Source: Neocallimastix lanati (nom. inval.)
Taxonomy: Eukaryota; Neocallimastigomycota; Neocallimastigomycetes; Neocallimastigales; Neocallimastigaceae
Assembly (NCBI GenBank): GCA_016946835.1
Contig: JACVTC010000074.1
Span: 618,501-682,500 of the forward strand
Length of the DNA stretch: 64,000 nucleotides
Direction: 5' to 3'
In this document: positions 1 through 64,000 of the stretch, one piece after another
Numbering within the stretch: the stretch's first letter is position 1
Layout of the letters: the number at the start of each line of letters is the position of its first letter
Position numbers and translations under genes: made by a program
Notes under the pieces: generated by a model
What the model was told of the DNA's origin: nothing
Database searches by the model: none
Seen by the model: only the letters and a program-made list of their open reading frames with translations

Positions 1-59
1 ATGTATTTTATTATTAATGTATTGTTTTATATTTTTTATGTAAAGTTCTATAAAATAGA

Positions 60-440
60 ACTAAATAGATTAAATTTTAAATTTTATGATCGAAATAATT
101 TTCATTATTTTATTCTTTTATTTTCGATCATTATATTAGATTAAGTAATCGGTTAATTAAGGTTTTTCCAATTACTTCTTAAAAGTAATCGGTTTTACTT
201 AATTAACGCGATGATCGATATGGATAGAATATCGATCAAAAAACTTATCTAGGTTTTTCTTCTAGTCTTTTCCTAGATAAGAGATTTGTTAATATTAGAA
301 CCCCTTTTGATTTTAACCTTATTTTGACAAAAAAGTATAAATAAGGCTCTTGAGTTCTCTTTGAGAAATCAAGAGTTATTATTATAACAATTATAATATA
401 ATAATAATAACAATAAGTTTTAACATTTAAAATTTTTAAT
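60..440 (-). repeat. Dispersed repeat family D, inverted copy
   Basis: This segment is an inverted, diverged copy of about 2590-2900. Both contain the core AACTCTTGATTTCTC, a GATCGATATGGATAGAATATC block and the block TTATTCTTTTATTTTCGATC. Related sequence recurs at about 46690-47060 and 47690-47880. No reading frame is convincing. It may be an LTR or the end of a retroelement, but no TG...CA borders or target duplication could be fixed. The pair encloses tRNA-Trp and repeat E. Confidence 0.6.
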
Positions 441-672
441 AAATAATAAAACAAATTATTTTAATAAAACAAATTTTATAATTAAAACTTTTCCTTATCA
501 ATTTTAGTGTTTCGTCTATTATAATTCGTTATAATAAACTCGATAATTAGAAAGAACCATAGGTAAGTATGATTCTTTTCTAAACCTTTAATATTAGCAG
601 TTAGAGCTAATATTAATAATTAATAATTTAATTATAATTTTTCAATTAAATTATTACAATCTCCCAACGAAT

Positions 673-744
673 GGAGGGTTGGCGCAACGGTAGCGCGTCC
701 GCCTCCAGAGCGGAAGGTTGGGTGTTCGAATCACTCACTCTCCA
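673..744 (+). tRNA. tRNA-Trp (anticodon CCA)
   Basis: A full cloverleaf can be read. The acceptor stem GGAGGGT pairs with ACTCTCC (one G-T pair). The D stem is GCGC/GCGC. The anticodon stem TCCGC/GCGGA carries loop CTCCAGA, giving anticodon CCA at 705-707. The T loop TTCGAAT has stem GGGTG/CACTC, and A744 is the discriminator. There is no intron, and a T-rich stretch follows as a Pol III terminator. CCA is not encoded, as expected in eukaryotes. Its 3' end plus CCA would match the first nine bases (TGGTGGAGA) of the primer sites of Ty3 elements A and B, but the match stops there. Confidence 0.95.
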
Positions 745-789
745 AATTTTTATTTTTCAAATTTTTATTTTTTTTTTTTTAAATTTTTT

Positions 790-821
<32 letters not shown>

Positions 822-1189
822 TTTTTTTAGAGGTCTTTTTTTTCGTTTCGTCTGGTCACTTTACTGATAAGGATAAGAATAAAGATCTTTTTTAACTTTT
901 TATTTTTACTCATGTTCTATCCTCCCCTCTCTCTCTCTATCCTCAATTAAAAAAAAAAAAAAAAAATGTTTTTATATGTATGTATATAATACCATGGCAT
1001 TGTGTTTGCTTTTAAATTTTTTTTTTTTAAAATTTAATAATATTTAATTATAAAATTAATTATAATTAAATTATTAACTACAACTTAATAATAATTAAAT
1101 AATAAATTATTACATTACGTATAATAATTCTATTAAGAACTAACTCAAAATAGAATTATTAACTATAATGTCACGAATACTAGTGGATT
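745..1189. other. Low-complexity spacer with poly(T) and poly(A) tracts
   Basis: Long T runs lie at about 765-830 and an A run at about 950-966, followed by AT-rich sequence. I see no gene here. The short reading frame across the tRNA and the poly(T) is a by-product of composition. Confidence 0.6.
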
Positions 1190-2344
1190 TGAAGTTAAAA
1201 TTCACTATTAGATCAATTGAAATTTAATTTAGTTATTGACAAAAATTATTTTAATTCGATTTTAATTATAAAAATAAATATTAGAAACATTAAAGAATTA
1301 GAAACCAAAGGGTTTGGACTTATTTATTAAAGATAATTTAATATAATTTAACCCTTAAGAATTTGATAAAAATAACATGAAGAATAACAATGATAACTCA
1401 ACAAATAATGGAAATATTATATCATGATTTCCCTCTAAAATTATATCCATTAGAAAGCTACGGTCGAGAACTACAACATATGTTAAAATCAACTTTATTG
1501 GATAACTAGATAACGAGATATTGGACTTTAAAGATATTTAAATATAAAAATATAATTTAATTATTTAATCAAGACCCTAAATTATTAATTAAGAAATTTA
1601 TATTAGATAAATCTCTTAACTTGGAAATTATATTATTAATTTTTATTATTAATTAAAAATATAGAATTAGTTATTAGTAATAGATTTATATTATTTTAAA
1701 TAAGTTTTATAAGTTTTATATATTTTATTATTATATATTTTATTATTATATATTTTATTCAATTATTTTCTAAAAAATTCTAAGGAATTCTTTATCATTC
1801 TAAAGATTTCCGAAAGAGAATTTTTAATTAGTTTTAATATTTTATTTTATTTTATTTTATATTTTATTATTAAATTGTTTTATGAATAAGTTATTTAGTT
1901 ATTTTATTAAAAGATTCTTATCAATATTATTTTATTATTATATTTTTTATAGTTTATATACATGTATGAATATATTAAGATTAAAATGTATTAATTAATT
2001 ATATTGTTAATTATTATTTTAGGTTAGTATAAAAAGGATTTGAAATTCCATATTTTGAATTCTTTGTAAGATTATTAATTTAATTTAATGTGTTAACTTA
2101 AAGTTAATAAATTAATTATAACAATAAATAATTTTTTATATTAATCTTAGTTAAAATTTATTATTAAAATATATATTAAATAAAGTTCTAATAAAACATA
2201 AATTTTAAATATTGAAATCTTAATTATAAAACTTTGTGTGCTATTTATTATTTAAATTTAATTAAATTGTTATAATTAATAAAAAACATCTTGACCTGAC
2301 CAATTTAATCCAAACTAGGAAAGATATAGCAAGAATCTTACCTA
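1190..2344. repeat. Dispersed repeat family E, copy 1 (LTR-like, noncoding)
   Basis: About 1.15 kb is closely matched by 56774-57936, from TGAAGTTAAAATTCACTATT to GCAAGAATCTTACCTA. A TATA-like GTATAAAAAGG lies about three quarters along (near 2024), which is LTR-like. The 3' end is not CA and no flanking duplication was found, so solo-LTR status is unproven. No coding potential was seen. Confidence 0.6.
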
Positions 2345-2429
2345 CTACTACAAAAAACCTTTACATACAACTTAACGACTAATTCATTAAGTTGAGAAAA
2401 TAGAAAATAAAATAAAATAATTTTTTTAC

Positions 2430-2900
2430 CTATAGAGTTTATTATAAAATTAATTATAATAATAACACGAGAAGCAAAAGAAGAATTATTTATATAAATT
2501 TGATTTTAAAAATATGTTTGTTTGAATAAAATATTTTATTAATTTATTAAAGTTAAAAATATAAAATTGTTACTATTATAACTATGTTTTTATAATAATA
2601 ACTCTTGATTTCTCAAAGAGAACTCAAGAGCCTTATTTATAATTTTTTATAAAAATAAGATTAAATAAGAAAGGATTTTCTTATCTTAACAAATCTCTTA
2701 TCTAGGAAAAGATTAGATAGAAAAACCTAGATAAGTTTTCGATCGATATTCTATCCATATCGATCATCGCATTAATTAAGTAAAACCGATTACTTCTAAA
2801 AAGTAATTGGAAAAAATCTTAATAAACCGATTTTCCAATCTAATCTAATGATCGAAAATAAAAGAATAAAATAATAAAAGATATTTCGATCATATAATTT
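2430..2900 (+). repeat. Dispersed repeat family D, direct copy
   Basis: This is the reverse-complement partner of 60-440, strongest from about 2590 to 2890. It shares the preceding GAGTTTATTATA motif with related copies near 46695 and 47690. Together with 60-440 it forms an imperfect inverted repeat about 2.2 kb apart. Confidence 0.6.
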
Positions 2901-3196
2901 ATCCTTATATTAAAAATATAAAATTAAATAGTAAATAAAATACAGAATACATTATAAAATACAGAATACAATACAATACAGAATACATTAGTTACAGTAG
3001 AGAAATTAATATATTGTAAATATATCATTTAAAATTAATTAAATAAATTTTGTTAAATTAATGAATATTTAAAATTAAATTAAATAAATTTAATGAATAA
3101 ATATTATATGTAATTAAATAAAGTTATAGTTATAATAACTTAACTAAGAAAATATAATTATTTGTTAGCAAATAATTATAGATTCTTACATTGCGG
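2901..3196. other. AT-rich spacer before Ty3 element A
   Basis: It holds short TACAGAATACA-type tandem repeats at about 2940-2995 and otherwise featureless AT-rich DNA. No gene was seen. Confidence 0.5.
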
Positions 3197-3742
3197 TGCG
3201 ATGCACCCATAAAAATATAAAATTCAGAGTGAAGAATATGATATTAAAATAGTTTTATAGATTAGATTATTAATAAATTATATAAAAAAAAAAAAAAAAA
3301 AAAATTTTTTTATTAATTAAAAAAAAAAAAAAAAAAAATTTATTAAATATATTTAGGATGTATATATTAAAAATGATTTATATAAACAAATTAAAATAAT
3401 AATAATAATAATAATTAGAAATAGAGGTGTTTATAATTAGGAGATACATAATATTTCAAGAACGGAGTTAGGATTAAAAATTATAGAGTTATAAAAGAGA
3501 TAATTAATAATTTAATATCCTATATATTGAAATATGAATTTTAGAATTATAAATAAAATATTTTATTGTATTAAAAAAAAAAATTGTTCTTAAAAAAAAA
3601 AAAGAAAGGAAGATAAAAAAAAAGAGGAATAAATAAAAGTTCTAAATAATAATAAGAAATAAAAGAAATAAATTTTGTGTTATTCAATTTAGAATAATTT
3701 ATCTTAACCAGAGAAGTGTCAAAAGCCCAAGGTACAACAACA
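3197..3742 (+). repeat. Left (5') LTR of element A
   Basis: It matches 8995-9554 from TGCGATGCACCCATAAAAAT to about TACAACAACA, with indels in the poly(A)/poly(T) tracts and some substitutions. The 3' border is judged from where the copies diverge. Confidence 0.8.
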
Positions 3743-3753
3743 CGTACCAAAAA

Positions 3754-3770
3754 TGGTGGAGAATCCGGGC
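3754..3770 (+). promoter_or_regulatory. Primer-binding site of element A
   Basis: TGGTGGAGAATCCGGGC follows the left LTR by about 11 bp and starts with TGG, as expected for pairing with a tRNA 3' CCA end. Element B has TGGTGGAGATATCGGGG at the same place. The primer tRNA must end in TCTCCACCA. Its identity cannot be settled here. Confidence 0.65.
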
Positions 3771-3993
3771 GTTGACACGTTAAGATAAATTGAAAATAAA
3801 ATGAATAAAAAAAAAATAAACAAATAAATAAATAAATATACATATATATAATTTACCTTATTATTAAATTAACATAATATAAAAATAAAAATTAAAATAA
3901 AAATAAAAATAAATAAATAAAAAAAATAAAAGTAAGCTAGTGATAATAATAATCATAATAATAAAAAATTAATAAAATATATTTATAAATCTC

Positions 3994-4029
<36 letters not shown>

Positions 4030-4034
4030 TAATA

Positions 4035-5225
4035 ATGGATTCACTAAAAATATATAAGGTTCTACCACTATTAGAAGATTATGACAACAACGTGGTAGAT
4101 TGGATTGAGGATCTTGGAAACCTAATGAGGGTCTGTAATATCAAAGACCCACAAAGAATATTTACTTGGGCTTGTGAGGCGGTGGATGCTAATACTAAGG
4201 CTGCTTTAAGGAGATTAATAGATAAGAAAAACAATGTATATCCCTCCTTAAAAGATATACAAAAAGCCATAGAAAAACACAAAGGAGTTACGGAGGGTGA
4301 TAAACTTGAATAATGAGACCTTGTAAATATGTAAGTTGAAGAAACAATTAAAAATTTCAATGATGGATACAGAAGATTATATCATGACCTTCCAAGAGAT
4401 TATTAAAAGATATTATTTGTTAAAAATTACAGAAATTCCATTAAGTCAAGAAACTTCGCATATTCTCAAGTATTCATTTTTAAATGTGAAAGTCTGAATG
4501 AAGTATATGAAATAGCTGAAACCGCAGAAGAAGCTGAAAAGGAATGGGAAAGAGCAACCTCTTCCAATCAAGAGAACTATCAACAAACCTATGGTTCCAG
4601 AAAAAAAATTTCCAATAACATATCTATACTTACTCAAAATATTGGGAATGTTAGGAGAAATAGAACTGTAACATTTAATTATTTTAATAATAATTCAGAG
4701 TTTAGTATGCCGACCAATAATGGGAATTTTAGAAATAGAATTCAGAACTACTTTCAATACAATAATCCAAACTCTAGAGACTACACTAATAATTATAACA
4801 ATTTTAAAAGGAACAAATATTTTGGAAATATATCTAATAATAATAGCAATAATTTAAATAGAATATATAATAATGGTAATAACTATAATAACAAGGAATA
4901 TGGTAATTTTCCCGTGAGACCTACACATTACTATAATAATAATAATAATTTCTCCACTATTTCTAATTTTAATTGTTACAATGAACCACTAAGAAGAAAT
5001 TATCAACAGAATAACAACGACGAAGTTATGAACGGTAATCCTAATAATAATCAAAGTCAAATTAATAAAGAGAGTACTGAAAGTGCTAGTCGAACTAAAG
5101 TGAATATTTATTGTCATCGTTGCTATCAAACTGGTCACAAAAGTAATAATTGTCCATATACATTTAAACAACTAGCTGATATGGAAGAGAAAGGCTTACT
5201 TCCCAAAAGAAATTTAAACTTGTAA
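4035..5225 (+). pseudogene. gag: Element A gag, interrupted by stops
   Basis: The frame encodes a Ty3-type Gag. The N-terminal capsid-like part (DWIEDLGNLMRVCNIKDPQR) is similar to the gag at 41.8 kb. An Asn-rich linker follows, then a zinc knuckle C-x2-C-x4-H-x4-C (CHRCYQTGHKSNNC) and the tail PYTFKQLADMEEKGLLP. Four in-frame stops lie between 4311 and about 4407 (TAA and TGA adjacent at 4311-4316, another near 4330, and one in DY*K). The frame itself is kept throughout. The gag stop TAA at 5223-5225 lies inside a frameshift signal. Confidence 0.85.
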
Positions 5226-5246
5226 ATGGGAGAAGGATAACTCCCA
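5213..5246 (+). promoter_or_regulatory. Putative -1 ribosomal frameshift signal, gag/pol of element A
   Basis: Slippery heptamer T TTA AAC (5213-5219, gag codons TTA AAC) is followed by the 7-nt spacer TTGTAAA, which contains the gag stop. Then comes a stem TGGGAG (5227-5232), an 8-nt loop and CTCCCA (5241-5246). The pol frame is -1 to gag and open from 5180, so a shift here joins Gag to Pol. The same layout occurs in element B and at 42829-42862. Confidence 0.8.
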
Positions 5247-8200
5247 GTAAACAAACCAACTTAATAAATTATAATATTAATACTAGTATTTTGGAAACAA
5301 ATAATAAAAAAAATTATATGAATAAAGATCAAAGTTTTAATAAACATGTGGAATTTAACGATATATGTGAAGTTAAATGTAGAGGTAATACAAATAATGA
5401 AAACGATGAAACTTTTGAGAATACTAGAATTGAAAATAAAAATATAAATATTAATAATGAAGTTAATAAAGAATGTATAAAATTAAATAGTTATAATAAA
5501 ACAAAAATTAATGATAATGATGATTCTATTTATAATGAATCAGAGGAAGTAAACTTTAATAGAAATGCACGTAGTAATTATTTTGATATTACGAGAACTA
5601 ATACTAACACCATAAATAACAATGTACTTGCAGCTACAAGAAAAGATAAAACCATAAAAGTTAAAATGAAGTCCCCGTATAAGCCTAAGGAAAATGTTCA
5701 ACTCAACAAGAATGAATCAATAAAAAGAAAGGATAAATTAATAGATAATCCCACTGCTATCAACACTAACGCCATGAAACATAATTCCACAATAAACGAT
5801 AATGCACTTACCAATAATAATGTGGAAATGGATGACGTCGAAGGAGAATATAACCACAAGCGTGATACAAGGGTGAAGAATTCAATTGAAATAACAAATG
5901 ATTATAAGAAGCAAGATCATAGAGCTAATGAAAAACAAATAGATAAAAAAAAACAGAGAAGTTGGAACAATTAGACGTTTCTATAATTAATGGGAAAAAT
6001 ATTTCAAATGCCAAGAGAAAGGCCAAAGAGGAGAGAATTAAAGAAATTAAAGAAAGTGTAGTACAAAACAGGAATGAAGAATCTAAACGAAAAATTTATC
6101 AAGTGGAAAGACATATTAGGTTAATGAAAGAATTTGAAAATTTTAAATTGGACGATTTAATAGGTGAAATAGCTTCGATTGAGGTTACCATTAAGTTAGT
6201 ACATTTACTCGATTTATTTCCTAAATTTAGGACAGCTTTTTCTCAAAAATTACGATTAGAACCCCCACTTGCTACAAATACAATTACCAATGTAATTACG
6301 GCCATCAATAAAAATAAGATTGTTAAAGTGAACGGATGGGTAGAAGGAGTAAATACGGATATTTTGTTAGATTCCTGCGCCAGTGTTAATATGGTATCAA
6401 GAGAATTTTTAAGGAAATTAAAATCCACCTTAAAACCAATAGGTAGAATAATGGAAACCATATTTCAAGCCTTCTCGAATACAAATACATATACTGACAT
6501 TTATAAATTGAAGATAAAAATTGGCTCTTATACATTCGAAGAAAAATTCCGTGTAATTGAAAAGAGTGACCTATTCGACTTACTTGTTGGGATCGATTCA
6601 TTAAAAAGAAATAGATTCATATTGGACTTTTTAAAGATAAACTGTATCTTATTGATAATTCTGATAATAATGTGGAGATTGCTCATCTTAGGTATGATAT
6701 TAAACTACCAACGAATTCTGATTCCGAAAGTGAAGAGCAAGAGGTTGAGAATCAAGAGGACGTCGAAGAGATAAATAATAGCGTACCTATGCTGTTAACA
6801 GTTAGGAAGAACAATAACGAACTTGAAGAGATAATGGAAGACTCCAAATCAACTATAATAGACCAAGAGGAGGTAGAATCTAAACAGGATATTATTAAGA
6901 AAATTGTTGAGGAAGTACCGGATAAATTTAAAAGCCGAGTGGATCGAATCTTTGAGGAGTATAAAGAAGTCTTAGCCATAAAAACTGACGATTTAGGGAA
7001 TACGAAGCTATTACCTCATAGAATAAATCTTCTACCAGGGATTACACCATTTAAGCAGAAACCATATAGATTGTCCCGTGTACATTTCAAGGTGTTGAAG
7101 GAGGAAATCAATAAATTAATCAAAAATAAACTAATAGAACCCTCAGATTCTGCTTGGGCTTCTCCTGTGATCTTAGTGGAAAAGAAAAACGGGAAATATA
7201 GATTGTGCATAGATTATCGTAAGTTGAATAATTGTACGATTAAGGATTCTTACGCGCTTCCTCGAATCGATGAAATTCTTTATGCCATTGGGAATACAGC
7301 TAAAATACTTACTACCTTAGATCTCTTTTCGGGGTACCAACAGGTACCCATGTTTGAACAAGATAAGGATAAAACAGCATTCACTACAATTTTTGGTAAC
7401 TATGAGTTTAATGTAATGCCATTTGGACTAACTAATGCTCCCGCTACCTTTCAACGGGAGATGAATAGAATTTTTTTTGAACTTATAGGGAACTGTATTT
7501 TTATTTATATCGATGATGTTATTATTTTTTCTGGCTCTTTTGAAAAACATTTGGAGGATATAGTAAAAGTCTTTAAAATTCTCAGAGAAAACAATTTAAA
7601 AATCAACATAGAAAAATGTCACTTCTTCCAAAAAGAAGTGGAATTGCTGGGTCATTTACTTAAGGTGGATGGATTAAAGCCGGTCCTTACTAAAGTTGAA
7701 GTAATAAAACGATGGTTACCTCCGAAAAATATTACAGAAGTGAGATCGTTTCTGGGTGCCGTTGGCTATTACAGGATGTTCATTCCGAACTTCGCTGCAG
7801 AAGCTACTTCCTTATTTAAATTATTAAAGAAAAATTCTAACTTTCACTGGGGCCCTGAGGAGGATCTATCTTTTCAAACATTAAAGGATAGATTAATAAA
7901 TGCTCCAGTCCTCTCATTACCAGATTATGACAAAGAATTTATTATCCGAACTGATGCATCAAGAAAGGGGATTGGAGGAGTTTTAATACAAAAGGATGAG
8001 GATGGAAATGAACATCCTTTACATTTTGTTAGTAGAACTTTGAAGTCGGCTGAACTAAATTACAATGTTACAGATCTAGAAGGACTTGCTGCTTTTTATT
8101 GTGTAAAAAAATTCAAACACTATATATGTGGCGGTAAACTTGAGCCGATATTAATAACAGATCACAAGCCATTAGTGGGATTCTTTAAGAATACGGAACC

Positions 8201-8596
8201 AACCTCCTCTAGACACACTAAATGGATAATTTGCAGCCTTTCGAACTCGGATTGAATGTGGGAAGAATAAACAAAAATGAAGATGAAGAAGAATATTGGA
8301 TGAGAAAATTTATTAATCACCATAAGTGGATAGAAGAGGCAATTAAAAATATTGAAACTTCTAACAATTTATGGATGGATAGACGAAAACAAATGAAGAG
8401 ATTGAGAGCTGATTTCAAACCGGGAGATCTAATTCTGATAAGAGCCTTTAATAGAAGGAAATTGGACCCTTACTTTATAGGCCTACTAAAAATTGTTAAG
8501 AAAGAATTAAATACTGTTATTGTTTGTGATCCAATTTCGGGAGAAATAGCTGAAAGAAATGTGCACCTCAAAAACATTATAAATAAAATAAAATAA
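5226..8596 (+). pseudogene. pol: Element A pol: protease, RT, RNase H, integrase tail
   Basis: The -1 frame gives an Asn-rich N-terminal region to about 5950. A frameshift in an A run near 5945-5953 leads to the protease (LLDSCASVNM, Asp codon at 6370), with Cys where retropepsins have Gly. A second frameshift near 6630-6650 leads to RT (LCIDYRKLN, YIDDVIIF) and RNase H (RTDASRKGIGG). At about 8225 the frame jumps from the RNase H end (SRHTKW) straight to an integrase C-terminal part (QPFELG... DPYFIGLLKIVKK). The zinc-binding and DDE core, present in element B, is therefore missing. This is a dead internal-deletion copy. Confidence 0.88.
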
Positions 8597-8601
8597 TAAT
8601 A

Positions 8602-8912
8602 AAAAAAAAAAAGATAAAAAAAATAATAATAATAATAAAAAAATATAGTAATATTAATTAAAAAAAAAAATATAAATATAAAAAATAAAAAAAAAAAAAA
8701 GAAAATAAAAAAAATAATAATAATAATAAAAAAATATAGTAATATTAATTAAAAAAAAAAATATAAATATAAAAAATAAAAAAAAAAAAAAGAAAATAAA
8801 AAAAATAATAATAATAATAAAAAAATATAGTAATATTAATTAAAAAAAAAAATATAAATATAAAAAATAAAAAAAAAAAAAAGAAAATAAAAAAAATAAT
8901 AATAATAATAAT
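8602..8912 (+). repeat. Tandem repeat in element A 3' region
   Basis: Just over three units of about 90-92 bp are arrayed between the pol stop and the purine tract. The landmark ATATAGTAATATTAATTA recurs near 8644, 8734 and 8826. The units are A-rich and noncoding. Confidence 0.85.
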
Positions 8913-8952
8913 AATATATTATTTCTAAGTTTCAATATTATTTCGTAATTTG

Positions 8953-8990
8953 TAGACTTCCATAGTATGTCTAAAATTAGTGGGGGCGTC
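8953..8990 (+). promoter_or_regulatory. Stem-loop and polypurine tract of element A
   Basis: TAGAC (8953-8957) pairs with GTCTA (8969-8973) around an 11-nt loop. Six bases later comes the G-rich tract GTGGGGGCG, followed by the right LTR. It is a weaker version of the hairpins found upstream of the polypurine tracts of the other elements. Confidence 0.55.
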
Positions 8991-8994
8991 TTGG

Positions 8995-9075
8995 TGCGAT
9001 GCACCCATAAAAATATAAAATTCAGAGTGAAGAATATGATATTAAAATAGTTTGATAGATTAGATTATTAATAAA

Positions 9076-9106
<31 letters not shown>

Positions 9107-9554
9107 TTTTTTTTATTAATTAAAAAAAAAAAAAAAAAGTTTATTAAATATATTTAGGATGTATATATTAAAAATGATTTATATAAACAAATTAAAATAA
9201 TAATAATAATAATAATAATAATTAGAAATAGGAGTGTTTATAATTCGGAGATACATAATATTTCAAGAACGGAGTTAGGATTAAAAATTATAGAGTTATA
9301 AAAGAGATAATTAATAATTTAATATCCTATATATTGAAATATGAATTTTAGAATTATAATAAATAAAATATTTTATTGTATTAAAAAAAAAAATTGTTCT
9401 TAAAAAAAAAAAAAAAGAAAGGAAGATAAAAAAAAAGAGGAATAAATAAAGTTCTAAATAATAATAAGAAATAAAAGAAATAAATTTTGTGTTATTCAAT
9501 TTAGAATAATTTATCTTAACCAGCGAAGTGTCAAAATTCCATGATACAACAACA
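8995..9554 (+). repeat. Right (3') LTR of element A
   Basis: Partner of the left LTR. It ends 16 bp before the discriminator base of the minus-strand tRNA-Val gene. Substitutions near its 3' end (TTCCATGATACAAC against GCCCAAGGTACAAC) show the copies have aged. Confidence 0.8.
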
Positions 9555-9570
9555 CATAAAAATTCAAATT

Positions 9571-9643
9571 TACCCGAACCCGGGTTCGAACCGGAGACCT
9601 TTTGCGTGTAAAGCAAACGTGATAACCACTACACTATTCGTGT
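9571..9643 (-). tRNA. tRNA-Val (anticodon TAC) with 5' end replaced by an LTR
   Basis: The sequence equals the intact tRNA-Val at 46502-46574 from nucleotide 4 onward: D arm, anticodon loop TTTACAC (anticodon TAC), T loop TTCGAAC, acceptor TTCGGGT and a following T5 terminator. Element B is inserted after nucleotide 3 of the gene. The first three bases (ATC in the intact copy) are now ACA from the LTR end (9641-9643), leaving A1-U72 and C2-G71 pairs and an A3-G70 mismatch. Both internal promoter boxes remain. The displaced original 5' end lies at 25327-25333. Confidence 0.85.
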
Positions 9644-9656
9644 TCGGTTATATAAG
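9641..9656 (-). repeat. Outer 16 bp of element B 3' LTR
   Basis: TGTTCGGTTATATAAG is identical to the start of the other LTR copy at 24223. It is cut from the rest of its LTR (17273-18431) by the nested chromovirus. The uninterrupted copy at 24223 serves as an internal empty site. Confidence 0.93.
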
Positions 9657-10215
9657 TGTAACAGATACATGGTAACTTCAAGCCTATCCAATGATAGTTC
9701 TTTGGTTACGTAACGTATCTCTAAACAGCTAGCAATTTCGGCTAATCAAATAAAATCTTTTATTACTTACGTACATTAAATTTTATTATTTTATAAATAA
9801 TTATATAGTTAAATATTTATTTAAATATATTTTATTTAGTGATTAGTAAACTAAGTTAAATTAAATTATTTACCAATCATAATATTATTGACATGTATAA
9901 ATAATAATTGAACTTGTAACTGTAACGCACTAGCGTTACTATTAACGTAAATTGTTATTATAAATATTAATATTATTTAAATAAAAATATAATTATTGAA
10001 TAAAAAATATTACTCAGTGTAAGCCCAGTAACTAATAACAAATCAAGTTATAAAGTGCTGCGCTATATTCTCGTGTAATAAGAAATAATAATTATAGAAT
10101 TAATTAAATTTAGTGTTTATTATTAACAACTCGAATAGAGAGGTGTTAAGTTATCTTAGCCTTTAAATTTAGTTATTATTCGTTATTTTAGTTAATAATA
10201 AACTTACCTTTTACA
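9657..10215 (+). repeat. 5' LTR of the chromovirus
   Basis: 559 bp, TGTAACAG...TTTTACA. It contains a TATAAATA box at 9896 and, at 9932, the likely transcript start with the self-primer. A GTAACGC/GCGTTAC hairpin (9922-9939, 4-nt loop) overlaps the start site. Confidence 0.95.
9896..9943 (+). promoter_or_regulatory. LTR promoter and self-primer (TATA box plus RNA 5' end)
   Basis: TATAAATA begins at 9896. The 11 bases AGCGTTACTAT (9932-9942) start 36 bp downstream and are complementary to 10216-10226, directly after the LTR. An RNA starting at 9932 could therefore fold back so that its first 11 nt prime minus-strand synthesis, as in Tf1 of fission yeast. The start site is inferred, not observed. 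Confidence 0.8.
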
Positions 10216-10226
10216 ATAGTAACGCT
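10216..10226 (+). promoter_or_regulatory. Self-primer binding site
   Basis: ATAGTAACGCT is perfectly complementary to 9932-9942, and pairing extends to 12 nt if the last LTR base is included. It begins at the first base after the LTR. No TGG-type tRNA site occurs here. Confidence 0.82.
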
Positions 10227-10767
10227 TTATAACTAAATAGCCGATAATAATTAAATAAAAATTTAAACGCTAAGTAATAATTTAATAGATAGAATAGTTA
10301 GTTTTATAAAATAAAATTAATATTTAAAAAATAAATCATAGTTTATTTATTTTCTTTGTTTACTTTTATTTGTATAACTTAGAAAATTTTTGACAAAAAT
10401 TTTACGCCACAATACGTAGCGGAGGAAGCCACAAAAATTTTAGTTAAAAAAAAAAAAAAAAATTTTTTTCGGCTTTAAAATAAAATTTTGATCAAAAATT
10501 TAAAAATTTAAGTTTTTTAAAATTTCGCTTATCCGAAATTTAATTTATTAATAATTTAATTATAAATCATTATTTAATTTAAAATTTTAAATTTTTGGTA
10601 GTACCGATTTTTAATTAATAAAAATTTCGTACTATACCAAATAAAATTCGCTTTTGCTTGATAGGTAGTCATTTTTTGTACAAATTTATATTTGTAGTGA
10701 CTCGGGAAGCGAAAGAAAAAATTTTTAAAATAATTATTTATTTAAATTATTAATTTCTATACATTTA

Positions 10768-10799
<32 letters not shown>

Positions 10800-10840
10800 T
10801 TTATTTTTTTTATTTTTATTTTATTTATTTTATATTATTA

Positions 10841-10886
<46 letters not shown>

Positions 10887-11005
10887 AAGTGAACGATCAT
10901 ATCAATTAAATAAATTTAAGTAAGTGAATAAATTATAATATTTTAAATAAACTGAAAGTGAGTGAATACACTTCTTATTACTAGATAAATTATTAAGAAA
11001 AGTAA
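10227..11005 (+). other. 5' leader of the chromovirus
   Basis: About 780 bp of AT-rich noncoding sequence with two A runs (about 10772-10799 and 10845-10884) ahead of the gag-pol start codon. No other feature was seen. Confidence 0.6.
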
Positions 11006-14000
11006 ATGGATAAAAAGAATAAGAATAACAAAGTGCCCGAAAACACAAGAAAAACCACAAGGAGTGGTTCTTTGAAGAGTTCAGTGGGCAGCGTGACTGC
11101 AGATAGTAGCCCTACGCCTGTAGAAGCACCTCCATCTCGACGACAAAATACAGGAGACAAGAAAATGACTACTACTCCTGAGAAACCAGCTGCTACTAAA
11201 CCTAAGCCAGCTGTGGCGCCTGAGAAGAGTCAACCTGAGGCTAGTAAACCTGAAGCCAGTAGGCCAGGAACTAACCAAGGAGAAAGTTCAAGCAAAAATG
11301 TTAATGCTGGAGCGATGGACTTTGCTGCTTTGCTGAGTAAGCAGATGGAGGACTTTAAGAACATGATAATAAGCACTCAGCAACAGACGGCTGCAATGAT
11401 AGAACAGATGCAGAACCAAAGTGAAATGAGATTCGCTAAAATTGAAGCCGAACTAAGCAACTTTATCCCCGCTGTGGACCAACGATTTGGAGAGGTTGAG
11501 AGGCGAGTGGAAGACGAGGAGTCTGGTAGCCAAGCTAGTGTGCTAGAGCTTCAAAAGGTACAAGCGTATCTAAGTCAGCAACTTGCTGAAAGTAAAGATA
11601 AAGAGGCCGCTGTTAAAGCTGAAATCAAGAAGATTGAAACCTATCTGGATGCGGACCAGATAAAAGGAAAACAAATACAACAAGATCTAGAGGATAAAGG
11701 TCAGAAGTTGTTCAAGATTGAGGAATTCTTGGATGCGAACCAAGAAAGGGATAAGGCACAATTGAATGAGCTTGAAGAAAAAGTCGAGAAGCTAATGGCC
11801 ATTAACCAGGTACAGCAACAGGAGATCAAACGACTGGGTAAGCTGGCTCTGGATGCTCAGAATAAGGAGCAGGCATCGACAAGTAAACCTTTCCCACTAC
11901 ACATAGATACTAAAGAAGCAAGATACGATAGTTATCACCACTTCACGCCGCCTTTGATGACCAAAAGTGCGATGGAAGATGTGGTTATGACCGACGCGTA
12001 CCCTGTGGAGTACGAACGAGACATCCCAATGTTCAATGGTGAAAATGGAGATGTAGAATCATTTATTGACAGGTTAAAAAGGTACTTTGGTAGACACCAG
12101 AAGTATTACCAAAGCGAGCCCACGGCTATGTTGTACTTTATTGAGGACCACTTACAAGGAACTGCTAAGAAGTGGTACCAAATGGACGAAGTATTCAAAC
12201 AACGAGATGACCCACAACCTCAAAGGTTGATGGATAGATTGCTGAAGGAATTTAAAAGTGAAAGAACGTTGGAAGAAGTTAAAACAGCAATGCTGAAACT
12301 TAGGCACGACTGGGGTAAAGCCTATGAATACCTATCAGAATTCAATAGGTTAAGCAGAATACTTCAGCTAACGGATGAAACCAAAAGACTACTACTCGTA
12401 CAACAAGTTAGACCCTCGGTTCGTGAAGCCTTTTATGATCTGCCTGCAGAAAAGCAAACCTTAGAAGATTACGTGACTTGTCTAAGGAGATGCGACACAT
12501 TCCCCGCGGATTACAAATACGATTACCTAGAAAGGTACGAATACAACCGCGAGAGGAAGATAGCCATCATGGCCCTACTTGGAATGATGGACCCGCGAAG
12601 ACCCTCCAAAGATATTGAAGCCAAAAGAAGGAGGAACAGCGATAATCGCCGAGGCGATAAAAGAGATTTCAGTAGGAAAGAGCCTACAAAGCAAAACAAT
12701 TACGATAGAAACAAGAAAGATGGATATAACCACAATAGTGGTAAAGATTTCAGTACGAGACCAAGCGAAAAGCAAAATTACTATAAAGACTCACGTACCA
12801 GCAGTAACAATCCAATCCCCAAGACAGCACTACTAATGCAAGCTGGGTCTGAGTACGAAGTATTTGTGCCTGAGGCTAAGATAAGTAATCTTCGTACCAA
12901 AGAGGGGCTCCAAGATTTAAATGTGCTGTATGATACTGGATCACAGATCAACATGATCCATCCGCAGTTAGCCAAGGAGATGGGACTCAAGACAGAAGAC
13001 CGTCCCTTAACGTTTACTACTGCCGCTGGTAAAGTGCTGATACCACGGGTTACGGAAGAGTTCAAGATTAAGATTAAGCTGGTCGAAGAGCGTACTGGTA
13101 AAGTCAAATGGTATGACTTTAATACAAGATGCAGGCTAGCCGAGGCTATGCCGAGAACGATTATTCTGGGATCAAGATTCATGGATAGACATTTAATCTA
13201 TAGAAAGATTGACGTCCATGATCAACAGCCTAAGGTATATAAAATAGATGGTGAAAGACCAGGGCTACCAGATGTAGACTCACCAGGAGAGTGCGCCGGT
13301 GAAAGTATCTACATGGTGCAACTCCCAGAAGAAAGAGAAGAAGCTGTGCAAAAGGAGATTCAACCTACAGTGAGAATTACCAAAATTATAAATCAGGTTA
13401 TTGATAACCAGAAGTTGAAGGACACGGTGTATGAATTAACGAGGCAATATTACCGTGATAGAGGAATTGAGTATACGATGGATTACTACGATTATTTAGT
13501 GGATTACGATAAATGGGCAGATTGGTTCAAGGTACAGAAGACTAAAAATCTAAAGGAGAGTGAAATCAATAAAAACCCTACGGAAGGTAGTGCACAAAAA
13601 GATAGCCAGACAAAAGATCATCTAGCCATGATCACGCAAGAGGATTCGGTAGCGGAAACAATCAGAAAAGTGGGACTTGAGAAGCTATTGTCAATAGGCG
13701 AAATTATAGATAAGTATTACGGTGACTTAACGGAAGCATTCAATGAAGAAATCGCTGAGACATTACCTGAGCACAGGCCGTATGATTGCAAAATAGAGCT
13801 AGAGCCTGATGCACCACTTTATAAAGGAGCTATCTACCCAACGAGTCCTAAAGAAGAGAAAGCACTCAAAGAATATATTGATGAAAATTTAGCTAAGGGG
13901 TTTATAAGAAGGTCAGAATCTCCGGCGGGTTACCCTGTATTGTTCGTGCCGAAGAAATCAGGTGAGCTACGACTATGCATGGATTATCGCAAACTGAACC

Positions 14001-16684
14001 AATGGACTAAACGCAACGCCTATCCGATCCCAAGAATTAGTGCAGTGTTCGAAGCTATGAAAGGAGCAGTTGTGTTCTCCAAGTTCGACCTAAAATCTGC
14101 ATATAACTTGGTACGAATTCGAGAAGGTGATGAGTATAAGACAGCCTTCAACACCAAGTTTGGACACTTTGAGCATTTGGTAATGCCTTTTGGGTTAACC
14201 AATGCACCAGCAGTGTTCCAAAGCTTCGTGAATGATGTCTTCAGCGAGGATATCGGGAAGTACTGTCAAGTCTACTTAGATGACATCGTCGTATATTCCA
14301 AAACTTTGGAGGAACATGTAGAGCATGTTCGAACGATTTTAAAGAAGCTGATACAACATAAACTTGTAGCTAAGATGTCCAAATGTGAGCTACATAAGTT
14401 AAAAATCTCATTTTTAGGCCATGTGGTCAGCAAGGATGGTATAGAGACTGACCCAGAAAAGATTAAGGCCGTGGCCGAATGGCCACAACCAGAAAATATC
14501 AAGCAGATGCAAAGCTTCTTAGGCTTCTGCAATTATTACAGGAATTTTATTAAGAATTTCTCTGAAATAACCAAACCGTTATTTAAAATGACCTCAAAGA
14601 AAGAAAAATTTGAATGGAGCGAGGAAGGATTAGCCGCGTTTCACAAATTAAAGGAAATGCTTACCTCTCCGCCAGTACTAGCTTATCCTGACCACGAGAA
14701 ACAGTTCTTCGTTGAATGCGATGCTAGTAATTACGCGATAGGAGGTGTGCTGTCACAGAAAGGAGACGATGGTACCCTTCATCCTATATATTATTATTCT
14801 AAGACACTTAGTAAGGCTGAAGTAAATTATTCGATTACGGAGAAAGAACTATTAGCCATTAAGACTGCTTTTACAGAATGGCGACACTTGCTTCAAGGTG
14901 CGAAGCATAAAATTATTGTTTATAGTGACCACAGAAATCTGTTGTTCGCTACCAAACCACAATTACTAACTCCTAGGCAAATTCGATGGCAAGAACTATT
15001 CGCCACATACTGGTTTGAAATAGTTTACAGACCTGGGAAGAAAAATGGTAAAGCTGACGCCCTCTCAAGAGTTGAAACAGAGAAAACTGAGGGTAAAGAA
15101 TTTGATAAAGATAGTCTATTAAAACCCGATCAATTGGTAGGATTTGATGACGTAGATGGAGAAGCCAGTTATCTAGCCTTAGCTACCAATTTCGTAGATG
15201 ATATCAAGCAGGCCTACCGACAGGACAAAATGGCCCAAGAGATTATGAAAGATCTAGCAGAAGATGCCAGAAATAATTATAACAAGAAGCATTGGCTAGA
15301 AGTAGATGGCCTTCTGGTTAGAAAGGAAAACCCTGAACAAATTTACGTGCCCACAACGTTCAGGAAAACAATTATTCAATTAAACCATGACTCGGAGTAC
15401 GCAGGACACTTAGGAATTGATAAGACTTCGGACCTAGTATCTAGGAATTTCTACTGGCCGAAGATGAGGAAGGATATATCAGGCTACGTAAAAGCTTGTA
15501 GAACCTGCACTACTAAGAAGGATGACCGCCATAAAGAATATGGTACTGCGGTAAGAGTTCCGGTCGCAGAATTACCCTGGCAAGAGGTACAATTGGATTT
15601 TATAACTGATCTGCCAGTGAAGAGTAGAGTAAGGACCAATAGTGGTTATGTTTGGGAAATGAAAAGAGCAGGTTGTATCTTAGTATGCTGTGATAAATTA
15701 ACCAAGATGATACACCTGATAGGATTCAAACATGTGCCAAACGCTAACGAGACTGCTGACGCATTCCTAAAGGAGATTTACAGGCTGCATGGATTCCCTA
15801 AAGTAGTTACAACTGATAGAGGAGTTCAGTTCACCAGTCAGGTATGGAAGGAGCTACTAGAATTCTTCGGGACCGAAGTAAACCATGCTACCACTAGTCA
15901 CCACGAGACAGTAGGCCAAGTGGAAAGGAACAATGCCTACGTGGAAACTTATTTACGGTGCTTTGTGGGAACTTACGATGATGAAAGTTGGATGGACTAC
16001 CTGTTCTTAGCAGAGTTCTGCTATAACAAGGCAATCCATGCTTCTACCCAACAATCTCCTTTCCTCACCTTATATAACTACCAGGTACATAACTCCCCTA
16101 AGACAGCCGATTTAGTACATTCGTTAGGTGAAGCTAAAATGATCGATAGCTTTGCTCACAACTTGGGAAACCTAAAGCACATCCTAGAAATCGCCCAAAC
16201 AAGATACCTGGATAATATGGATAGGACCCGTACAGATAATTACCCTAGGTACAAGTTGTTGGATAAAGTATGGCTAAAGAAACCTGAAAATTATGACGCA
16301 TTGCCATTCTACAAACTTGCAACAAGAAAATTCGGACCATTCAAGGTAGTGGGTGTCGACGAAGAAAAGAAGAATTACCGATTAGATATAAGTCGTTCAC
16401 CTTTCCCAAATATGTACCCAGTGTTCCATGTGAGTGAATTGGAACCATTCTACAAATTACCCAAAACATTAGTGCCGGCTCCTGCAGGAAACCAAAAGAT
16501 AATTCATATCCTTGGATCAAGGAAACACCAAGGACTTTATCAATACCTGGTTGCGTACCAGAATGATAAACAAGAGTGGGTCAACGCCGACGTGATCGAC
16601 GACAATCCTCACTACGCAGAATTGCTGGAGGATTACCAAGATTTTAGCTATAGCCAGTTCATTGCTAGCGTCGTCAACCATTAG
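11006..16684 (+). CDS. gag-pol: Gag-Pol polyprotein of the chromovirus
   Basis: Single 1892-aa ORF. Residues about 1-100 are low-complexity Lys/Pro/Ser/Thr, 100-285 are probable coiled coil, and 330-520 are a capsid-like domain. A basic Asn/Arg/Lys stretch at about 530-605 stands in place of a zinc knuckle. Protease motif YDTGS has its Asp at 643. RT has CMDYRKLN and YLDD (1090-1093). RNase H has CDASNYAIGG (Asp 1239). Integrase has an HHCC finger (about 1455-1500) and catalytic D1531, D1604, E1640 (DD35E). The tail ILGSRKHQGLYQYLVAYQ...WV resembles a chromodomain. All key residues are present, and its higher GC and codon use stand out from the surroundings. Tf1-type elements make Gag and Pol from one ORF and rely on proteolysis and differential stability, so no recoding signal is expected. 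Confidence 0.96.
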   Translation: MDKKNKNNKVPENTRKTTRSGSLKSSVGSVTADSSPTPVEAPPSRRQNTGDKKMTTTPEKPAATKPKPAVAPEKSQPEASKPEASRPGTNQGESSSKNVNAGAMDFAALLSKQMEDFKNMIISTQQQTAAMIEQMQNQSEMRFAKIEAELSNFIPAVDQRFGEVERRVEDEESGSQASVLELQKVQAYLSQQLAESKDKEAAVKAEIKKIETYLDADQIKGKQIQQDLEDKGQKLFKIEEFLDANQERDKAQLNELEEKVEKLMAINQVQQQEIKRLGKLALDAQNKEQASTSKPFPLHIDTKEARYDSYHHFTPPLMTKSAMEDVVMTDAYPVEYERDIPMFNGENGDVESFIDRLKRYFGRHQKYYQSEPTAMLYFIEDHLQGTAKKWYQMDEVFKQRDDPQPQRLMDRLLKEFKSERTLEEVKTAMLKLRHDWGKAYEYLSEFNRLSRILQLTDETKRLLLVQQVRPSVREAFYDLPAEKQTLEDYVTCLRRCDTFPADYKYDYLERYEYNRERKIAIMALLGMMDPRRPSKDIEAKRRRNSDNRRGDKRDFSRKEPTKQNNYDRNKKDGYNHNSGKDFSTRPSEKQNYYKDSRTSSNNPIPKTALLMQAGSEYEVFVPEAKISNLRTKEGLQDLNVLYDTGSQINMIHPQLAKEMGLKTEDRPLTFTTAAGKVLIPRVTEEFKIKIKLVEERTGKVKWYDFNTRCRLAEAMPRTIILGSRFMDRHLIYRKIDVHDQQPKVYKIDGERPGLPDVDSPGECAGESIYMVQLPEEREEAVQKEIQPTVRITKIINQVIDNQKLKDTVYELTRQYYRDRGIEYTMDYYDYLVDYDKWADWFKVQKTKNLKESEINKNPTEGSAQKDSQTKDHLAMITQEDSVAETIRKVGLEKLLSIGEIIDKYYGDLTEAFNEEIAETLPEHRPYDCKIELEPDAPLYKGAIYPTSPKEEKALKEYIDENLAKGFIRRSESPAGYPVLFVPKKSGELRLCMDYRKLNQWTKRNAYPIPRISAVFEAMKGAVVFSKFDLKSAYNLVRIREGDEYKTAFNTKFGHFEHLVMPFGLTNAPAVFQSFVNDVFSEDIGKYCQVYLDDIVVYSKTLEEHVEHVRTILKKLIQHKLVAKMSKCELHKLKISFLGHVVSKDGIETDPEKIKAVAEWPQPENIKQMQSFLGFCNYYRNFIKNFSEITKPLFKMTSKKEKFEWSEEGLAAFHKLKEMLTSPPVLAYPDHEKQFFVECDASNYAIGGVLSQKGDDGTLHPIYYYSKTLSKAEVNYSITEKELLAIKTAFTEWRHLLQGAKHKIIVYSDHRNLLFATKPQLLTPRQIRWQELFATYWFEIVYRPGKKNGKADALSRVETEKTEGKEFDKDSLLKPDQLVGFDDVDGEASYLALATNFVDDIKQAYRQDKMAQEIMKDLAEDARNNYNKKHWLEVDGLLVRKENPEQIYVPTTFRKTIIQLNHDSEYAGHLGIDKTSDLVSRNFYWPKMRKDISGYVKACRTCTTKKDDRHKEYGTAVRVPVAELPWQEVQLDFITDLPVKSRVRTNSGYVWEMKRAGCILVCCDKLTKMIHLIGFKHVPNANETADAFLKEIYRLHGFPKVVTTDRGVQFTSQVWKELLEFFGTEVNHATTSHHETVGQVERNNAYVETYLRCFVGTYDDESWMDYLFLAEFCYNKAIHASTQQSPFLTLYNYQVHNSPKTADLVHSLGEAKMIDSFAHNLGNLKHILEIAQTRYLDNMDRTRTDNYPRYKLLDKVWLKKPENYDALPFYKLATRKFGPFKVVGVDEEKKNYRLDISRSPFPNMYPVFHVSELEPFYKLPKTLVPAPAGNQKIIHILGSRKHQGLYQYLVAYQNDKQEWVNADVIDDNPHYAELLEDYQDFSYSQFIASVVNH

Positions 16685-16695
16685 TAGCTTGCTCC

Positions 16696-16708
16696 TTGGG
16701 AGAGGCCT
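16696..16708 (+). promoter_or_regulatory. Polypurine tract of the chromovirus
   Basis: TTGGGAGAGGCCT lies directly before the 3' LTR start TGTAACAG, in the expected place for plus-strand priming. The purine run is GGGAGAGG. Confidence 0.75.
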
Positions 16709-17267
16709 TGTAACAGATACATGGTAACTTCAAGCCTATCCAATGATAGTTCTTTGGTTACGTAACGTATCTCTAAACAGCTAGCAATTTCGGCTAATCA
16801 AATAAAATCTTTTATTACTTACGTACATTAAATTTTATTATTTTATAAATAATTATATAGTTAAATATTTATTTAAATATATTTTATTTAGTGATTAGTA
16901 AACTAAGTTAAATTAAATTATTTACCAATCATAATATTATTGACATGTATAAATAATAATTGAACTTGTAACTGTAACGCACTAGCGTTACTATTAACGT
17001 AAATTGTTATTATAAATATTAATATTATTTAAATAAAAATATAATTATTGAATAAAAAATATTACTCAGTGTAAGCCCAGTAACTAATAACAAATCAAGT
17101 TATAAAGTGCTGCGCTATATTCTCGTGTAATAAGAAATAATAATTATAGAATTAATTAAATTTAGTGTTTATTATTAACAACTCGAATAGAGAGGTGTTA
17201 AGTTATCTTAGCCTTTAAATTTAGTTATTATTCGTTATTTTAGTTAATAATAAACTTACCTTTTACA
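16709..17267 (+). repeat. 3' LTR of the chromovirus
   Basis: 559 bp, same length and, on reading through, the same sequence as 9657-10215. It is followed by the target duplication ATAAG (17268-17272). Confidence 0.95.
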
Positions 17268-17272
17268 ATAAG

Positions 17273-17309
17273 AAATAAAAGGATTACAATAAATACACTT
17301 TATTTTGAT

Positions 17310-17353
<44 letters not shown>

Positions 17354-17629
17354 ATTTGTTTATGTGTTTATTTGTTTATATTTTTTTTTAGCTAATAAGA
17401 AAATTAATTATTACTATTATTTATTAAACAATAAAATTTTTTTTTTTTTTATTTTTATATAACTAAATAAAACTATTTATTAAATTATGCACTAAACTAA
17501 ATAAATTACTTAATAATATTAACTAAACTATTATAACTAAAAATTTAATTAAATAACTAACTATCAAAACTAAACTATTTAAAACTAAACAAACTAAACT
17601 ATTTTAAAACTAAACTATTTAAAACTAAA

Positions 17630-17698
<69 letters not shown>

Positions 17699-18431
17699 TT
17701 TAAGACTAAACTATTTAAAACTAACTAAAAATATTCTTATTATTAATTTTATTTTTATTATTTTAGTTTTGTTAGTAATCTTATTATAATCTAAGGAAAG
17801 ATTCTGCTTTTTTTTTTTTTTTGAGTAGACATAGGTCTATTTATACTTTTTCAATTTTATTTTTAATTGTAAAGCCTCAATAAAAAAAAAGAGTTTGAAT
17901 TAAAATTAGGATTTTTGAAATTGATTTTAATAATTATTCAATATATTTTATATTTATTAAGAGTATAATTGAATAAATATGATAAAATCTTTTCGAAAAC
18001 GTTAGAAAGTCATTACTAATAATTTTAAATTTTATTAGTAAAAAAAAATTTTTTTTTTTTTTTTTTTTTTTTTAATTGGTAATAATAATTACAATATATA
18101 ATATATTTATTACTAATTTATTCTAAAAAAAATTTTTTTTTTTTTTTTTTTTTATATATATATATTTTAATAATCAACCAATATTTTTATTTTAATTATT
18201 TAGAATTTTCTAAAAATTTATAGAATTTATTTAAGGGATTCTTAATATAGAAATCTTTTAGAAACTTTTAGAAAAATAATAATATTTACTATCAATATTT
18301 TAGAATTTCCATGAAAGAAGAATATAGGAAAGTTTAGTTTAATAAGAAATCAATAATAATTATAATTGGAATATTTGTAATATATTATGAAAATTATTAC
18401 AATTTAATAATTATTGTTTTGTTCTTTTTCA
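17273..18431 (-). repeat. Main part of element B 3' LTR
   Basis: With 9641-9656 it forms a 1175-bp LTR matching 24223-25326 (1104 bp). The length difference is mainly one segment (about 18055-18150, from AATTGGTAATAATAATTACA to a second T run) missing from the other copy, plus poly(T) length changes. The deletion lies between two poly(T) tracts. Confidence 0.9.
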
Positions 18432-18472
18432 AGATGCCCTCGCATAAATTCAGGCTAAATGGAGGCTGAATT
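18432..18472 (-). promoter_or_regulatory. Stem-loop and purine tract of element B
   Basis: On the minus strand AATTCAG (18472-18466) pairs with CTGAATT (18453-18447) around a 12-nt loop that includes the pol stop. A few bases later comes GCGAGGGCATCT, then the LTR start TGAAAAAGAAC. It parallels the hairpin-plus-tract arrangement in the other elements. Confidence 0.65.
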
Positions 18473-21400
18473 ATACTTTACTATATTCTTCAAATGGACA
18501 TTTCTATTTAATTGGATTCCGGTATTTGGATCAGCTAAAGTTAAGGTATTATATTGTTTCTTAATGACTTTTAAAGGACCTACGAAATATGGTTCAAGCT
18601 TTGTGCGGTTAAAATTTCGAACTAGTACTAAATCGCCAACAGCTATTCTTTTTCCTTGATTTAGGCTATTCTTTTCTTCTCTCCTAGTTGCCCAGTATTT
18701 ACTTGCGTTTTTACTATTCTCGGCAGCTTCTAAAACCCATCTGTAATGTGAAACAAATTTTTCTAGCAATACTTCATCCGAAGATTTATATAGGTCTTTT
18801 GTTGGTCTAGCAGCAATGTCGAATGGTTGCTGATCTTCTCTTCCGTATACTAGTTCAAAGCTAGAGTGGTTGGTAACTGAATTTTTAGTTGTTCTGAGGG
18901 CCCATAACGCAGAAGGTAATATCTCATCCCAGTCTTTATTCTTTTCTCCTAGCAATCGAAGTAATTTACCTATCTCTTTATTCCTATTTTCGGTTAAACC
19001 GTTTGATTCCGGATGATAGGTAGAAACGAATTTTATGTAGACATCATATAAATCTAGAAAAACTTTAGTCATGTCAGAGGTAAATTGCACCCCATTATCA
19101 GTAGTGATGATTTGCGGAACACCATGTCGGGCGAACACATTTATGAGAAATTTAATCACATCTTGGGAAGTAATAGTTTCAGTAGCTTCCGCTTCAACCC
19201 ACTTCGTAAAGTAGTCAACAACTACTAAGATATACTGTTTATTATTCTTAGTTTTCACAAGCGGACCTATAATGTCTAATCCTAAATGTACAAAAGGTCC
19301 TTCTACTTTAGTTGGAGTATCTTCTGTAGGATCAGGGTAGGGTTGCGGTCTATTGAGTTGGCATTTTTCACACTTACCAATTATTCTTTTGACATCGATT
19401 ATCATATTGTTCCAGTAATAGCTTTTCTTTAGCCTTTGGTAAGTTTTGTAATAGCCTTCATGACCAATGTCATGAGCTGCCAAGATCAGTTTAACTTTTT
19501 CGGCTGTATCAGTGACCAATTTCCTATAATTATTTCCATCTACAAAATAGTCTTCACCGTCAATAGTGGTAAATTTTTCCGATATAAAGTCTTTAATTAC
19601 TTTAGATAATAATGTTTCATCTTTTTCTTGTGTAACTTTCATGGCTAGCAATTTCTTATCCTTTTCACTCTTCATTCGAGACAATGCATCGGCTAAGACA
19701 TTCTTTTTTCCAGGTTCGTAACGAATATCAACACCTAAGGAACTTGCTGTTAAACACCATCTCGTTTGTCGAGCATTTTTCGGTTCCTTGTTCTTAAAAA
19801 GTCCAAGTAAAGGTCTATGATCAGTATAAATTATGGTAGTGTGCGGATTTCCCATAATGTATGATTTTAACTTTTCTAAAGCGAAGTATAAAGCTAAACC
19901 TTCCAAGTCTGTTATTCCATAATTTTTCTCTGACTTCGATAAGGTACGACTTATATAATGAGCAGGATGTTCTTTACCAGTGATTTCATCCTTTTGAAGT
20001 AATACTCCTCCGAGTCCATCATAGGAGGCATCTGTTCTGATAATAAAGGGTTTACTAAAATCGGGAAATTTAAGGATAGGTGCATTTATTAAACATTCTT
20101 TCAGCTTTTCGAAACATATTTGTTGTTCGTCATTCCAGACATACTTTGTATTCTTACGTAAAAGTTTACATAAGGGAGCCGTTATTTTAGAATAATTAAA
20201 AATGAATTTTTGGTAGTAACCGACTGTCCCTAAGAATGACCTTAGTTCGTGAATATTAGTGGGAGGATTCCACTTTTTAATAGCTTCTATTTTACTTTCC
20301 ATTGGACTTAATCCTTTTGTAGATAGTTTATGACCAAGTACTTCTACTTCTGTCCTAAAGAATTGGCATTTTTCTATATTGATTTTCAATTTGTGTTTAC
20401 GAAAGATTTCAAGGACTTGTTGGATATGGATAAGATGTTCTTCAACACTTTTAGAATATATCAGTATGTCATCGATAAAATTGTATACACATACACCTAT
20501 TAAAGGAAAAAGAATTTGATTCATCTCACGTTGAAAGGTAGCTGGAGCGTTCGTGAGACCAAAAGGCATGACTTTGAATTGATAATTTCCGAATTTAGTA
20601 GTAAAGGTAGTGATCTCTACACTTTCATCATTCATTAATATCTGATGGTAACCAGAGTAAAGATCCATGGTAGTAAAAATTTTTGCGCCTTGTAGACTAT
20701 CAAATATTTCATCGATATAAGGTAATGCATAAGAGTCTTTTTCAGTGGCTTCGTTAACTTTTCTGTAATCTACGCATAATCTCCATTTTCCATTTGGTTT
20801 TGGAACCAATACTACTGGAGAACTCCAAGTTGAATGAGAGGGTTCAATTAATCTCCTCTCAATTAGGTCAATCAGTAATTCTTTCAGAATATCAGATTTA
20901 AATTTTGTTAGCTTATAACTCTTCTGCTTAACCGGTTTAGTTCCTTCTTTTAATTCAATTTTATGGGGAGTCAAATCTGATGGTGTTAATTCTTCTGAGG
21001 AAGTCGCAACAATTTCTATGTTATCCTCCAATAATTTAAGAATTTTGTCTTGAAAGTCTTTATTCAGAGTATTTTTAAAAATATCATTATGTATATAATC
21101 TAAGGGAGGTAATCCTTCAATGGTTTTTAACTTTGCTTTAATATTGACTTCTTCTTTATCGTCAATTTTTGTTACTGAACATAAAAGTTTTGGTTCGTCT
21201 TCAAAATCATTATTTAACTGTGCAATCTTTTCAATGAATCCTTCAGTTGAGAATCTACAAAGACTGTTTAATACAGGATGTATGAATAATCTATGAACAA
21301 CTTGTGTTTTAAGATTTATTAAAACATCATAGAATGGATCTTCTTTTTCTACAATTCGACAATTTACAGTCATAGTAAAATTGTTAATTCGAATAGGTAC

Positions 21401-22489
21401 TCTAATTATGACACTCTCTGAGTACTCATCATTGTTAGTAGCAAGACGGATGCGACCACAGCTTATACCAATTGGTTCAAAGTTTCTTGGAATTTTGTCT
21501 AAATATTTTCGAGTTATTATATTTAGATTACTACAAGAGTCGATTAAGAGTTTACCTTTAATGCCTTCAACTGTGCAGTCAACCATGGCAATATCATCCT
21601 CTTGGATTTCCTTTCTATTACTTTTGTAAGAGTGGTCTACGTTATTGACCATGACTGTCATAGCAGTAATATTTTCTACTGCTCCCGCTATTTTATCTTT
21701 CTTAACTAACTTTAGCCCCTGAGAAACTTGAGATCTAATTTGGGGTGAAGAATTTATTAATTGTCCGAATGTGATGTTACATCTTATATTATTTAAATCT
21801 TTTAAGACATCATATTCTTCTTGATCCTCTAACATTTGAATTTTCCGTTTAACTTTAGGGGTGGAGATTTTCTTTTCCGTATTTCCTTCTTCCATTAACT
21901 TTTCAATTGTTTCTATTTCTTTGAGGTTTTCTAAGTCCTCTAGGTCGTCACCTATATTTATTATTGGGGTTGTTTCTTCTTTATTTGTAGATTTTGCATT
22001 AGATTTGATTTTTGGTTCAATGCTTATACTTCCTCTCTCTTTATCACGAGCTTCTTTAGCCTTAGCCTTTTCTTTATTATTTCTTGGTTGGGCTATAAAG
22101 GAAGTATGTAGTTGCTTTTCAGCTGGCTTTGGGGGATTTATTTCCAATTCTCTTTCTCTCTTCTTCCGAAGTGCGGGGGTTGCTATTGGTCTAGGATTAT
22201 TTTTCAAACTTTTGTATTCACGATTTTCATAGTTTTCTATAGTATCATCTACTTTTTCTATTTTTCTTTTTGCAGCCGCCACAGTAAAATTGGTTGCATT
22301 TAGATTTTCTTCCTCATCTGGGTCATAATTTATTTCATAAAGACTATTAATATTACAACTTCTATTATTGTTTTCTGAGTTCGTTTCTTCCTCACTACCA
22401 ATTTTATTTACTGTCAGAACATCTGGGAAGGAAATCTCTTTATTAGGGTGAAATTGAATTGAAGCTAATTTTTTGTTCCGGGAGTGCTT
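18455..22489 (-). CDS. pol: Pol polyprotein of element B
   Basis: The open frame starts just inside the gag-end hairpin (after an in-frame TAG at 22492-22490) and has no ATG for about 200 bp, so it is probably made only by recoding from gag. An acidic/basic linker of about 250 residues precedes the protease (LLIDSCSNLN, a DSC motif in place of DSG or DTG). RT has LCVDYRKVN and FIDD. RNase H has RTDASYDGLGG. Integrase has an HHCC finger (HDIGHEGYYK...CEKCQ) and an exact D-x35-E (TTDNGVQF...TEN). The tail EPYFVGPLKVIKK is a GPY/F-like module without a chromodomain. No internal stops. It is in the +1 frame relative to gag, one base off from the -1 frame predicted by the recoding signal. Confidence 0.93.
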   Translation of the reverse strand, partial: KHSRNKKLASIQFHPNKEISFPDVLTVNKIGSEEETNSENNNRSCNINSLYEINYDPDEEENLNATNFTVAAAKRKIEKVDDTIENYENREYKSLKNNPRPIATPALRKKRERELEINPPKPAEKQLHTSFIAQPRNNKEKAKAKEARDKERGSISIEPKIKSNAKSTNKEETTPIINIGDDLEDLENLKEIETIEKLMEEGNTEKKISTPKVKRKIQMLEDQEEYDVLKDLNNIRCNITFGQLINSSPQIRSQVSQGLKLVKKDKIAGAVENITAMTVMVNNVDHSYKSNRKEIQEDDIAMVDCTVEGIKGKLLIDSCSNLNIITRKYLDKIPRNFEPIGISCGRIRLATNNDEYSESVIIRVPIRINNFTMTVNCRIVEKEDPFYDVLINLKTQVVHRLFIHPVLNSLCRFSTEGFIEKIAQLNNDFEDEPKLLCSVTKIDDKEEVNIKAKLKTIEGLPPLDYIHNDIFKNTLNKDFQDKILKLLEDNIEIVATSSEELTPSDLTPHKIELKEGTKPVKQKSYKLTKFKSDILKELLIDLIERRLIEPSHSTWSSPVVLVPKPNGKWRLCVDYRKVNEATEKDSYALPYIDEIFDSLQGAKIFTTMDLYSGYHQILMNDESVEITTFTTKFGNYQFKVMPFGLTNAPATFQREMNQILFPLIGVCVYNFIDDILIYSKSVEEHLIHIQQVLEIFRKHKLKINIEKCQFFRTEVEVLGHKLSTKGLSPMESKIEAIKKWNPPTNIHELRSFLGTVGYYQKFIFNYSKITAPLCKLLRKNTKYVWNDEQQICFEKLKECLINAPILKFPDFSKPFIIRTDASYDGLGGVLLQKDEITGKEHPAHYISRTLSKSEKNYGITDLEGLALYFALEKLKSYIMGNPHTTIIYTDHRPLLGLFKNKEPKNARQTRWCLTASSLGVDIRYEPGKKNVLADALSRMKSEKDKKLLAMKVTQEKDETLLSKVIKDFISEKFTTIDGEDYFVDGNNYRKLVTDTAEKVKLILAAHDIGHEGYYKTYQRLKKSYYWNNMIIDVKRIIGKCEKCQLNRPQPYPDPTEDTPTKVEGPFVHLGLDIIGPLVKTKNNKQYILVVVDYFTKWVEAEATETITSQDVIKFLINVFARHGVPQIITTDNGVQFTSDMTKVFLDLYDVYIKFVSTYHPESNGLTENRNKEIGKLLRLLGEKNKDWDEILPSALWALRTTKNSVTNHSSFELVYGREDQQPFDIAARPTKDLYKSSDEVLLEKFVSHYRWVLEAAENSKNASKYWATRREEKNSLNQGKRIAVGDLVLVRNFNRTKLEPYFVGPLKVIKKQYNTLTLADPNTGIQLNRNVHLKNIVKYNSASI

Positions 22490-22512
22490 CTACTCCCGAC
22501 TATTGATTTAAA
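22479..22512 (-). promoter_or_regulatory. Putative -1 frameshift signal, gag/pol of element B
   Basis: Heptamer T TTA AAT (22512-22506), 7-nt spacer CAATAGT with the gag stop TAG (22502-22500), then stem CGGGAGT (22498-22492), 6-nt loop and ACTCCCG (22485-22479). The -1 frame runs through the hairpin but hits TAG just after an A6 run (22474-22469). One more A in that run would put it in frame with pol. Confidence 0.75.
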
Positions 22513-23414
22513 GGCATATTGTGGTTTTGATTGAAGTACTTTCTTTTGTTTTCTTGAATAATGGACTGAAGTTTAGGACAATGATTACTGTAATGACCTT
22601 TTTCTTCACAATAGAAACAAGTTTTAATAGTTAAATGTTTCATTTTACTAGTAAGATCTTCCCTTTCAACATCTACATTAGTTCTCTTTAGTTCTTCGGA
22701 CTCTAATTTCTTATTATAAGGTATAGAGGGAGAATTTCGTTTGAAGGTATTATTACTATTATAATTGTTTCGATGGTAATTCTCTTGATTTGTAAGTCGG
22801 GTTTGGTTAATCATTAATCTATCTACCTTTTCAGCGGCTTCATAAGCTTGTTTTAAAGAAATATCATCTTGTAAGGAGACTCTTTTCCATGCTTCTTCAT
22901 TGTTTCTTAAAGAATCCACGTAATCTAGAACACTTACTTGCTTCTTATGCTTCTTGTCTAGTTTCAAGTATAAAGATCTAAAACGTGTGTTAAAATCTTT
23001 CACTTTTTCATTACGTTTTATTCTTAGGGAACGTATTTCTCTTACTAATAAATTCTGATCTTCCTTAATGCCATAAAACGTCTCTAATGCATCAATAATC
23101 TCTGAGAATGTAGGATAAGAAGTATCATTTTCGCCGTTACTTTCATTGTCACTTTCATCATTATCTTCATCTTCATCATCACTATCATAGTTATCCAAAT
23201 TATTCTTCAATTCTTGAATTACCTTCCTCGGTTCACCCGTAGATGTTAAAACGCATGCAATAAATATTTTCTTTGGATTAGTAACTTCTTCAAGCTCAAT
23301 CCATAATTGTATTTCTGAGGCCCAAGTCTTAATATCTAAGTTATCCTTGGTTAATTTTTCAATATCTTTGAGTTCCTTTTTCAAAGATTTGAAATCTATT
23401 TCCTGGTTAGTCAT
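22500..23414 (-). CDS. gag: Gag of element B
   Basis: 304 aa from ATG at 23414 (MTNQEIDF). I prefer this to upstream in-frame non-ATG starts, because the preceding 40 codons look like AT-rich leader. A capsid-like N-terminal half is followed by an acidic Asp/Glu stretch (residues about 85-105) and a zinc knuckle CFYCEEKGHYSNHC (C-x2-C-x4-H-x4-C) near the end. It binds genomic RNA and forms the particle by family knowledge. The TAG stop sits between the slippery heptamer and the hairpin. The frame is intact and homologous to the two decayed gags at 4.0 and 41.8 kb. Confidence 0.92.
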   Translation of the reverse strand: MTNQEIDFKSLKKELKDIEKLTKDNLDIKTWASEIQLWIELEEVTNPKKIFIACVLTSTGEPRKVIQELKNNLDNYDSDDEDEDNDESDNESNGENDTSYPTFSEIIDALETFYGIKEDQNLLVREIRSLRIKRNEKVKDFNTRFRSLYLKLDKKHKKQVSVLDYVDSLRNNEEAWKRVSLQDDISLKQAYEAAEKVDRLMINQTRLTNQENYHRNNYNSNNTFKRNSPSIPYNKKLESEELKRTNVDVEREDLTSKMKHLTIKTCFYCEEKGHYSNHCPKLQSIIQENKRKYFNQNHNMPLNQ

Positions 23415-23525
23415 CTTTGATAATAAAAAATGTATTAATAAATATTCCAACTTAATAAAAAAATTTTCTTTTTCTTTATATAGAGTAATTATTATTGATT
23501 TTATAATATAATATAAATTAATTTT

Positions 23526-23592
23526 TAGACTCAAAAATCCTTTTGACAGTCTATTCCTCCTATAGTAGACTCGAAATTCTTTCGACAGTCTA
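23526..23592 (-). ncRNA. Two tandem hairpins in the leader of element B
   Basis: Two similar 27-28-nt hairpins, about 40 bp apart from start to start, precede gag. Each has outer arms TAGAC/GTCTA and inner arms TCGAAA/TTTCGA in one and TCAAAA/TTTTGA in the other, so the inner pairs co-vary. They could serve in RNA packaging, dimerisation or translation; the role is inferred. Confidence 0.6.
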
Positions 23593-23671
23593 TAATTAAA
23601 ATTAAGAAATATAAAAGATATATAATCCAGTTATTCCCAACTGCTAATTATATATCTAAGAATCAAAAATA

Positions 23672-23707
<36 letters not shown>

Positions 23708-24198
23708 TTATTTATTATTATTTCATTTGCATATATTATAATTAAATAAAATATTCGAAACCCGCAGGTCGTCTCTCTACGATTTTCAACCTCGATCTTA
23801 GAACCGTCAATTATAAATAAAGTTTTCTATTGTGCCTACCAATTGAAACATGGAATTTACGGCTTTTTCAATATCCAACTTACTGGTAATTTATAATCTT
23901 ATTCTAAAACCCTTTACTCTCTCGCTTCTACAAGAGACTTCCCTATTCTACTCTCTTTTATTTAATTATTTTTATATTTTTACACAACCTCTACTCAGTA
24001 TACCGTTGTGAAAATACTATATGCAAATATATAGTAATTATAAGAATTTTATATTTTATATATCACAATTAATAAACTAAAATTTTAATATTTTTTTTTT
24101 TTTATAGTTATAATTAACAAAAAAAAAATTTTCTTTTTTTCTTTTTTTTTTTTTTTTTTTTTATAATATTTATCTTTCCTTACTTTTATTTCTTATAT

Positions 24199-24215
24199 CC
24201 CCGATATCTCCACCA
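24199..24215 (-). promoter_or_regulatory. Primer-binding site of element B
   Basis: On the minus strand TGGTGGAGATATCGGGG begins 7 bp after the 5' LTR end. Its first nine bases equal those of the element A site. The primer tRNA ends in TCTCCACCA; its identity is unresolved. Confidence 0.75.
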
Positions 24216-24222
24216 TTTCTAA

Positions 24223-24275
24223 TGTTCGGTTATATAAGAAATAAAAGGATTACAATAAATACACTTTATTTTGAT

Positions 24276-24316
<41 letters not shown>

Positions 24317-24591
24317 ATTTGTTTATGTGTTTATTTGTTTATATTTTTTTTTAGCTAATAAGAAAATTAATTATTACTATTATTTATTAAACAATAAAAT
24401 TTTTTTTTTTTTTTTTTTTTATATAACTAAATAAAACTATTTATTAAATTATGCACTAAACTAAATAAATTACTTAATAATATTAACTAAACTATTATAA
24501 CTAAAAATTTAATTAAATAACTAACTATCAAAACTAAACTATTTAAAACTAAACAAACTAAACTATTTTAAAACTAAACTATTTAAAACTA

Positions 24592-24624
<33 letters not shown>

Positions 24625-25015
24625 GTTTTTTTTTTTTTTTTTTTTTTTTTTGTTTTTTTTTTTTTTAAGACTAAACTATTTAAAACTAACTAAAAATATT
24701 CTTATTATTAATTTTATTTTTATTATTTTAGTTTTGTTAGTAATCTTATTATAATCTAAGGAAAGATTCTGCATTTTTTTTATTGAGTAGACATAGGTCT
24801 ATTTATACTTTTTCAATTTTATTTTTAATTGTAAAGCCTCAATAAAAAAAAGAGTTTGAATTAAAATTATGATTTTTGAAATTGATTTTAATAATTATTC
24901 AATATATTTTATATTTATTAAGAGTATAATTGAATAAATATGATAAAATCTTTTCGAAAACGTTAGAAAGTCATTACTAATAATTTTAAATTTTATTAGT
25001 AAAAAAAAAATTTTT

Positions 25016-25051
<36 letters not shown>

Positions 25052-25326
25052 TATATATATATTAATAATCAACCAATATTTTTATTTTAATTATTTAGAA
25101 TTTTCTAAAAATTTATAGAATTTATTTAAGGGATTCTTAATATAGAAATCTTTTAGAAACTTTTAGAAAAATAATAATATTTACTATCAATATTTTAGAA
25201 TTTCCATGAAAGAAGAATATAGGAAAGTTTAGTTTAATAAGAAATCAATAATAATTATAATTGGAATATTTGTAATATATTATGAAAATTATTACAATTT
25301 AATAATTATTGTTTTGTTCTTTTTCA
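24223..25326 (-). repeat. 5' LTR of element B
   Basis: 1104 bp, TG...CA on either strand, rich in T runs and CTAAACTATTTAAAA motifs. It is uninterrupted, and so shows the pre-insertion sequence of the target used by the nested chromovirus. It lacks the roughly 70-bp segment noted in the other copy. Confidence 0.93.
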
Positions 25327-25333
25327 TTCGGAT
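25327..25333 (-). pseudogene. Displaced 5' end of the split tRNA-Val gene
   Basis: TTCGGAT is the complement of ATCCGAA, the seven acceptor-stem bases at the 5' end of the intact tRNA-Val at 46574. It adjoins the element B LTR, and TTCG is the duplicated target. It marks the orientation and exact point of insertion. Confidence 0.85.
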
Positions 25334-26529
25334 AATTTATGATATTTTGAAACGAGATATTTAATAAGAATGTAAAGTGATATAATTATTATTTTAAATA
25401 TTATTGTAAATAATTTTATTATTAATATTTTCTAAATAAGTTAAAATTAATATTTAATAAGATATAATATTATAAAATTATTTTATTATTTTATTATTAA
25501 TATAAGTTTATTATAAAAATATATAAAATATAATTAATTATGTAAAAGTACAAATTTTAAATAATAATAATATAGAGAATAATAAGATAAAAATTAGGAA
25601 GTTTTAATTATAAAAAAAATGTTGTGTTTTTATTTTTATTGAAATGTATTAATTGAGAATGAATAATAGTGAATAATTATTTTAATAAATAAATATAATA
25701 AAGTGAATAATTTTAATAAATAAACATAATAAAATGAACATTATATTCTAAAATAATAATTTGAGTGTATTATATAAATATATAATAATTATTATACTAT
25801 TTCATAAATACGATATTTCTTGATTAATTCCCTCTTGCTTTTCCCATATTTTATGATACTTTTTAAATTAATTGTATCAATTTATAAACGATACCACTAT
25901 AAAATAAGATTTAGGTAGGAAATTTAGGTTAGAAATATTGTATAAATATTATTGGTTATAATTAAAATAATTTATATATAGTTATTCAAATAATTATTTT
26001 TAAAAAGTATGGTTAATTCTTTTATCATAATTAAAATAGATAAATTATATTATTAATGATTCTATTATTATGATAATAAATTAATTCATCATTATTATTA
26101 ATAAGTTTTATTTTATATTTTAAATATTGTTTTGAAAAATTATATAGTTTTAGGAATTATATTATAAATATTGATAATTATATTTTATTTAGGAAATATA
26201 TTTTAAATACTAATAGTTAAATATATTTAATAATGAAATTGTAGTTTTAAATAAAGTTATTAGGAAATTAATAGTTTAAGAGATATGTTTAATAAAAATA
26301 TAATATTTTAACAATTATATAAAATTAAGAGAATGTAATAATAAATATTTATGTATGTAGAAATAAAATTATAAAAATAAATAAAAAATAAAGTATTATT
26401 ATAAAACATTATTATTATAAATTATTTTCTTATATTTATTAGAATATATTATCGTGTCATAATTCCCTAGAGAAACGACCAAATAAATAAATAACTAGAT
26501 ATGGAATATTTTAAATGTTCTGTATCAAT
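25334..26529. other. AT-rich region with a diverged repeat (family G, copy 1)
   Basis: No gene was seen. From about 25820 it resembles 28975-29490: both have a TACCAC(T/C)ATAAA block, AAATTTAGGTTAGAAAT, ATTATTGGTTA or CTTATTGGTTA, and later ATTAGAATATATTAT and GTATCAATTGT. The chromovirus LTR at 26530 is inserted at the last motif. Confidence 0.5.
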
Positions 26530-28063
26530 TGTAACAGATACATGGTGTAAAATATTTAATAATTTGAATACGTATTTAAATGTAATGTAATGTAAATTAC
26601 TGTGGATAAAAAAATGTGTTCCATATTTTTAATATAAATTTAGATGTATTCCAAATTATTAATTTAAATAATTTTCTCAAAAATTAATGAAATAATTATT
26701 TGGAGAATTTACGTAACAATTACTCAGTTTGAATCATGAAACTTCGTAAATTAAAAAATAATTAGTCATTAATTAGTTAAATTAAAATAATTAAAGAAAT
26801 ATTGCCTTTTCCGTTTGTTTACAAAAACTTGCCGTTTTGTTTACATGTCTTTTAAATTATAGAAATTCTAAAAATAAAAATAGCAAGTTGTGGTTTAGTA
26901 AATTGGTTTTCACAACTTGGCAAAATTTAAATTAAATATATGGATAGAATATATTTAATCATATAATTAATGAATTAAACTCTAAATTTTCCTCATAGAA
27001 AATTTTAGAAAAATTAGAGAGTTTTAAATAGGATTTATATTAAAATAATTCATAACATTTCATGTAATTTATTATACAATGTAATTGGTAATATAAAATA
27101 ATATTTTTAAGTAATTTATTAAAATTTATTTGATTTAATACTTTATTTTGAAAAAGTATAAAAAGTGTTAATTTTTCAACTATAGTTGGAAAATCGTATA
27201 GTAATAGGTAAATTTAAATTTTATTATTAGTTTCGTAACTATTATTAGAATAGTTATTTTCTTATAAAACAATTTTATTTTAGTTTGTGAAATCTTAACT
27301 GCTAGTGGGAACTCCGGAAAGGACCCGGAAAGGACCCTGCGTTACCCAGTTAAGTGTTTGTTGAAAATTAATTAATAAATAAAGTAAATTAATAAAAGAG
27401 ATTAAAAAAAATAATTAATTAATTAATAGAGGTTTAAAATATAGTGTTATTTGTGTAGTAAAGTTAGTGTATAGAATAGCCACAAACCTAAACTAAATAA
27501 GTATTTTATTTTACACATGGTAACTTCAAGCCTATCCAATGATAGTTCTTTGGTTACGTAACGTATCTCTAAACAGTTAGCAATTTCGGCTAATCAAATA
27601 AAATCTTTTATTAATTTCGTTCATTAAATTTTATTATTTTATAATTAATTATATAGTTAAATACTTAGTTAAATATATTTTATTTAGTGATTAGTAAACT
27701 AAGTTAAATTAAATTATTTACCAATCATAAAATTATTGACATGTATAAATAATAATTGAACTTGTAACTGTAACGCACTAGCGTTACTATTAACGTAAAT
27801 TGTTATTATAAATATTAATATTAATATATAAAATATAATTATTAAATAAAAATATATTACTCAGTGTAAGCTCAGTAACTGATAACAAATAGAGTTATAA
27901 AGTGCTGCGCTATATTCTAGTGTAATAGAAAATAATAGTTATAAATTTTTAATTAATTTAGTGTTTATTATTAACAACTCGAATAGAGAGGTGTTAAGTT
28001 ATCTTAGCCTTTAAATTTAATTGTTATTCGTTATTTTAGTTAATAATAAACTTACCTTTTACA
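26530..28063 (+). repeat. Solo LTR of the chromovirus family, interrupted
   Basis: 26530-26545 plus 27521-28063 make 559 bp, exactly the length of the LTRs at 9657 and 16709, with scattered substitutions. The self-primer sequence AGCGTTACTATT is kept. It is split by another LTR at 26546-27515. I see no flanking duplication (TCAAT against GATAT). Confidence 0.9.
26546..27515 (+). repeat. Solo LTR of another family, nested
   Basis: 970 bp beginning TGTAAAATA and ending TATTTTACA (perfect 9-bp inverted ends), flanked by the 5-bp duplication CATGG (26541-26545 and 27516-27520). A TATA-like GTATAAAAAG lies near 27155. It contains no coding sequence. The internal region was probably lost by LTR-LTR recombination. 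No other copy of this family is in the window. Confidence 0.88.
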
Positions 28064-30426
28064 GATATTGTGTTAAGGAATTAACAAATAATATTAATTT
28101 TATTATTTTTCATAAAAATAACTTAACCACTAAAATTAAATTATTTATTTCCTTACTTGGAGAACTTTCTTATGTTCTATTACTGCCAAATTATTACTAA
28201 TATTAAAATTATTATTATTAATATAAATTCTTTATCAATATCAATACTTTATTATTAAAATTAATACTATATTAATAATATCAATATTATTATCAATATC
28301 TAGTTTTATTAATATGATTTATTCTATCAATATTTTATTATTAAAGAAAATTTTATTTTACAAATATTACTAATACAGATTATTTATTATTAATAAAAAT
28401 TAATATAATTAATAATGATTTAAAAATATTTTACTTAAATCCATGATCCTTGTCATTAAAATTAGTAATACTTTCTTCCAAAATACACCCTATTTATAAT
28501 AAGATTAATAATAGATAATCATCTAAAATACTTTTATTTAAGAATAATATAAAATTAAATAATACTCTATTACTAATAGTTCTGTAAAAGTAATAAAATT
28601 ATTTTTAAAATATATTATCACTACAATTAATAATTAATAGTTTAGAATTTAATAATATATAATAATTATTTATTATAATAGAATAGATTATGAATTTATA
28701 ATTTAAATACAATTCAAACATGTAACTCTAAAATATTCTAAAGAAATGGCTTGACCATTTCTAACGATAAAAAAAATATAAATAGATGAGAAAATTGTAT
28801 TTTAGAAAAAATAATCTTGAAAAATATAATCTTATTGAAGAAATTAAATTATTTTTAGTTTTTAATTGAATAATTTTTATTAGATAAATAAATAAAATAT
28901 TTTAAAAACGATATATTTTAATTTTTAATTTTTTTTATATTTTAGTGTTTATTTCTATATTTATTATTATTCTGTCCCGAATATCAACAATTGTTATACG
29001 GTACCACCATAAATGCCATAATTTAGTGAAATTTAGGTTAGAAATTATTTGATGAGATCTTATTGGTTAATAATAAATTAATAATATTATATATAGTTAG
29101 TAAATAATAATAGTTTAAAGAAGGGTTCTTTTATTAATATTAATTTAGTTTTATTAATAATTTAACCTATAAACATGTTTATTAGTATAGTTTAGTATAG
29201 TTTTATATTTAGTTTACATTAATAACATAAGAGATTTTAGTAATTAATTATATTTTAACTAGTTAACAAATATTTATATTGATGATGTATTTTTATTGAT
29301 GAATGATAATAAATAAATAAAATAAATAAACTAAATATTAAAGTGTGAATATTATTATTGTGTGTATTATTCTATATAATATTAGAATATATTATTTTGT
29401 CAATTATTACTGTTATCGTCCAAATAAAATAAAATAAATATTGATATTGATGTTTAATAAAAATATCGTATCAATTGTGATAAATAATGAAATTATAAAA
29501 TTAAAATAAATAATAAATAATAAACTCTTATTTAACTTAACCAAAAATTAATTCTTTTAGAAGTCCCGAAATCAAATTAAGAAAATTAATTAAAAGAAAT
29601 AAATGAAATTAAAAATAATAATAATTTAATTAATCATTAACAATTTTAATTAAAACTAAAATAAATTAATAATTAATATTCTTATAAAATTATAAACAAA
29701 CAAAATAATAAACAAATTTAATAAATTGTAAATACTAAATAAACAAATTTATAAACATTTCAATATTAAAATTAAATAGTTGAATAATCTTTAAATTACC
29801 TTTTATTTAAAATAATATTTTATCTATTTTATAACTCAACTTTTATAAACAAATTATAATTAAAACTTGTTTATTTTAATACTTTATTTGTAAATATTTA
29901 TAACAATTATTTATTTTATTTATTTTATTGTTTATAAATGTAAATAGTTTAAAATTATTGAAAAATATAAAAACATGTAAATATTTCTTTTAAATTATTC
30001 TTTATTATTAATAATTTCAATAAAGTATTTTATATATTTTATTAGTTTATTAGTTATTAATAATCAAAATTTTTATTATTAAAATTTAAATAAATAATTA
30101 TAAATAATAAATATTTTATTTTATTATTTTATTAAGTATTATTTTTCATTTTATCTTTTTTAGTGTAACATTTTTTTTTCAACTTATTTTGCTTGTTTAA
30201 TATTATTTACAAATTATTTTTATTTTTTATTTTAAAATTATTGAACATCGTTTTTCATGTTAATTTTTTATTAGTTGTCCATTATTAAAACTTATTTTAT
30301 TTTTATCTTTTTCATTTTTTTAAATAATTAATTTATAATTAATTTCAAATGATTTATTTTATTAACTAATTGCTATTTTCATTTTTTTTTTGTTACTTTT
30401 ATTTTTATTATTTTTTATTTAAATAG
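28064..30426. other. AT-rich intergenic region with repeat G copy 2
   Basis: It holds the diverged second copy of repeat G (about 28975-29490). Otherwise I see only AT-rich sequence with no credible reading frame. The end, TTTTTATTTAAATAG, looks like a 3' splice site before the channel fragment. Confidence 0.5.
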
Positions 30427-30836
30427 CAATACAAAAACTATTATTATATATTGTATGAAAATACTATATTATTAAATTTATTTAATTTTCTTAATATATA
30501 TCGATATGCTATATTTTATTCTAAGGGAAAATATCCATATGCTTGGTTGTATTTTATTCCATTTGTAATTATTTCTTCATTTATTATTATGAACGTTGTC
30601 GTTGGTATTGTAGTAAATTCTATCAGAAAGTGACAGAAATTAAAGAAAAAGATATTGAAGCTAAAAGTATTGAATTATGTGATACGAAAACAATTAAATA
30701 TGAAATTGATATAATCAGAGATCATCTTGCAAAGGTTGATGAATTCATAAAAAAAGGAAAATTTGTCGATTTAAATTCGTCTACTAATGAAGTTACCATC
30801 AAAGTTTCCGAAGTTAATGAAAACAAAAACGAATAA
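30427..30836 (+). pseudogene. C-terminal relic of a voltage-gated cation channel
   Basis: The first frame gives YPYAWLYFIPFVIISSFIIM followed by NVVVGIVVNSI. This matches the S6 pore helix of the ion-transport family and is closest in style to bacterial NavBac channels. A frameshift near 30625-30633 (ATCAGAAAG) moves the frame to VTEIKEKDIEAKSIEL and a charged coiled-coil tail (to 30836), as in the cytoplasmic bundle of such channels. S1-S5 and the pore are not recognisable upstream. A pyrimidine-rich stretch ending in AG precedes the fragment, so it may be a last exon. Broken and probably not functional. Confidence 0.75.
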
Positions 30837-31747
30837 TTATTATTATTAATAATTTTGAAATTATATAGAATTTTAAATATCTAATTTTATAAATAATTTA
30901 ATTATTAATTTAATAATGTATTACTCTAAAAGAATTTTAAATATTTAGTTTAATAAATTTTTTTATAAATATTTTTAATAATAAAAATTAATTTTTTATT
31001 AAAATAATTAAAAAGTTTATTAATATAATTGTATCTTATATAAATTTTTTTATAATTTTATTAAGAATGTAAATATATTAAAATATTTATCTTTATAATA
31101 ATTGATAATCACAATTATTAAAAAAAAAACCAAAAATGTATAAAAAATAATATTATTTATATTTTCATTATAATTAAATATTAAATAAAATACTTTTAAA
31201 AAATATTTAATTATAATAATATTAAATTATAAGTTTTTTATTTTTTATTCAAATCATTATAGAAATAAAAATTTAATGCTTTTTTTTTTTTTTTTTTTTT
31301 TTTTTTTTGATAAGTTAGTAAATAATAAAAAGATTAATAAATAATAAATATAAATGAATGAATAAATGAATAAATATTTATAAAATAAGATTATATTTAT
31401 TTAAATATTAAAAAATATATAACAACACATATATTAATAGATTAAATTATTGATAAAAATACTTTTTTATATTGATATATTAATTTAGATTTAAAAGGGT
31501 TATGTTAATTTAGCGTAATGTATTTTTATATTTAATATAAAAACTTTTTTTTAAAAAATTATTTTATATTTTTATGTCCATATCTATTGATGGGACATAA
31601 AAATATACAATAATAATAAAATAATATTTTAATTAAAATAAAATCTTCTAAAGGAAAAAAATCTAAAATATCCGCATTTAATTAATATTAAAGTTAATTA
31701 TTAAAAATAAATATATAAATATATAAATATATCTTTTAATTTATAAT
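30837..31747. other. AT-rich spacer
   Basis: A T run lies at about 31279-31308 and an A run near 31123. I see nothing else. Confidence 0.5.
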
Positions 31748-31955
31748 TGTTTAAAAATATAAAAAGAACCAATAATTTATGTTATTAAATTATCATATCT
31801 ATATTATTATATCATAAGATAAGTATCAAGCCACATATTACTTCATGAATATAAATCCTGTTTTACCCCTTTCTACATTTGATAACCCTTAACTTTATTC
31901 TAATAAACTATCTTAATTATATATTCTGAGTAACTCTTAATTGTTATTTTTGACA
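31748..31955 (+). repeat. 5' LTR of the non-autonomous element
   Basis: TGTTTAAAAATATAAAAAG...TTTTTGACA. It matches 37031-37237 with only a few differences (one extra T near the start, two substitutions around ATGAATATAAATCC). Confidence 0.93.
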
Positions 31956-31969
31956 GATTAAGAGTCTCA
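31956..31969 (+). promoter_or_regulatory. Primer-binding site, tRNA-Lys(CUU) internal type
   Basis: GATTAAGAGTCTCA is the complement of TGAGACTCTTAATC, the conserved anticodon arm of eukaryotic tRNA-Lys(CUU). The following CTCTACAAAGTTGAGC continues like the complement of its D arm. This implies half-tRNA priming as in Drosophila copia. Confidence 0.75.
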
Positions 31970-32608
31970 CTCTACAAAGTTGAGCTCGAAATAACAGTTA
32001 AGTATCGAAAATAAATTATATAAATTTTTTCATAATTAAATAAATTAACAAATTTAAAATTTATTATTTAAATTGAATTGAACGCATAATTATTCTCTCA
32101 ATATAAATTACAAATGACCAAAAAATAAATAAACATATAAATAAATATTATAAAACTTAAAATAACGGTACAAGACCATAATCAGCAATGACAATAAGTA
32201 TCAAACTAAGATTTAATCATAATTTTAGCAAAATAAAATAATTATTTTAATCATCATAGACATATAAAATATATGAAAATATTATATTTATTTTAAATAA
32301 AGAAGTAAATGAAATAATAATAACTATTATTTATTGAATTACATTAAACTATAATGAATATTATAAATTCAAAGTATTTAACTAATAAGTAATTAATATT
32401 AAAAATTTTATAATACATATAAATCAAAAGTTATGTATTTAAATAATTAATATCTTCAATTATAAAAATATGTGTAATAAAAATATGAATAAATTACCCT
32501 AATTTGACATGAAACAAATATTTAATGAAAATAAACAAGTTATTATTCTTATTATTATTATCTAAAATATATATATATAAAATTATACATTTATGTTGTT
32601 AAGATTAT

Positions 32609-32778
32609 GTTGAGTTGAAAAACATAGTCAACCAACTATATAAATAAATTAAAGAGTTGAGTTGAAAAAATATGGTCAACCAACTATATAAATAAATTAA
32701 AGAGTTGAGTTGAAAAATATGGTCAACCAACTATATAAATAAATCAAAGAGTTGAGTTGAAAAATATGGTCAACCAAC
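32609..32778 (+). repeat. Leader minisatellite with hairpin motif
   Basis: Four copies of a 46-48-bp unit, each with GTTGAGTTGAAAAA and GTCAACCAAC, able to pair as a short hairpin. An (AAT)n tract follows to about 32862. A similar-period array of CAAC...GTTG palindromes lies in the leader of the copia element at 48849-49047. Confidence 0.85.
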
Positions 32779-32780
32779 AA

Positions 32781-32852
<72 letters not shown>

Positions 32853-33067
32853 AATAATTTTTAATTAATAATAAATAAATTATAATAATAATAGTATTAA
32901 TATATTATTAACAATAAAAAATCCTTATTATTTAATAATTTTCTTCTTAAATGCATTTTTATTATTTCAACTAAATAATGAAAATTTTAAATAATTGCAT
33001 TACAAAATTATAAATCAAAATTAAAATATACTAATATCAATAGAACAATATATCAGTAATTTCAAAA

Positions 33068-33411
33068 CTAATATGATTCATACTTCAATGGAAATTTGTT
33101 CACTTCATTGTATAGTCCATATTTATATAAGTTAAAGAAAAAGAAGTAAAATGGTATATCAGTGGTTGAAAGTCTTATATCAAAATATCTAATTCCATTG
33201 TTTAATTGTTCTGTAATATCCATATCTTGTGTTTTTGAATATTCAATAATGCGTGAATTTATACCCCATGAAGATATAGATAGATTTCGAAGTATAACAC
33301 TTCCAATATTACTATTTAATAATTTACCAATAGCATAAGTTCCGCTATCATGGTACCTGGAATGTTAATTTGACGATAATAAATACATTTAGGTGTACTT
33401 TCAAAATTTAT
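33068..33411 (-). pseudogene. PI-PLC X-domain-like fragment
   Basis: On the minus strand, YRQINIPGT is followed, after an apparent one-base deletion at about 33353, by HDSGTYAIGKLL. Further on come YSKTQDMDITEQL and NNGIRYFDIRLS, ending at a TAG (33070-33068). The PGTHDSGT motif with the catalytic His, and GIRYFDIR, are hallmarks of the PLC-like phosphodiesterase X domain. Only the first part of the domain is present, then the frame ends at a stop. It is downstream of and in the same direction as the Cys-rich gene, inside the LTR element. Function is unlikely. Confidence 0.75.
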
Positions 33412-33899
33412 ATATACACTAACAAATATATATATATTTATAATAATAATATATAACTTTTAATTAAATAAATAAATTTAATAAAGAATTATTTGGTTGT
33501 TTAATAAACCTTTTCAATATTTATATTGCAATTATTTTAAGTTAAAATTATAAAACTTACAAACATTTCAATATTTGAAAATTTATATATTAAATATATT
33601 ATTATAAATATTCTTTTAAATATAATAAATATATATATTAAATCCTTCAAATTATAGTACTACAGAAATTACTTTGATAATTATTGTTTTATGATATCTT
33701 TTATATATGTATTAAAATAAATTATATAATATACAATAATTTTATGATGATATTTTTAAAATTTTAAAAAGAGATTTTAAAAAAAAATTAATATTTATCT
33801 TGTAATTATTATATATACTTATCAAATGTTTATGATAATTATAGATTATAGTATATATAATTTATTTATTTATTTATTTATTTATTTATTTCTTCCTTT

Positions 33900-34547
33900 T
33901 TACAAATAGAATAACAACAACAACAAATTAACAAAAATAAAGCAATAAACATAATATAAATTGAGTGCATCATAACCACTCCACTCTTCACTATCAGAAG
34001 GTCCTTTACGTTGCAAATTACAAGTATTATCTTCAAAACATATTCTAGAAGAGCATTCATTATCGGTTTTACATGTATCATAATAGGGTTTGCCACAATG
34101 CATATATGATCTGCCACCACCTAAGTATATATCATCACAATGCACAATCGGATTGTCATCGTTAAAAACACAAACGCTTTTAAGACATTTATTAGACAAA
34201 CAATCTGAATTTGAAGTACAGTTAGTATAAAATAGGTTTCCATCATAGTATATTTCGGTATTACACATTTTAGTTTTGATTTTATCACGGGGACATGTTT
34301 CAGTAATATACTTCTTCATTCTTCCATTTTCATCAATGAATTCAACAAAAAAATCTGTGTAGCTATGTTTAGTCTTAGCACATAGATTATCTTTACAATA
34401 AAAGGCGACAAAAACAGCATTTTTTAATTTTAATACTTCATCTTTAGTTAGATACTTAGGAACATCCTCGTACGATAAACTCTCACAATTAATAAAATAA
34501 ATATAAAAAATAATAGTAAATATTGCTAAAACTATTTTGTTTTGCAT
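33900..34547 (-). CDS. Secreted Cys-rich protein with C-terminal hydrophobic segment
   Basis: Intact 215-aa ORF. A signal peptide (residues about 1-20, hydrophobic, ending INC) precedes an N-terminal region with CKDNLC, a CPRDKIKTKMC segment, and two copies of a spaced-Cys motif: NSDCLSNKCLKSVC (about 119-132) and DNECSSRICFEDNTC (about 162-176). The last 20 residues are hydrophobic, suggesting a membrane or GPI anchor. I do not recognise a named family; it looks like a cell-surface or secreted protein. It lies antisense inside a non-autonomous LTR element, with no introns seen. An intact frame in such AT-rich DNA suggests recent capture or selection. Confidence 0.75.
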   Translation of the reverse strand: MQNKIVLAIFTIIFYIYFINCESLSYEDVPKYLTKDEVLKLKNAVFVAFYCKDNLCAKTKHSYTDFFVEFIDENGRMKKYITETCPRDKIKTKMCNTEIYYDGNLFYTNCTSNSDCLSNKCLKSVCVFNDDNPIVHCDDIYLGGGRSYMHCGKPYYDTCKTDNECSSRICFEDNTCNLQRKGPSDSEEWSGYDALNLYYVYCFIFVNLLLLLFYL

Positions 34548-35818
34548 TGTTTGTTATTATATACAATTCTATTGTATACTTATTAATCTTGAATATTTAG
34601 AAATTTATAATTATATTAAATATCATTTTATTTATAATATGGTATATACGTTAATATATTGCAAACTTTAATATATATATAGATATTATTTATTACAATA
34701 AACCGACAATAAATATAAACAATAAGTTAATTTCAATATTATTTATAATAAATATTATAAACCAATATCAATCAAAATAGAAATAAACAGGAATTTATAT
34801 ATATATATTATTTATTTTTTATATAACAATAAATTTATAAATATATATTGCGCTTATTTTATTTTTTTTTTATGGTATATAAATTAATGAACTTCTATTA
34901 TTTGTTCATTATTTCAAGCTATTTATTATAAATTAATATTCAAAATATAGTATATTGTATTATTTATTTGTTAATTTCTACTATAAACTACAATAAAAAG
35001 TTTTGTTTCTATAAACAAATTAACAATGGTTACTTTATGATAAATATATACATACTTCATTACAATAAAAGCTATTTTTTTTTATAAAATTCAGTTATTA
35101 ATTTAAATTAAATAGAAAATAATATCTGAATCGCAATTACTAAAATGTTATATTTATATTATTTCCAATTTAAATAAATGATGAAATATATTTGTGTTAA
35201 TAGTAAATAATAAATCAAACTTTAATAGTTACAGTATTTTTTAATTAATTTACTTTTATATCCATTAATACTTTATCTACTCTATTGTATTATTAATCTT
35301 TAAAATTAGTAGTTAATTACAGAATTATTTTTGATCAACTTTAAAATTTTAATTCTTTCATATTTAATTTACACCCAATAATTGGAATATATATTATATA
35401 TATTATTCTACTTATATAGACAATAAACTAATATACAAAATATTTAAAATAATTAACTATTTATTAAAATTTAAATTTTAATTATTAATATAATTTTAAT
35501 TTAGTAATTAATTCTCCACTTCTCTTCACATTTATATTCAATTACTAATTACTTTGCTTGCTCAATTTGTTAATTTTAATAATATATCAGTAGTTATTAT
35601 GCATACTAAATATATTTCAATTTGTAATAAAGTATATATGTAATATAATGAAATAATGTAAATTGATAAAACATAAAAAAAATTTAAAAAAAAAAAAAAA
35701 GAATGAGAAATTAACCATAATGTAAAATATTAGAATATTAGAGTACGTAAATTTACTTATAAAATAAGAAGTAAAATGTAAGTAAGATGTAATTGTTATA
35801 GTGTATTGAAAGGAAAAA

Positions 35819-35931
35819 GAGCCGCAAAAAGTGCCTAAGGTCTTAGCCCGGAAATTTGGTATAAAAAGAAAATTTGATAATTGCGAAAGAGTTTTATTAA
35901 ATAAAAGAAGAAAAATAATCAGTGAAAAGAA

Positions 35932-35962
<31 letters not shown>

Positions 35963-36085
35963 AGAAGAAGAAGCATAAGCCGCTTTGGTCAGTAAATCCG
36001 ACGTTAATAAGGAAATTTGTTTATATAGGTATTATTTTCTTTTTGGAATTGAGGAGGTTATCAATAAAAATTTTAAGAAATATGA
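35819..36085 (+). other. Less AT-rich patch with short unrecognised frames
   Basis: One frame reads KEPQKVPKVLARKFGIKRKF from 35829 and, after a poly(A) run, another reads KPLWSVNPTLIRKFVYI. The first faintly resembles a helix-turn-helix of transposases. The base composition differs from the surroundings and suggests relic coding sequence. I cannot name it. Confidence 0.3.
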
Positions 36086-36987
36086 ATTAGAAAGTAGAAA
36101 AATAAAGAAGTTCTTATTCTGAATGTCAATTTAAAAATAATTATATTTCTGATATAAAATTTGAAAAAGAGTTCAATGTTATATTGTAGGATTATAAATT
36201 ATAAAATTAAGAACCGATATTTTGTTTTATTTGGGAAAGCCGTTGATTATGAAGATAGTTGAAGTTTACTAAATTATTATTAGAACTGATGAAGATATTT
36301 ATAAAATGAAGAAAAGAAGAAAAAAGTCCTTAATCTAAATGCTATTTTTTAAATAGATTTAAGTATATTACAGTTACAAATTTTGAAAAAATGTGATAAA
36401 CATTATATTGTAGAATTATAAATCATAAAGTAGAGAGCCAATATTATGTTTTGTTTGGTTACGGTCATACACACTAGAAATAAATCAATAGTCATATTTA
36501 ATCATCATAGTCTTATCAATATTAGAAAATTTCTTTACTTAGCTTTTGTTGCATTGGTCCTCTATCATCACTTCGTATACTAATTTAATATTAATTATTT
36601 AATTTAGATTTGTAAAAAAGTACTGAAACTTTTACAATAATTGAGAAGTTGGTTTCAAACGATTATTAACCTCTTCATTTTTTTTTAGATTTAAAAGATA
36701 TTATCATAAATAAAACTTTGTGAATACATCTAAAATATAATAAAAAATGTAGAACATGAAATATATTTACTCAATTACAAACACCTAAAGAAGGAATATT
36801 CACAACTTAAAACTAACAAAGAATATAAATATAAGCAAATTACAGTTATATTTACATAATTGAGATAATTAAGACACTTATATGATTAAAGAAATAATAG
36901 AATCTTTATATAGAACTAAATTAGAACTACATAATCTATAATATCTATTAAAATTATATGAAATATTATATAAACTAATAATGTTGC

Positions 36988-37030
36988 AAATCTAATTTAT
37001 AATATAAAGAAAATTAGATTTGAGGGGGAA
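36988..37030 (+). promoter_or_regulatory. Stem-loop and polypurine tract of the non-autonomous element
   Basis: AAATCTAATTT (36988-36998) pairs perfectly with AAATTAGATTT (37011-37021), 11 bp around a 12-nt loop. GAGGGGGAA (37022-37030) abuts the stem and then the LTR begins. Confidence 0.85.
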
Positions 37031-37237
37031 TGTTAAAAATATAAAAAGAACCAATAATTTATGTTATTAAATTATCATATCTATATTATTATATCATAAG
37101 ATAAGTATCAAGCCACATATTACTTCATGTATATAAATTCTGTTTTACCCCTTTCTACATTTGATAACCCTTAACTTTATTCTAATAAACTATCTTAATT
37201 ATATATTCTGAGTAACTCTTAATTGTTATTTTTGACA
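37031..37237 (+). repeat. 3' LTR of the non-autonomous element
   Basis: 207 bp, TGTTAAAAATATAAAAAGAA...GACA. Followed by the target duplication ATAAT. Confidence 0.93.
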
Positions 37238-37342
37238 ATAATAAATAATAATTTTAAAATTTATTAAATTAAAAATTTTTTATAGCAACAATTATAGCGA
37301 ACTTTAATAATTATAAAAAATAAAAAATTCAAAAAATAAACT

Positions 37343-37547
37343 TTTATAAATAAGAATCTCTTTATTATATGAAAATATTAGAATAATATATATGAATATA
37401 AGATTGTACATTTTTATGGTATTTATAGTTAAAATAATATGTGGATTATTATTATTATTAGTCACATATTTTACATGAATATATTAATATATATAACTTT
37501 ACTCCTTAAATTAATATAATTATAAAGCTTATATTTATATTTCTAAA
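37343..37547 (-). repeat. Solo copia-type LTR, family C copy 1
   Basis: Clearly similar to 44938-45145 in the same orientation and to 40817-41017 in the opposite one. Shared stretches include GAGATTCTTATTT, ACATGTAAAATATGTGAC-like sequence and TTAATTTAAGGAG. No purine tract or primer site adjoins it. Confidence 0.75.
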
Positions 37548-39004
37548 ATGAACTACAGATTCAATTTACAATTCAAAATTTATTTTAAATTATATTAAAT
37601 TCTTAATAAAAGTATTTAAGTTCAAAATAATATTTTTATGTAATATTTTAAAATTATTTTAAATTATATTAAATTCTTAATAAAAATTTTTAAGTTCAAA
37701 ATAATATTTATATGTAATATTTTAAAATTATTTTAAAAAAATATATTATGAAACTTTTTTTTGTTATAACAAGATATTTTTAAGACATATTATATATATG
37801 TTTTAAAAATATTTTGTTATTATTATTATTGATATAAATAATTTTAAAACTAAATTATTAATATTTCGTATTAATAAAATTAAATTAAAATATATAATTG
37901 TTAGATATTTATATTTAATAACTAAATTTTCTAATAACAAAATTTAAATGTTTTATTTTTTTTTTAGTTAAAATATATTTAAAGAAATGTATAATCTTTA
38001 AATAAAGGATATTTATTAATTTCACAAAAAATTAATTTTCTTTTATTATTAAACTAATAATAGTTTTTTAAATCTTATTTTTTAGTATATAAATGAAATA
38101 GTTTATTACTTTAAATAATTTAACAATTGAATAAATTTTTAAAATTATTAATTAATAACTATTTTAATTTATTTAAAAATATAATGAAACTTTATTAATC
38201 GCAAATTGAAATATAGTTTATAATGTATATAAATAATATGTGACCCGCTAATATTATTAGTCAAATATATTAAATATATAGAAATACTTCTCAAATTAAA
38301 ATAATTATAAAACTAATATTTATATTTCCAACAATTAATTACCTTCAAATTTAACTTTGGTAAATATTAGTATTCAATGGAAATATACTATATAAAACCA
38401 ACTACAATAATAAATTCAAATAAATTCAATTAATAAAAATTAATTGAAATTGACATAAATATTACCTATTAAATTTCTTTCAGTAAAGAATTTTAAATTT
38501 AAAATTTTAAATTCGGAATATGAAAAACCCATCAAAATAAAATTTTCATTTAAGGTAACCTATTTTAAATAAACCATTTTTAAGTTTTGAAATTTTAAAT
38601 ATTAATATTAAATTTTTAAAGAGTAAAATTTATATTTGAATACCATTAAAAATTTCATTGTTAATAGGAAGAATTTAAATATAAATAATGCAATATTTTT
38701 ATTATTATGTCAGAAACAGTAAAACAAATTTTCAATAATTAAAACTTTAAAATTATAACAATTTAAATTAACTGAATTACCAGAAACTTTAATTAAAATT
38801 TTTTATATTACTTAAAATGAATAAGCCATTTGAAATTTTCTAAAAATAAACAAAATTTAATAAATTTAGAAAATAAATAAGTATAAATTTAAATAACTTT
38901 ATTTCATAAAAGAAATATATATTAATAAATGAATTCAAGCTTATTACTCCATTACATTAATATTTTTCATATTGAAATTATAATAAATACATAAAAAGAT
39001 GAAA
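37548..39004. other. AT-rich region with a degraded LTR fragment
   Basis: Two tandem 71-bp-like segments near 37580-37730 repeat AATTATTTTAAATTATATTA...GTTCAAAATAATATTTATATG. At about 38225-38332 there is a faint minus-strand copy of the family C LTR. No gene was seen. Confidence 0.4.
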
Positions 39005-40018
39005 ATGAATAGTTAATATTCAATTACTGTAATATTAATTTTTTCTATATTATTTATTAAATTAAACTATGCCTTAAAAAATTCAATAAATCAAAATTTA
39101 TTGTTATATTATAAGGAAAGATATCAAAATAATAGTAAAAAGTTTAAAAAAATTTATAAAAAATGCCTTTCTCTAGATATATTAGATGAAAATAAAATTT
39201 TTAGAAATAATATTTAAGAAAATAATCTATTTTTAGAGAATAAAAACTCTCCATTATTACTTTTATTTAATTCAACAAAATTTGACTACAATATGATTGA
39301 AAATTTAATTATTTTTGGAGATTCTCATTCAGCAGTTTTCACAAATTTTACAGATATGTCGTATATTGGATGGAATTATTTTGGTAGTAAAAATTGGCCA
39401 TTGTATTTAATAGATTTTAATAAAATTAAATTATTAAATTATGCTGTAAGAGGTGCTTCTATTAACAAAAAGTTTACAAAATTTATAAATATTGATTTAG
39501 AAAAACAATATTAATATTATTATGAAAATATGTCGGAAGGAAAACAATTCTCAAATGTATGGAATAAATATAATTCATTATATGTATTTTCTTGTGATAT
39601 AGCATGAAGAATTAAAGGAACGAATTTAGAAACTATTGAAAATTTATTTAGTATCATAAAAAAAAATATGATGTTGGTGCAAGAAATATATTGATACTTG
39701 GAGTTCCCCCCTGTATAGAGTACCATATCGTAAAAGACATAACCAATGTAAAGGTATTTAAGACGTCGACTGTATAGAAATTTTAAAAAAAGAAGTTTTA
39801 CAATTTAATAATGAAATAATTATAGTACAGTGAATATATTTGAATATATAATTAAAAATTGTCACGATTATGGATTTAAAGATTGCATTAATGCCTGGGG
39901 AGGTAACAAGAAGACGAATGTTAGTGATTATTTTTGGGCTAATTCACATATATCATATCCAGCAAATAAAATTTTAGCAGAAAATATTAATGAATTACTC
40001 AACTCTTTAAATAAGTAA
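39005..40018 (+). pseudogene. SGNH/GDSL esterase pseudogene
   Basis: In one frame from ATG 39005 there is a signal-peptide-like stretch (SITVILIFSILFI) and then the block I motif NLIIFGDSHSAVFTNF with NWPLYLI and NYAVRGASIN. In-frame stops occur at codon 4, before 39293 and at 39514. Further matching sequence lies in other frames (RNILILGVPP near 39690). The C-terminal block FWANSHISYPANKILAENIN (39930-39989) keeps the catalytic His of the usual W-D-x-x-H, but Asp is replaced by Ala. Secreted members remove acyl groups from plant polysaccharides in anaerobic fungi. This copy is dead. Confidence 0.82.
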
Positions 40019-40816
40019 AACAATTTCATATCAATTTTAGATGTTCTTTTTTTATTAAATATTTTTACAGAATCATATTATATTCCATATTTTCCTACAT
40101 TTCTAAATATTTTATGTTAATATAATCTTTTTTCAATAAATTTTAAAAATATTTCTATATTATATGAATAAATAAAATGCAAAATACTTAAAAAAATAAT
40201 AAAAGAGATTAGAAGTATTTTCTAATAAACGTGTTAAATTATGTATATTAATTTTATAAATAATTATAGAAAAACCTTAATAAAAAATTAATAAAAAAAG
40301 CATTATCTAAAAGATTATTCAATTTAAAAAAAAATATATAATTTGAGTTATTATTATATAATAGATTATTGACATTGTTTTACTAGAAACAATAATTAGA
40401 AAGTATAAATAAAAAATAGATAAAAATAAATTTTATCAATTAATCTTATATCGGTTTAGTTATTTCTTCCATTTTAGTAATAAAATATTTAAAATATTCT
40501 TAATTTCATTTTTTATTTTGGTTAATATTTTTTAATAAATTTAAGTATAAATATTCATAAATGAAAATTTTCCTTTATTGACTTTGAAAATATAGTTAAT
40601 ATATTTAATTTCTATAGTATTGGTAATTTTTATATTACTAATATTATTGTCTGAAATTATAAATAATAATTAAAAAATTATATAAATACTTCATAATAAT
40701 TATTTATTTTATAAATAATTTAATAAGAAAATTGAATTTTTTTTAATAATATAAAATATATTTATTTATCGAAGAATTGATATTTTTTAGTTAATAATTA
40801 TGTCAACTTTACATAT
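40019..40816. other. AT-rich spacer
   Basis: Nothing beyond AT-rich sequence was seen. Confidence 0.5.
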
Positions 40817-41017
40817 TATTAAAAATATAATTATAAAATTTTATAATTATATTAATTTAAAGAGAAATAATATATATTTTAATATATTCATGTAAAATAT
40901 GTAAATAATAAGTCACATATTTTGTTAATTATAAATAACATTAAAATGTACAATTTTATATTCATATACAATATTCTAATATTTTCATATAATAAAGAGT
41001 TTCATATTTCTAAAACA
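40817..41017 (+). repeat. Solo copia-type LTR, family C copy 2
   Basis: Reverse orientation to 37343-37547 and 44938-45145. It begins near TATTAAAAATATAATTATAA and ends ATTTCTAAAACA. There is no adjoining primer site or purine tract, so it is a solo LTR or fragment. Confidence 0.7.
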
Positions 41018-41209
41018 TATTATATGATAAAGAATTAAATTAATTATAATATATAAATAGTATAAATAAATATATAATTTAATATATATATATTTGTATT
41101 ATGTATATTATATAATATATATAATATTATATTATATACATATAGTTAATTTAAATATATTAAATTTATAATTATAAATATAAATAATTAAAAATTTAAT
41201 TTTTTGTTT

Positions 41210-41497
41210 TATGAATGTAATATTAATTTATGTGATCACATGATATATTCATTATAATTTATTTGATGTTAAATATTCTGGTAAAATATTATTTAGACAC
41301 ACTAATGTTTATATAATTAAATAATAGTTTAATTTATTTATATTATAGATATTATATTATTTATTAATATATTTTTTTATAAAAATAGAACTAAAGAAAA
41401 ACATATTCATGTATAGAAAGCTTTTATACATGAATATTATTTATTAAATTAATTGATTGGTTAATGTAAAATAAAATATAGTAAATATATTTTAACA
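41210..41497 (-). repeat. Solo LTR of the 3'-most copia family (partial borders)
   Basis: On the minus strand TGTTAAAATATATTTACTAT (from 41497) through ATATTCATGTAT matches the last 72 bases of the window (63929-64000) with about five differences. The far end is not defined because the reference copy runs off the window. Confidence 0.65.
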
Positions 41498-41789
41498 TTT
41501 TCGATTAAATATAAAATGGAATTGAATTTTCAACAATTTAAAATATTTGTAAAATTATTATTAAAATTAGCTTAATTATATTAACCAATTAATTAAGTAT
41601 AGTAAAAAAAATATATATAAATATATACAAGTGAAATATATTTAAAATAATATTTCAATATTTACAATACCACACCACAATTATCAACTTATTTTGAAAT
41701 CATAAAATAAACAAATACTTATAAGAATTACAAAAAAAAAATATATACATATATATATAATTTATATACTTTCATTATGTTAAAGGTTT

Positions 41790-42838
41790 CAAAAATAAAA
41801 GAAAGAACTTCCATGTTTGGAAGAGTACAATAAGAATGTATTTGAGTGGGTTGAAGACTTAAAGGACTTATTCACACTTTATGACATTACAGAGCCGAAG
41901 AAGGTATTTGATTGGATTTTGGCTTCTGTAGAAGACGACGTGAGAGACGTCATAAAGTCTGTAGTGTCCAAGAAAAATAATGAAGTAAGATATCCAAAAT
42001 TTATCGAAATCAAGAAGGCGGTCGAAGAATATTTAGAAGTTACTGAAGGAGATAAGTGGGCAATGCTAAGGAATATGAAAATTACGGAAGGTGAGATAAT
42101 AAAGAAATTTAACCACAATTATAGAAGATCATATTATAATCTTAGTAGGGATTACCAAAAACTTATTACAGTTAAGGAATACCAATTGGCATTAGTTCAA
42201 GAGTTTTTCCATGTTCCCAGGTTGCTTTATCAAGAGTCAATGACTTGCAAGAAGCTTATAAGATTGCAGAGTTAGTTGAAAAAACTGAGAAGGATATAAA
42301 GGAGAAAAACGAAAATATAATACCAAGAGGTAGAAGAGGTCCCAAAAATATTTCAATAATTACACAAACCAGTAATTTTTTGGCACAACATCCATTCTAC
42401 CGTGGGTTTGTCAAGGAAGAGAGTGACCATTATAATTATCCTATATACAACGGATATAATAGAGTAGAAAATTTCTATGAGAGAAGAAATTCTAATAAGA
42501 ATCCTAATAGATATAATGATAGAATTCATTATAATAAATATAATGAAGGTAAAGGGATTCGAAATGACTACAAAAACCATAATAATAATAATAAAAGTAA
42601 TCATATTAACTATCATGGATCGCTCAATATTTATTTAGAATCGGAGGAACAACAAAGTAACAAATTTGAAAGGAAGGTAACTTGGGGATCAAATAAAAAT
42701 GAAGATAATACAAGAACTAGAAGATCCTACCCATCAAATTGCTGTCATCGATGTGGACAAGAAGGTCACAAAGCTCAGGATTGTCCATATACCTTTAAAG
42801 AGTTAGCCGAAATGGAAGAAAAGGATCTTTTAAATTAG
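41790..42838 (+). pseudogene. gag: Third Ty3 gag relic
   Basis: LPCLEEYNKNVFEWVEDLKD aligns with the start of element A gag (LPLLEDYDNNVVDWIEDLGN), and the match continues through EVTEGDKW. A frameshift near 42195-42220 separates the first part from NDLQEAYKIAELVEKTEKDI, an Asn-rich linker, a zinc knuckle CHRCGQEGHKAQDC and the tail PYTFKELAEMEEKDLLN. It is closer to A than to B. No LTR of element A or B type adjoins it. Confidence 0.85.
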
Positions 42839-42862
42839 TAAATGGAAGAAGGAAAACTTCTA
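42829..42862 (+). promoter_or_regulatory. Putative -1 frameshift signal of the third gag
   Basis: Heptamer T TTA AAT (42829-42835), 7-nt spacer TAGTAAA with the gag stop, stem TGGAAG (42843-42848), 8-nt loop AAGGAAAA, CTTCTA (42857-42862). Compared with element A, GGGAG/CTCCC has become GGAAG/CTTCT, so pairing is kept. Confidence 0.75.
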
Positions 42863-43387
42863 GTAACCAAACCAGCTTAGTAGTGATTTCCTCAGGAATG
42901 GAAAGAAAATGCCTAAGTAAAGAACATACTAATTTTAATCAAATATCAAGTTCCAAAGCCCTTTGAAGTTGCTATTCCAGCTGTCAAAAAAAGTTCTGTA
43001 AAGAAAAAAAACCATTCCCCATATGATAAACAAGAAAACAAGGAGTATAAGCAACAGAAAAGACTGTCCAATAAACCTGTACCATTTACTACACCAGCAA
43101 TGAAGCGAAATCAACAAACTCAAAATTTTATAGAGGAAACTATAAATGAGGATTCCCCAATGAGTTCATATTTATTAAGTAACAAAATTGGAGATAACTT
43201 AGATAGAATCAATAAAGAGATAGATAAAATAAATAAAGAGAAAAATAGTATTGATAGTAAAGAGGATAATATGATGGAAGAAAATATACAATTAGGGGAA
43301 ATAAACAAACGAAAAAAAACTGAACGTTTAGAACAGTTGGATCAGGTTATTTCAAAACTTTTATTTCCATTATTTAAGATCTTCTAA
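42839..43387 (+). pseudogene. pol: Start of pol of the third Ty3 relic
   Basis: The -1 frame after the heptamer reads LVNGRRKTSSNQTSL, matching LVNGRRITPSKQTNL of element A. Lys/Glu/Asn-rich sequence follows to 43387, including TERLEQLD, which corresponds to the EQLD segment before the element A protease. An in-frame stop follows SKAL near 42960. Nothing of protease or RT remains; the copy is truncated near 43387. Confidence 0.65.
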
Positions 43388-44922
43388 GAATTTATATATT
43401 TACATGTTTCTATTTTATTTACAATTTCTAAATTCTTTTCAATATTTTTAATGTGCTTTTACATTTATTCTATAATAATTCTTTTTAATTTTATTATTTT
43501 TCAAATAATTAAAAAACAAATAACGCTTCATTTTAAAAAATCAAATTTAACACTTCAATTTATCAAATAAAATTTATTCTGAATATCGAAATTGCATCAC
43601 GTTGAAAATATAAATATCATTGAATTCTTAATTATAAATAATTTCTTATAGTTTTAAAGATTAATTATCAAAACTTAAAAGTATAATTGATTCTCTAAAT
43701 TTTCATAATGATACTTTCAAAGAATATTGTAAATTCTAAATATCAATTATCAACAAGTAAATGTTTCATTAAAGTTCATTTTTAAAAAATTTTTTTTTTG
43801 CAAAACCTTTAAGAAATAATTTTAGTTTATTTTTTTTTTTTGAATCATTAACATGCATTTGATACATTTGATTTGCCTTGTTAAAAAGTTTAAATAGATA
43901 TTATTAATTAAAGTTTAGTAATATAATTAATTATATAATTAATAGATCAAGTTTTATTTGTTTTAATTATAAAACTTTAATTAATATTATTAATATTGAT
44001 AAATTGATATAAAAAAATATGCATTTTTAATTTTAATTGGTAAGACAAATATTATTTATTAAAATTTGATAATGTTTAATTCTGTTGGCTATTAATTTAT
44101 CAATTAATATAATTTATTATATTTAAAATTCTCATTTGAATTTTTATTTATATTTGACTTTATAAAATTGTAATTTTTATTACATTATATGTTATGATAC
44201 GAAACTTTATTTATTAAAGAATTGATAATATTTAATTTATTAATAATTTTATTTTAATATAATTCAAATTATTACTTTTCTTCAATTTATTAATTTTTAC
44301 TTACTTATTTATTCCATAATTTCGTTTTAATGTATTTAATAAAATATGTATAACATTATTTATTTATAATTTTATTTAATAAAAAAAACTAGTTATTAAT
44401 TTTTTTTTAGTATTATTTTTCAATTAAATTTTACTTTTATATTAATAATAATTTTTTTAATTTCCAATTTACTTTAATATCATCAATTGACTATTAATTT
44501 TTCATTTTGATAACACTAATTTTATTTTATTTTTATTTTAATATATTTTTATTTTTTATTTTTTTTATAATATTGACTGATTATAATATCTTTTCAGCTC
44601 TATATGTATATTATTTTTTATATATATATATAATTTTTCATATCGGTTGACTAATGTTTTTAGCTCGATATATATATATTATTAATAAATACTTCTATAA
44701 TATAAATTATACTTATCTTTTCAAGCTTATATAAATCATAATTTGTAATTTTAATATATTTATTTATATAGATTTGATTATAGTAAAGAAAATGTTTTAT
44801 TAAAATAATTAATTTTATAATAATGTAAAATAATTTAAAATTAGATAGTTATATATATTTTTATATATAATTTTATTATATTGGATATTTAACTTTCATG
44901 TCTTTGCTCAATCTGATAAGAC
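43388..44922. other. AT-rich region without genes
   Basis: Only AT-rich sequence with short T/A runs was seen. Confidence 0.5.
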
Positions 44923-45145
44923 TGAGACTCTTAATCTTTTAGAAATAAGAATCTCCTTTATTATATGAAAATATTAGAATCATATTTCTAAAAATAATAA
45001 TGTACATTTTTATGTTATTTATAGTTAACATAATATGTAACTTATTATTATTGTTGGTCACATATTTTACATGAATATATTAAAATATATATTATTTCTC
45101 CTTAAATTAATATAATTATAAAATTTTATATTTATATTTTTAACA
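44923..45145 (-). repeat. 5' LTR plus primer site of a truncated copia-type element (family C copy 3)
   Basis: On the minus strand a 208-bp LTR (45145-44938) starts TGTTAAAAATATAAATATAA and is followed directly by AGATTAAGAGTCTCA (44937-44923), the tRNA-Lys(CUU) anticodon-arm complement. No coding region follows, so the rest of the element is lost. The LTR length equals that of the element at 31748. Confidence 0.75.
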
Positions 45146-46501
45146 AAATATTTTGTTATTTAAATTAATTAATTTTGTTATTATAAAATTATTTAATTAT
45201 AAAATTAATTATAAAATTTATTATAAAACTAATTGTAAAAATTAATTATTTTATTTTAAATTTAATTTTAATATTTTTTTTAATAAATATATATAATATT
45301 TCTTTCTTATCTGAGTATTTATGTATTTTTAAGTGTAATTTATTTGTTTAATTAAAGTCTCTTTTTAAATTGCAATTTTAGTAACATTAATTTATATAAT
45401 TTGATTTTTAATTTATTTTATTTATTTAGTTAATTAATTTTTATTTTATTAGATTATAATCAAACTTGGCTAAGGTTAGTTTTGATTTTATTGATAATTA
45501 GTGCTCAAGATTTATTAATTTCGTTATTTATTAGGGTTAGATAAGAATGTACTAAATAATGCATTCTTTATCAAATTGATTATTTATTTCTAATACATTA
45601 TGCGTACATTATTATTTTTATACTTTAATAAATTTTTAAAATTCAAAAGATTAAAAATTAAATCAGGAATTATATTAAACTTTATATTTTTAAATTAAAT
45701 CCTATATTAATAATAATATTTTTATATATTTAAAACTTATATTAGCTATATTAATAATAAATCTTATTTTTTTATTTTTATATTAATAATCAAAATTTGT
45801 ATTAATAATATTTTTATATATTGATAATTAAAAATTTATATCATATTTTAACTTTTATTATATAATTTTATATTGAATTGTTTTATTTTATATTGAAAAA
45901 TATTTTAACTTATTAAAACCTTTTATATTAGAATAGAATTTTTATTTTTAACTGAATATTTTAACAAATTGTAATAATAATTATAATTAATTAAATAAAT
46001 TTGTATTAGTAATGTTTTAGTTAGATTATTCTAATAAAAAAAAATTATTTCATTAATATTTTATATATAATTGATTATAAAATCAATTTAAAATTTATAA
46101 TAAATGTAATAACTTTGTGGCAAAAACAACTTTTATATCTTGAAAAAAAAGTATAAATAGTTTTAAATTTTGCTACTTGTTTTTAAAAATCATTAAGAAA
46201 TTAAGAAATTAAGAATTAATTAATAAATATAATAAAAATAAAAATAAATTAAATAAATAAAATTTGTTTATTTATTATTATTTTCTATTTAATTTCTCTA
46301 AACCTTAACAATTATTCTGATAGAGAAATTAGAAATAATGAAAAATTTAACAATTTTGCAAATAATAATTATTAATTTAAAGTTCCAATTTCATAATACT
46401 CAAAACTTTAAAATATATAAAAATTTTAAATTTAAATTAAATAAATTAAAAAAAATTCTTAAAACCTGTTCCACAATTAAATAATGTAAAATAAAATATT
46501 T
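45146..46501. other. AT-rich region without genes
   Basis: No gene, tRNA or repeat was recognised before the tRNA at 46502. Confidence 0.5.
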
Positions 46502-46574
46502 TACCCGAACCCGGGTTCGAACCGGAGACCTTTTGCGTGTAAAGCAAACGTGATAACCACTACACTATTCGGAT
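46502..46574 (-). tRNA. tRNA-Val (anticodon TAC), intact
   Basis: 73 nt. The acceptor ATCCGAA pairs fully with TTCGGGT (one U-G). The D arm is GTGT...CACG. The anticodon stem TTTGC/GCAAA has loop TTTACAC (anticodon TAC). The T arm is TCCGG/CCGGG with loop TTCGAAC, and A is the discriminator. A TTTT terminator follows on the minus strand. It is identical from nucleotide 4 on to the interrupted copy at 9571. No retroelement is within a few hundred bp. Confidence 0.95.
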
Positions 46575-46689
46575 AATAGCTGACATTTTTTGTAAAGAAT
46601 TAAATTTAAACTTAATTAAATTTAACCCTTTTCTACAATTAATACTAATATTAATCGAGAAATTAAAAAAAAAGAAAATACTTAACGAA

Positions 46690-47060
46690 ACTTAAAATAG
46701 GGTAGGAGTTTATTATAAGAGATTAGTTCAAATAAAATTTTTATTAAAATATTTTTTATTAAAAATAATTTTTATTTAGATTTTTGTTATTTTTAAAAAA
46801 TTAAAAATTTATTTTGTTTATTATTATAATTATATTCTTATAATAATAACTCTTGATTTTCAAAATAAAGAAAATCAAGAATTATTTATAGTAAAGTTCC
46901 AAATCTTAATGAATAACTTTTTAGGAAAAGATTTGGGAGAAAAACCTAAAAAGTTTAATGATCAATTATTAATAAAATTGATCATATGTTAATTGAATAA
47001 AAACCGATATTTTCCAATCGGAAAACTTCAATTAACATTTGTTTTATTTAAACAATGTCA
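46690..47060 (+). repeat. Diverged family D repeat, copy 3
   Basis: AATAACTCTTGATTTTC, AGGAAAAGATTTGGGAGAAAAACCTA and AACCGATATTTTCCAATCGG parallel the order of blocks at 2590-2850. Confidence 0.55.
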
Positions 47061-48258
47061 ATTATACATGACATTGTTTTATTTTAATTAATTTTTTAAA
47101 TATTAATTATTCTTTTTTCATTTGATTTGTTACATTATGATTTTAATATAATTTTATAATTATTTCTAAATTATAATTCTATAATTTATATTAGATTTGT
47201 TTAAAATTATATTAATGTAACAATTATTTAAATTAAAACTTAACATATAATTATCAAATGAATTTTAACAAATATAAAAAATATTAATGTTTAATTATTT
47301 TAATATTATTAATTAATACAATGATAAAGAATAATAATTTTACAATATTAATTTTAAATTATTAATAATAATTTTATATTAAAAATATTTTGTAATAAAC
47401 TTAATAAATTTTATTAAATAATTATTATTTTATTTAATAAAGATTAATAATTATTTTTTATTTTAATAAAGATTAATAATTATTTTTTATTTTAATAAAA
47501 ATTAATTATTATTCTTTACATTTTGTGTAAGAAATTATTTATAAAATTAATTATAAATAATTTCTTAACTACAAATTAACATTAATTATTACTAATTAAC
47601 ATTAATTTGAGAAAATAAAATTAAATATAATTAAATAAATATAAAATAATATAAATAAATAATTATACTTAACTTAAATATAAGATAGAGTTTATTATAG
47701 AAAGTTTATAATAAACAATAACACAAAAAGAATAAAAGACAAAAATATTTATAAAATACGTTTTATTAAAAAGGGTTTTGTTTATTAATTAATTAATTTA
47801 TTTTATTTGAATTATTATTTATTATAAAAATTCTAAAATAATAACTCTTGATTTCTCGAAGAGAACTCAAGAGAATCAAATATATATAAATTAATAATTA
47901 AATATTATTGGTTAAAATAAATACAATAATTTAATAATTTAATGTATTAAATTAATGTATTAAATAAGAAAGATAAATAAATTTTATAATAAATTTATCT
48001 AAGTTTCTTACATTTTGGTAAAGAATAAATTAATAACCTTTATTTTATTATTAATAATTCTTTACTAAATTGTACTTTCCTATATTCTTGATAACCTAAA
48101 CTTAATAATAAAATTTAATTTATTTTGATATAAATTAATTTTAACTTGTAAATAATATAAATCAATTTTAATTAATTACTTTATTGTTATATTATTAAAT
48201 ATATGTATATATTAAAATACAATTGTAAATATTAAAATTATACTTTTAAGATACTAAA
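47061..48258. other. AT-rich region with family D fragment
   Basis: A partial family D copy lies at about 47690-47880, including AATAACTCTTGATTTCTC and GAAGAGAACTCAAGAG. The rest is AT-rich, without genes. Confidence 0.45.
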
Positions 48259-48525
48259 TGTTAGAGACGAAATCGTTACATACATTTATTTATATTATTA
48301 ATTTATATCAACCAATAATTAATCTTTAATTAAATAAAATAATGTTAACTAAGATATAAAATATGAAATAAATTTAATGTAAAAATATCTCTTAGAAAAA
48401 TATATATATCCTCATAATAAAAATTATTAATAAACATTTTATAATATTACTCATAACATAAAATACTTTGTTATATTGTTTTTATTAATACAGTGTTTGT
48501 CTTAGATTTATAAATTTGTTTTTCA
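48259..48525 (+). repeat. 5' LTR of the copia element
   Basis: TGTTAGAGACGAAATCGTTA...TTTGTTTTTCA, 267 bp. Confidence 0.95.
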
Positions 48526-48526
48526 C

Positions 48527-48541
48527 AGATTAAGAGTCTCA
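48527..48541 (+). promoter_or_regulatory. Primer-binding site, tRNA-Lys(CUU) internal type
   Basis: AGATTAAGAGTCTCA, one base after the LTR, complements the tRNA-Lys(CUU) anticodon arm. The same 14-15-mer follows the LTRs at 31955 and 44938. Confidence 0.78.
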
Positions 48542-49487
48542 ACTCTTCAGTTGAACTATCAATAAAGCTAAGTTGGAATAAATAAAACATAAAATCAATT
48601 TATCATTAATATCCTAACTAATAAAATTATATTTTTATTATTTTCATAATATTCATTATAGAAACAAAAAGTAATAACCAATATTAATAGACAAATATTA
48701 CAAAACAAAGGTGAGAATATATTGTAATAGGCCATAGTTATTTTTGATTTTTTAAAAAAAAAAAAAAAAAAAATATAAATATATATACATAATTATATAA
48801 ATAAAAATAATAAAATAAATAAAATAAAAAATAAAATAAAATAATAGTCAACTAGTTCATCTAAGTTGAGAATTATTGAAAATAAAAAATAAATGCAAAC
48901 TAGCTAAGTTGTAAATAATTGATATTAAAATATAAATAATTGTCAACTAGCTAGGTTGAATAAAAATAAAAATAAAATAAATATCAACTAGTTAAGTTGT
49001 AAATAATTGACTATTAAATAAAAATAATTGACAACTAACTATGTTGAAAATAATTGAAATAAATAATAGTAATTTATGTCATTAAAACTAGGGGTTAAAA
49101 AATAAATAAAACTTAAATTAAACTAATATAGAATAAAAGCAATCAAATACATTTATAGTTATAGACAAAGTAATTTCAATATTCACAACAATATATATAT
49201 ATACAAAACAAAATTTGTTACTATTAATAGTACCCAATGAATTTAAATGGTTTATATTTTTTATTTTTATATACGAATCAAAGGACATATATAATATAAA
49301 CAAAATTTATTTTTAATATAAATATATATAATTTTAATATATAATTAATAAAATAATAAAAATAATATATATAAAATAGAATATCCTAAAACACAAAATT
49401 CTCTTCTGATATTAAATAATTTAAAACAATATTAAAAATTAAATATAAGATATATTAATATTACTTCAATTATTAATAAAGAATAAA
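48542..49487 (+). other. Leader of the copia element with palindrome array
   Basis: About 950 bp of noncoding sequence. Five copies of a CAACTAGYTANGTTG-like palindrome begin near 48849, 48896, 48944, 48985 and 49032 (41-48 bp apart). Each can form a short hairpin. The remainder is AT-rich. Confidence 0.7.
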
Positions 49488-52400
49488 ATGACACCAGGAA
49501 GAATTAATCAAGTAATCAACGTGGAAGCTACTGACAATCCAAAGAAGATAGTGAATTTCAATTACTCTGAGAATTTCAATAGAGTAATTGAATTAACAAC
49601 TGAAAATTATCCGAGATGGAAAGGAAACATCCTTTATTTATTGACCATAAATGATCTAGTACTTTACGCCACTAAAGAAAAAATTAAGAAATTAAGAAAG
49701 AAAGACATCAAAGAGGACATATTAAACTACACGGAAGACCAATTTGACAACACATTAGTATATGCTAAAAATACTAATGAAAATGACATTAACAACGATA
49801 TTACAGCAAAGTGGATGATACTTAACACCTTAGGAGAAAAGACTCAAGAAATAGTAAAGGGAAATGGAAAAACAGCTCATCAAGTTTGGAAACTCTTAGA
49901 GAAGTCATTTACTAAATCAAAGGAATCTAGAAAATTAGAACTAAAGAAAAAGCTAAACGAGTTAAAGTTCGAAGAAGAACAAGATATAAATATATTTATG
50001 GCAGATCTTCAAAACACTATTGAAGAATTAGAAAAAATAGATGAAGATCTAAGCACCAGCACAAAAGTCGGTATTTTGAATAGGGCGCTACCGGAAAACC
50101 TTCGATTCATCAATGTATTTCAATACAAAAGTGATTGGGAAAAATGTACCGATTATGTAAAAAATGTAATACCACAAATCTTGTTATCCAATCTAACAGA
50201 ATCAAACTACATTAAAGAAAACAATAATAAAAACATTTTTTCAGCTGAGAGTACATACAAAAAGAATCAAGAAAAATCAAAACGATACATCAAGAATATC
50301 AATAAAAATACAAAACGACCAAATATAAAATGCAACTACTGTGGTAAAAGAGGGCATTTCTTTTACAATTGCTTTAAAAGAAAAAGAAACCAATTAAGAA
50401 GACGAAGGAATACAAATTTTAAAAGAAAAAACAATTATAATAAATCAAATATAAAAAACAAAAAGGTTATAGATAACATTCAAAGAAACAACTATAACGA
50501 TATATATGCAGAGTGTTTTTCTCAAGATTACAACACAAATGAATCAAATACTATAGACTTAATAGATAATAAAAATAAATCAACAAAGTCTATTAATAAA
50601 GAATTAATCTGTTGGACCTTAGATTCAGGAGCTTCAATCAACATCACCAACAGACTAGATAAACTCACAAATATTTAATATTGCAATGAAAAAATATTTT
50701 TTGCAAATAATCAATCGATTATCATTAATAAAGTAGGCACCTTCATAGGATACATTAATGAATACGAATTTACAATCGAAGATGTTTATTACTCACCATT
50801 AATCAATAAAAATTTAATATCAATTGGAAACTTAATTAAACAAAATTATAAAATTTTATTTAACACCAATCACAACAAATCATATGTCACGATCTATGAC
50901 AAATACCAAAACAAAATCGCCAATATTATTTCAAATGCAAATAACACATTCAACATTTGGTTATCAACCCAACGTATATTTCTACACGACAATAATACCA
51001 GAAACACAAATGATGAAATCAACTATATTAACATGAAGATTCCTGATAAATTAAATTTATGGCACAGAAGGTTTAGTCACTTCGATATAAAATCAATTAA
51101 AAACAAATTACTTAAGACAGATATCAAATTAAAATGTCCTCTATGTGCTCAATCCAAGATTAAAAACAAACCTTATTCAAAAAATATCAATACAACTAAG
51201 CATATCTTTGAACTACTACACTTGGACTTGGTAGGTCCACTACCTGAATCCATTCACGGAAACAAATATTTTTTTACTATTTTAGACGATTACTCTAGAT
51301 ACGAATGGGTTCTTTTTCTAAAAGGTAAAGATTACACATTTCCCGCTTTTTATAAATGGTTCAATAACGTAAAAAATTTGTACAATACTAGAATAAAATA
51401 TTTACGGTCTGATAATGGTACGGAATTCCGCAATAATAACTTCAAGGACTTCTGTCAATCTTACGGAATCATTCAACAATTTACTGTTCCACACAATCCT
51501 CAGCAAAATGGAAGAGCTGAGCGATTCAATGGAACTCTAATCTCATCTGCCAAAGTAATGCTTAACGATGCTAAGTTGAGTAAACACTTTTGGGAAGACG
51601 CCGTTCACACCTCTAATTATATACATAATCGACTACCACATCGTGGAATCAACAACATCATCCCATATGAACGGCTAAACAAATCAAAAGTAGATTATTC
51701 AAATATAAGAGTATTTGGATGTAAAGTCTATTACTACATCCCAAAATCCTTTAGAACAAAATTTCAAAATAATGCTTCTCCTAGTATTTTTCTTGGTTAT
51801 TCAGATAACCCCAGAGCTTATAAAATTTTAGACACATCTAACAATAAAATAATACTCTCACGTAGTGTTGAATTTTTTGAATCCAATCCTGGAGATTTTT
51901 ATACGACTAATTGCTGTACTGACCATCAAAATTTTATTCCCAATTATGAAATTTGGGGGAATAGTAGTTCTTATTACTACAATAACTCTTACACAAAAAA
52001 TCCTATTAACGCAAAACCAGCATCAATATTTATTCCAGAAAACAGCATAAACAAAAACACAGTTCATTTCAATAAACAAGGAAAAGACCAAAACACTAAT
52101 AACACTTCTACTCTAAATACAACTAATAGCACAAATCAACCCAAAGTTACCAGCACTATCAAAAATAACAACATCAATAATAATCAAAATAACACTATTA
52201 ATACTACTCAAAGCAATGATAATAACATCAACACTAATCAAACAAAAAACAACAACAATCATTTAAATACGAACATTCATTCTGAAACAAACGATATGAA
52301 TATCAACAGTATTATAAGCAACCAAAACAATAAAGTTAAAGGAAACCAAACACCTAACAATAATAATACTTTTATATGTAACAATCAAGTATTAAATAAA

Positions 52401-53951
52401 AATTTAAGAGAACCTTTAGACTATGACGATATATACAACCTCGAAGATCAAGAAGAATGGTTTAACTCTGCTGAAAATGAATTTGGCAACTTGAGAGACC
52501 TAAAAGTTTATGAACAAGTAAATAAAGATGAAATCCCAGAAGAAGCTAATATTATCAAATCCAGACTAATATTCAAATACAAAAGAAATTCTAAAGGGGA
52601 CATAGTCAAAAGAAAAACAAGACTTGTAGCAAAAGGGTTCACACAGCAACATGGAATAGACTATAAAGATACATTTGCACCCACCTTAAAACTAGATTCG
52701 ATAAGAATATTTACACATATAGCTGCAAGAAATAATTTCCAAATAGAACAAATAGATGTTAATGCTGCTTATTTAAACGCTCATCTAAAGGAAGAAATAT
52801 ACATGGAGCCTCCAAAGGGACATCCCGATCACAAGAAATACATCTGGAAACTCAAGAAAGCCATATATGGTTTAAAGCAAAGCGGAATGGAATGGAACAA
52901 TGAATTAAATGGGCATCTACTAAACATTGGCTTCAAAAGATTGACTTGTGAACCATGTATATACTTTACAACAGATAAACATAACAAGATTACATGCCTC
53001 ATAGCTGTTTATGTGGACGATATACTACTTGCAGGTAACAAAGCAAAAGTAGATCAAATCAAAAATATAATAAAAAATAAATTCAAAATAAAAGAAATCG
53101 GTGAAGTCAATTTCATAATAGGAATAAAATTTGTAAAGCATAAAAACGGTTATTTCTTAAATCAAGAAAGATATATAAACGATATAATTATCAAATATGG
53201 ATTGTCAAGTGCTACTCCTATTCGTAATATAACACCAATTGAAAATGAAGAATTAAGAAAAACGAAAATGAATGAAACTACTTATAGAAGCGCTGTTGGA
53301 AGCTTATTATACTTAGGTATCTGTACTAGACCCGATATATTATATGCAGTATCCAAAGCGGCACAAAAATCAAAAGAACCTAACTTGGAAGATTGGGAAA
53401 ATTTAAAACGAATATTAAAATATTTAAAGGGAACAATAAAATATGGTATTAACATATCAAGAAACTCAAATGTCAAAGCTTTCGTAGATGCAGACTACGC
53501 TGGGGACACAAAAACAAGAAGATCGACTACAGGATTTGTAATTACAATAGGAGATTCACCTACTAGTTGGTGTTCAAAACTACAGCATTGTGTATCGACT
53601 TCCACAGCTGAGGCCGAATATTATAGTCTTAGCGAATGTAGCAAACATTGCATGTGGTACATAAATTTATTGAAGGAATTAAAATACAACATCAGTGGTA
53701 TTGAAGTCAACATAGACAATAAAGCCGCAATCTATAATGCAAAAAACCAATCGATTAATCCAAGAACAAAGCATATGGACATAAGATTGCACTATGTAAG
53801 AGAATTAGTAAAGAGCAATAAAATAATATTGAAATATGTAAAATCTCAAAACAATTTAGCAGATGGCTTTACGAAATATCTAAACGGATCTTCCATGGAT
53901 AAATTTAGAAATTCATTATTAACACAGCCAATGGACTTAAAAATTTATTAA
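49488..53951 (+). pseudogene. gag-pol: Copia gag-pol with one nonsense codon
   Basis: One frame runs from ATG 49488 to 53951 (1487 codons), broken only by TAA at 50676-50678. Gag (about 1-280) has the zinc knuckle CNYCGKRGHFFYNC. The protease motif LDSGASINI lies just before the stop. Integrase has the HHCC finger (LWHRRFSH...CPLC) and an exact D-x35-E (RSDNGTEF...RAERFNG). An Asn/Thr-rich linker follows. RT has YVDDILLAG; RNase H has FVDADYAGD, STAEAEYYSL and IDNKAAI. Everything except the stop looks functional. The stop lies inside the protease, where recoding is not known for copia elements, so I read it as a recent nonsense mutation. Confidence 0.9.
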
Positions 53952-53980
53952 CTTAAGTTTTTTAAAATAAAAAAATAATC

Positions 53981-54019
53981 AATTATAACCTTAAAAAATA
54001 GGTTATAATTGTGGGGGAA
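53981..54019 (+). promoter_or_regulatory. Stem-loop and polypurine tract of the copia element
   Basis: AATTATAACC (53981-53990) pairs perfectly with GGTTATAATT (54001-54010) around a 10-nt loop. GTGGGGGAA (54011-54019) abuts the stem and the LTR follows. Confidence 0.85.
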
Positions 54020-54286
54020 TGTTAGAGACGAAATCGTTACATACATTTATTTATATTATTAATTTATATCAACCAATAATTAATCTTTAATTAAATTAAA
54101 TAATGTTAACTAAGATATAAAATATGAAATAAATTTAATGTAAAAATATCTCTTAGAAAAATATATATATCCTCATAATAAAAATTATTAATAAACATTT
54201 TATAATATTACTCATAACATAAAATACTTTGTTATATTGTTTTTATTAATACAGTGTTTGTCTTAGATTTATAAATTTGTTTTTCA
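54020..54286 (+). repeat. 3' LTR of the copia element
   Basis: 267 bp. The only difference I found from the 5' LTR is an A/T change in the AATTAAAT(A/T)AAATAATG stretch. Confidence 0.95.
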
Positions 54287-55860
54287 AACTAAATTATTAA
54301 AATTATTAATTAAATATTATTATAAAAATTATTATAAAATTATTAAAATTATTAATTAAATATTATTCTAAAAATTATTATAAATTATTAATATTATAAA
54401 ATTATTAAAATTATTAAATATTATTATAAAAATTTATTTATTATAACTATTAAATATTATTATAAAATTATTAAGATTATTAATTAAATTTATTATTAAA
54501 AATTATTAATTATTATAAAAATTTATTATTTAAATATTATCAAATTTATTAATTAAATATTATAAAAATTTTATTTTATTTTTGAAAATAATTACAAGTA
54601 TTATTTAAAATAATTAAAGATTATTAAATTTATTATATTAATCTTTAAAAACAATTTATTTAACTTAAAAATATCAAAGAAAATAGTAAAACTATTTTCT
54701 ATATATTTATTTTATAATTATTTTTAATTAAATTATATTTGAATATTATATTATTATATTTATAAAAATTAAAACAAAAATGAATTATTGATATAAAATT
54801 AATTCAATAATTCTATAAAATTACTTAAATTATAAACAACTAATTATACTTTAAATTTATAAAAATATATAAATATTGTAACAATTTCTTAAAAATTAAA
54901 TATGTGTACTTTAAAAAATAAATTTTTATATTAATAAATAACAAATAACTTTTAATAAAAAGAATTTTTTTTTATTTAAAATCAAAGCAGGGTAATACCC
55001 GTCCCCCCCTGCTTGATTTTAAATCCATACGAATCAACCCCGAGTCTACCAGTTTGATACAGATTGGAATTTTTAAGCATAAAATTATTAGAAAGCTTGA
55101 ATAATATCTAACCTATTCAACAATAAATTAATAAATTAAAATTTGAAATTAAAATCATAAAAAAAATTATTTTAATTAAATTCTAAAACTCGAAATTATA
55201 CTTTAATTCTATTTTAATTTTTAAAATAATAAAATACTAATGTTAATTAATTTCTCTTTTTAATTAAAAGTAAATAGTTGTAAACAATTTTCTCTTTTTT
55301 TTTATTATTTTGAATTCTTTGTTTATAATAATTCTCGTATTAATTGTTTATTTGTTTATTTTATTGTTTATTTTTATAAATATAATTATTCTTAATTGTT
55401 TTATTATTAAAAATTGTAAATACTTTAAATTATTGTAAAAATATAAATACTTGTAAATATTTTATAAAATTAATTTCTCGTTGTTATTAGAAATGTAATA
55501 AAAAAAAATAATAACCAAATATTATTAATAAATAATAATAAAAATTAATAAATAATAATAAAAATTAATAAATAATAATAAAAATTAATAAATATAATAA
55601 TAAAAATTAATTCTAAACACAAAAGAAATGTATAATTTTTAAAAATTAATAACAATTCAGTGTTAAGCTAGAATAATAATAACTTAATTATTAATAATAA
55701 TAAAACAAATTCATTTATATTAAATTTTATATTAAATCAAACTTGATACATCTATTATCACTTTTGAAGTAATAACTTCAAATTAAGATAATAGAATCTT
55801 TTGTCACGTTCTGATACGGGGTGTCACTAAATACCTTGTATTTCCTATTAAATACTCTTA
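54287..55860. other. AT-rich noncoding region
   Basis: 54287-54560 is a degenerate array of ATTATTAAAATTATTAATTAAATATTA-like units, here just called an AT minisatellite. A strong hairpin lies at 54975-55023. Short AATAATAATAAAAATTAATA repeats lie at 55530-55610. No gene was seen. Confidence 0.55.
54975..55023. other. Strong isolated hairpin
   Basis: TTTAAAATCAAAGCAGGG (54975-54992) pairs with CCCTGCTTGATTTTAAA (55007-55023), 17 bp with a single bulged A, around a 14-nt C-rich loop. It is one of the few GC-rich spots in the region and is not part of any recognised element. Confidence 0.75.
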
Positions 55861-56773
55861 ATAATAATAAAATAAAAACTATTATTAAATATTCTTATTA
55901 ATTTCTTTTATTAATATTAAATATAACAAAAATTATTATTAAATATTCTTATTAATTTCTTTTATTAATATTAAATATAGTAAAAAATTATTGTTTTTTT
56001 ATTAATATCAAATCTAATAAAAATTATTATTAAATATTCTTATAAATTTCTTTTATTAATATCAAATATAATAAAAATTATTATTAAATATTCTTATAAA
56101 TTTCTTTTATTAATATTAATTATAATAAAAATTATTATTAAATATTCTTATTAAAAATTATATAATATTTAAATCATTATTAATTCTTATTTTTATATTA
56201 AGAATAATAAAAACCTATTTCAATAAATATTTGATATAAAATACAGAATTATAAGTTTCTGTATAATATTTTCTAAACCTTTGAAATAAACTAAAAAATA
56301 AATCAAAAATCAAAAATAAATTAAATCTTTATTAAAAATAAAAATGAACTAAAATAAAGAATTTCAATAATAAAAAAGATCTAGAATACAGAAAATATCA
56401 ATTCTGTATAATTCTCTCTCTGAAAACAATATCAAGAAGAAGCTACCGCCCGGAATGCCCTTCGTGATACAATCTCTAAATTAATTTTTATATTTTAATT
56501 TAATAAATGTTATTTTTTTTAAAAAAATAATTTAAAATAATAGTTAAAAAATAAAATAGTTATAATAGTTTTTTTTTATAAAGAATATATTAATAATAAA
56601 TAAAATGTATTAAAATAAAAGAATAAAAAGAAGAATAAATTTCTTTCTTTTTAATACTTGGAACAAATAATTTTAATTTTAAATTTAAATAAAGAATATT
56701 TTAAAATTTAATTTTTTTTCTTGTTTCCAAATTTATTTTTATAGTTATGTGTTAATATTTATTTTTTTTGTTT
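55861..56773. repeat. Repeat family F, copy 1, with minisatellite
   Basis: It starts with five to six copies of a 54-58-bp unit (TATTAAATATTCTTATAAAT, TTCTTTTATTAATATTAAAT, ATAATAAAAATTAT in order). A unique part follows with TTTCTGTATAATATTTTC and GAAGCTACCGCCCGGAATGC, ending GTTTTGAA. It is matched by 57950-58793. Confidence 0.75.
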
Positions 56774-57936
56774 TGAAGTTAAAATTCACTATTAGATCAA
56801 TTGAAATTTAATTTTGTTATTGACAAAAATTATTTTAATTCGATTTTAATTATAAAAATAAATATTAGAAACATTAAAGAATTAGAAACCAAAGGGTTTG
56901 GATTTATTTATTAAAGATAATTTAATTTAATTTAACCCTTAAGAATTTGATAAAAATAACATGAAGAAAAACAATGATAACTCAACAAATAATGGAAATA
57001 TTATATCATGTTTCCCGCTAAAATTATATTCATTAGAAAGCTACGGTAGAGAACTACAACATATGTTAAAATCAACCTTATAGGACAATTAGATAACGAG
57101 ATATTGGACTTTAAAGATATTTAAATATAAAAATATAATTTAATTATTTAATCAAGACCCAAAATTATTAATTAAGGAATTTATATTAGATAAATCTCTT
57201 AACTTGGAAATTATATTATTAATTTTTATTATTAATTAAAAATATAGAATAAGTTACTAGTAATAGTTTTATAATATTTTAAATAAGTTTTATAAAGTTT
57301 TATATATTTTATTATTATATATTTTATTCATTTATTTCTAAAAGATTCTAAGGAATTCTTTATCATTCTAAAGATTTCCGAAAGAGAATTTTTAATTAGT
57401 TTTAATATTTTATTTATTTTATTTTATTTTATTTTATATTTTATTATTAAATTAGTTTTATTATTAAATTGTTTTATGAATAAGTTATATAGTTATTTTA
57501 TTAAAAGATTCTTACCAATATTATTTTATTATTATATTTTATATAGTTTATATACATGTATGAATATATTAAGATTAAAATGTATTAATTAATTATATTA
57601 TTAATTATTATTTTAGTTTAGTATAAAAAGGATTTGAAAATTCCATATTTTGAATTCTTTGTAAGATTATTAAATTCTAACTATTAACATAAAGTTAATG
57701 AATTAATTATAACAATAAATAATTTTATATATTAATCTTAGTTAAAATTTTATTATTAAAATATATATTAAATAAAGTTCTAATAAAACATAAATCTTAA
57801 ATATTAAAATCTTAATTATAAAACTCTGTGTGTGTTATTTATTATTAAATTTAATTAAATTGTTATAATTAATAAAAACATCTTGACCTGACCAATTTAA
57901 CCCAAACTAGGAAAGATATAGCAAGAATCTTACCTA
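56774..57936. repeat. Repeat family E, copy 2
   Basis: Close match to 1190-2344, including the TATA-like GTATAAAAAGG. It sits exactly between the two F copies. Small indels and substitutions separate it from copy 1. Confidence 0.75.
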
Positions 57937-58793
57937 AACACTCAATTAAATTTAACAATAATAATAATAAAATAAAAACAATTATTAAATCTTATTATTA
58001 AAGTCTTTTATTAATATCAAATCTAATTAAAATTATTATTAAATATTCTTATAAATTTCTTTTATTAATATTAAATATAATAAAAATTATTATTAAATAT
58101 TCTTATTAAAATCTTTTATTAATATTAAATATAATAAAAATTATTATTAAATATTCTTATTAAAAATTATATAATATTTAAATCATTACTAATTCTTATT
58201 TTTATATTAAGAATAATAAAAACCTATTTCAATAAATATTTGATATAAAATACAGAATTATAAGTTTCTATATAATATTTTCTAAACCTTTGAAATAAAC
58301 TAAAAATAAATCAAAAATCAAAAATAAATTAAATCTTTATTAAAAATAAAAATGAACTAAAATACAGAATTTCAATAATAAAAAAAGATCTAAAAAACAG
58401 AAAATATCAATTCTGTATAATTCTATCTCTGAAAACAATATCAAGAAGAAGCTACCGCCCGGAATGCCCTTCGTGATACAATCTCTAAATTAATTTTTAT
58501 ATTTTAATTTAATAAATGTTATTTTTTTTTTAAAAAAATAATTTAAAATAATAGTTAAAAATTAAAATAAAATAGTTATAATAGTTTTTTTATAAAGAAT
58601 ATATTAATAATAAATAAAATGTATTAAAATAAAAGTATAAAAAGAAGAATAAATTTCTTTCTTTTTAATACTTGGAACAAATAATTTTAATTTTAAATTT
58701 AAATAAAGAATATTTTAAAATTTAATTTTTTTTCTTGTGTCCAAATTTATTTTTATAGTTATATGTTAATATTTATTTTTTTTTGTTTTGAAT
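57937..58793. repeat. Repeat family F, copy 2
   Basis: Direct repeat of copy 1, with fewer minisatellite units (three to four). It ends with the same TTTTTTGTTTTGAA, where the inverted copia arm begins. Confidence 0.75.
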
Positions 58794-60424
58794 AATACCC
58801 CGATTCTGTAGTAGATGTTGACACACAGTGTTGTAGCTTGGAACACCAGCTAGTTGGTGCGTTGCCCATGGTTACTAAAAAACCTGTCGTTGATCTTCTG
58901 GTTTCAGTGTCTCCTGCAAAGTCGGCATCAACAAAGGCTTCTATTCCTAGTTTCCTTGTATAGTTTATCCCGTAACTCGTTGTTCCTTTAAGATATCTTA
59001 GTATTCGGATTATTTGATTTTCGTGCTGCTTTACTTACCGAAAATAGAATATCAGGTCTGGTGCATATAGCAATGTAGAGTAAATTTCCTATTGCACTTC
59101 GGTAAGCAGTTTGATTAAATTTTATATTTCTAAATTTGTCGTCTATAATTGGTTTTGTATTCCTTAATGGCTTTTCATTATTCATATTATTTATATTGAA
59201 TTTTTCTAAAACCTCTATAATGTATCTTCTTTGATGCATAAAATATCTATTTTTGTGTTTAACAAATTTTATTCCGATAACGAAATCCACGTAGCCAATT
59301 TCTTTTATCTTATATTTTTTCTTTTGAAATATTATTTTATACATTTAATTTCATTTTCCTTTCTAGCGATTAAAATATTGTCATCATAAATACCAACGAT
59401 ACATAAAATGTTTTTATTCTTACCATTTTTTACAAATATACATAGTTCACTTACCATTCTTCTAAGTTCTATTTTAGTTAAGAATTTATTAATTTCATTT
59501 TTCCATTCTTGTCCGCTTTGTTTCAGACCATATATAGCCTTGTTTAATTTCCAGTATTTTCTATTAAAATCTGGGTGACCTTCTGGAGGTTTCATATAAA
59601 TATTTTCACTTAATTTGGCATTAAGATAAGCAGCTTTTATATCGATTTGTTCTATATTAAAATTATTTTGGGCAGCAATTGAAGTTAAAATTCTGATAGA
59701 GTCGTGTTTTAACGTTGGTGCAAAAGTATCATTAAAGTCTATTCCAAATTCTTGGGTAAAACCTCGTGCTACCAATCTTGTTTTTTTTTTTGTTATCTCG
59801 CCATTCGCATTTCTTTTATATTTGAAAATCCATCGTGAGGAAATTACATTGGCATTTTTGGGTATATATTTAATTGTATTAAATACATTTTAGTTTTTCA
59901 TATTGCTTAATTCTTCATTTACTGCATTAATCCACTCTTTTCTATCAATTAAATTTTTAATGTCTTTATAATTTTCTGGTTCTCTTAAGGTATTTGTTGT
60001 CTTTCTTCTTTTGTTATTACTTTCATTTATAATATTCATAGTTCTTTTTTTATTATTGGTCTCTATATTATTTAATTTAAATGAATTGTTATTAGTCAAT
60101 AAAGTATTTATAATTTCGTTTCCATTACGTTGAATATAATTTTTATTGATAATTGTGTTGTCATTTACTCTGCTGTTTTCAATATTATTATTGTTATTGA
60201 TTGTTTTATTGGCTGTATTATCATTTATTATATTATTAGTATCTTCTCTATTTTGGCTATTATTATTATTTTCAATATTATTATTATTAATACTTATTTT
60301 ATTATTACTATCATTTGTATTATTATCATTAAAGTTATTTGTATTATTATTATTGATAAAATTATTATTGGTTATGTTATTATTATTATTATTGTTTATT
60401 TTATTATTATTATTTGTATTATTA
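58794..60424 (-). pseudogene. Inverted partial copy of a copia element (linker, RT, RNase H)
   Basis: On the minus strand it reads an Asn-rich linker, LREPENYKDIKNLIDRKEW, RT (MVARGFTQEFGIDFNDTFAP, GIYDDNILIA) and the first part of RNase H, stopping at ACTACAGAATCGGGGTATT. It is about 99% identical to 61880-63533 on the plus strand (one 69-aa segment identical, two changes in 147 aa). A 29-nt deletion between GAATA direct repeats near 59008 shifts the frame. A stop near 59892 interrupts the linker-RT join. RT YVDD is changed to YDDN. Confidence 0.88.
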
Positions 60425-63400
60425 GGAGTTAAGGTTATTACAAAATTATTTTTAATAATTCAACTAATAAATCATATGCAATCATTTACAATTGCAACAA
60501 TAAAAGAATAGTTAACATCCCTGCATCCACGACTAATACATTTAAAATTTGGTTTTCCAATAATAAAATAAATCTCAATAATAATAACAATCAACATAAT
60601 AATTTAGAAATAAATTTCACTACACCAAATGCAGCAAAGATATTAAATTTTTGGCATAGAAGATTATGTCATTTTGATATTAGTTATATTAAAAACAAAT
60701 TATTAAAACTTAATACACCAGTTAATTAATTCTCAATTTGTATGAATTCAAAACTTAAAAATAAACCATATAAGCAAGCAATAAATAAGTCGAACCATAT
60801 ATTTGAATTACTTCACATGGATTTGGTTGGTCCTCTTCCTGAATCACTTTATGGTAACAAATATCTTTTTACAATCCTCGATGACTATTCACGCTATGGA
60901 TGGACTTTGTTTTTAAATTCTAAAAGTGACACCTTTAACTCATTTTACAATTGGTTTTTAAGTATTAAAAATAAGTATAACATTAGAATAATATATATTC
61001 GAACGTATAATGGTACAAAATTTTGCAATATTAATTTTAATTTATTCTTTAAATCTTATGGTATTAAACATCAACTAACTGTACCATATAACCTACAACA
61101 AAATGGAAGGGTAGAACGATTCAATGGCACCCTAATTAATTCCGCCAAAGATATGCTGAATGACTCTAAACTTAGTCACCAACTTTTGGAAGATGCTACC
61201 TCTACGGCTAACTATATACATAATCGCATTCCACACAAAGGAATAAATATGAAAATACCTTATGAAATAATTAACAAAACAAAGGTCAACTACTCAATTA
61301 TTAAAGTATTTGGATGCAAAGTTTATTTCTTTATTATTAAAGTCTTTAGATCTAAATTCGATAACAATACTAAACCAGGGATTTTTCTAGGATACTCTGA
61401 AAACCCATCAGCTTACAAAATTTTAGATATTACTACAAATAAAATAATCCTATCTAGATCTGTTGCATATTTCGAATCCAATCCTGGAAACAGTTATCTT
61501 AAAGAATGCTCACCTGAATTTTCCAATTTTATTCCGGATCACGAAATCAGGGGAGATAATACATATAATACATACTATAATAAAAATACATACGATACCA
61601 ATACATATAACATTAATCATAATATTCAACAAAGATTAAATAAAATTGATTATCCAGGTTCTAATGAATTTTTTAATTCAGAAAACATCCTAAGTAATTC
61701 ACCAATATTAAATAATAGCAATATACAAAATATATACGAAGATATAATCAATAAAAATAATTCTAAAAATAAAAGAAAATATAACAAAAAAAAAAAGAAA
61801 TAATAATCACAGAAACAATAATAGTAAAAATAACAATGAAAATATCAATAATGATAACAATAACAATAACTTCATTAATAATAATACAAATAATAATAAT
61901 AAAATAAACAATAATAATAATAATAACATAATCAATAATAATTTTATCAATAATAATAATACAAATAACTTTAATGATAATAATACAAATGATAGTAATA
62001 ATAAAATAAGTATTAATAATAATAATATTGAAAATAATAATAATAGCCAAAATAGAGAAGATACTAATAATATAATAAATGATAATACAGCCAATAAAAC
62101 AATCAATAACAATAATAATATTGAAAACAGCAGAGTAAATGACAACACAATTATCAATAAAAATTATATTCAACGTAATGGAAACGAAATTATAAATACT
62201 TTATTGACTAATAACAATTCATTTAAATTAAATAATATAGAGACCAATAATAAAAAAAGAACTATGAATATTATAAATGAAAGTAATAACAAAAGAAGAA
62301 AGACAACAAATACCTTAAGAGAACCAGAAAATTATAAAGACATTAAAAATTTAATTGATAGAAAAGAGTGGATTAATGCAGTAAATGAAGAATTAAGCAA
62401 TATGAAAAACTAAAATGTATTTAATACAATTAAATATATACCCAAAAATGCCAATGTAATTTCCTCACGATGGATTTTCAAATATAAAAGAAATGCGAAT
62501 GGCGAGATAACAAAAAAAAAAACAAGATTGGTAGCACGAGGTTTTACCCAAGAATTTGGAATAGACTTTAATGATACTTTTGCACCAACGTTAAAACACG
62601 ACTCTATCAGAATTTTAATTTCAATTGCTGCCCAAAATAATTTTAATATAGAACAAATCGATATAAAAGCTGCTTATCTTAATGCCAAATTAAGTGAAAA
62701 TATTTATATGAAACCTCCAGAAGGTCACCCAGATTTTAATAGAAAATACTGGAAATTAAACAAGGCTATATATGGTCTGAAACAAAGCGGACAAGAATGG
62801 AAAAATGAAATTAATAAATTCTTAACTAAAATAGAACTTAGAAGAATGGTAAGTGAACTATGTATATTTGTAAAAAATGGTAAGAATAAAAACATTTTAT
62901 GTATCGTTGGTATTTATGATGACAATATTTTAATCACTAGAAAGGAAAATGAAATTAAATGTATAAAATAATATTTCAAAAGAAAAAATATAAGATAAAA
63001 GAAATTGGCTACGTGGATTTCGTTATCGGAATAAAATTTGTTAAACACAAAAATAGATATTTTATGCATCAAAGAAGATACATTATAGAAGTTTTAGAAA
63101 AATTCAATATAAATAATATGAATAATGAAAAGCCATTAAGGAATACAAAACCAATTACGGACGACAAACTTAGAAATATAAAGTTTAATCAAACTACCTA
63201 CCGAAGTGCAATAGGAAATTTACTCTACATTGCTATATGCACCAGACCTGATATTCTATTTTCGGTAAGTAAAGCAGCACGAAAATCAAATAATCCGAAT
63301 ATGAAAGACTGGAACAATGTCGTAAGAATACTAAGATATCTTAAAGGAACAACGAGTTACGGGATAAACTATACAAGGAAACTAGGAATAGAAGCCTTTG

Positions 63401-63864
63401 TTGATGCCGACTTTGCAGGAGACACTGAAACCAGAAGATCAACGACAGGTTTTTTAGTAACCATGGGCAACGCACCAACTAGCTGGTGTTCCAAGCTACA
63501 ACACTGTGTGTCAACATCTACTGCAGAATCGGAGTATTATAGTCTGAGTGAATGAGGCAAGCACTGCATTTGGTATTTAAACTTAATGAAAGAATTATAT
63601 TATAATATTAAATGTATTAAAATAAAAATAGATAACAAAGCTGCCATATTCAATAGCAAAAATCAATCCATTAATCCGAAGACAAAACATATTGATATAA
63701 GAATTCATTATATTAGAGAAATAATAAATAAAAATTTTATAAAATTAGAATATAATCAATCTCAAAATAATTTGGTCGATGGATTCACTAAATATCTAAA
63801 CAACACCCTTATGGAAAAATTCAGAAATTCTTTGTTATATAAAATTGAGAATTTAAAATTTTAA
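60425..63864 (+). pseudogene. pol: Copia pol remnant: integrase, RT, RNase H
   Basis: The integrase finger region (WHRRLCHFD) ends in a stop near 60729. The integrase core (60742-61803) keeps the first Asp (HMDLVGP) and Glu (GRVERFNG), but the second Asp is Tyr (IRTYNGTKF). A long AAT/AAC-repeat linker follows. RT (62528-62971) has YDDN in place of YVDD. A frameshift near 62960 leads to RNase H (FVDADFAGD, STAESEYYSLSE), a TGA at 63553 in place of a Cys codon, then IDNKAAI to 63864. Several lesions make it inactive. Confidence 0.9.
61800..62160 (+). repeat. AAT/AAC simple-repeat linker of the copia remnant
   Basis: Nearly continuous AAT and AAC triplets encode an Asn-rich linker between integrase and RT. 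The inverted copy is at about 60130-60424. The inner end of the inverted repeat falls in this tract, so it may have promoted the rearrangement. Confidence 0.8.
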
Positions 63865-63890
63865 TTCTAAAAATATAGTTAAAATTAAAC

Positions 63891-63928
63891 AAATGTAACA
63901 TTGAAACGAAGTTACATTTGAGGAGGAG
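63891..63928 (+). promoter_or_regulatory. Stem-loop and polypurine tract of the copia remnant
   Basis: AAATGTAAC (63891-63899) pairs perfectly with GTTACATTT (63911-63919) around an 11-nt loop. GAGGAGGAG (63920-63928) abuts the stem; the LTR starts at 63929. Confidence 0.85.
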
Positions 63929-64000
63929 TGTTAAAATATATTTACTATATTTCATTTTATATTAACCAATCAATTAGTTTAATAAATAATATTCATGTAT
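63929..64000 (+). repeat. 3' LTR of the copia remnant, truncated by the window end
   Basis: TGTTAAAATATATTTACTAT... to the end of the window. It matches the minus strand of 41426-41497. Confidence 0.8.

Follow-up and report, generated by a model that had tools for sequence, protein, structure and literature searches.

Pseudoknots of the MMTV type have a compact H-type geometry. Retroviral gag-pro and gag-pol signals of that type, which excerpts of PMC5009743 mention, are like the junctions reported here in their tandem-slip heptamer and close gag stop, in a spacer within the usual 5-9 nt (a range found in many studies) and in a short first helix (S1) with a second (S2); the junctions reported here differ in host and lineage, in their UUUAAAY heptamer, in a loop helix that varies with the family and in having some families without a clear S2. 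The coronavirus IBV signal has the same heptamer, U_UUA_AAC (PMC5009743, in excerpt), and a downstream pseudoknot, but it serves a polymerase junction whereas ours is a gag-pol junction, and common descent is not implied.

Among retrotransposons, excerpts of PMC5009743 place pol in the -1 frame in 28 of 51 animal elements, with a smaller skew in fungi, and a -1 Pol relative to Gag has been reported for several fungal Ty3/gypsy elements, namely grasshopper and the Tf1/sushi group (PMC10085805) and VdLTRE2-4 of Verticillium (PMC3441728), in accounts whose excerpts mention neither a pseudoknot nor a fixed spacing. The 27-nt gag-pol motif of sireviruses likewise contains a conserved, covarying stem at a retrotransposon gag-pol junction, but these are plant elements with pol in +1; Ma3 (PNMA) is likewise derived from Ty3/gypsy and combines a -1 shift and a classical heptamer with an H-type pseudoknot, but is a mammalian gene without a Pol domain (both from excerpts of PMC5009743). 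Tca2 of Candida, in the excerpted text of PMC7175516, likewise has a predicted pseudoknot past the gag stop at a yeast retrotransposon gag-pol junction, but its stop is in frame, and a reporter study cited there found no readthrough, which cautions against reliance on prediction alone.

A search of titles and abstract openings, covering few subscription papers, found no frameshift signals described for retrotransposons of anaerobic fungi. Given the known fungal and animal -1 elements, -1 recoding in such an element is expected in kind; what is added here is a predicted pseudoknot with a changing loop helix, and a strict spacing across hundreds of copies.

Results

Three junctions in one window

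The stretch of DNA analysed (the window, 64,000 nucleotides) holds Ty3-type elements A and B, on opposite strands, and a relic. A first-pass annotation had described UUUAAAY in the gag frame, 7 nt containing the gag stop and then a stem at all three sites, and the sequences do read so. The features are as follows.

4407..5225, + strand: element A gag frame, stop to stop, 272 codons (ORF scan)
5180..5974, + strand: element A -1 frame, entered past the heptamer, closed after 253 codons (ORF scan)
5213..5219, + strand: element A slippery heptamer TTTAAAC, read U UUA AAC (sequence reading)
5220..5226, + strand: element A 7-nt spacer, with the gag stop TAA at 5223-5225 inside (sequence reading)
5227..5246, + strand: element A S1, 5227-5232 with 5241-5246, and 8-nt loop 5233-5240 (fold)
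5256..5257, + strand: CC of a conserved CAAACC, which could pair with loop GG 5235-5236 (2 bp, inferred)
17258..18431, - strand: element B LTR, approximate limits (repeat families)
18455..22489, - strand: element B Pol ORF, 1344 codons, with RT, RNase H and IN (ORF scan, Pfam)
22461..22465, - strand: element B pseudoknot helix S2, 3' strand GCTTC (predicted pairing)
22479..22498, - strand: element B S1, 22498-22493 with 22484-22479, seventh pair 22492/22485 (fold)
22486..22490, - strand: element B pseudoknot helix S2, 5' strand GAAGC, within the hairpin loop (predicted pairing)
22499..22505, - strand: element B 7-nt spacer, with the gag stop TAG at 22502-22500 inside (sequence reading)
22506..22512, - strand: element B slippery heptamer TTTAAAT (sequence reading)
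22500..23630, - strand: element B gag ORF, 376 codons (ORF scan)
24224..25326, - strand: element B other LTR, approximate (repeat families)
42829..42835, + strand: relic slippery heptamer TTTAAAT, 0-frame stop TAG at 42836-42838 (sequence reading)
42843..42862, + strand: relic stem as first annotated, 42843-42848 with 42857-42862 (not the minimum-energy register)

Counting the first base of the heptamer as 0, the 0-frame stop is TAA at +10 in element A, and TAG at +10 in element B and at +7 in the relic. The 7 nt to S1 lie within the 5-9 nt expected of a stimulatory structure, and the hairpin folds in element A (-9.1 kcal/mol alone; 60-nt fold against shuffles, z -2.40) and in element B (-12.1 kcal/mol; z -3.21), whereas the relic folds weakly: its best structure uses another register (-4.8 kcal/mol), and over 60 nt it does not outdo shuffles (z -0.41). 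The statement that UUUAAAC is the strongest -1 heptamer was too strong, for PMC5009743, in excerpt, ranks it with three others among the most shift-prone.

Element A is split among several frames, with protease and RT-RNase H pieces in others (5947-6774 and 6615-8255; ORF scan and Pfam), and is the only element in which Pfam recognises a protease domain. Its flanking direct repeats are 89% identical (repeat search), and in some of its sister copies the gag frame exceeds 400 codons. The -1 frame of the relic closes after 45 codons. The gag ORF of element B gives weak Pfam matches to gag and to the zinc knuckle, both under the curated cut-offs, and its LTRs share ungapped blocks of 87-100% identity, some at 97% and 100%. 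Its -1 frame closes after 15 codons, the 1344-codon Pol ORF lying in a different frame from the -1 frame of the heptamer. Fourteen next-best genome matches exceed the matched stretch of this copy: 13 have a single extra base, and one, truncated at the end of its contig, has two; L048, the only one of the 14 read at length, has a -1 frame open for 1349 codons. A second slippery run, by which two -1 shifts would lead into the Pol ORF of element B, was considered and is unnecessary given this open sister copy.

We note several other features of the window. A further Ty3-type element (11006-16684) has a single 1892-codon Gag-Pol frame, stop to stop, with no junction; a single-ORF strategy coexists in this window. 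A copia-type element (48257-54286) has 269-nt LTR blocks that are 100% identical, and its gag (49449-50678) and pol (50679-53951) share a frame that is interrupted by a single UAA (50676-50678), which may mark readthrough or a null allele. There are also an inverted duplication (58792-60433 and 61870-63540, 99% complementary) with copia RT pieces on each arm, repeats spaced 54 nt at two places (55805-56185 and 57959-58194), and direct repeat blocks (1188-2045 and 56772-57639) that are 91-98% identical and about 55.6 kb apart.

The cassette across the genome

The genome comprises 199 Mb in 762 contigs. The pattern TTTAAAY-N7-BGGRAG occurs in it 1072 times, against 80 for the reversed pattern, and the heptamer with the full stem at a free spacing of 1-22 nt occurs 899 times, against 1 for the reversed control; all 100 of the free-spacing matches listed span 33 nt, and GGGAG lies 8 nt past the heptamer in all 23 distinct texts among them. 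When just 'not G' is required at the first base of the heptamer, the hairpin is found 955 times (1 reversed), and hence roughly 94% of such hairpins have the heptamer.

Copies were gathered by DNA-similarity searches with three queries, taking the best 40 scored places for each and keeping 112 after some, among them the window's own sites, had been set aside. Of these, 40 were read as long stretches (39 from the element A query and 1 from the B query) and 20 more as 221-nt stretches; 40 pattern matches, from 100 listed of the 1072, were read as 171-nt stretches. With the three window sites this gave 103 sites, 63 not chosen by pattern and 40 pattern-chosen, in which the heptamer, the spacing and most of the 5' arm are forced while the 3' arm and the downstream pairing are free. 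TTTAAAY stands at the expected place in 98 of the 103, including 58 of the 63 not pattern-chosen, as an X_XXY_YYZ heptamer in the upstream frame. A frame filter blind to pairing (0 frame open for at least 18 codons upstream, -1 frame for at least 15 downstream) kept 83 sites, representing 53 distinct 45-mers (24 not pattern-chosen and 29 pattern-chosen). Five sites were dropped as having no TTTAAAY and 15 by the filter; about seven of those dropped resemble chance pattern matches, and the others relics. A pattern scan of IMG/VR matched 5 contigs, with the 0-frame stop inside the spacer in none of the 5.

Reading frames and proteins

The 0-frame stop is at +10 in 27 of the 53 distinct sites, at +7 in 22 and farther away in 4, so that it lies at +7 or +10 in 49, and the +1 frame is shut at once because TTTAAA contains TAA. 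Before it meets a stop, the -1 frame runs for 1404 codons in L018, 1342 in L024, 1368 in L041, 1365 in both L045 and L047, and 1349 in L048; in L023 and L028 it stays open as far as the sequence was read, and none of these eight contains withheld letters. L046 likewise reads on, with withheld letters from codon 1229. In the remaining long-read copies it closes sooner, and many have early stops in one or both frames. A long overlapping -1 ORF, of 1342 codons or more, is found in eight fetched copies, though not in window copy B and for just 253 codons in window copy A; in L023, L024, L028 and L041 the frames of Gag and of -1 Pol are both long. The annotated conservation of the -1 frame past the site therefore holds in sister copies, where it is open for 1342-1404 codons, and fails in element B of the window.

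The elements have LTRs, a Gag with a CCHC knuckle and Pol in the order RT-RNase H-IN (repeats, Pfam), as Ty3/gypsy elements do. The Pol proteins of L018, L041, L045 and L048 are 40-61% identical pairwise over about 1300 residues, and a scan of 8 Pol ORFs for the protease motif D[ST]G[AST] gave no match in any of them. In protein searches Pol and Gag find their closest named relatives among records of Neocallimastix, Piromyces, Anaeromyces and Orpsp1, the last of which we take to be Orpinomyces; from these relatives the host is probably an anaerobic gut fungus (Neocallimastigomycota).

The gag-frame product of U UUA AAY is Leu-Asn. Of 99 Gag homologues from two Gag searches, most of them unnamed records possibly from the same or a near species, 75 end in LN (25) or LNx (50); the ending is present in 73 of the 82 that have a CCHC knuckle, and among the dipeptides of these proteins LN accounts for 0.8%. 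Of the 17 homologues assigned by name to anaerobic fungi, just 3 end in this way, P0084 (Orpsp1) and, from Anaeromyces robustus, P0097 and P0169; among the remaining 14, several end before or at the knuckle or extend far beyond it, as gene models may do. The proteins thus appear to support a Leu-Asn end of Gag widely, and its spread across genera thinly. We also note that one Gag homologue, P0076, is filed in an Erysipelotrichaceae MAG, and is probably fungal sequence in a bacterial bin.

Directly past the junction the -1 frame encodes a conserved peptide, G-[RS]-x-x-[ST]-[PS], at 5227-5260 and at equivalent sites elsewhere. A protease site may be one conceivable protein role for it, and a scan of the first 32 of 71 Pol homologues gave one match to the peptide, at an unrelated place.

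The first helix

S1 is smaller here than in the coronavirus signal. Across 50 distinct rows 93.7% of S1 cells are paired, 21 cells being altered on both sides, and none of 500 shuffles is as high, although related sequences may beat shuffles without any structure; slid partners pair in 45-65% of cells. In the same rows the number of pairs changed on both sides is unremarkable (479 of 500 shuffles as high), as is that of further pair types (76 of 500), and in 22 rows the corresponding figures are 82 and 438 of 500. A tree-based covariation null of our own design gave no significant pair in S1 (E values of 2.6 and 6.9 for its two variable pairs), and the two best column pairs were both inside the loop. 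The stem covariation anticipated in a larger alignment is therefore seen against shuffles and falls short of significance in the tree-based test; the idea that the stems keep pairing as their sequence changes is upheld by compensatory changes and let down by the relic, whose annotated stem is not its best fold.

The outer pair of S1 is U-A in 27 of the 50 rows, G-C in 5, C-G in 4, U-G in 3, A-U in 1 and unpaired in 10; the fourth pair is G-C in 28, A-U in 11, G-U in 10 and otherwise in 1. Pair 18/31 is A-C in none of the 50 rows, G-C, G-U and A-U all being common. In the 29 pattern-chosen sites, with the 3' arm free, 159 of 174 S1 cells pair, and all six pairs form in 17 of the 29. Codon use points the same way: among the 24 distinct sites not pattern-chosen, the Gly codon in the stem is GGG in 16 and GGA in 6 and the Ser/Pro codon is TCC in 12 and CCC in 11, whereas in 14 long -1 ORFs taken as reference GGG makes up 14% of Gly, TCC 11% of Ser and CCC 13% of Pro codons. 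This retention of minority codons argues for selection on the stem at the RNA level, and since S1 and S2 also encode Pol, part of the conservation is at the protein level.

A predicted second helix that changes between families

In the 22 distinct sites outside what we term the GRR group, with the exception of L104, the hairpin loop is able to pair with downstream bases. The loop and downstream strands are GAAGC/GCTTC, GCAAT/ATTGC, TCAAT/ATTGA, GAACGTT/AACGTTC, TGTACT/AGTACA, AGTG/CACT and AGCG/CGCT, and the geometry is that of an H-type pseudoknot, with an S1 of 6-7 bp, an S2 of 4-7 bp and a linker of 8-14 nt from the stem. For 11 distinct loops the longest pairing runs sum to 59, whereas permutations average 37.6 and none of 20000 comes as high. 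An exact permutation of seven classes, which like the search region were set after the pairing had been seen, scores 36 against a mean of 22, a score reached by the true arrangement alone among 5040; other representative sets give 1 of 5040 and 1 of 720. Shuffles of single sequences give p < 0.05 for S2 in 17 of the 22 sites (not in L073, L086, L088, L094 and L104). In a seven-row alignment (A2), both sides have changed in five of the seven S2 pairs, and every one of these changes comes from the single row L082.

Counts across the genome bear on the same pairing. The GAAGC loop occurs with GCTTC 710 times (701 hairpins of GAAGC type) and the GCAAT loop with ATTGC 153 times (147 hairpins of GCAAT type); of the exchanged combinations, GCAAT with GCTTC occurs 0 times and GAAGC with ATTGC 183 times. 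The 31 ATTGC rows common to both match lists of the GAAGC loop sit at GCTTC places, three bases earlier, which gives ATTGCTTC. In the element B group the loop thus pairs downstream across families, which supports S2 as a putative H-type pseudoknot helix that varies in sequence and place between families and yet pairs. The stem-loop first annotated as the downstream structure is present, but as a description it was incomplete, the second helix of this group having been missed.

A group with the hairpin alone

Element A and the relic fall into the GRR group together with 29 more distinct sites, with loops of the AAGG type. No S2 was found in it (permutation p 0.21; 1 of 31 sites below 0.05). The loop GG is kept in 30 of the 31 sites and a downstream ACC codon in 29, AGG and ACC both being minority codons, and a two-pair GG/CC contact is possible. 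We also looked at distal pairing for the loops of this group. Six copies, belonging to three families, have complements of 6-7 nt near +500 to +545; four copies of element A's own family have none, and we take these complements as chance.

Discussion

The junctions described here are very probably programmed -1 ribosomal frameshift cassettes at the gag-pol boundary of Ty3-type LTR retrotransposons. The phase of the heptamer, the spacing, the stop and the -1 Pol frame of sister copies can be read off the DNA directly, as can the complementarity of S1 and S2, and the -1 frameshifting first proposed for the window appears to fit best with the phase and spacing, the position of the stop, the sister -1 Pol, the codons and the compensatory changes in both helices.

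As we envisage it, a ribosome would decode U UUA AAY, the Leu-Asn at the C-terminus of Gag, as the structure 7 nt downstream reaches the mRNA entry channel. Usually reading would continue to the stop 0-1 codon later and Gag would be released; occasionally the P- and A-site tRNAs would slip jointly to UUU AAA, and the -1 frame would then be translated through Pol (RT, RNase H and integrase) to give Gag-Pol. We infer from these features that slippage occurs, as well as its rate, the tRNA steps and the folding of the RNA in the cell. The downstream structure would be of two kinds, an H-type pseudoknot in element B and others, and S1 only, perhaps with a 2-bp GG/CC contact, in element A and the relic.

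It is conceivable that the stem is a by-product of the conserved N-terminal Pol peptide, with RNA structure not itself selected, given that the -1 peptide is conserved within families and that S1 alone is not significant in the tree-based test. Retention of minority codons, the lack of any A-C at pair 18/31 and an S2 that pairs though its sequence and place differ between families all speak against this, and we consider it very improbable. We give as little credence to the notion that Pol is made in another way, by stop readthrough, a +1 shift, reinitiation or splicing. Such a route would accommodate the Pol ORF of window copy B, which lies outside the -1 frame, and the copia-type element of the same window, where a single UAA separates gag and pol in a shared frame, may be cited in its favour; nevertheless, a +1 shift would run straight into the TAA that TTTAAA contains, a -1 frame of Pol length is present in eight of the fetched copies, and none of these routes gives a role to the heptamer phase or the fixed spacing. 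On the reading frames, we reject readthrough and a +1 shift as the main route.

The signal might also be mostly a fossil, once active at -1 but now carried by dead, unexpressed copies, a reading that would leave the identity of the device unaffected. Window copy A and the relic are broken, and in many of the copies fetched an early stop interrupts one frame or both. Against this, the LTR blocks of element B are 87-100% identical, including some at 97% and 100%, and four copies (L023, L024, L028 and L041) retain long Gag and long -1 Pol frames, so that we regard a mostly fossil signal as unlikely. The programmed -1 cassette can also be given a broader reading, in which a retrotransposon lineage found throughout anaerobic gut fungi kept one cassette, with its heptamer, 7-nt spacer and Leu-Asn end of Gag fixed, and repeatedly swapped its loop helix, the hairpin-only group being a minimal pseudoknot that, like luteovirus signals, is held by an A-rich linker and two GC pairs. 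The scarcity of the Leu-Asn end among named homologues (3 of 17) weakens this lineage-wide reading, and we put it forward as a doubtful, speculative extension.

Lastly, a single genome here supplies hundreds of -1 signals as a natural library, in which the heptamer and spacing are fixed and the downstream structure varies, and which would make the pseudoknot determinants of frameshift rate directly testable. If borne out, the cassette would add a retrovirus-like, pseudoknot-type -1 signal to the retrotransposons of an early-diverging fungal lineage.
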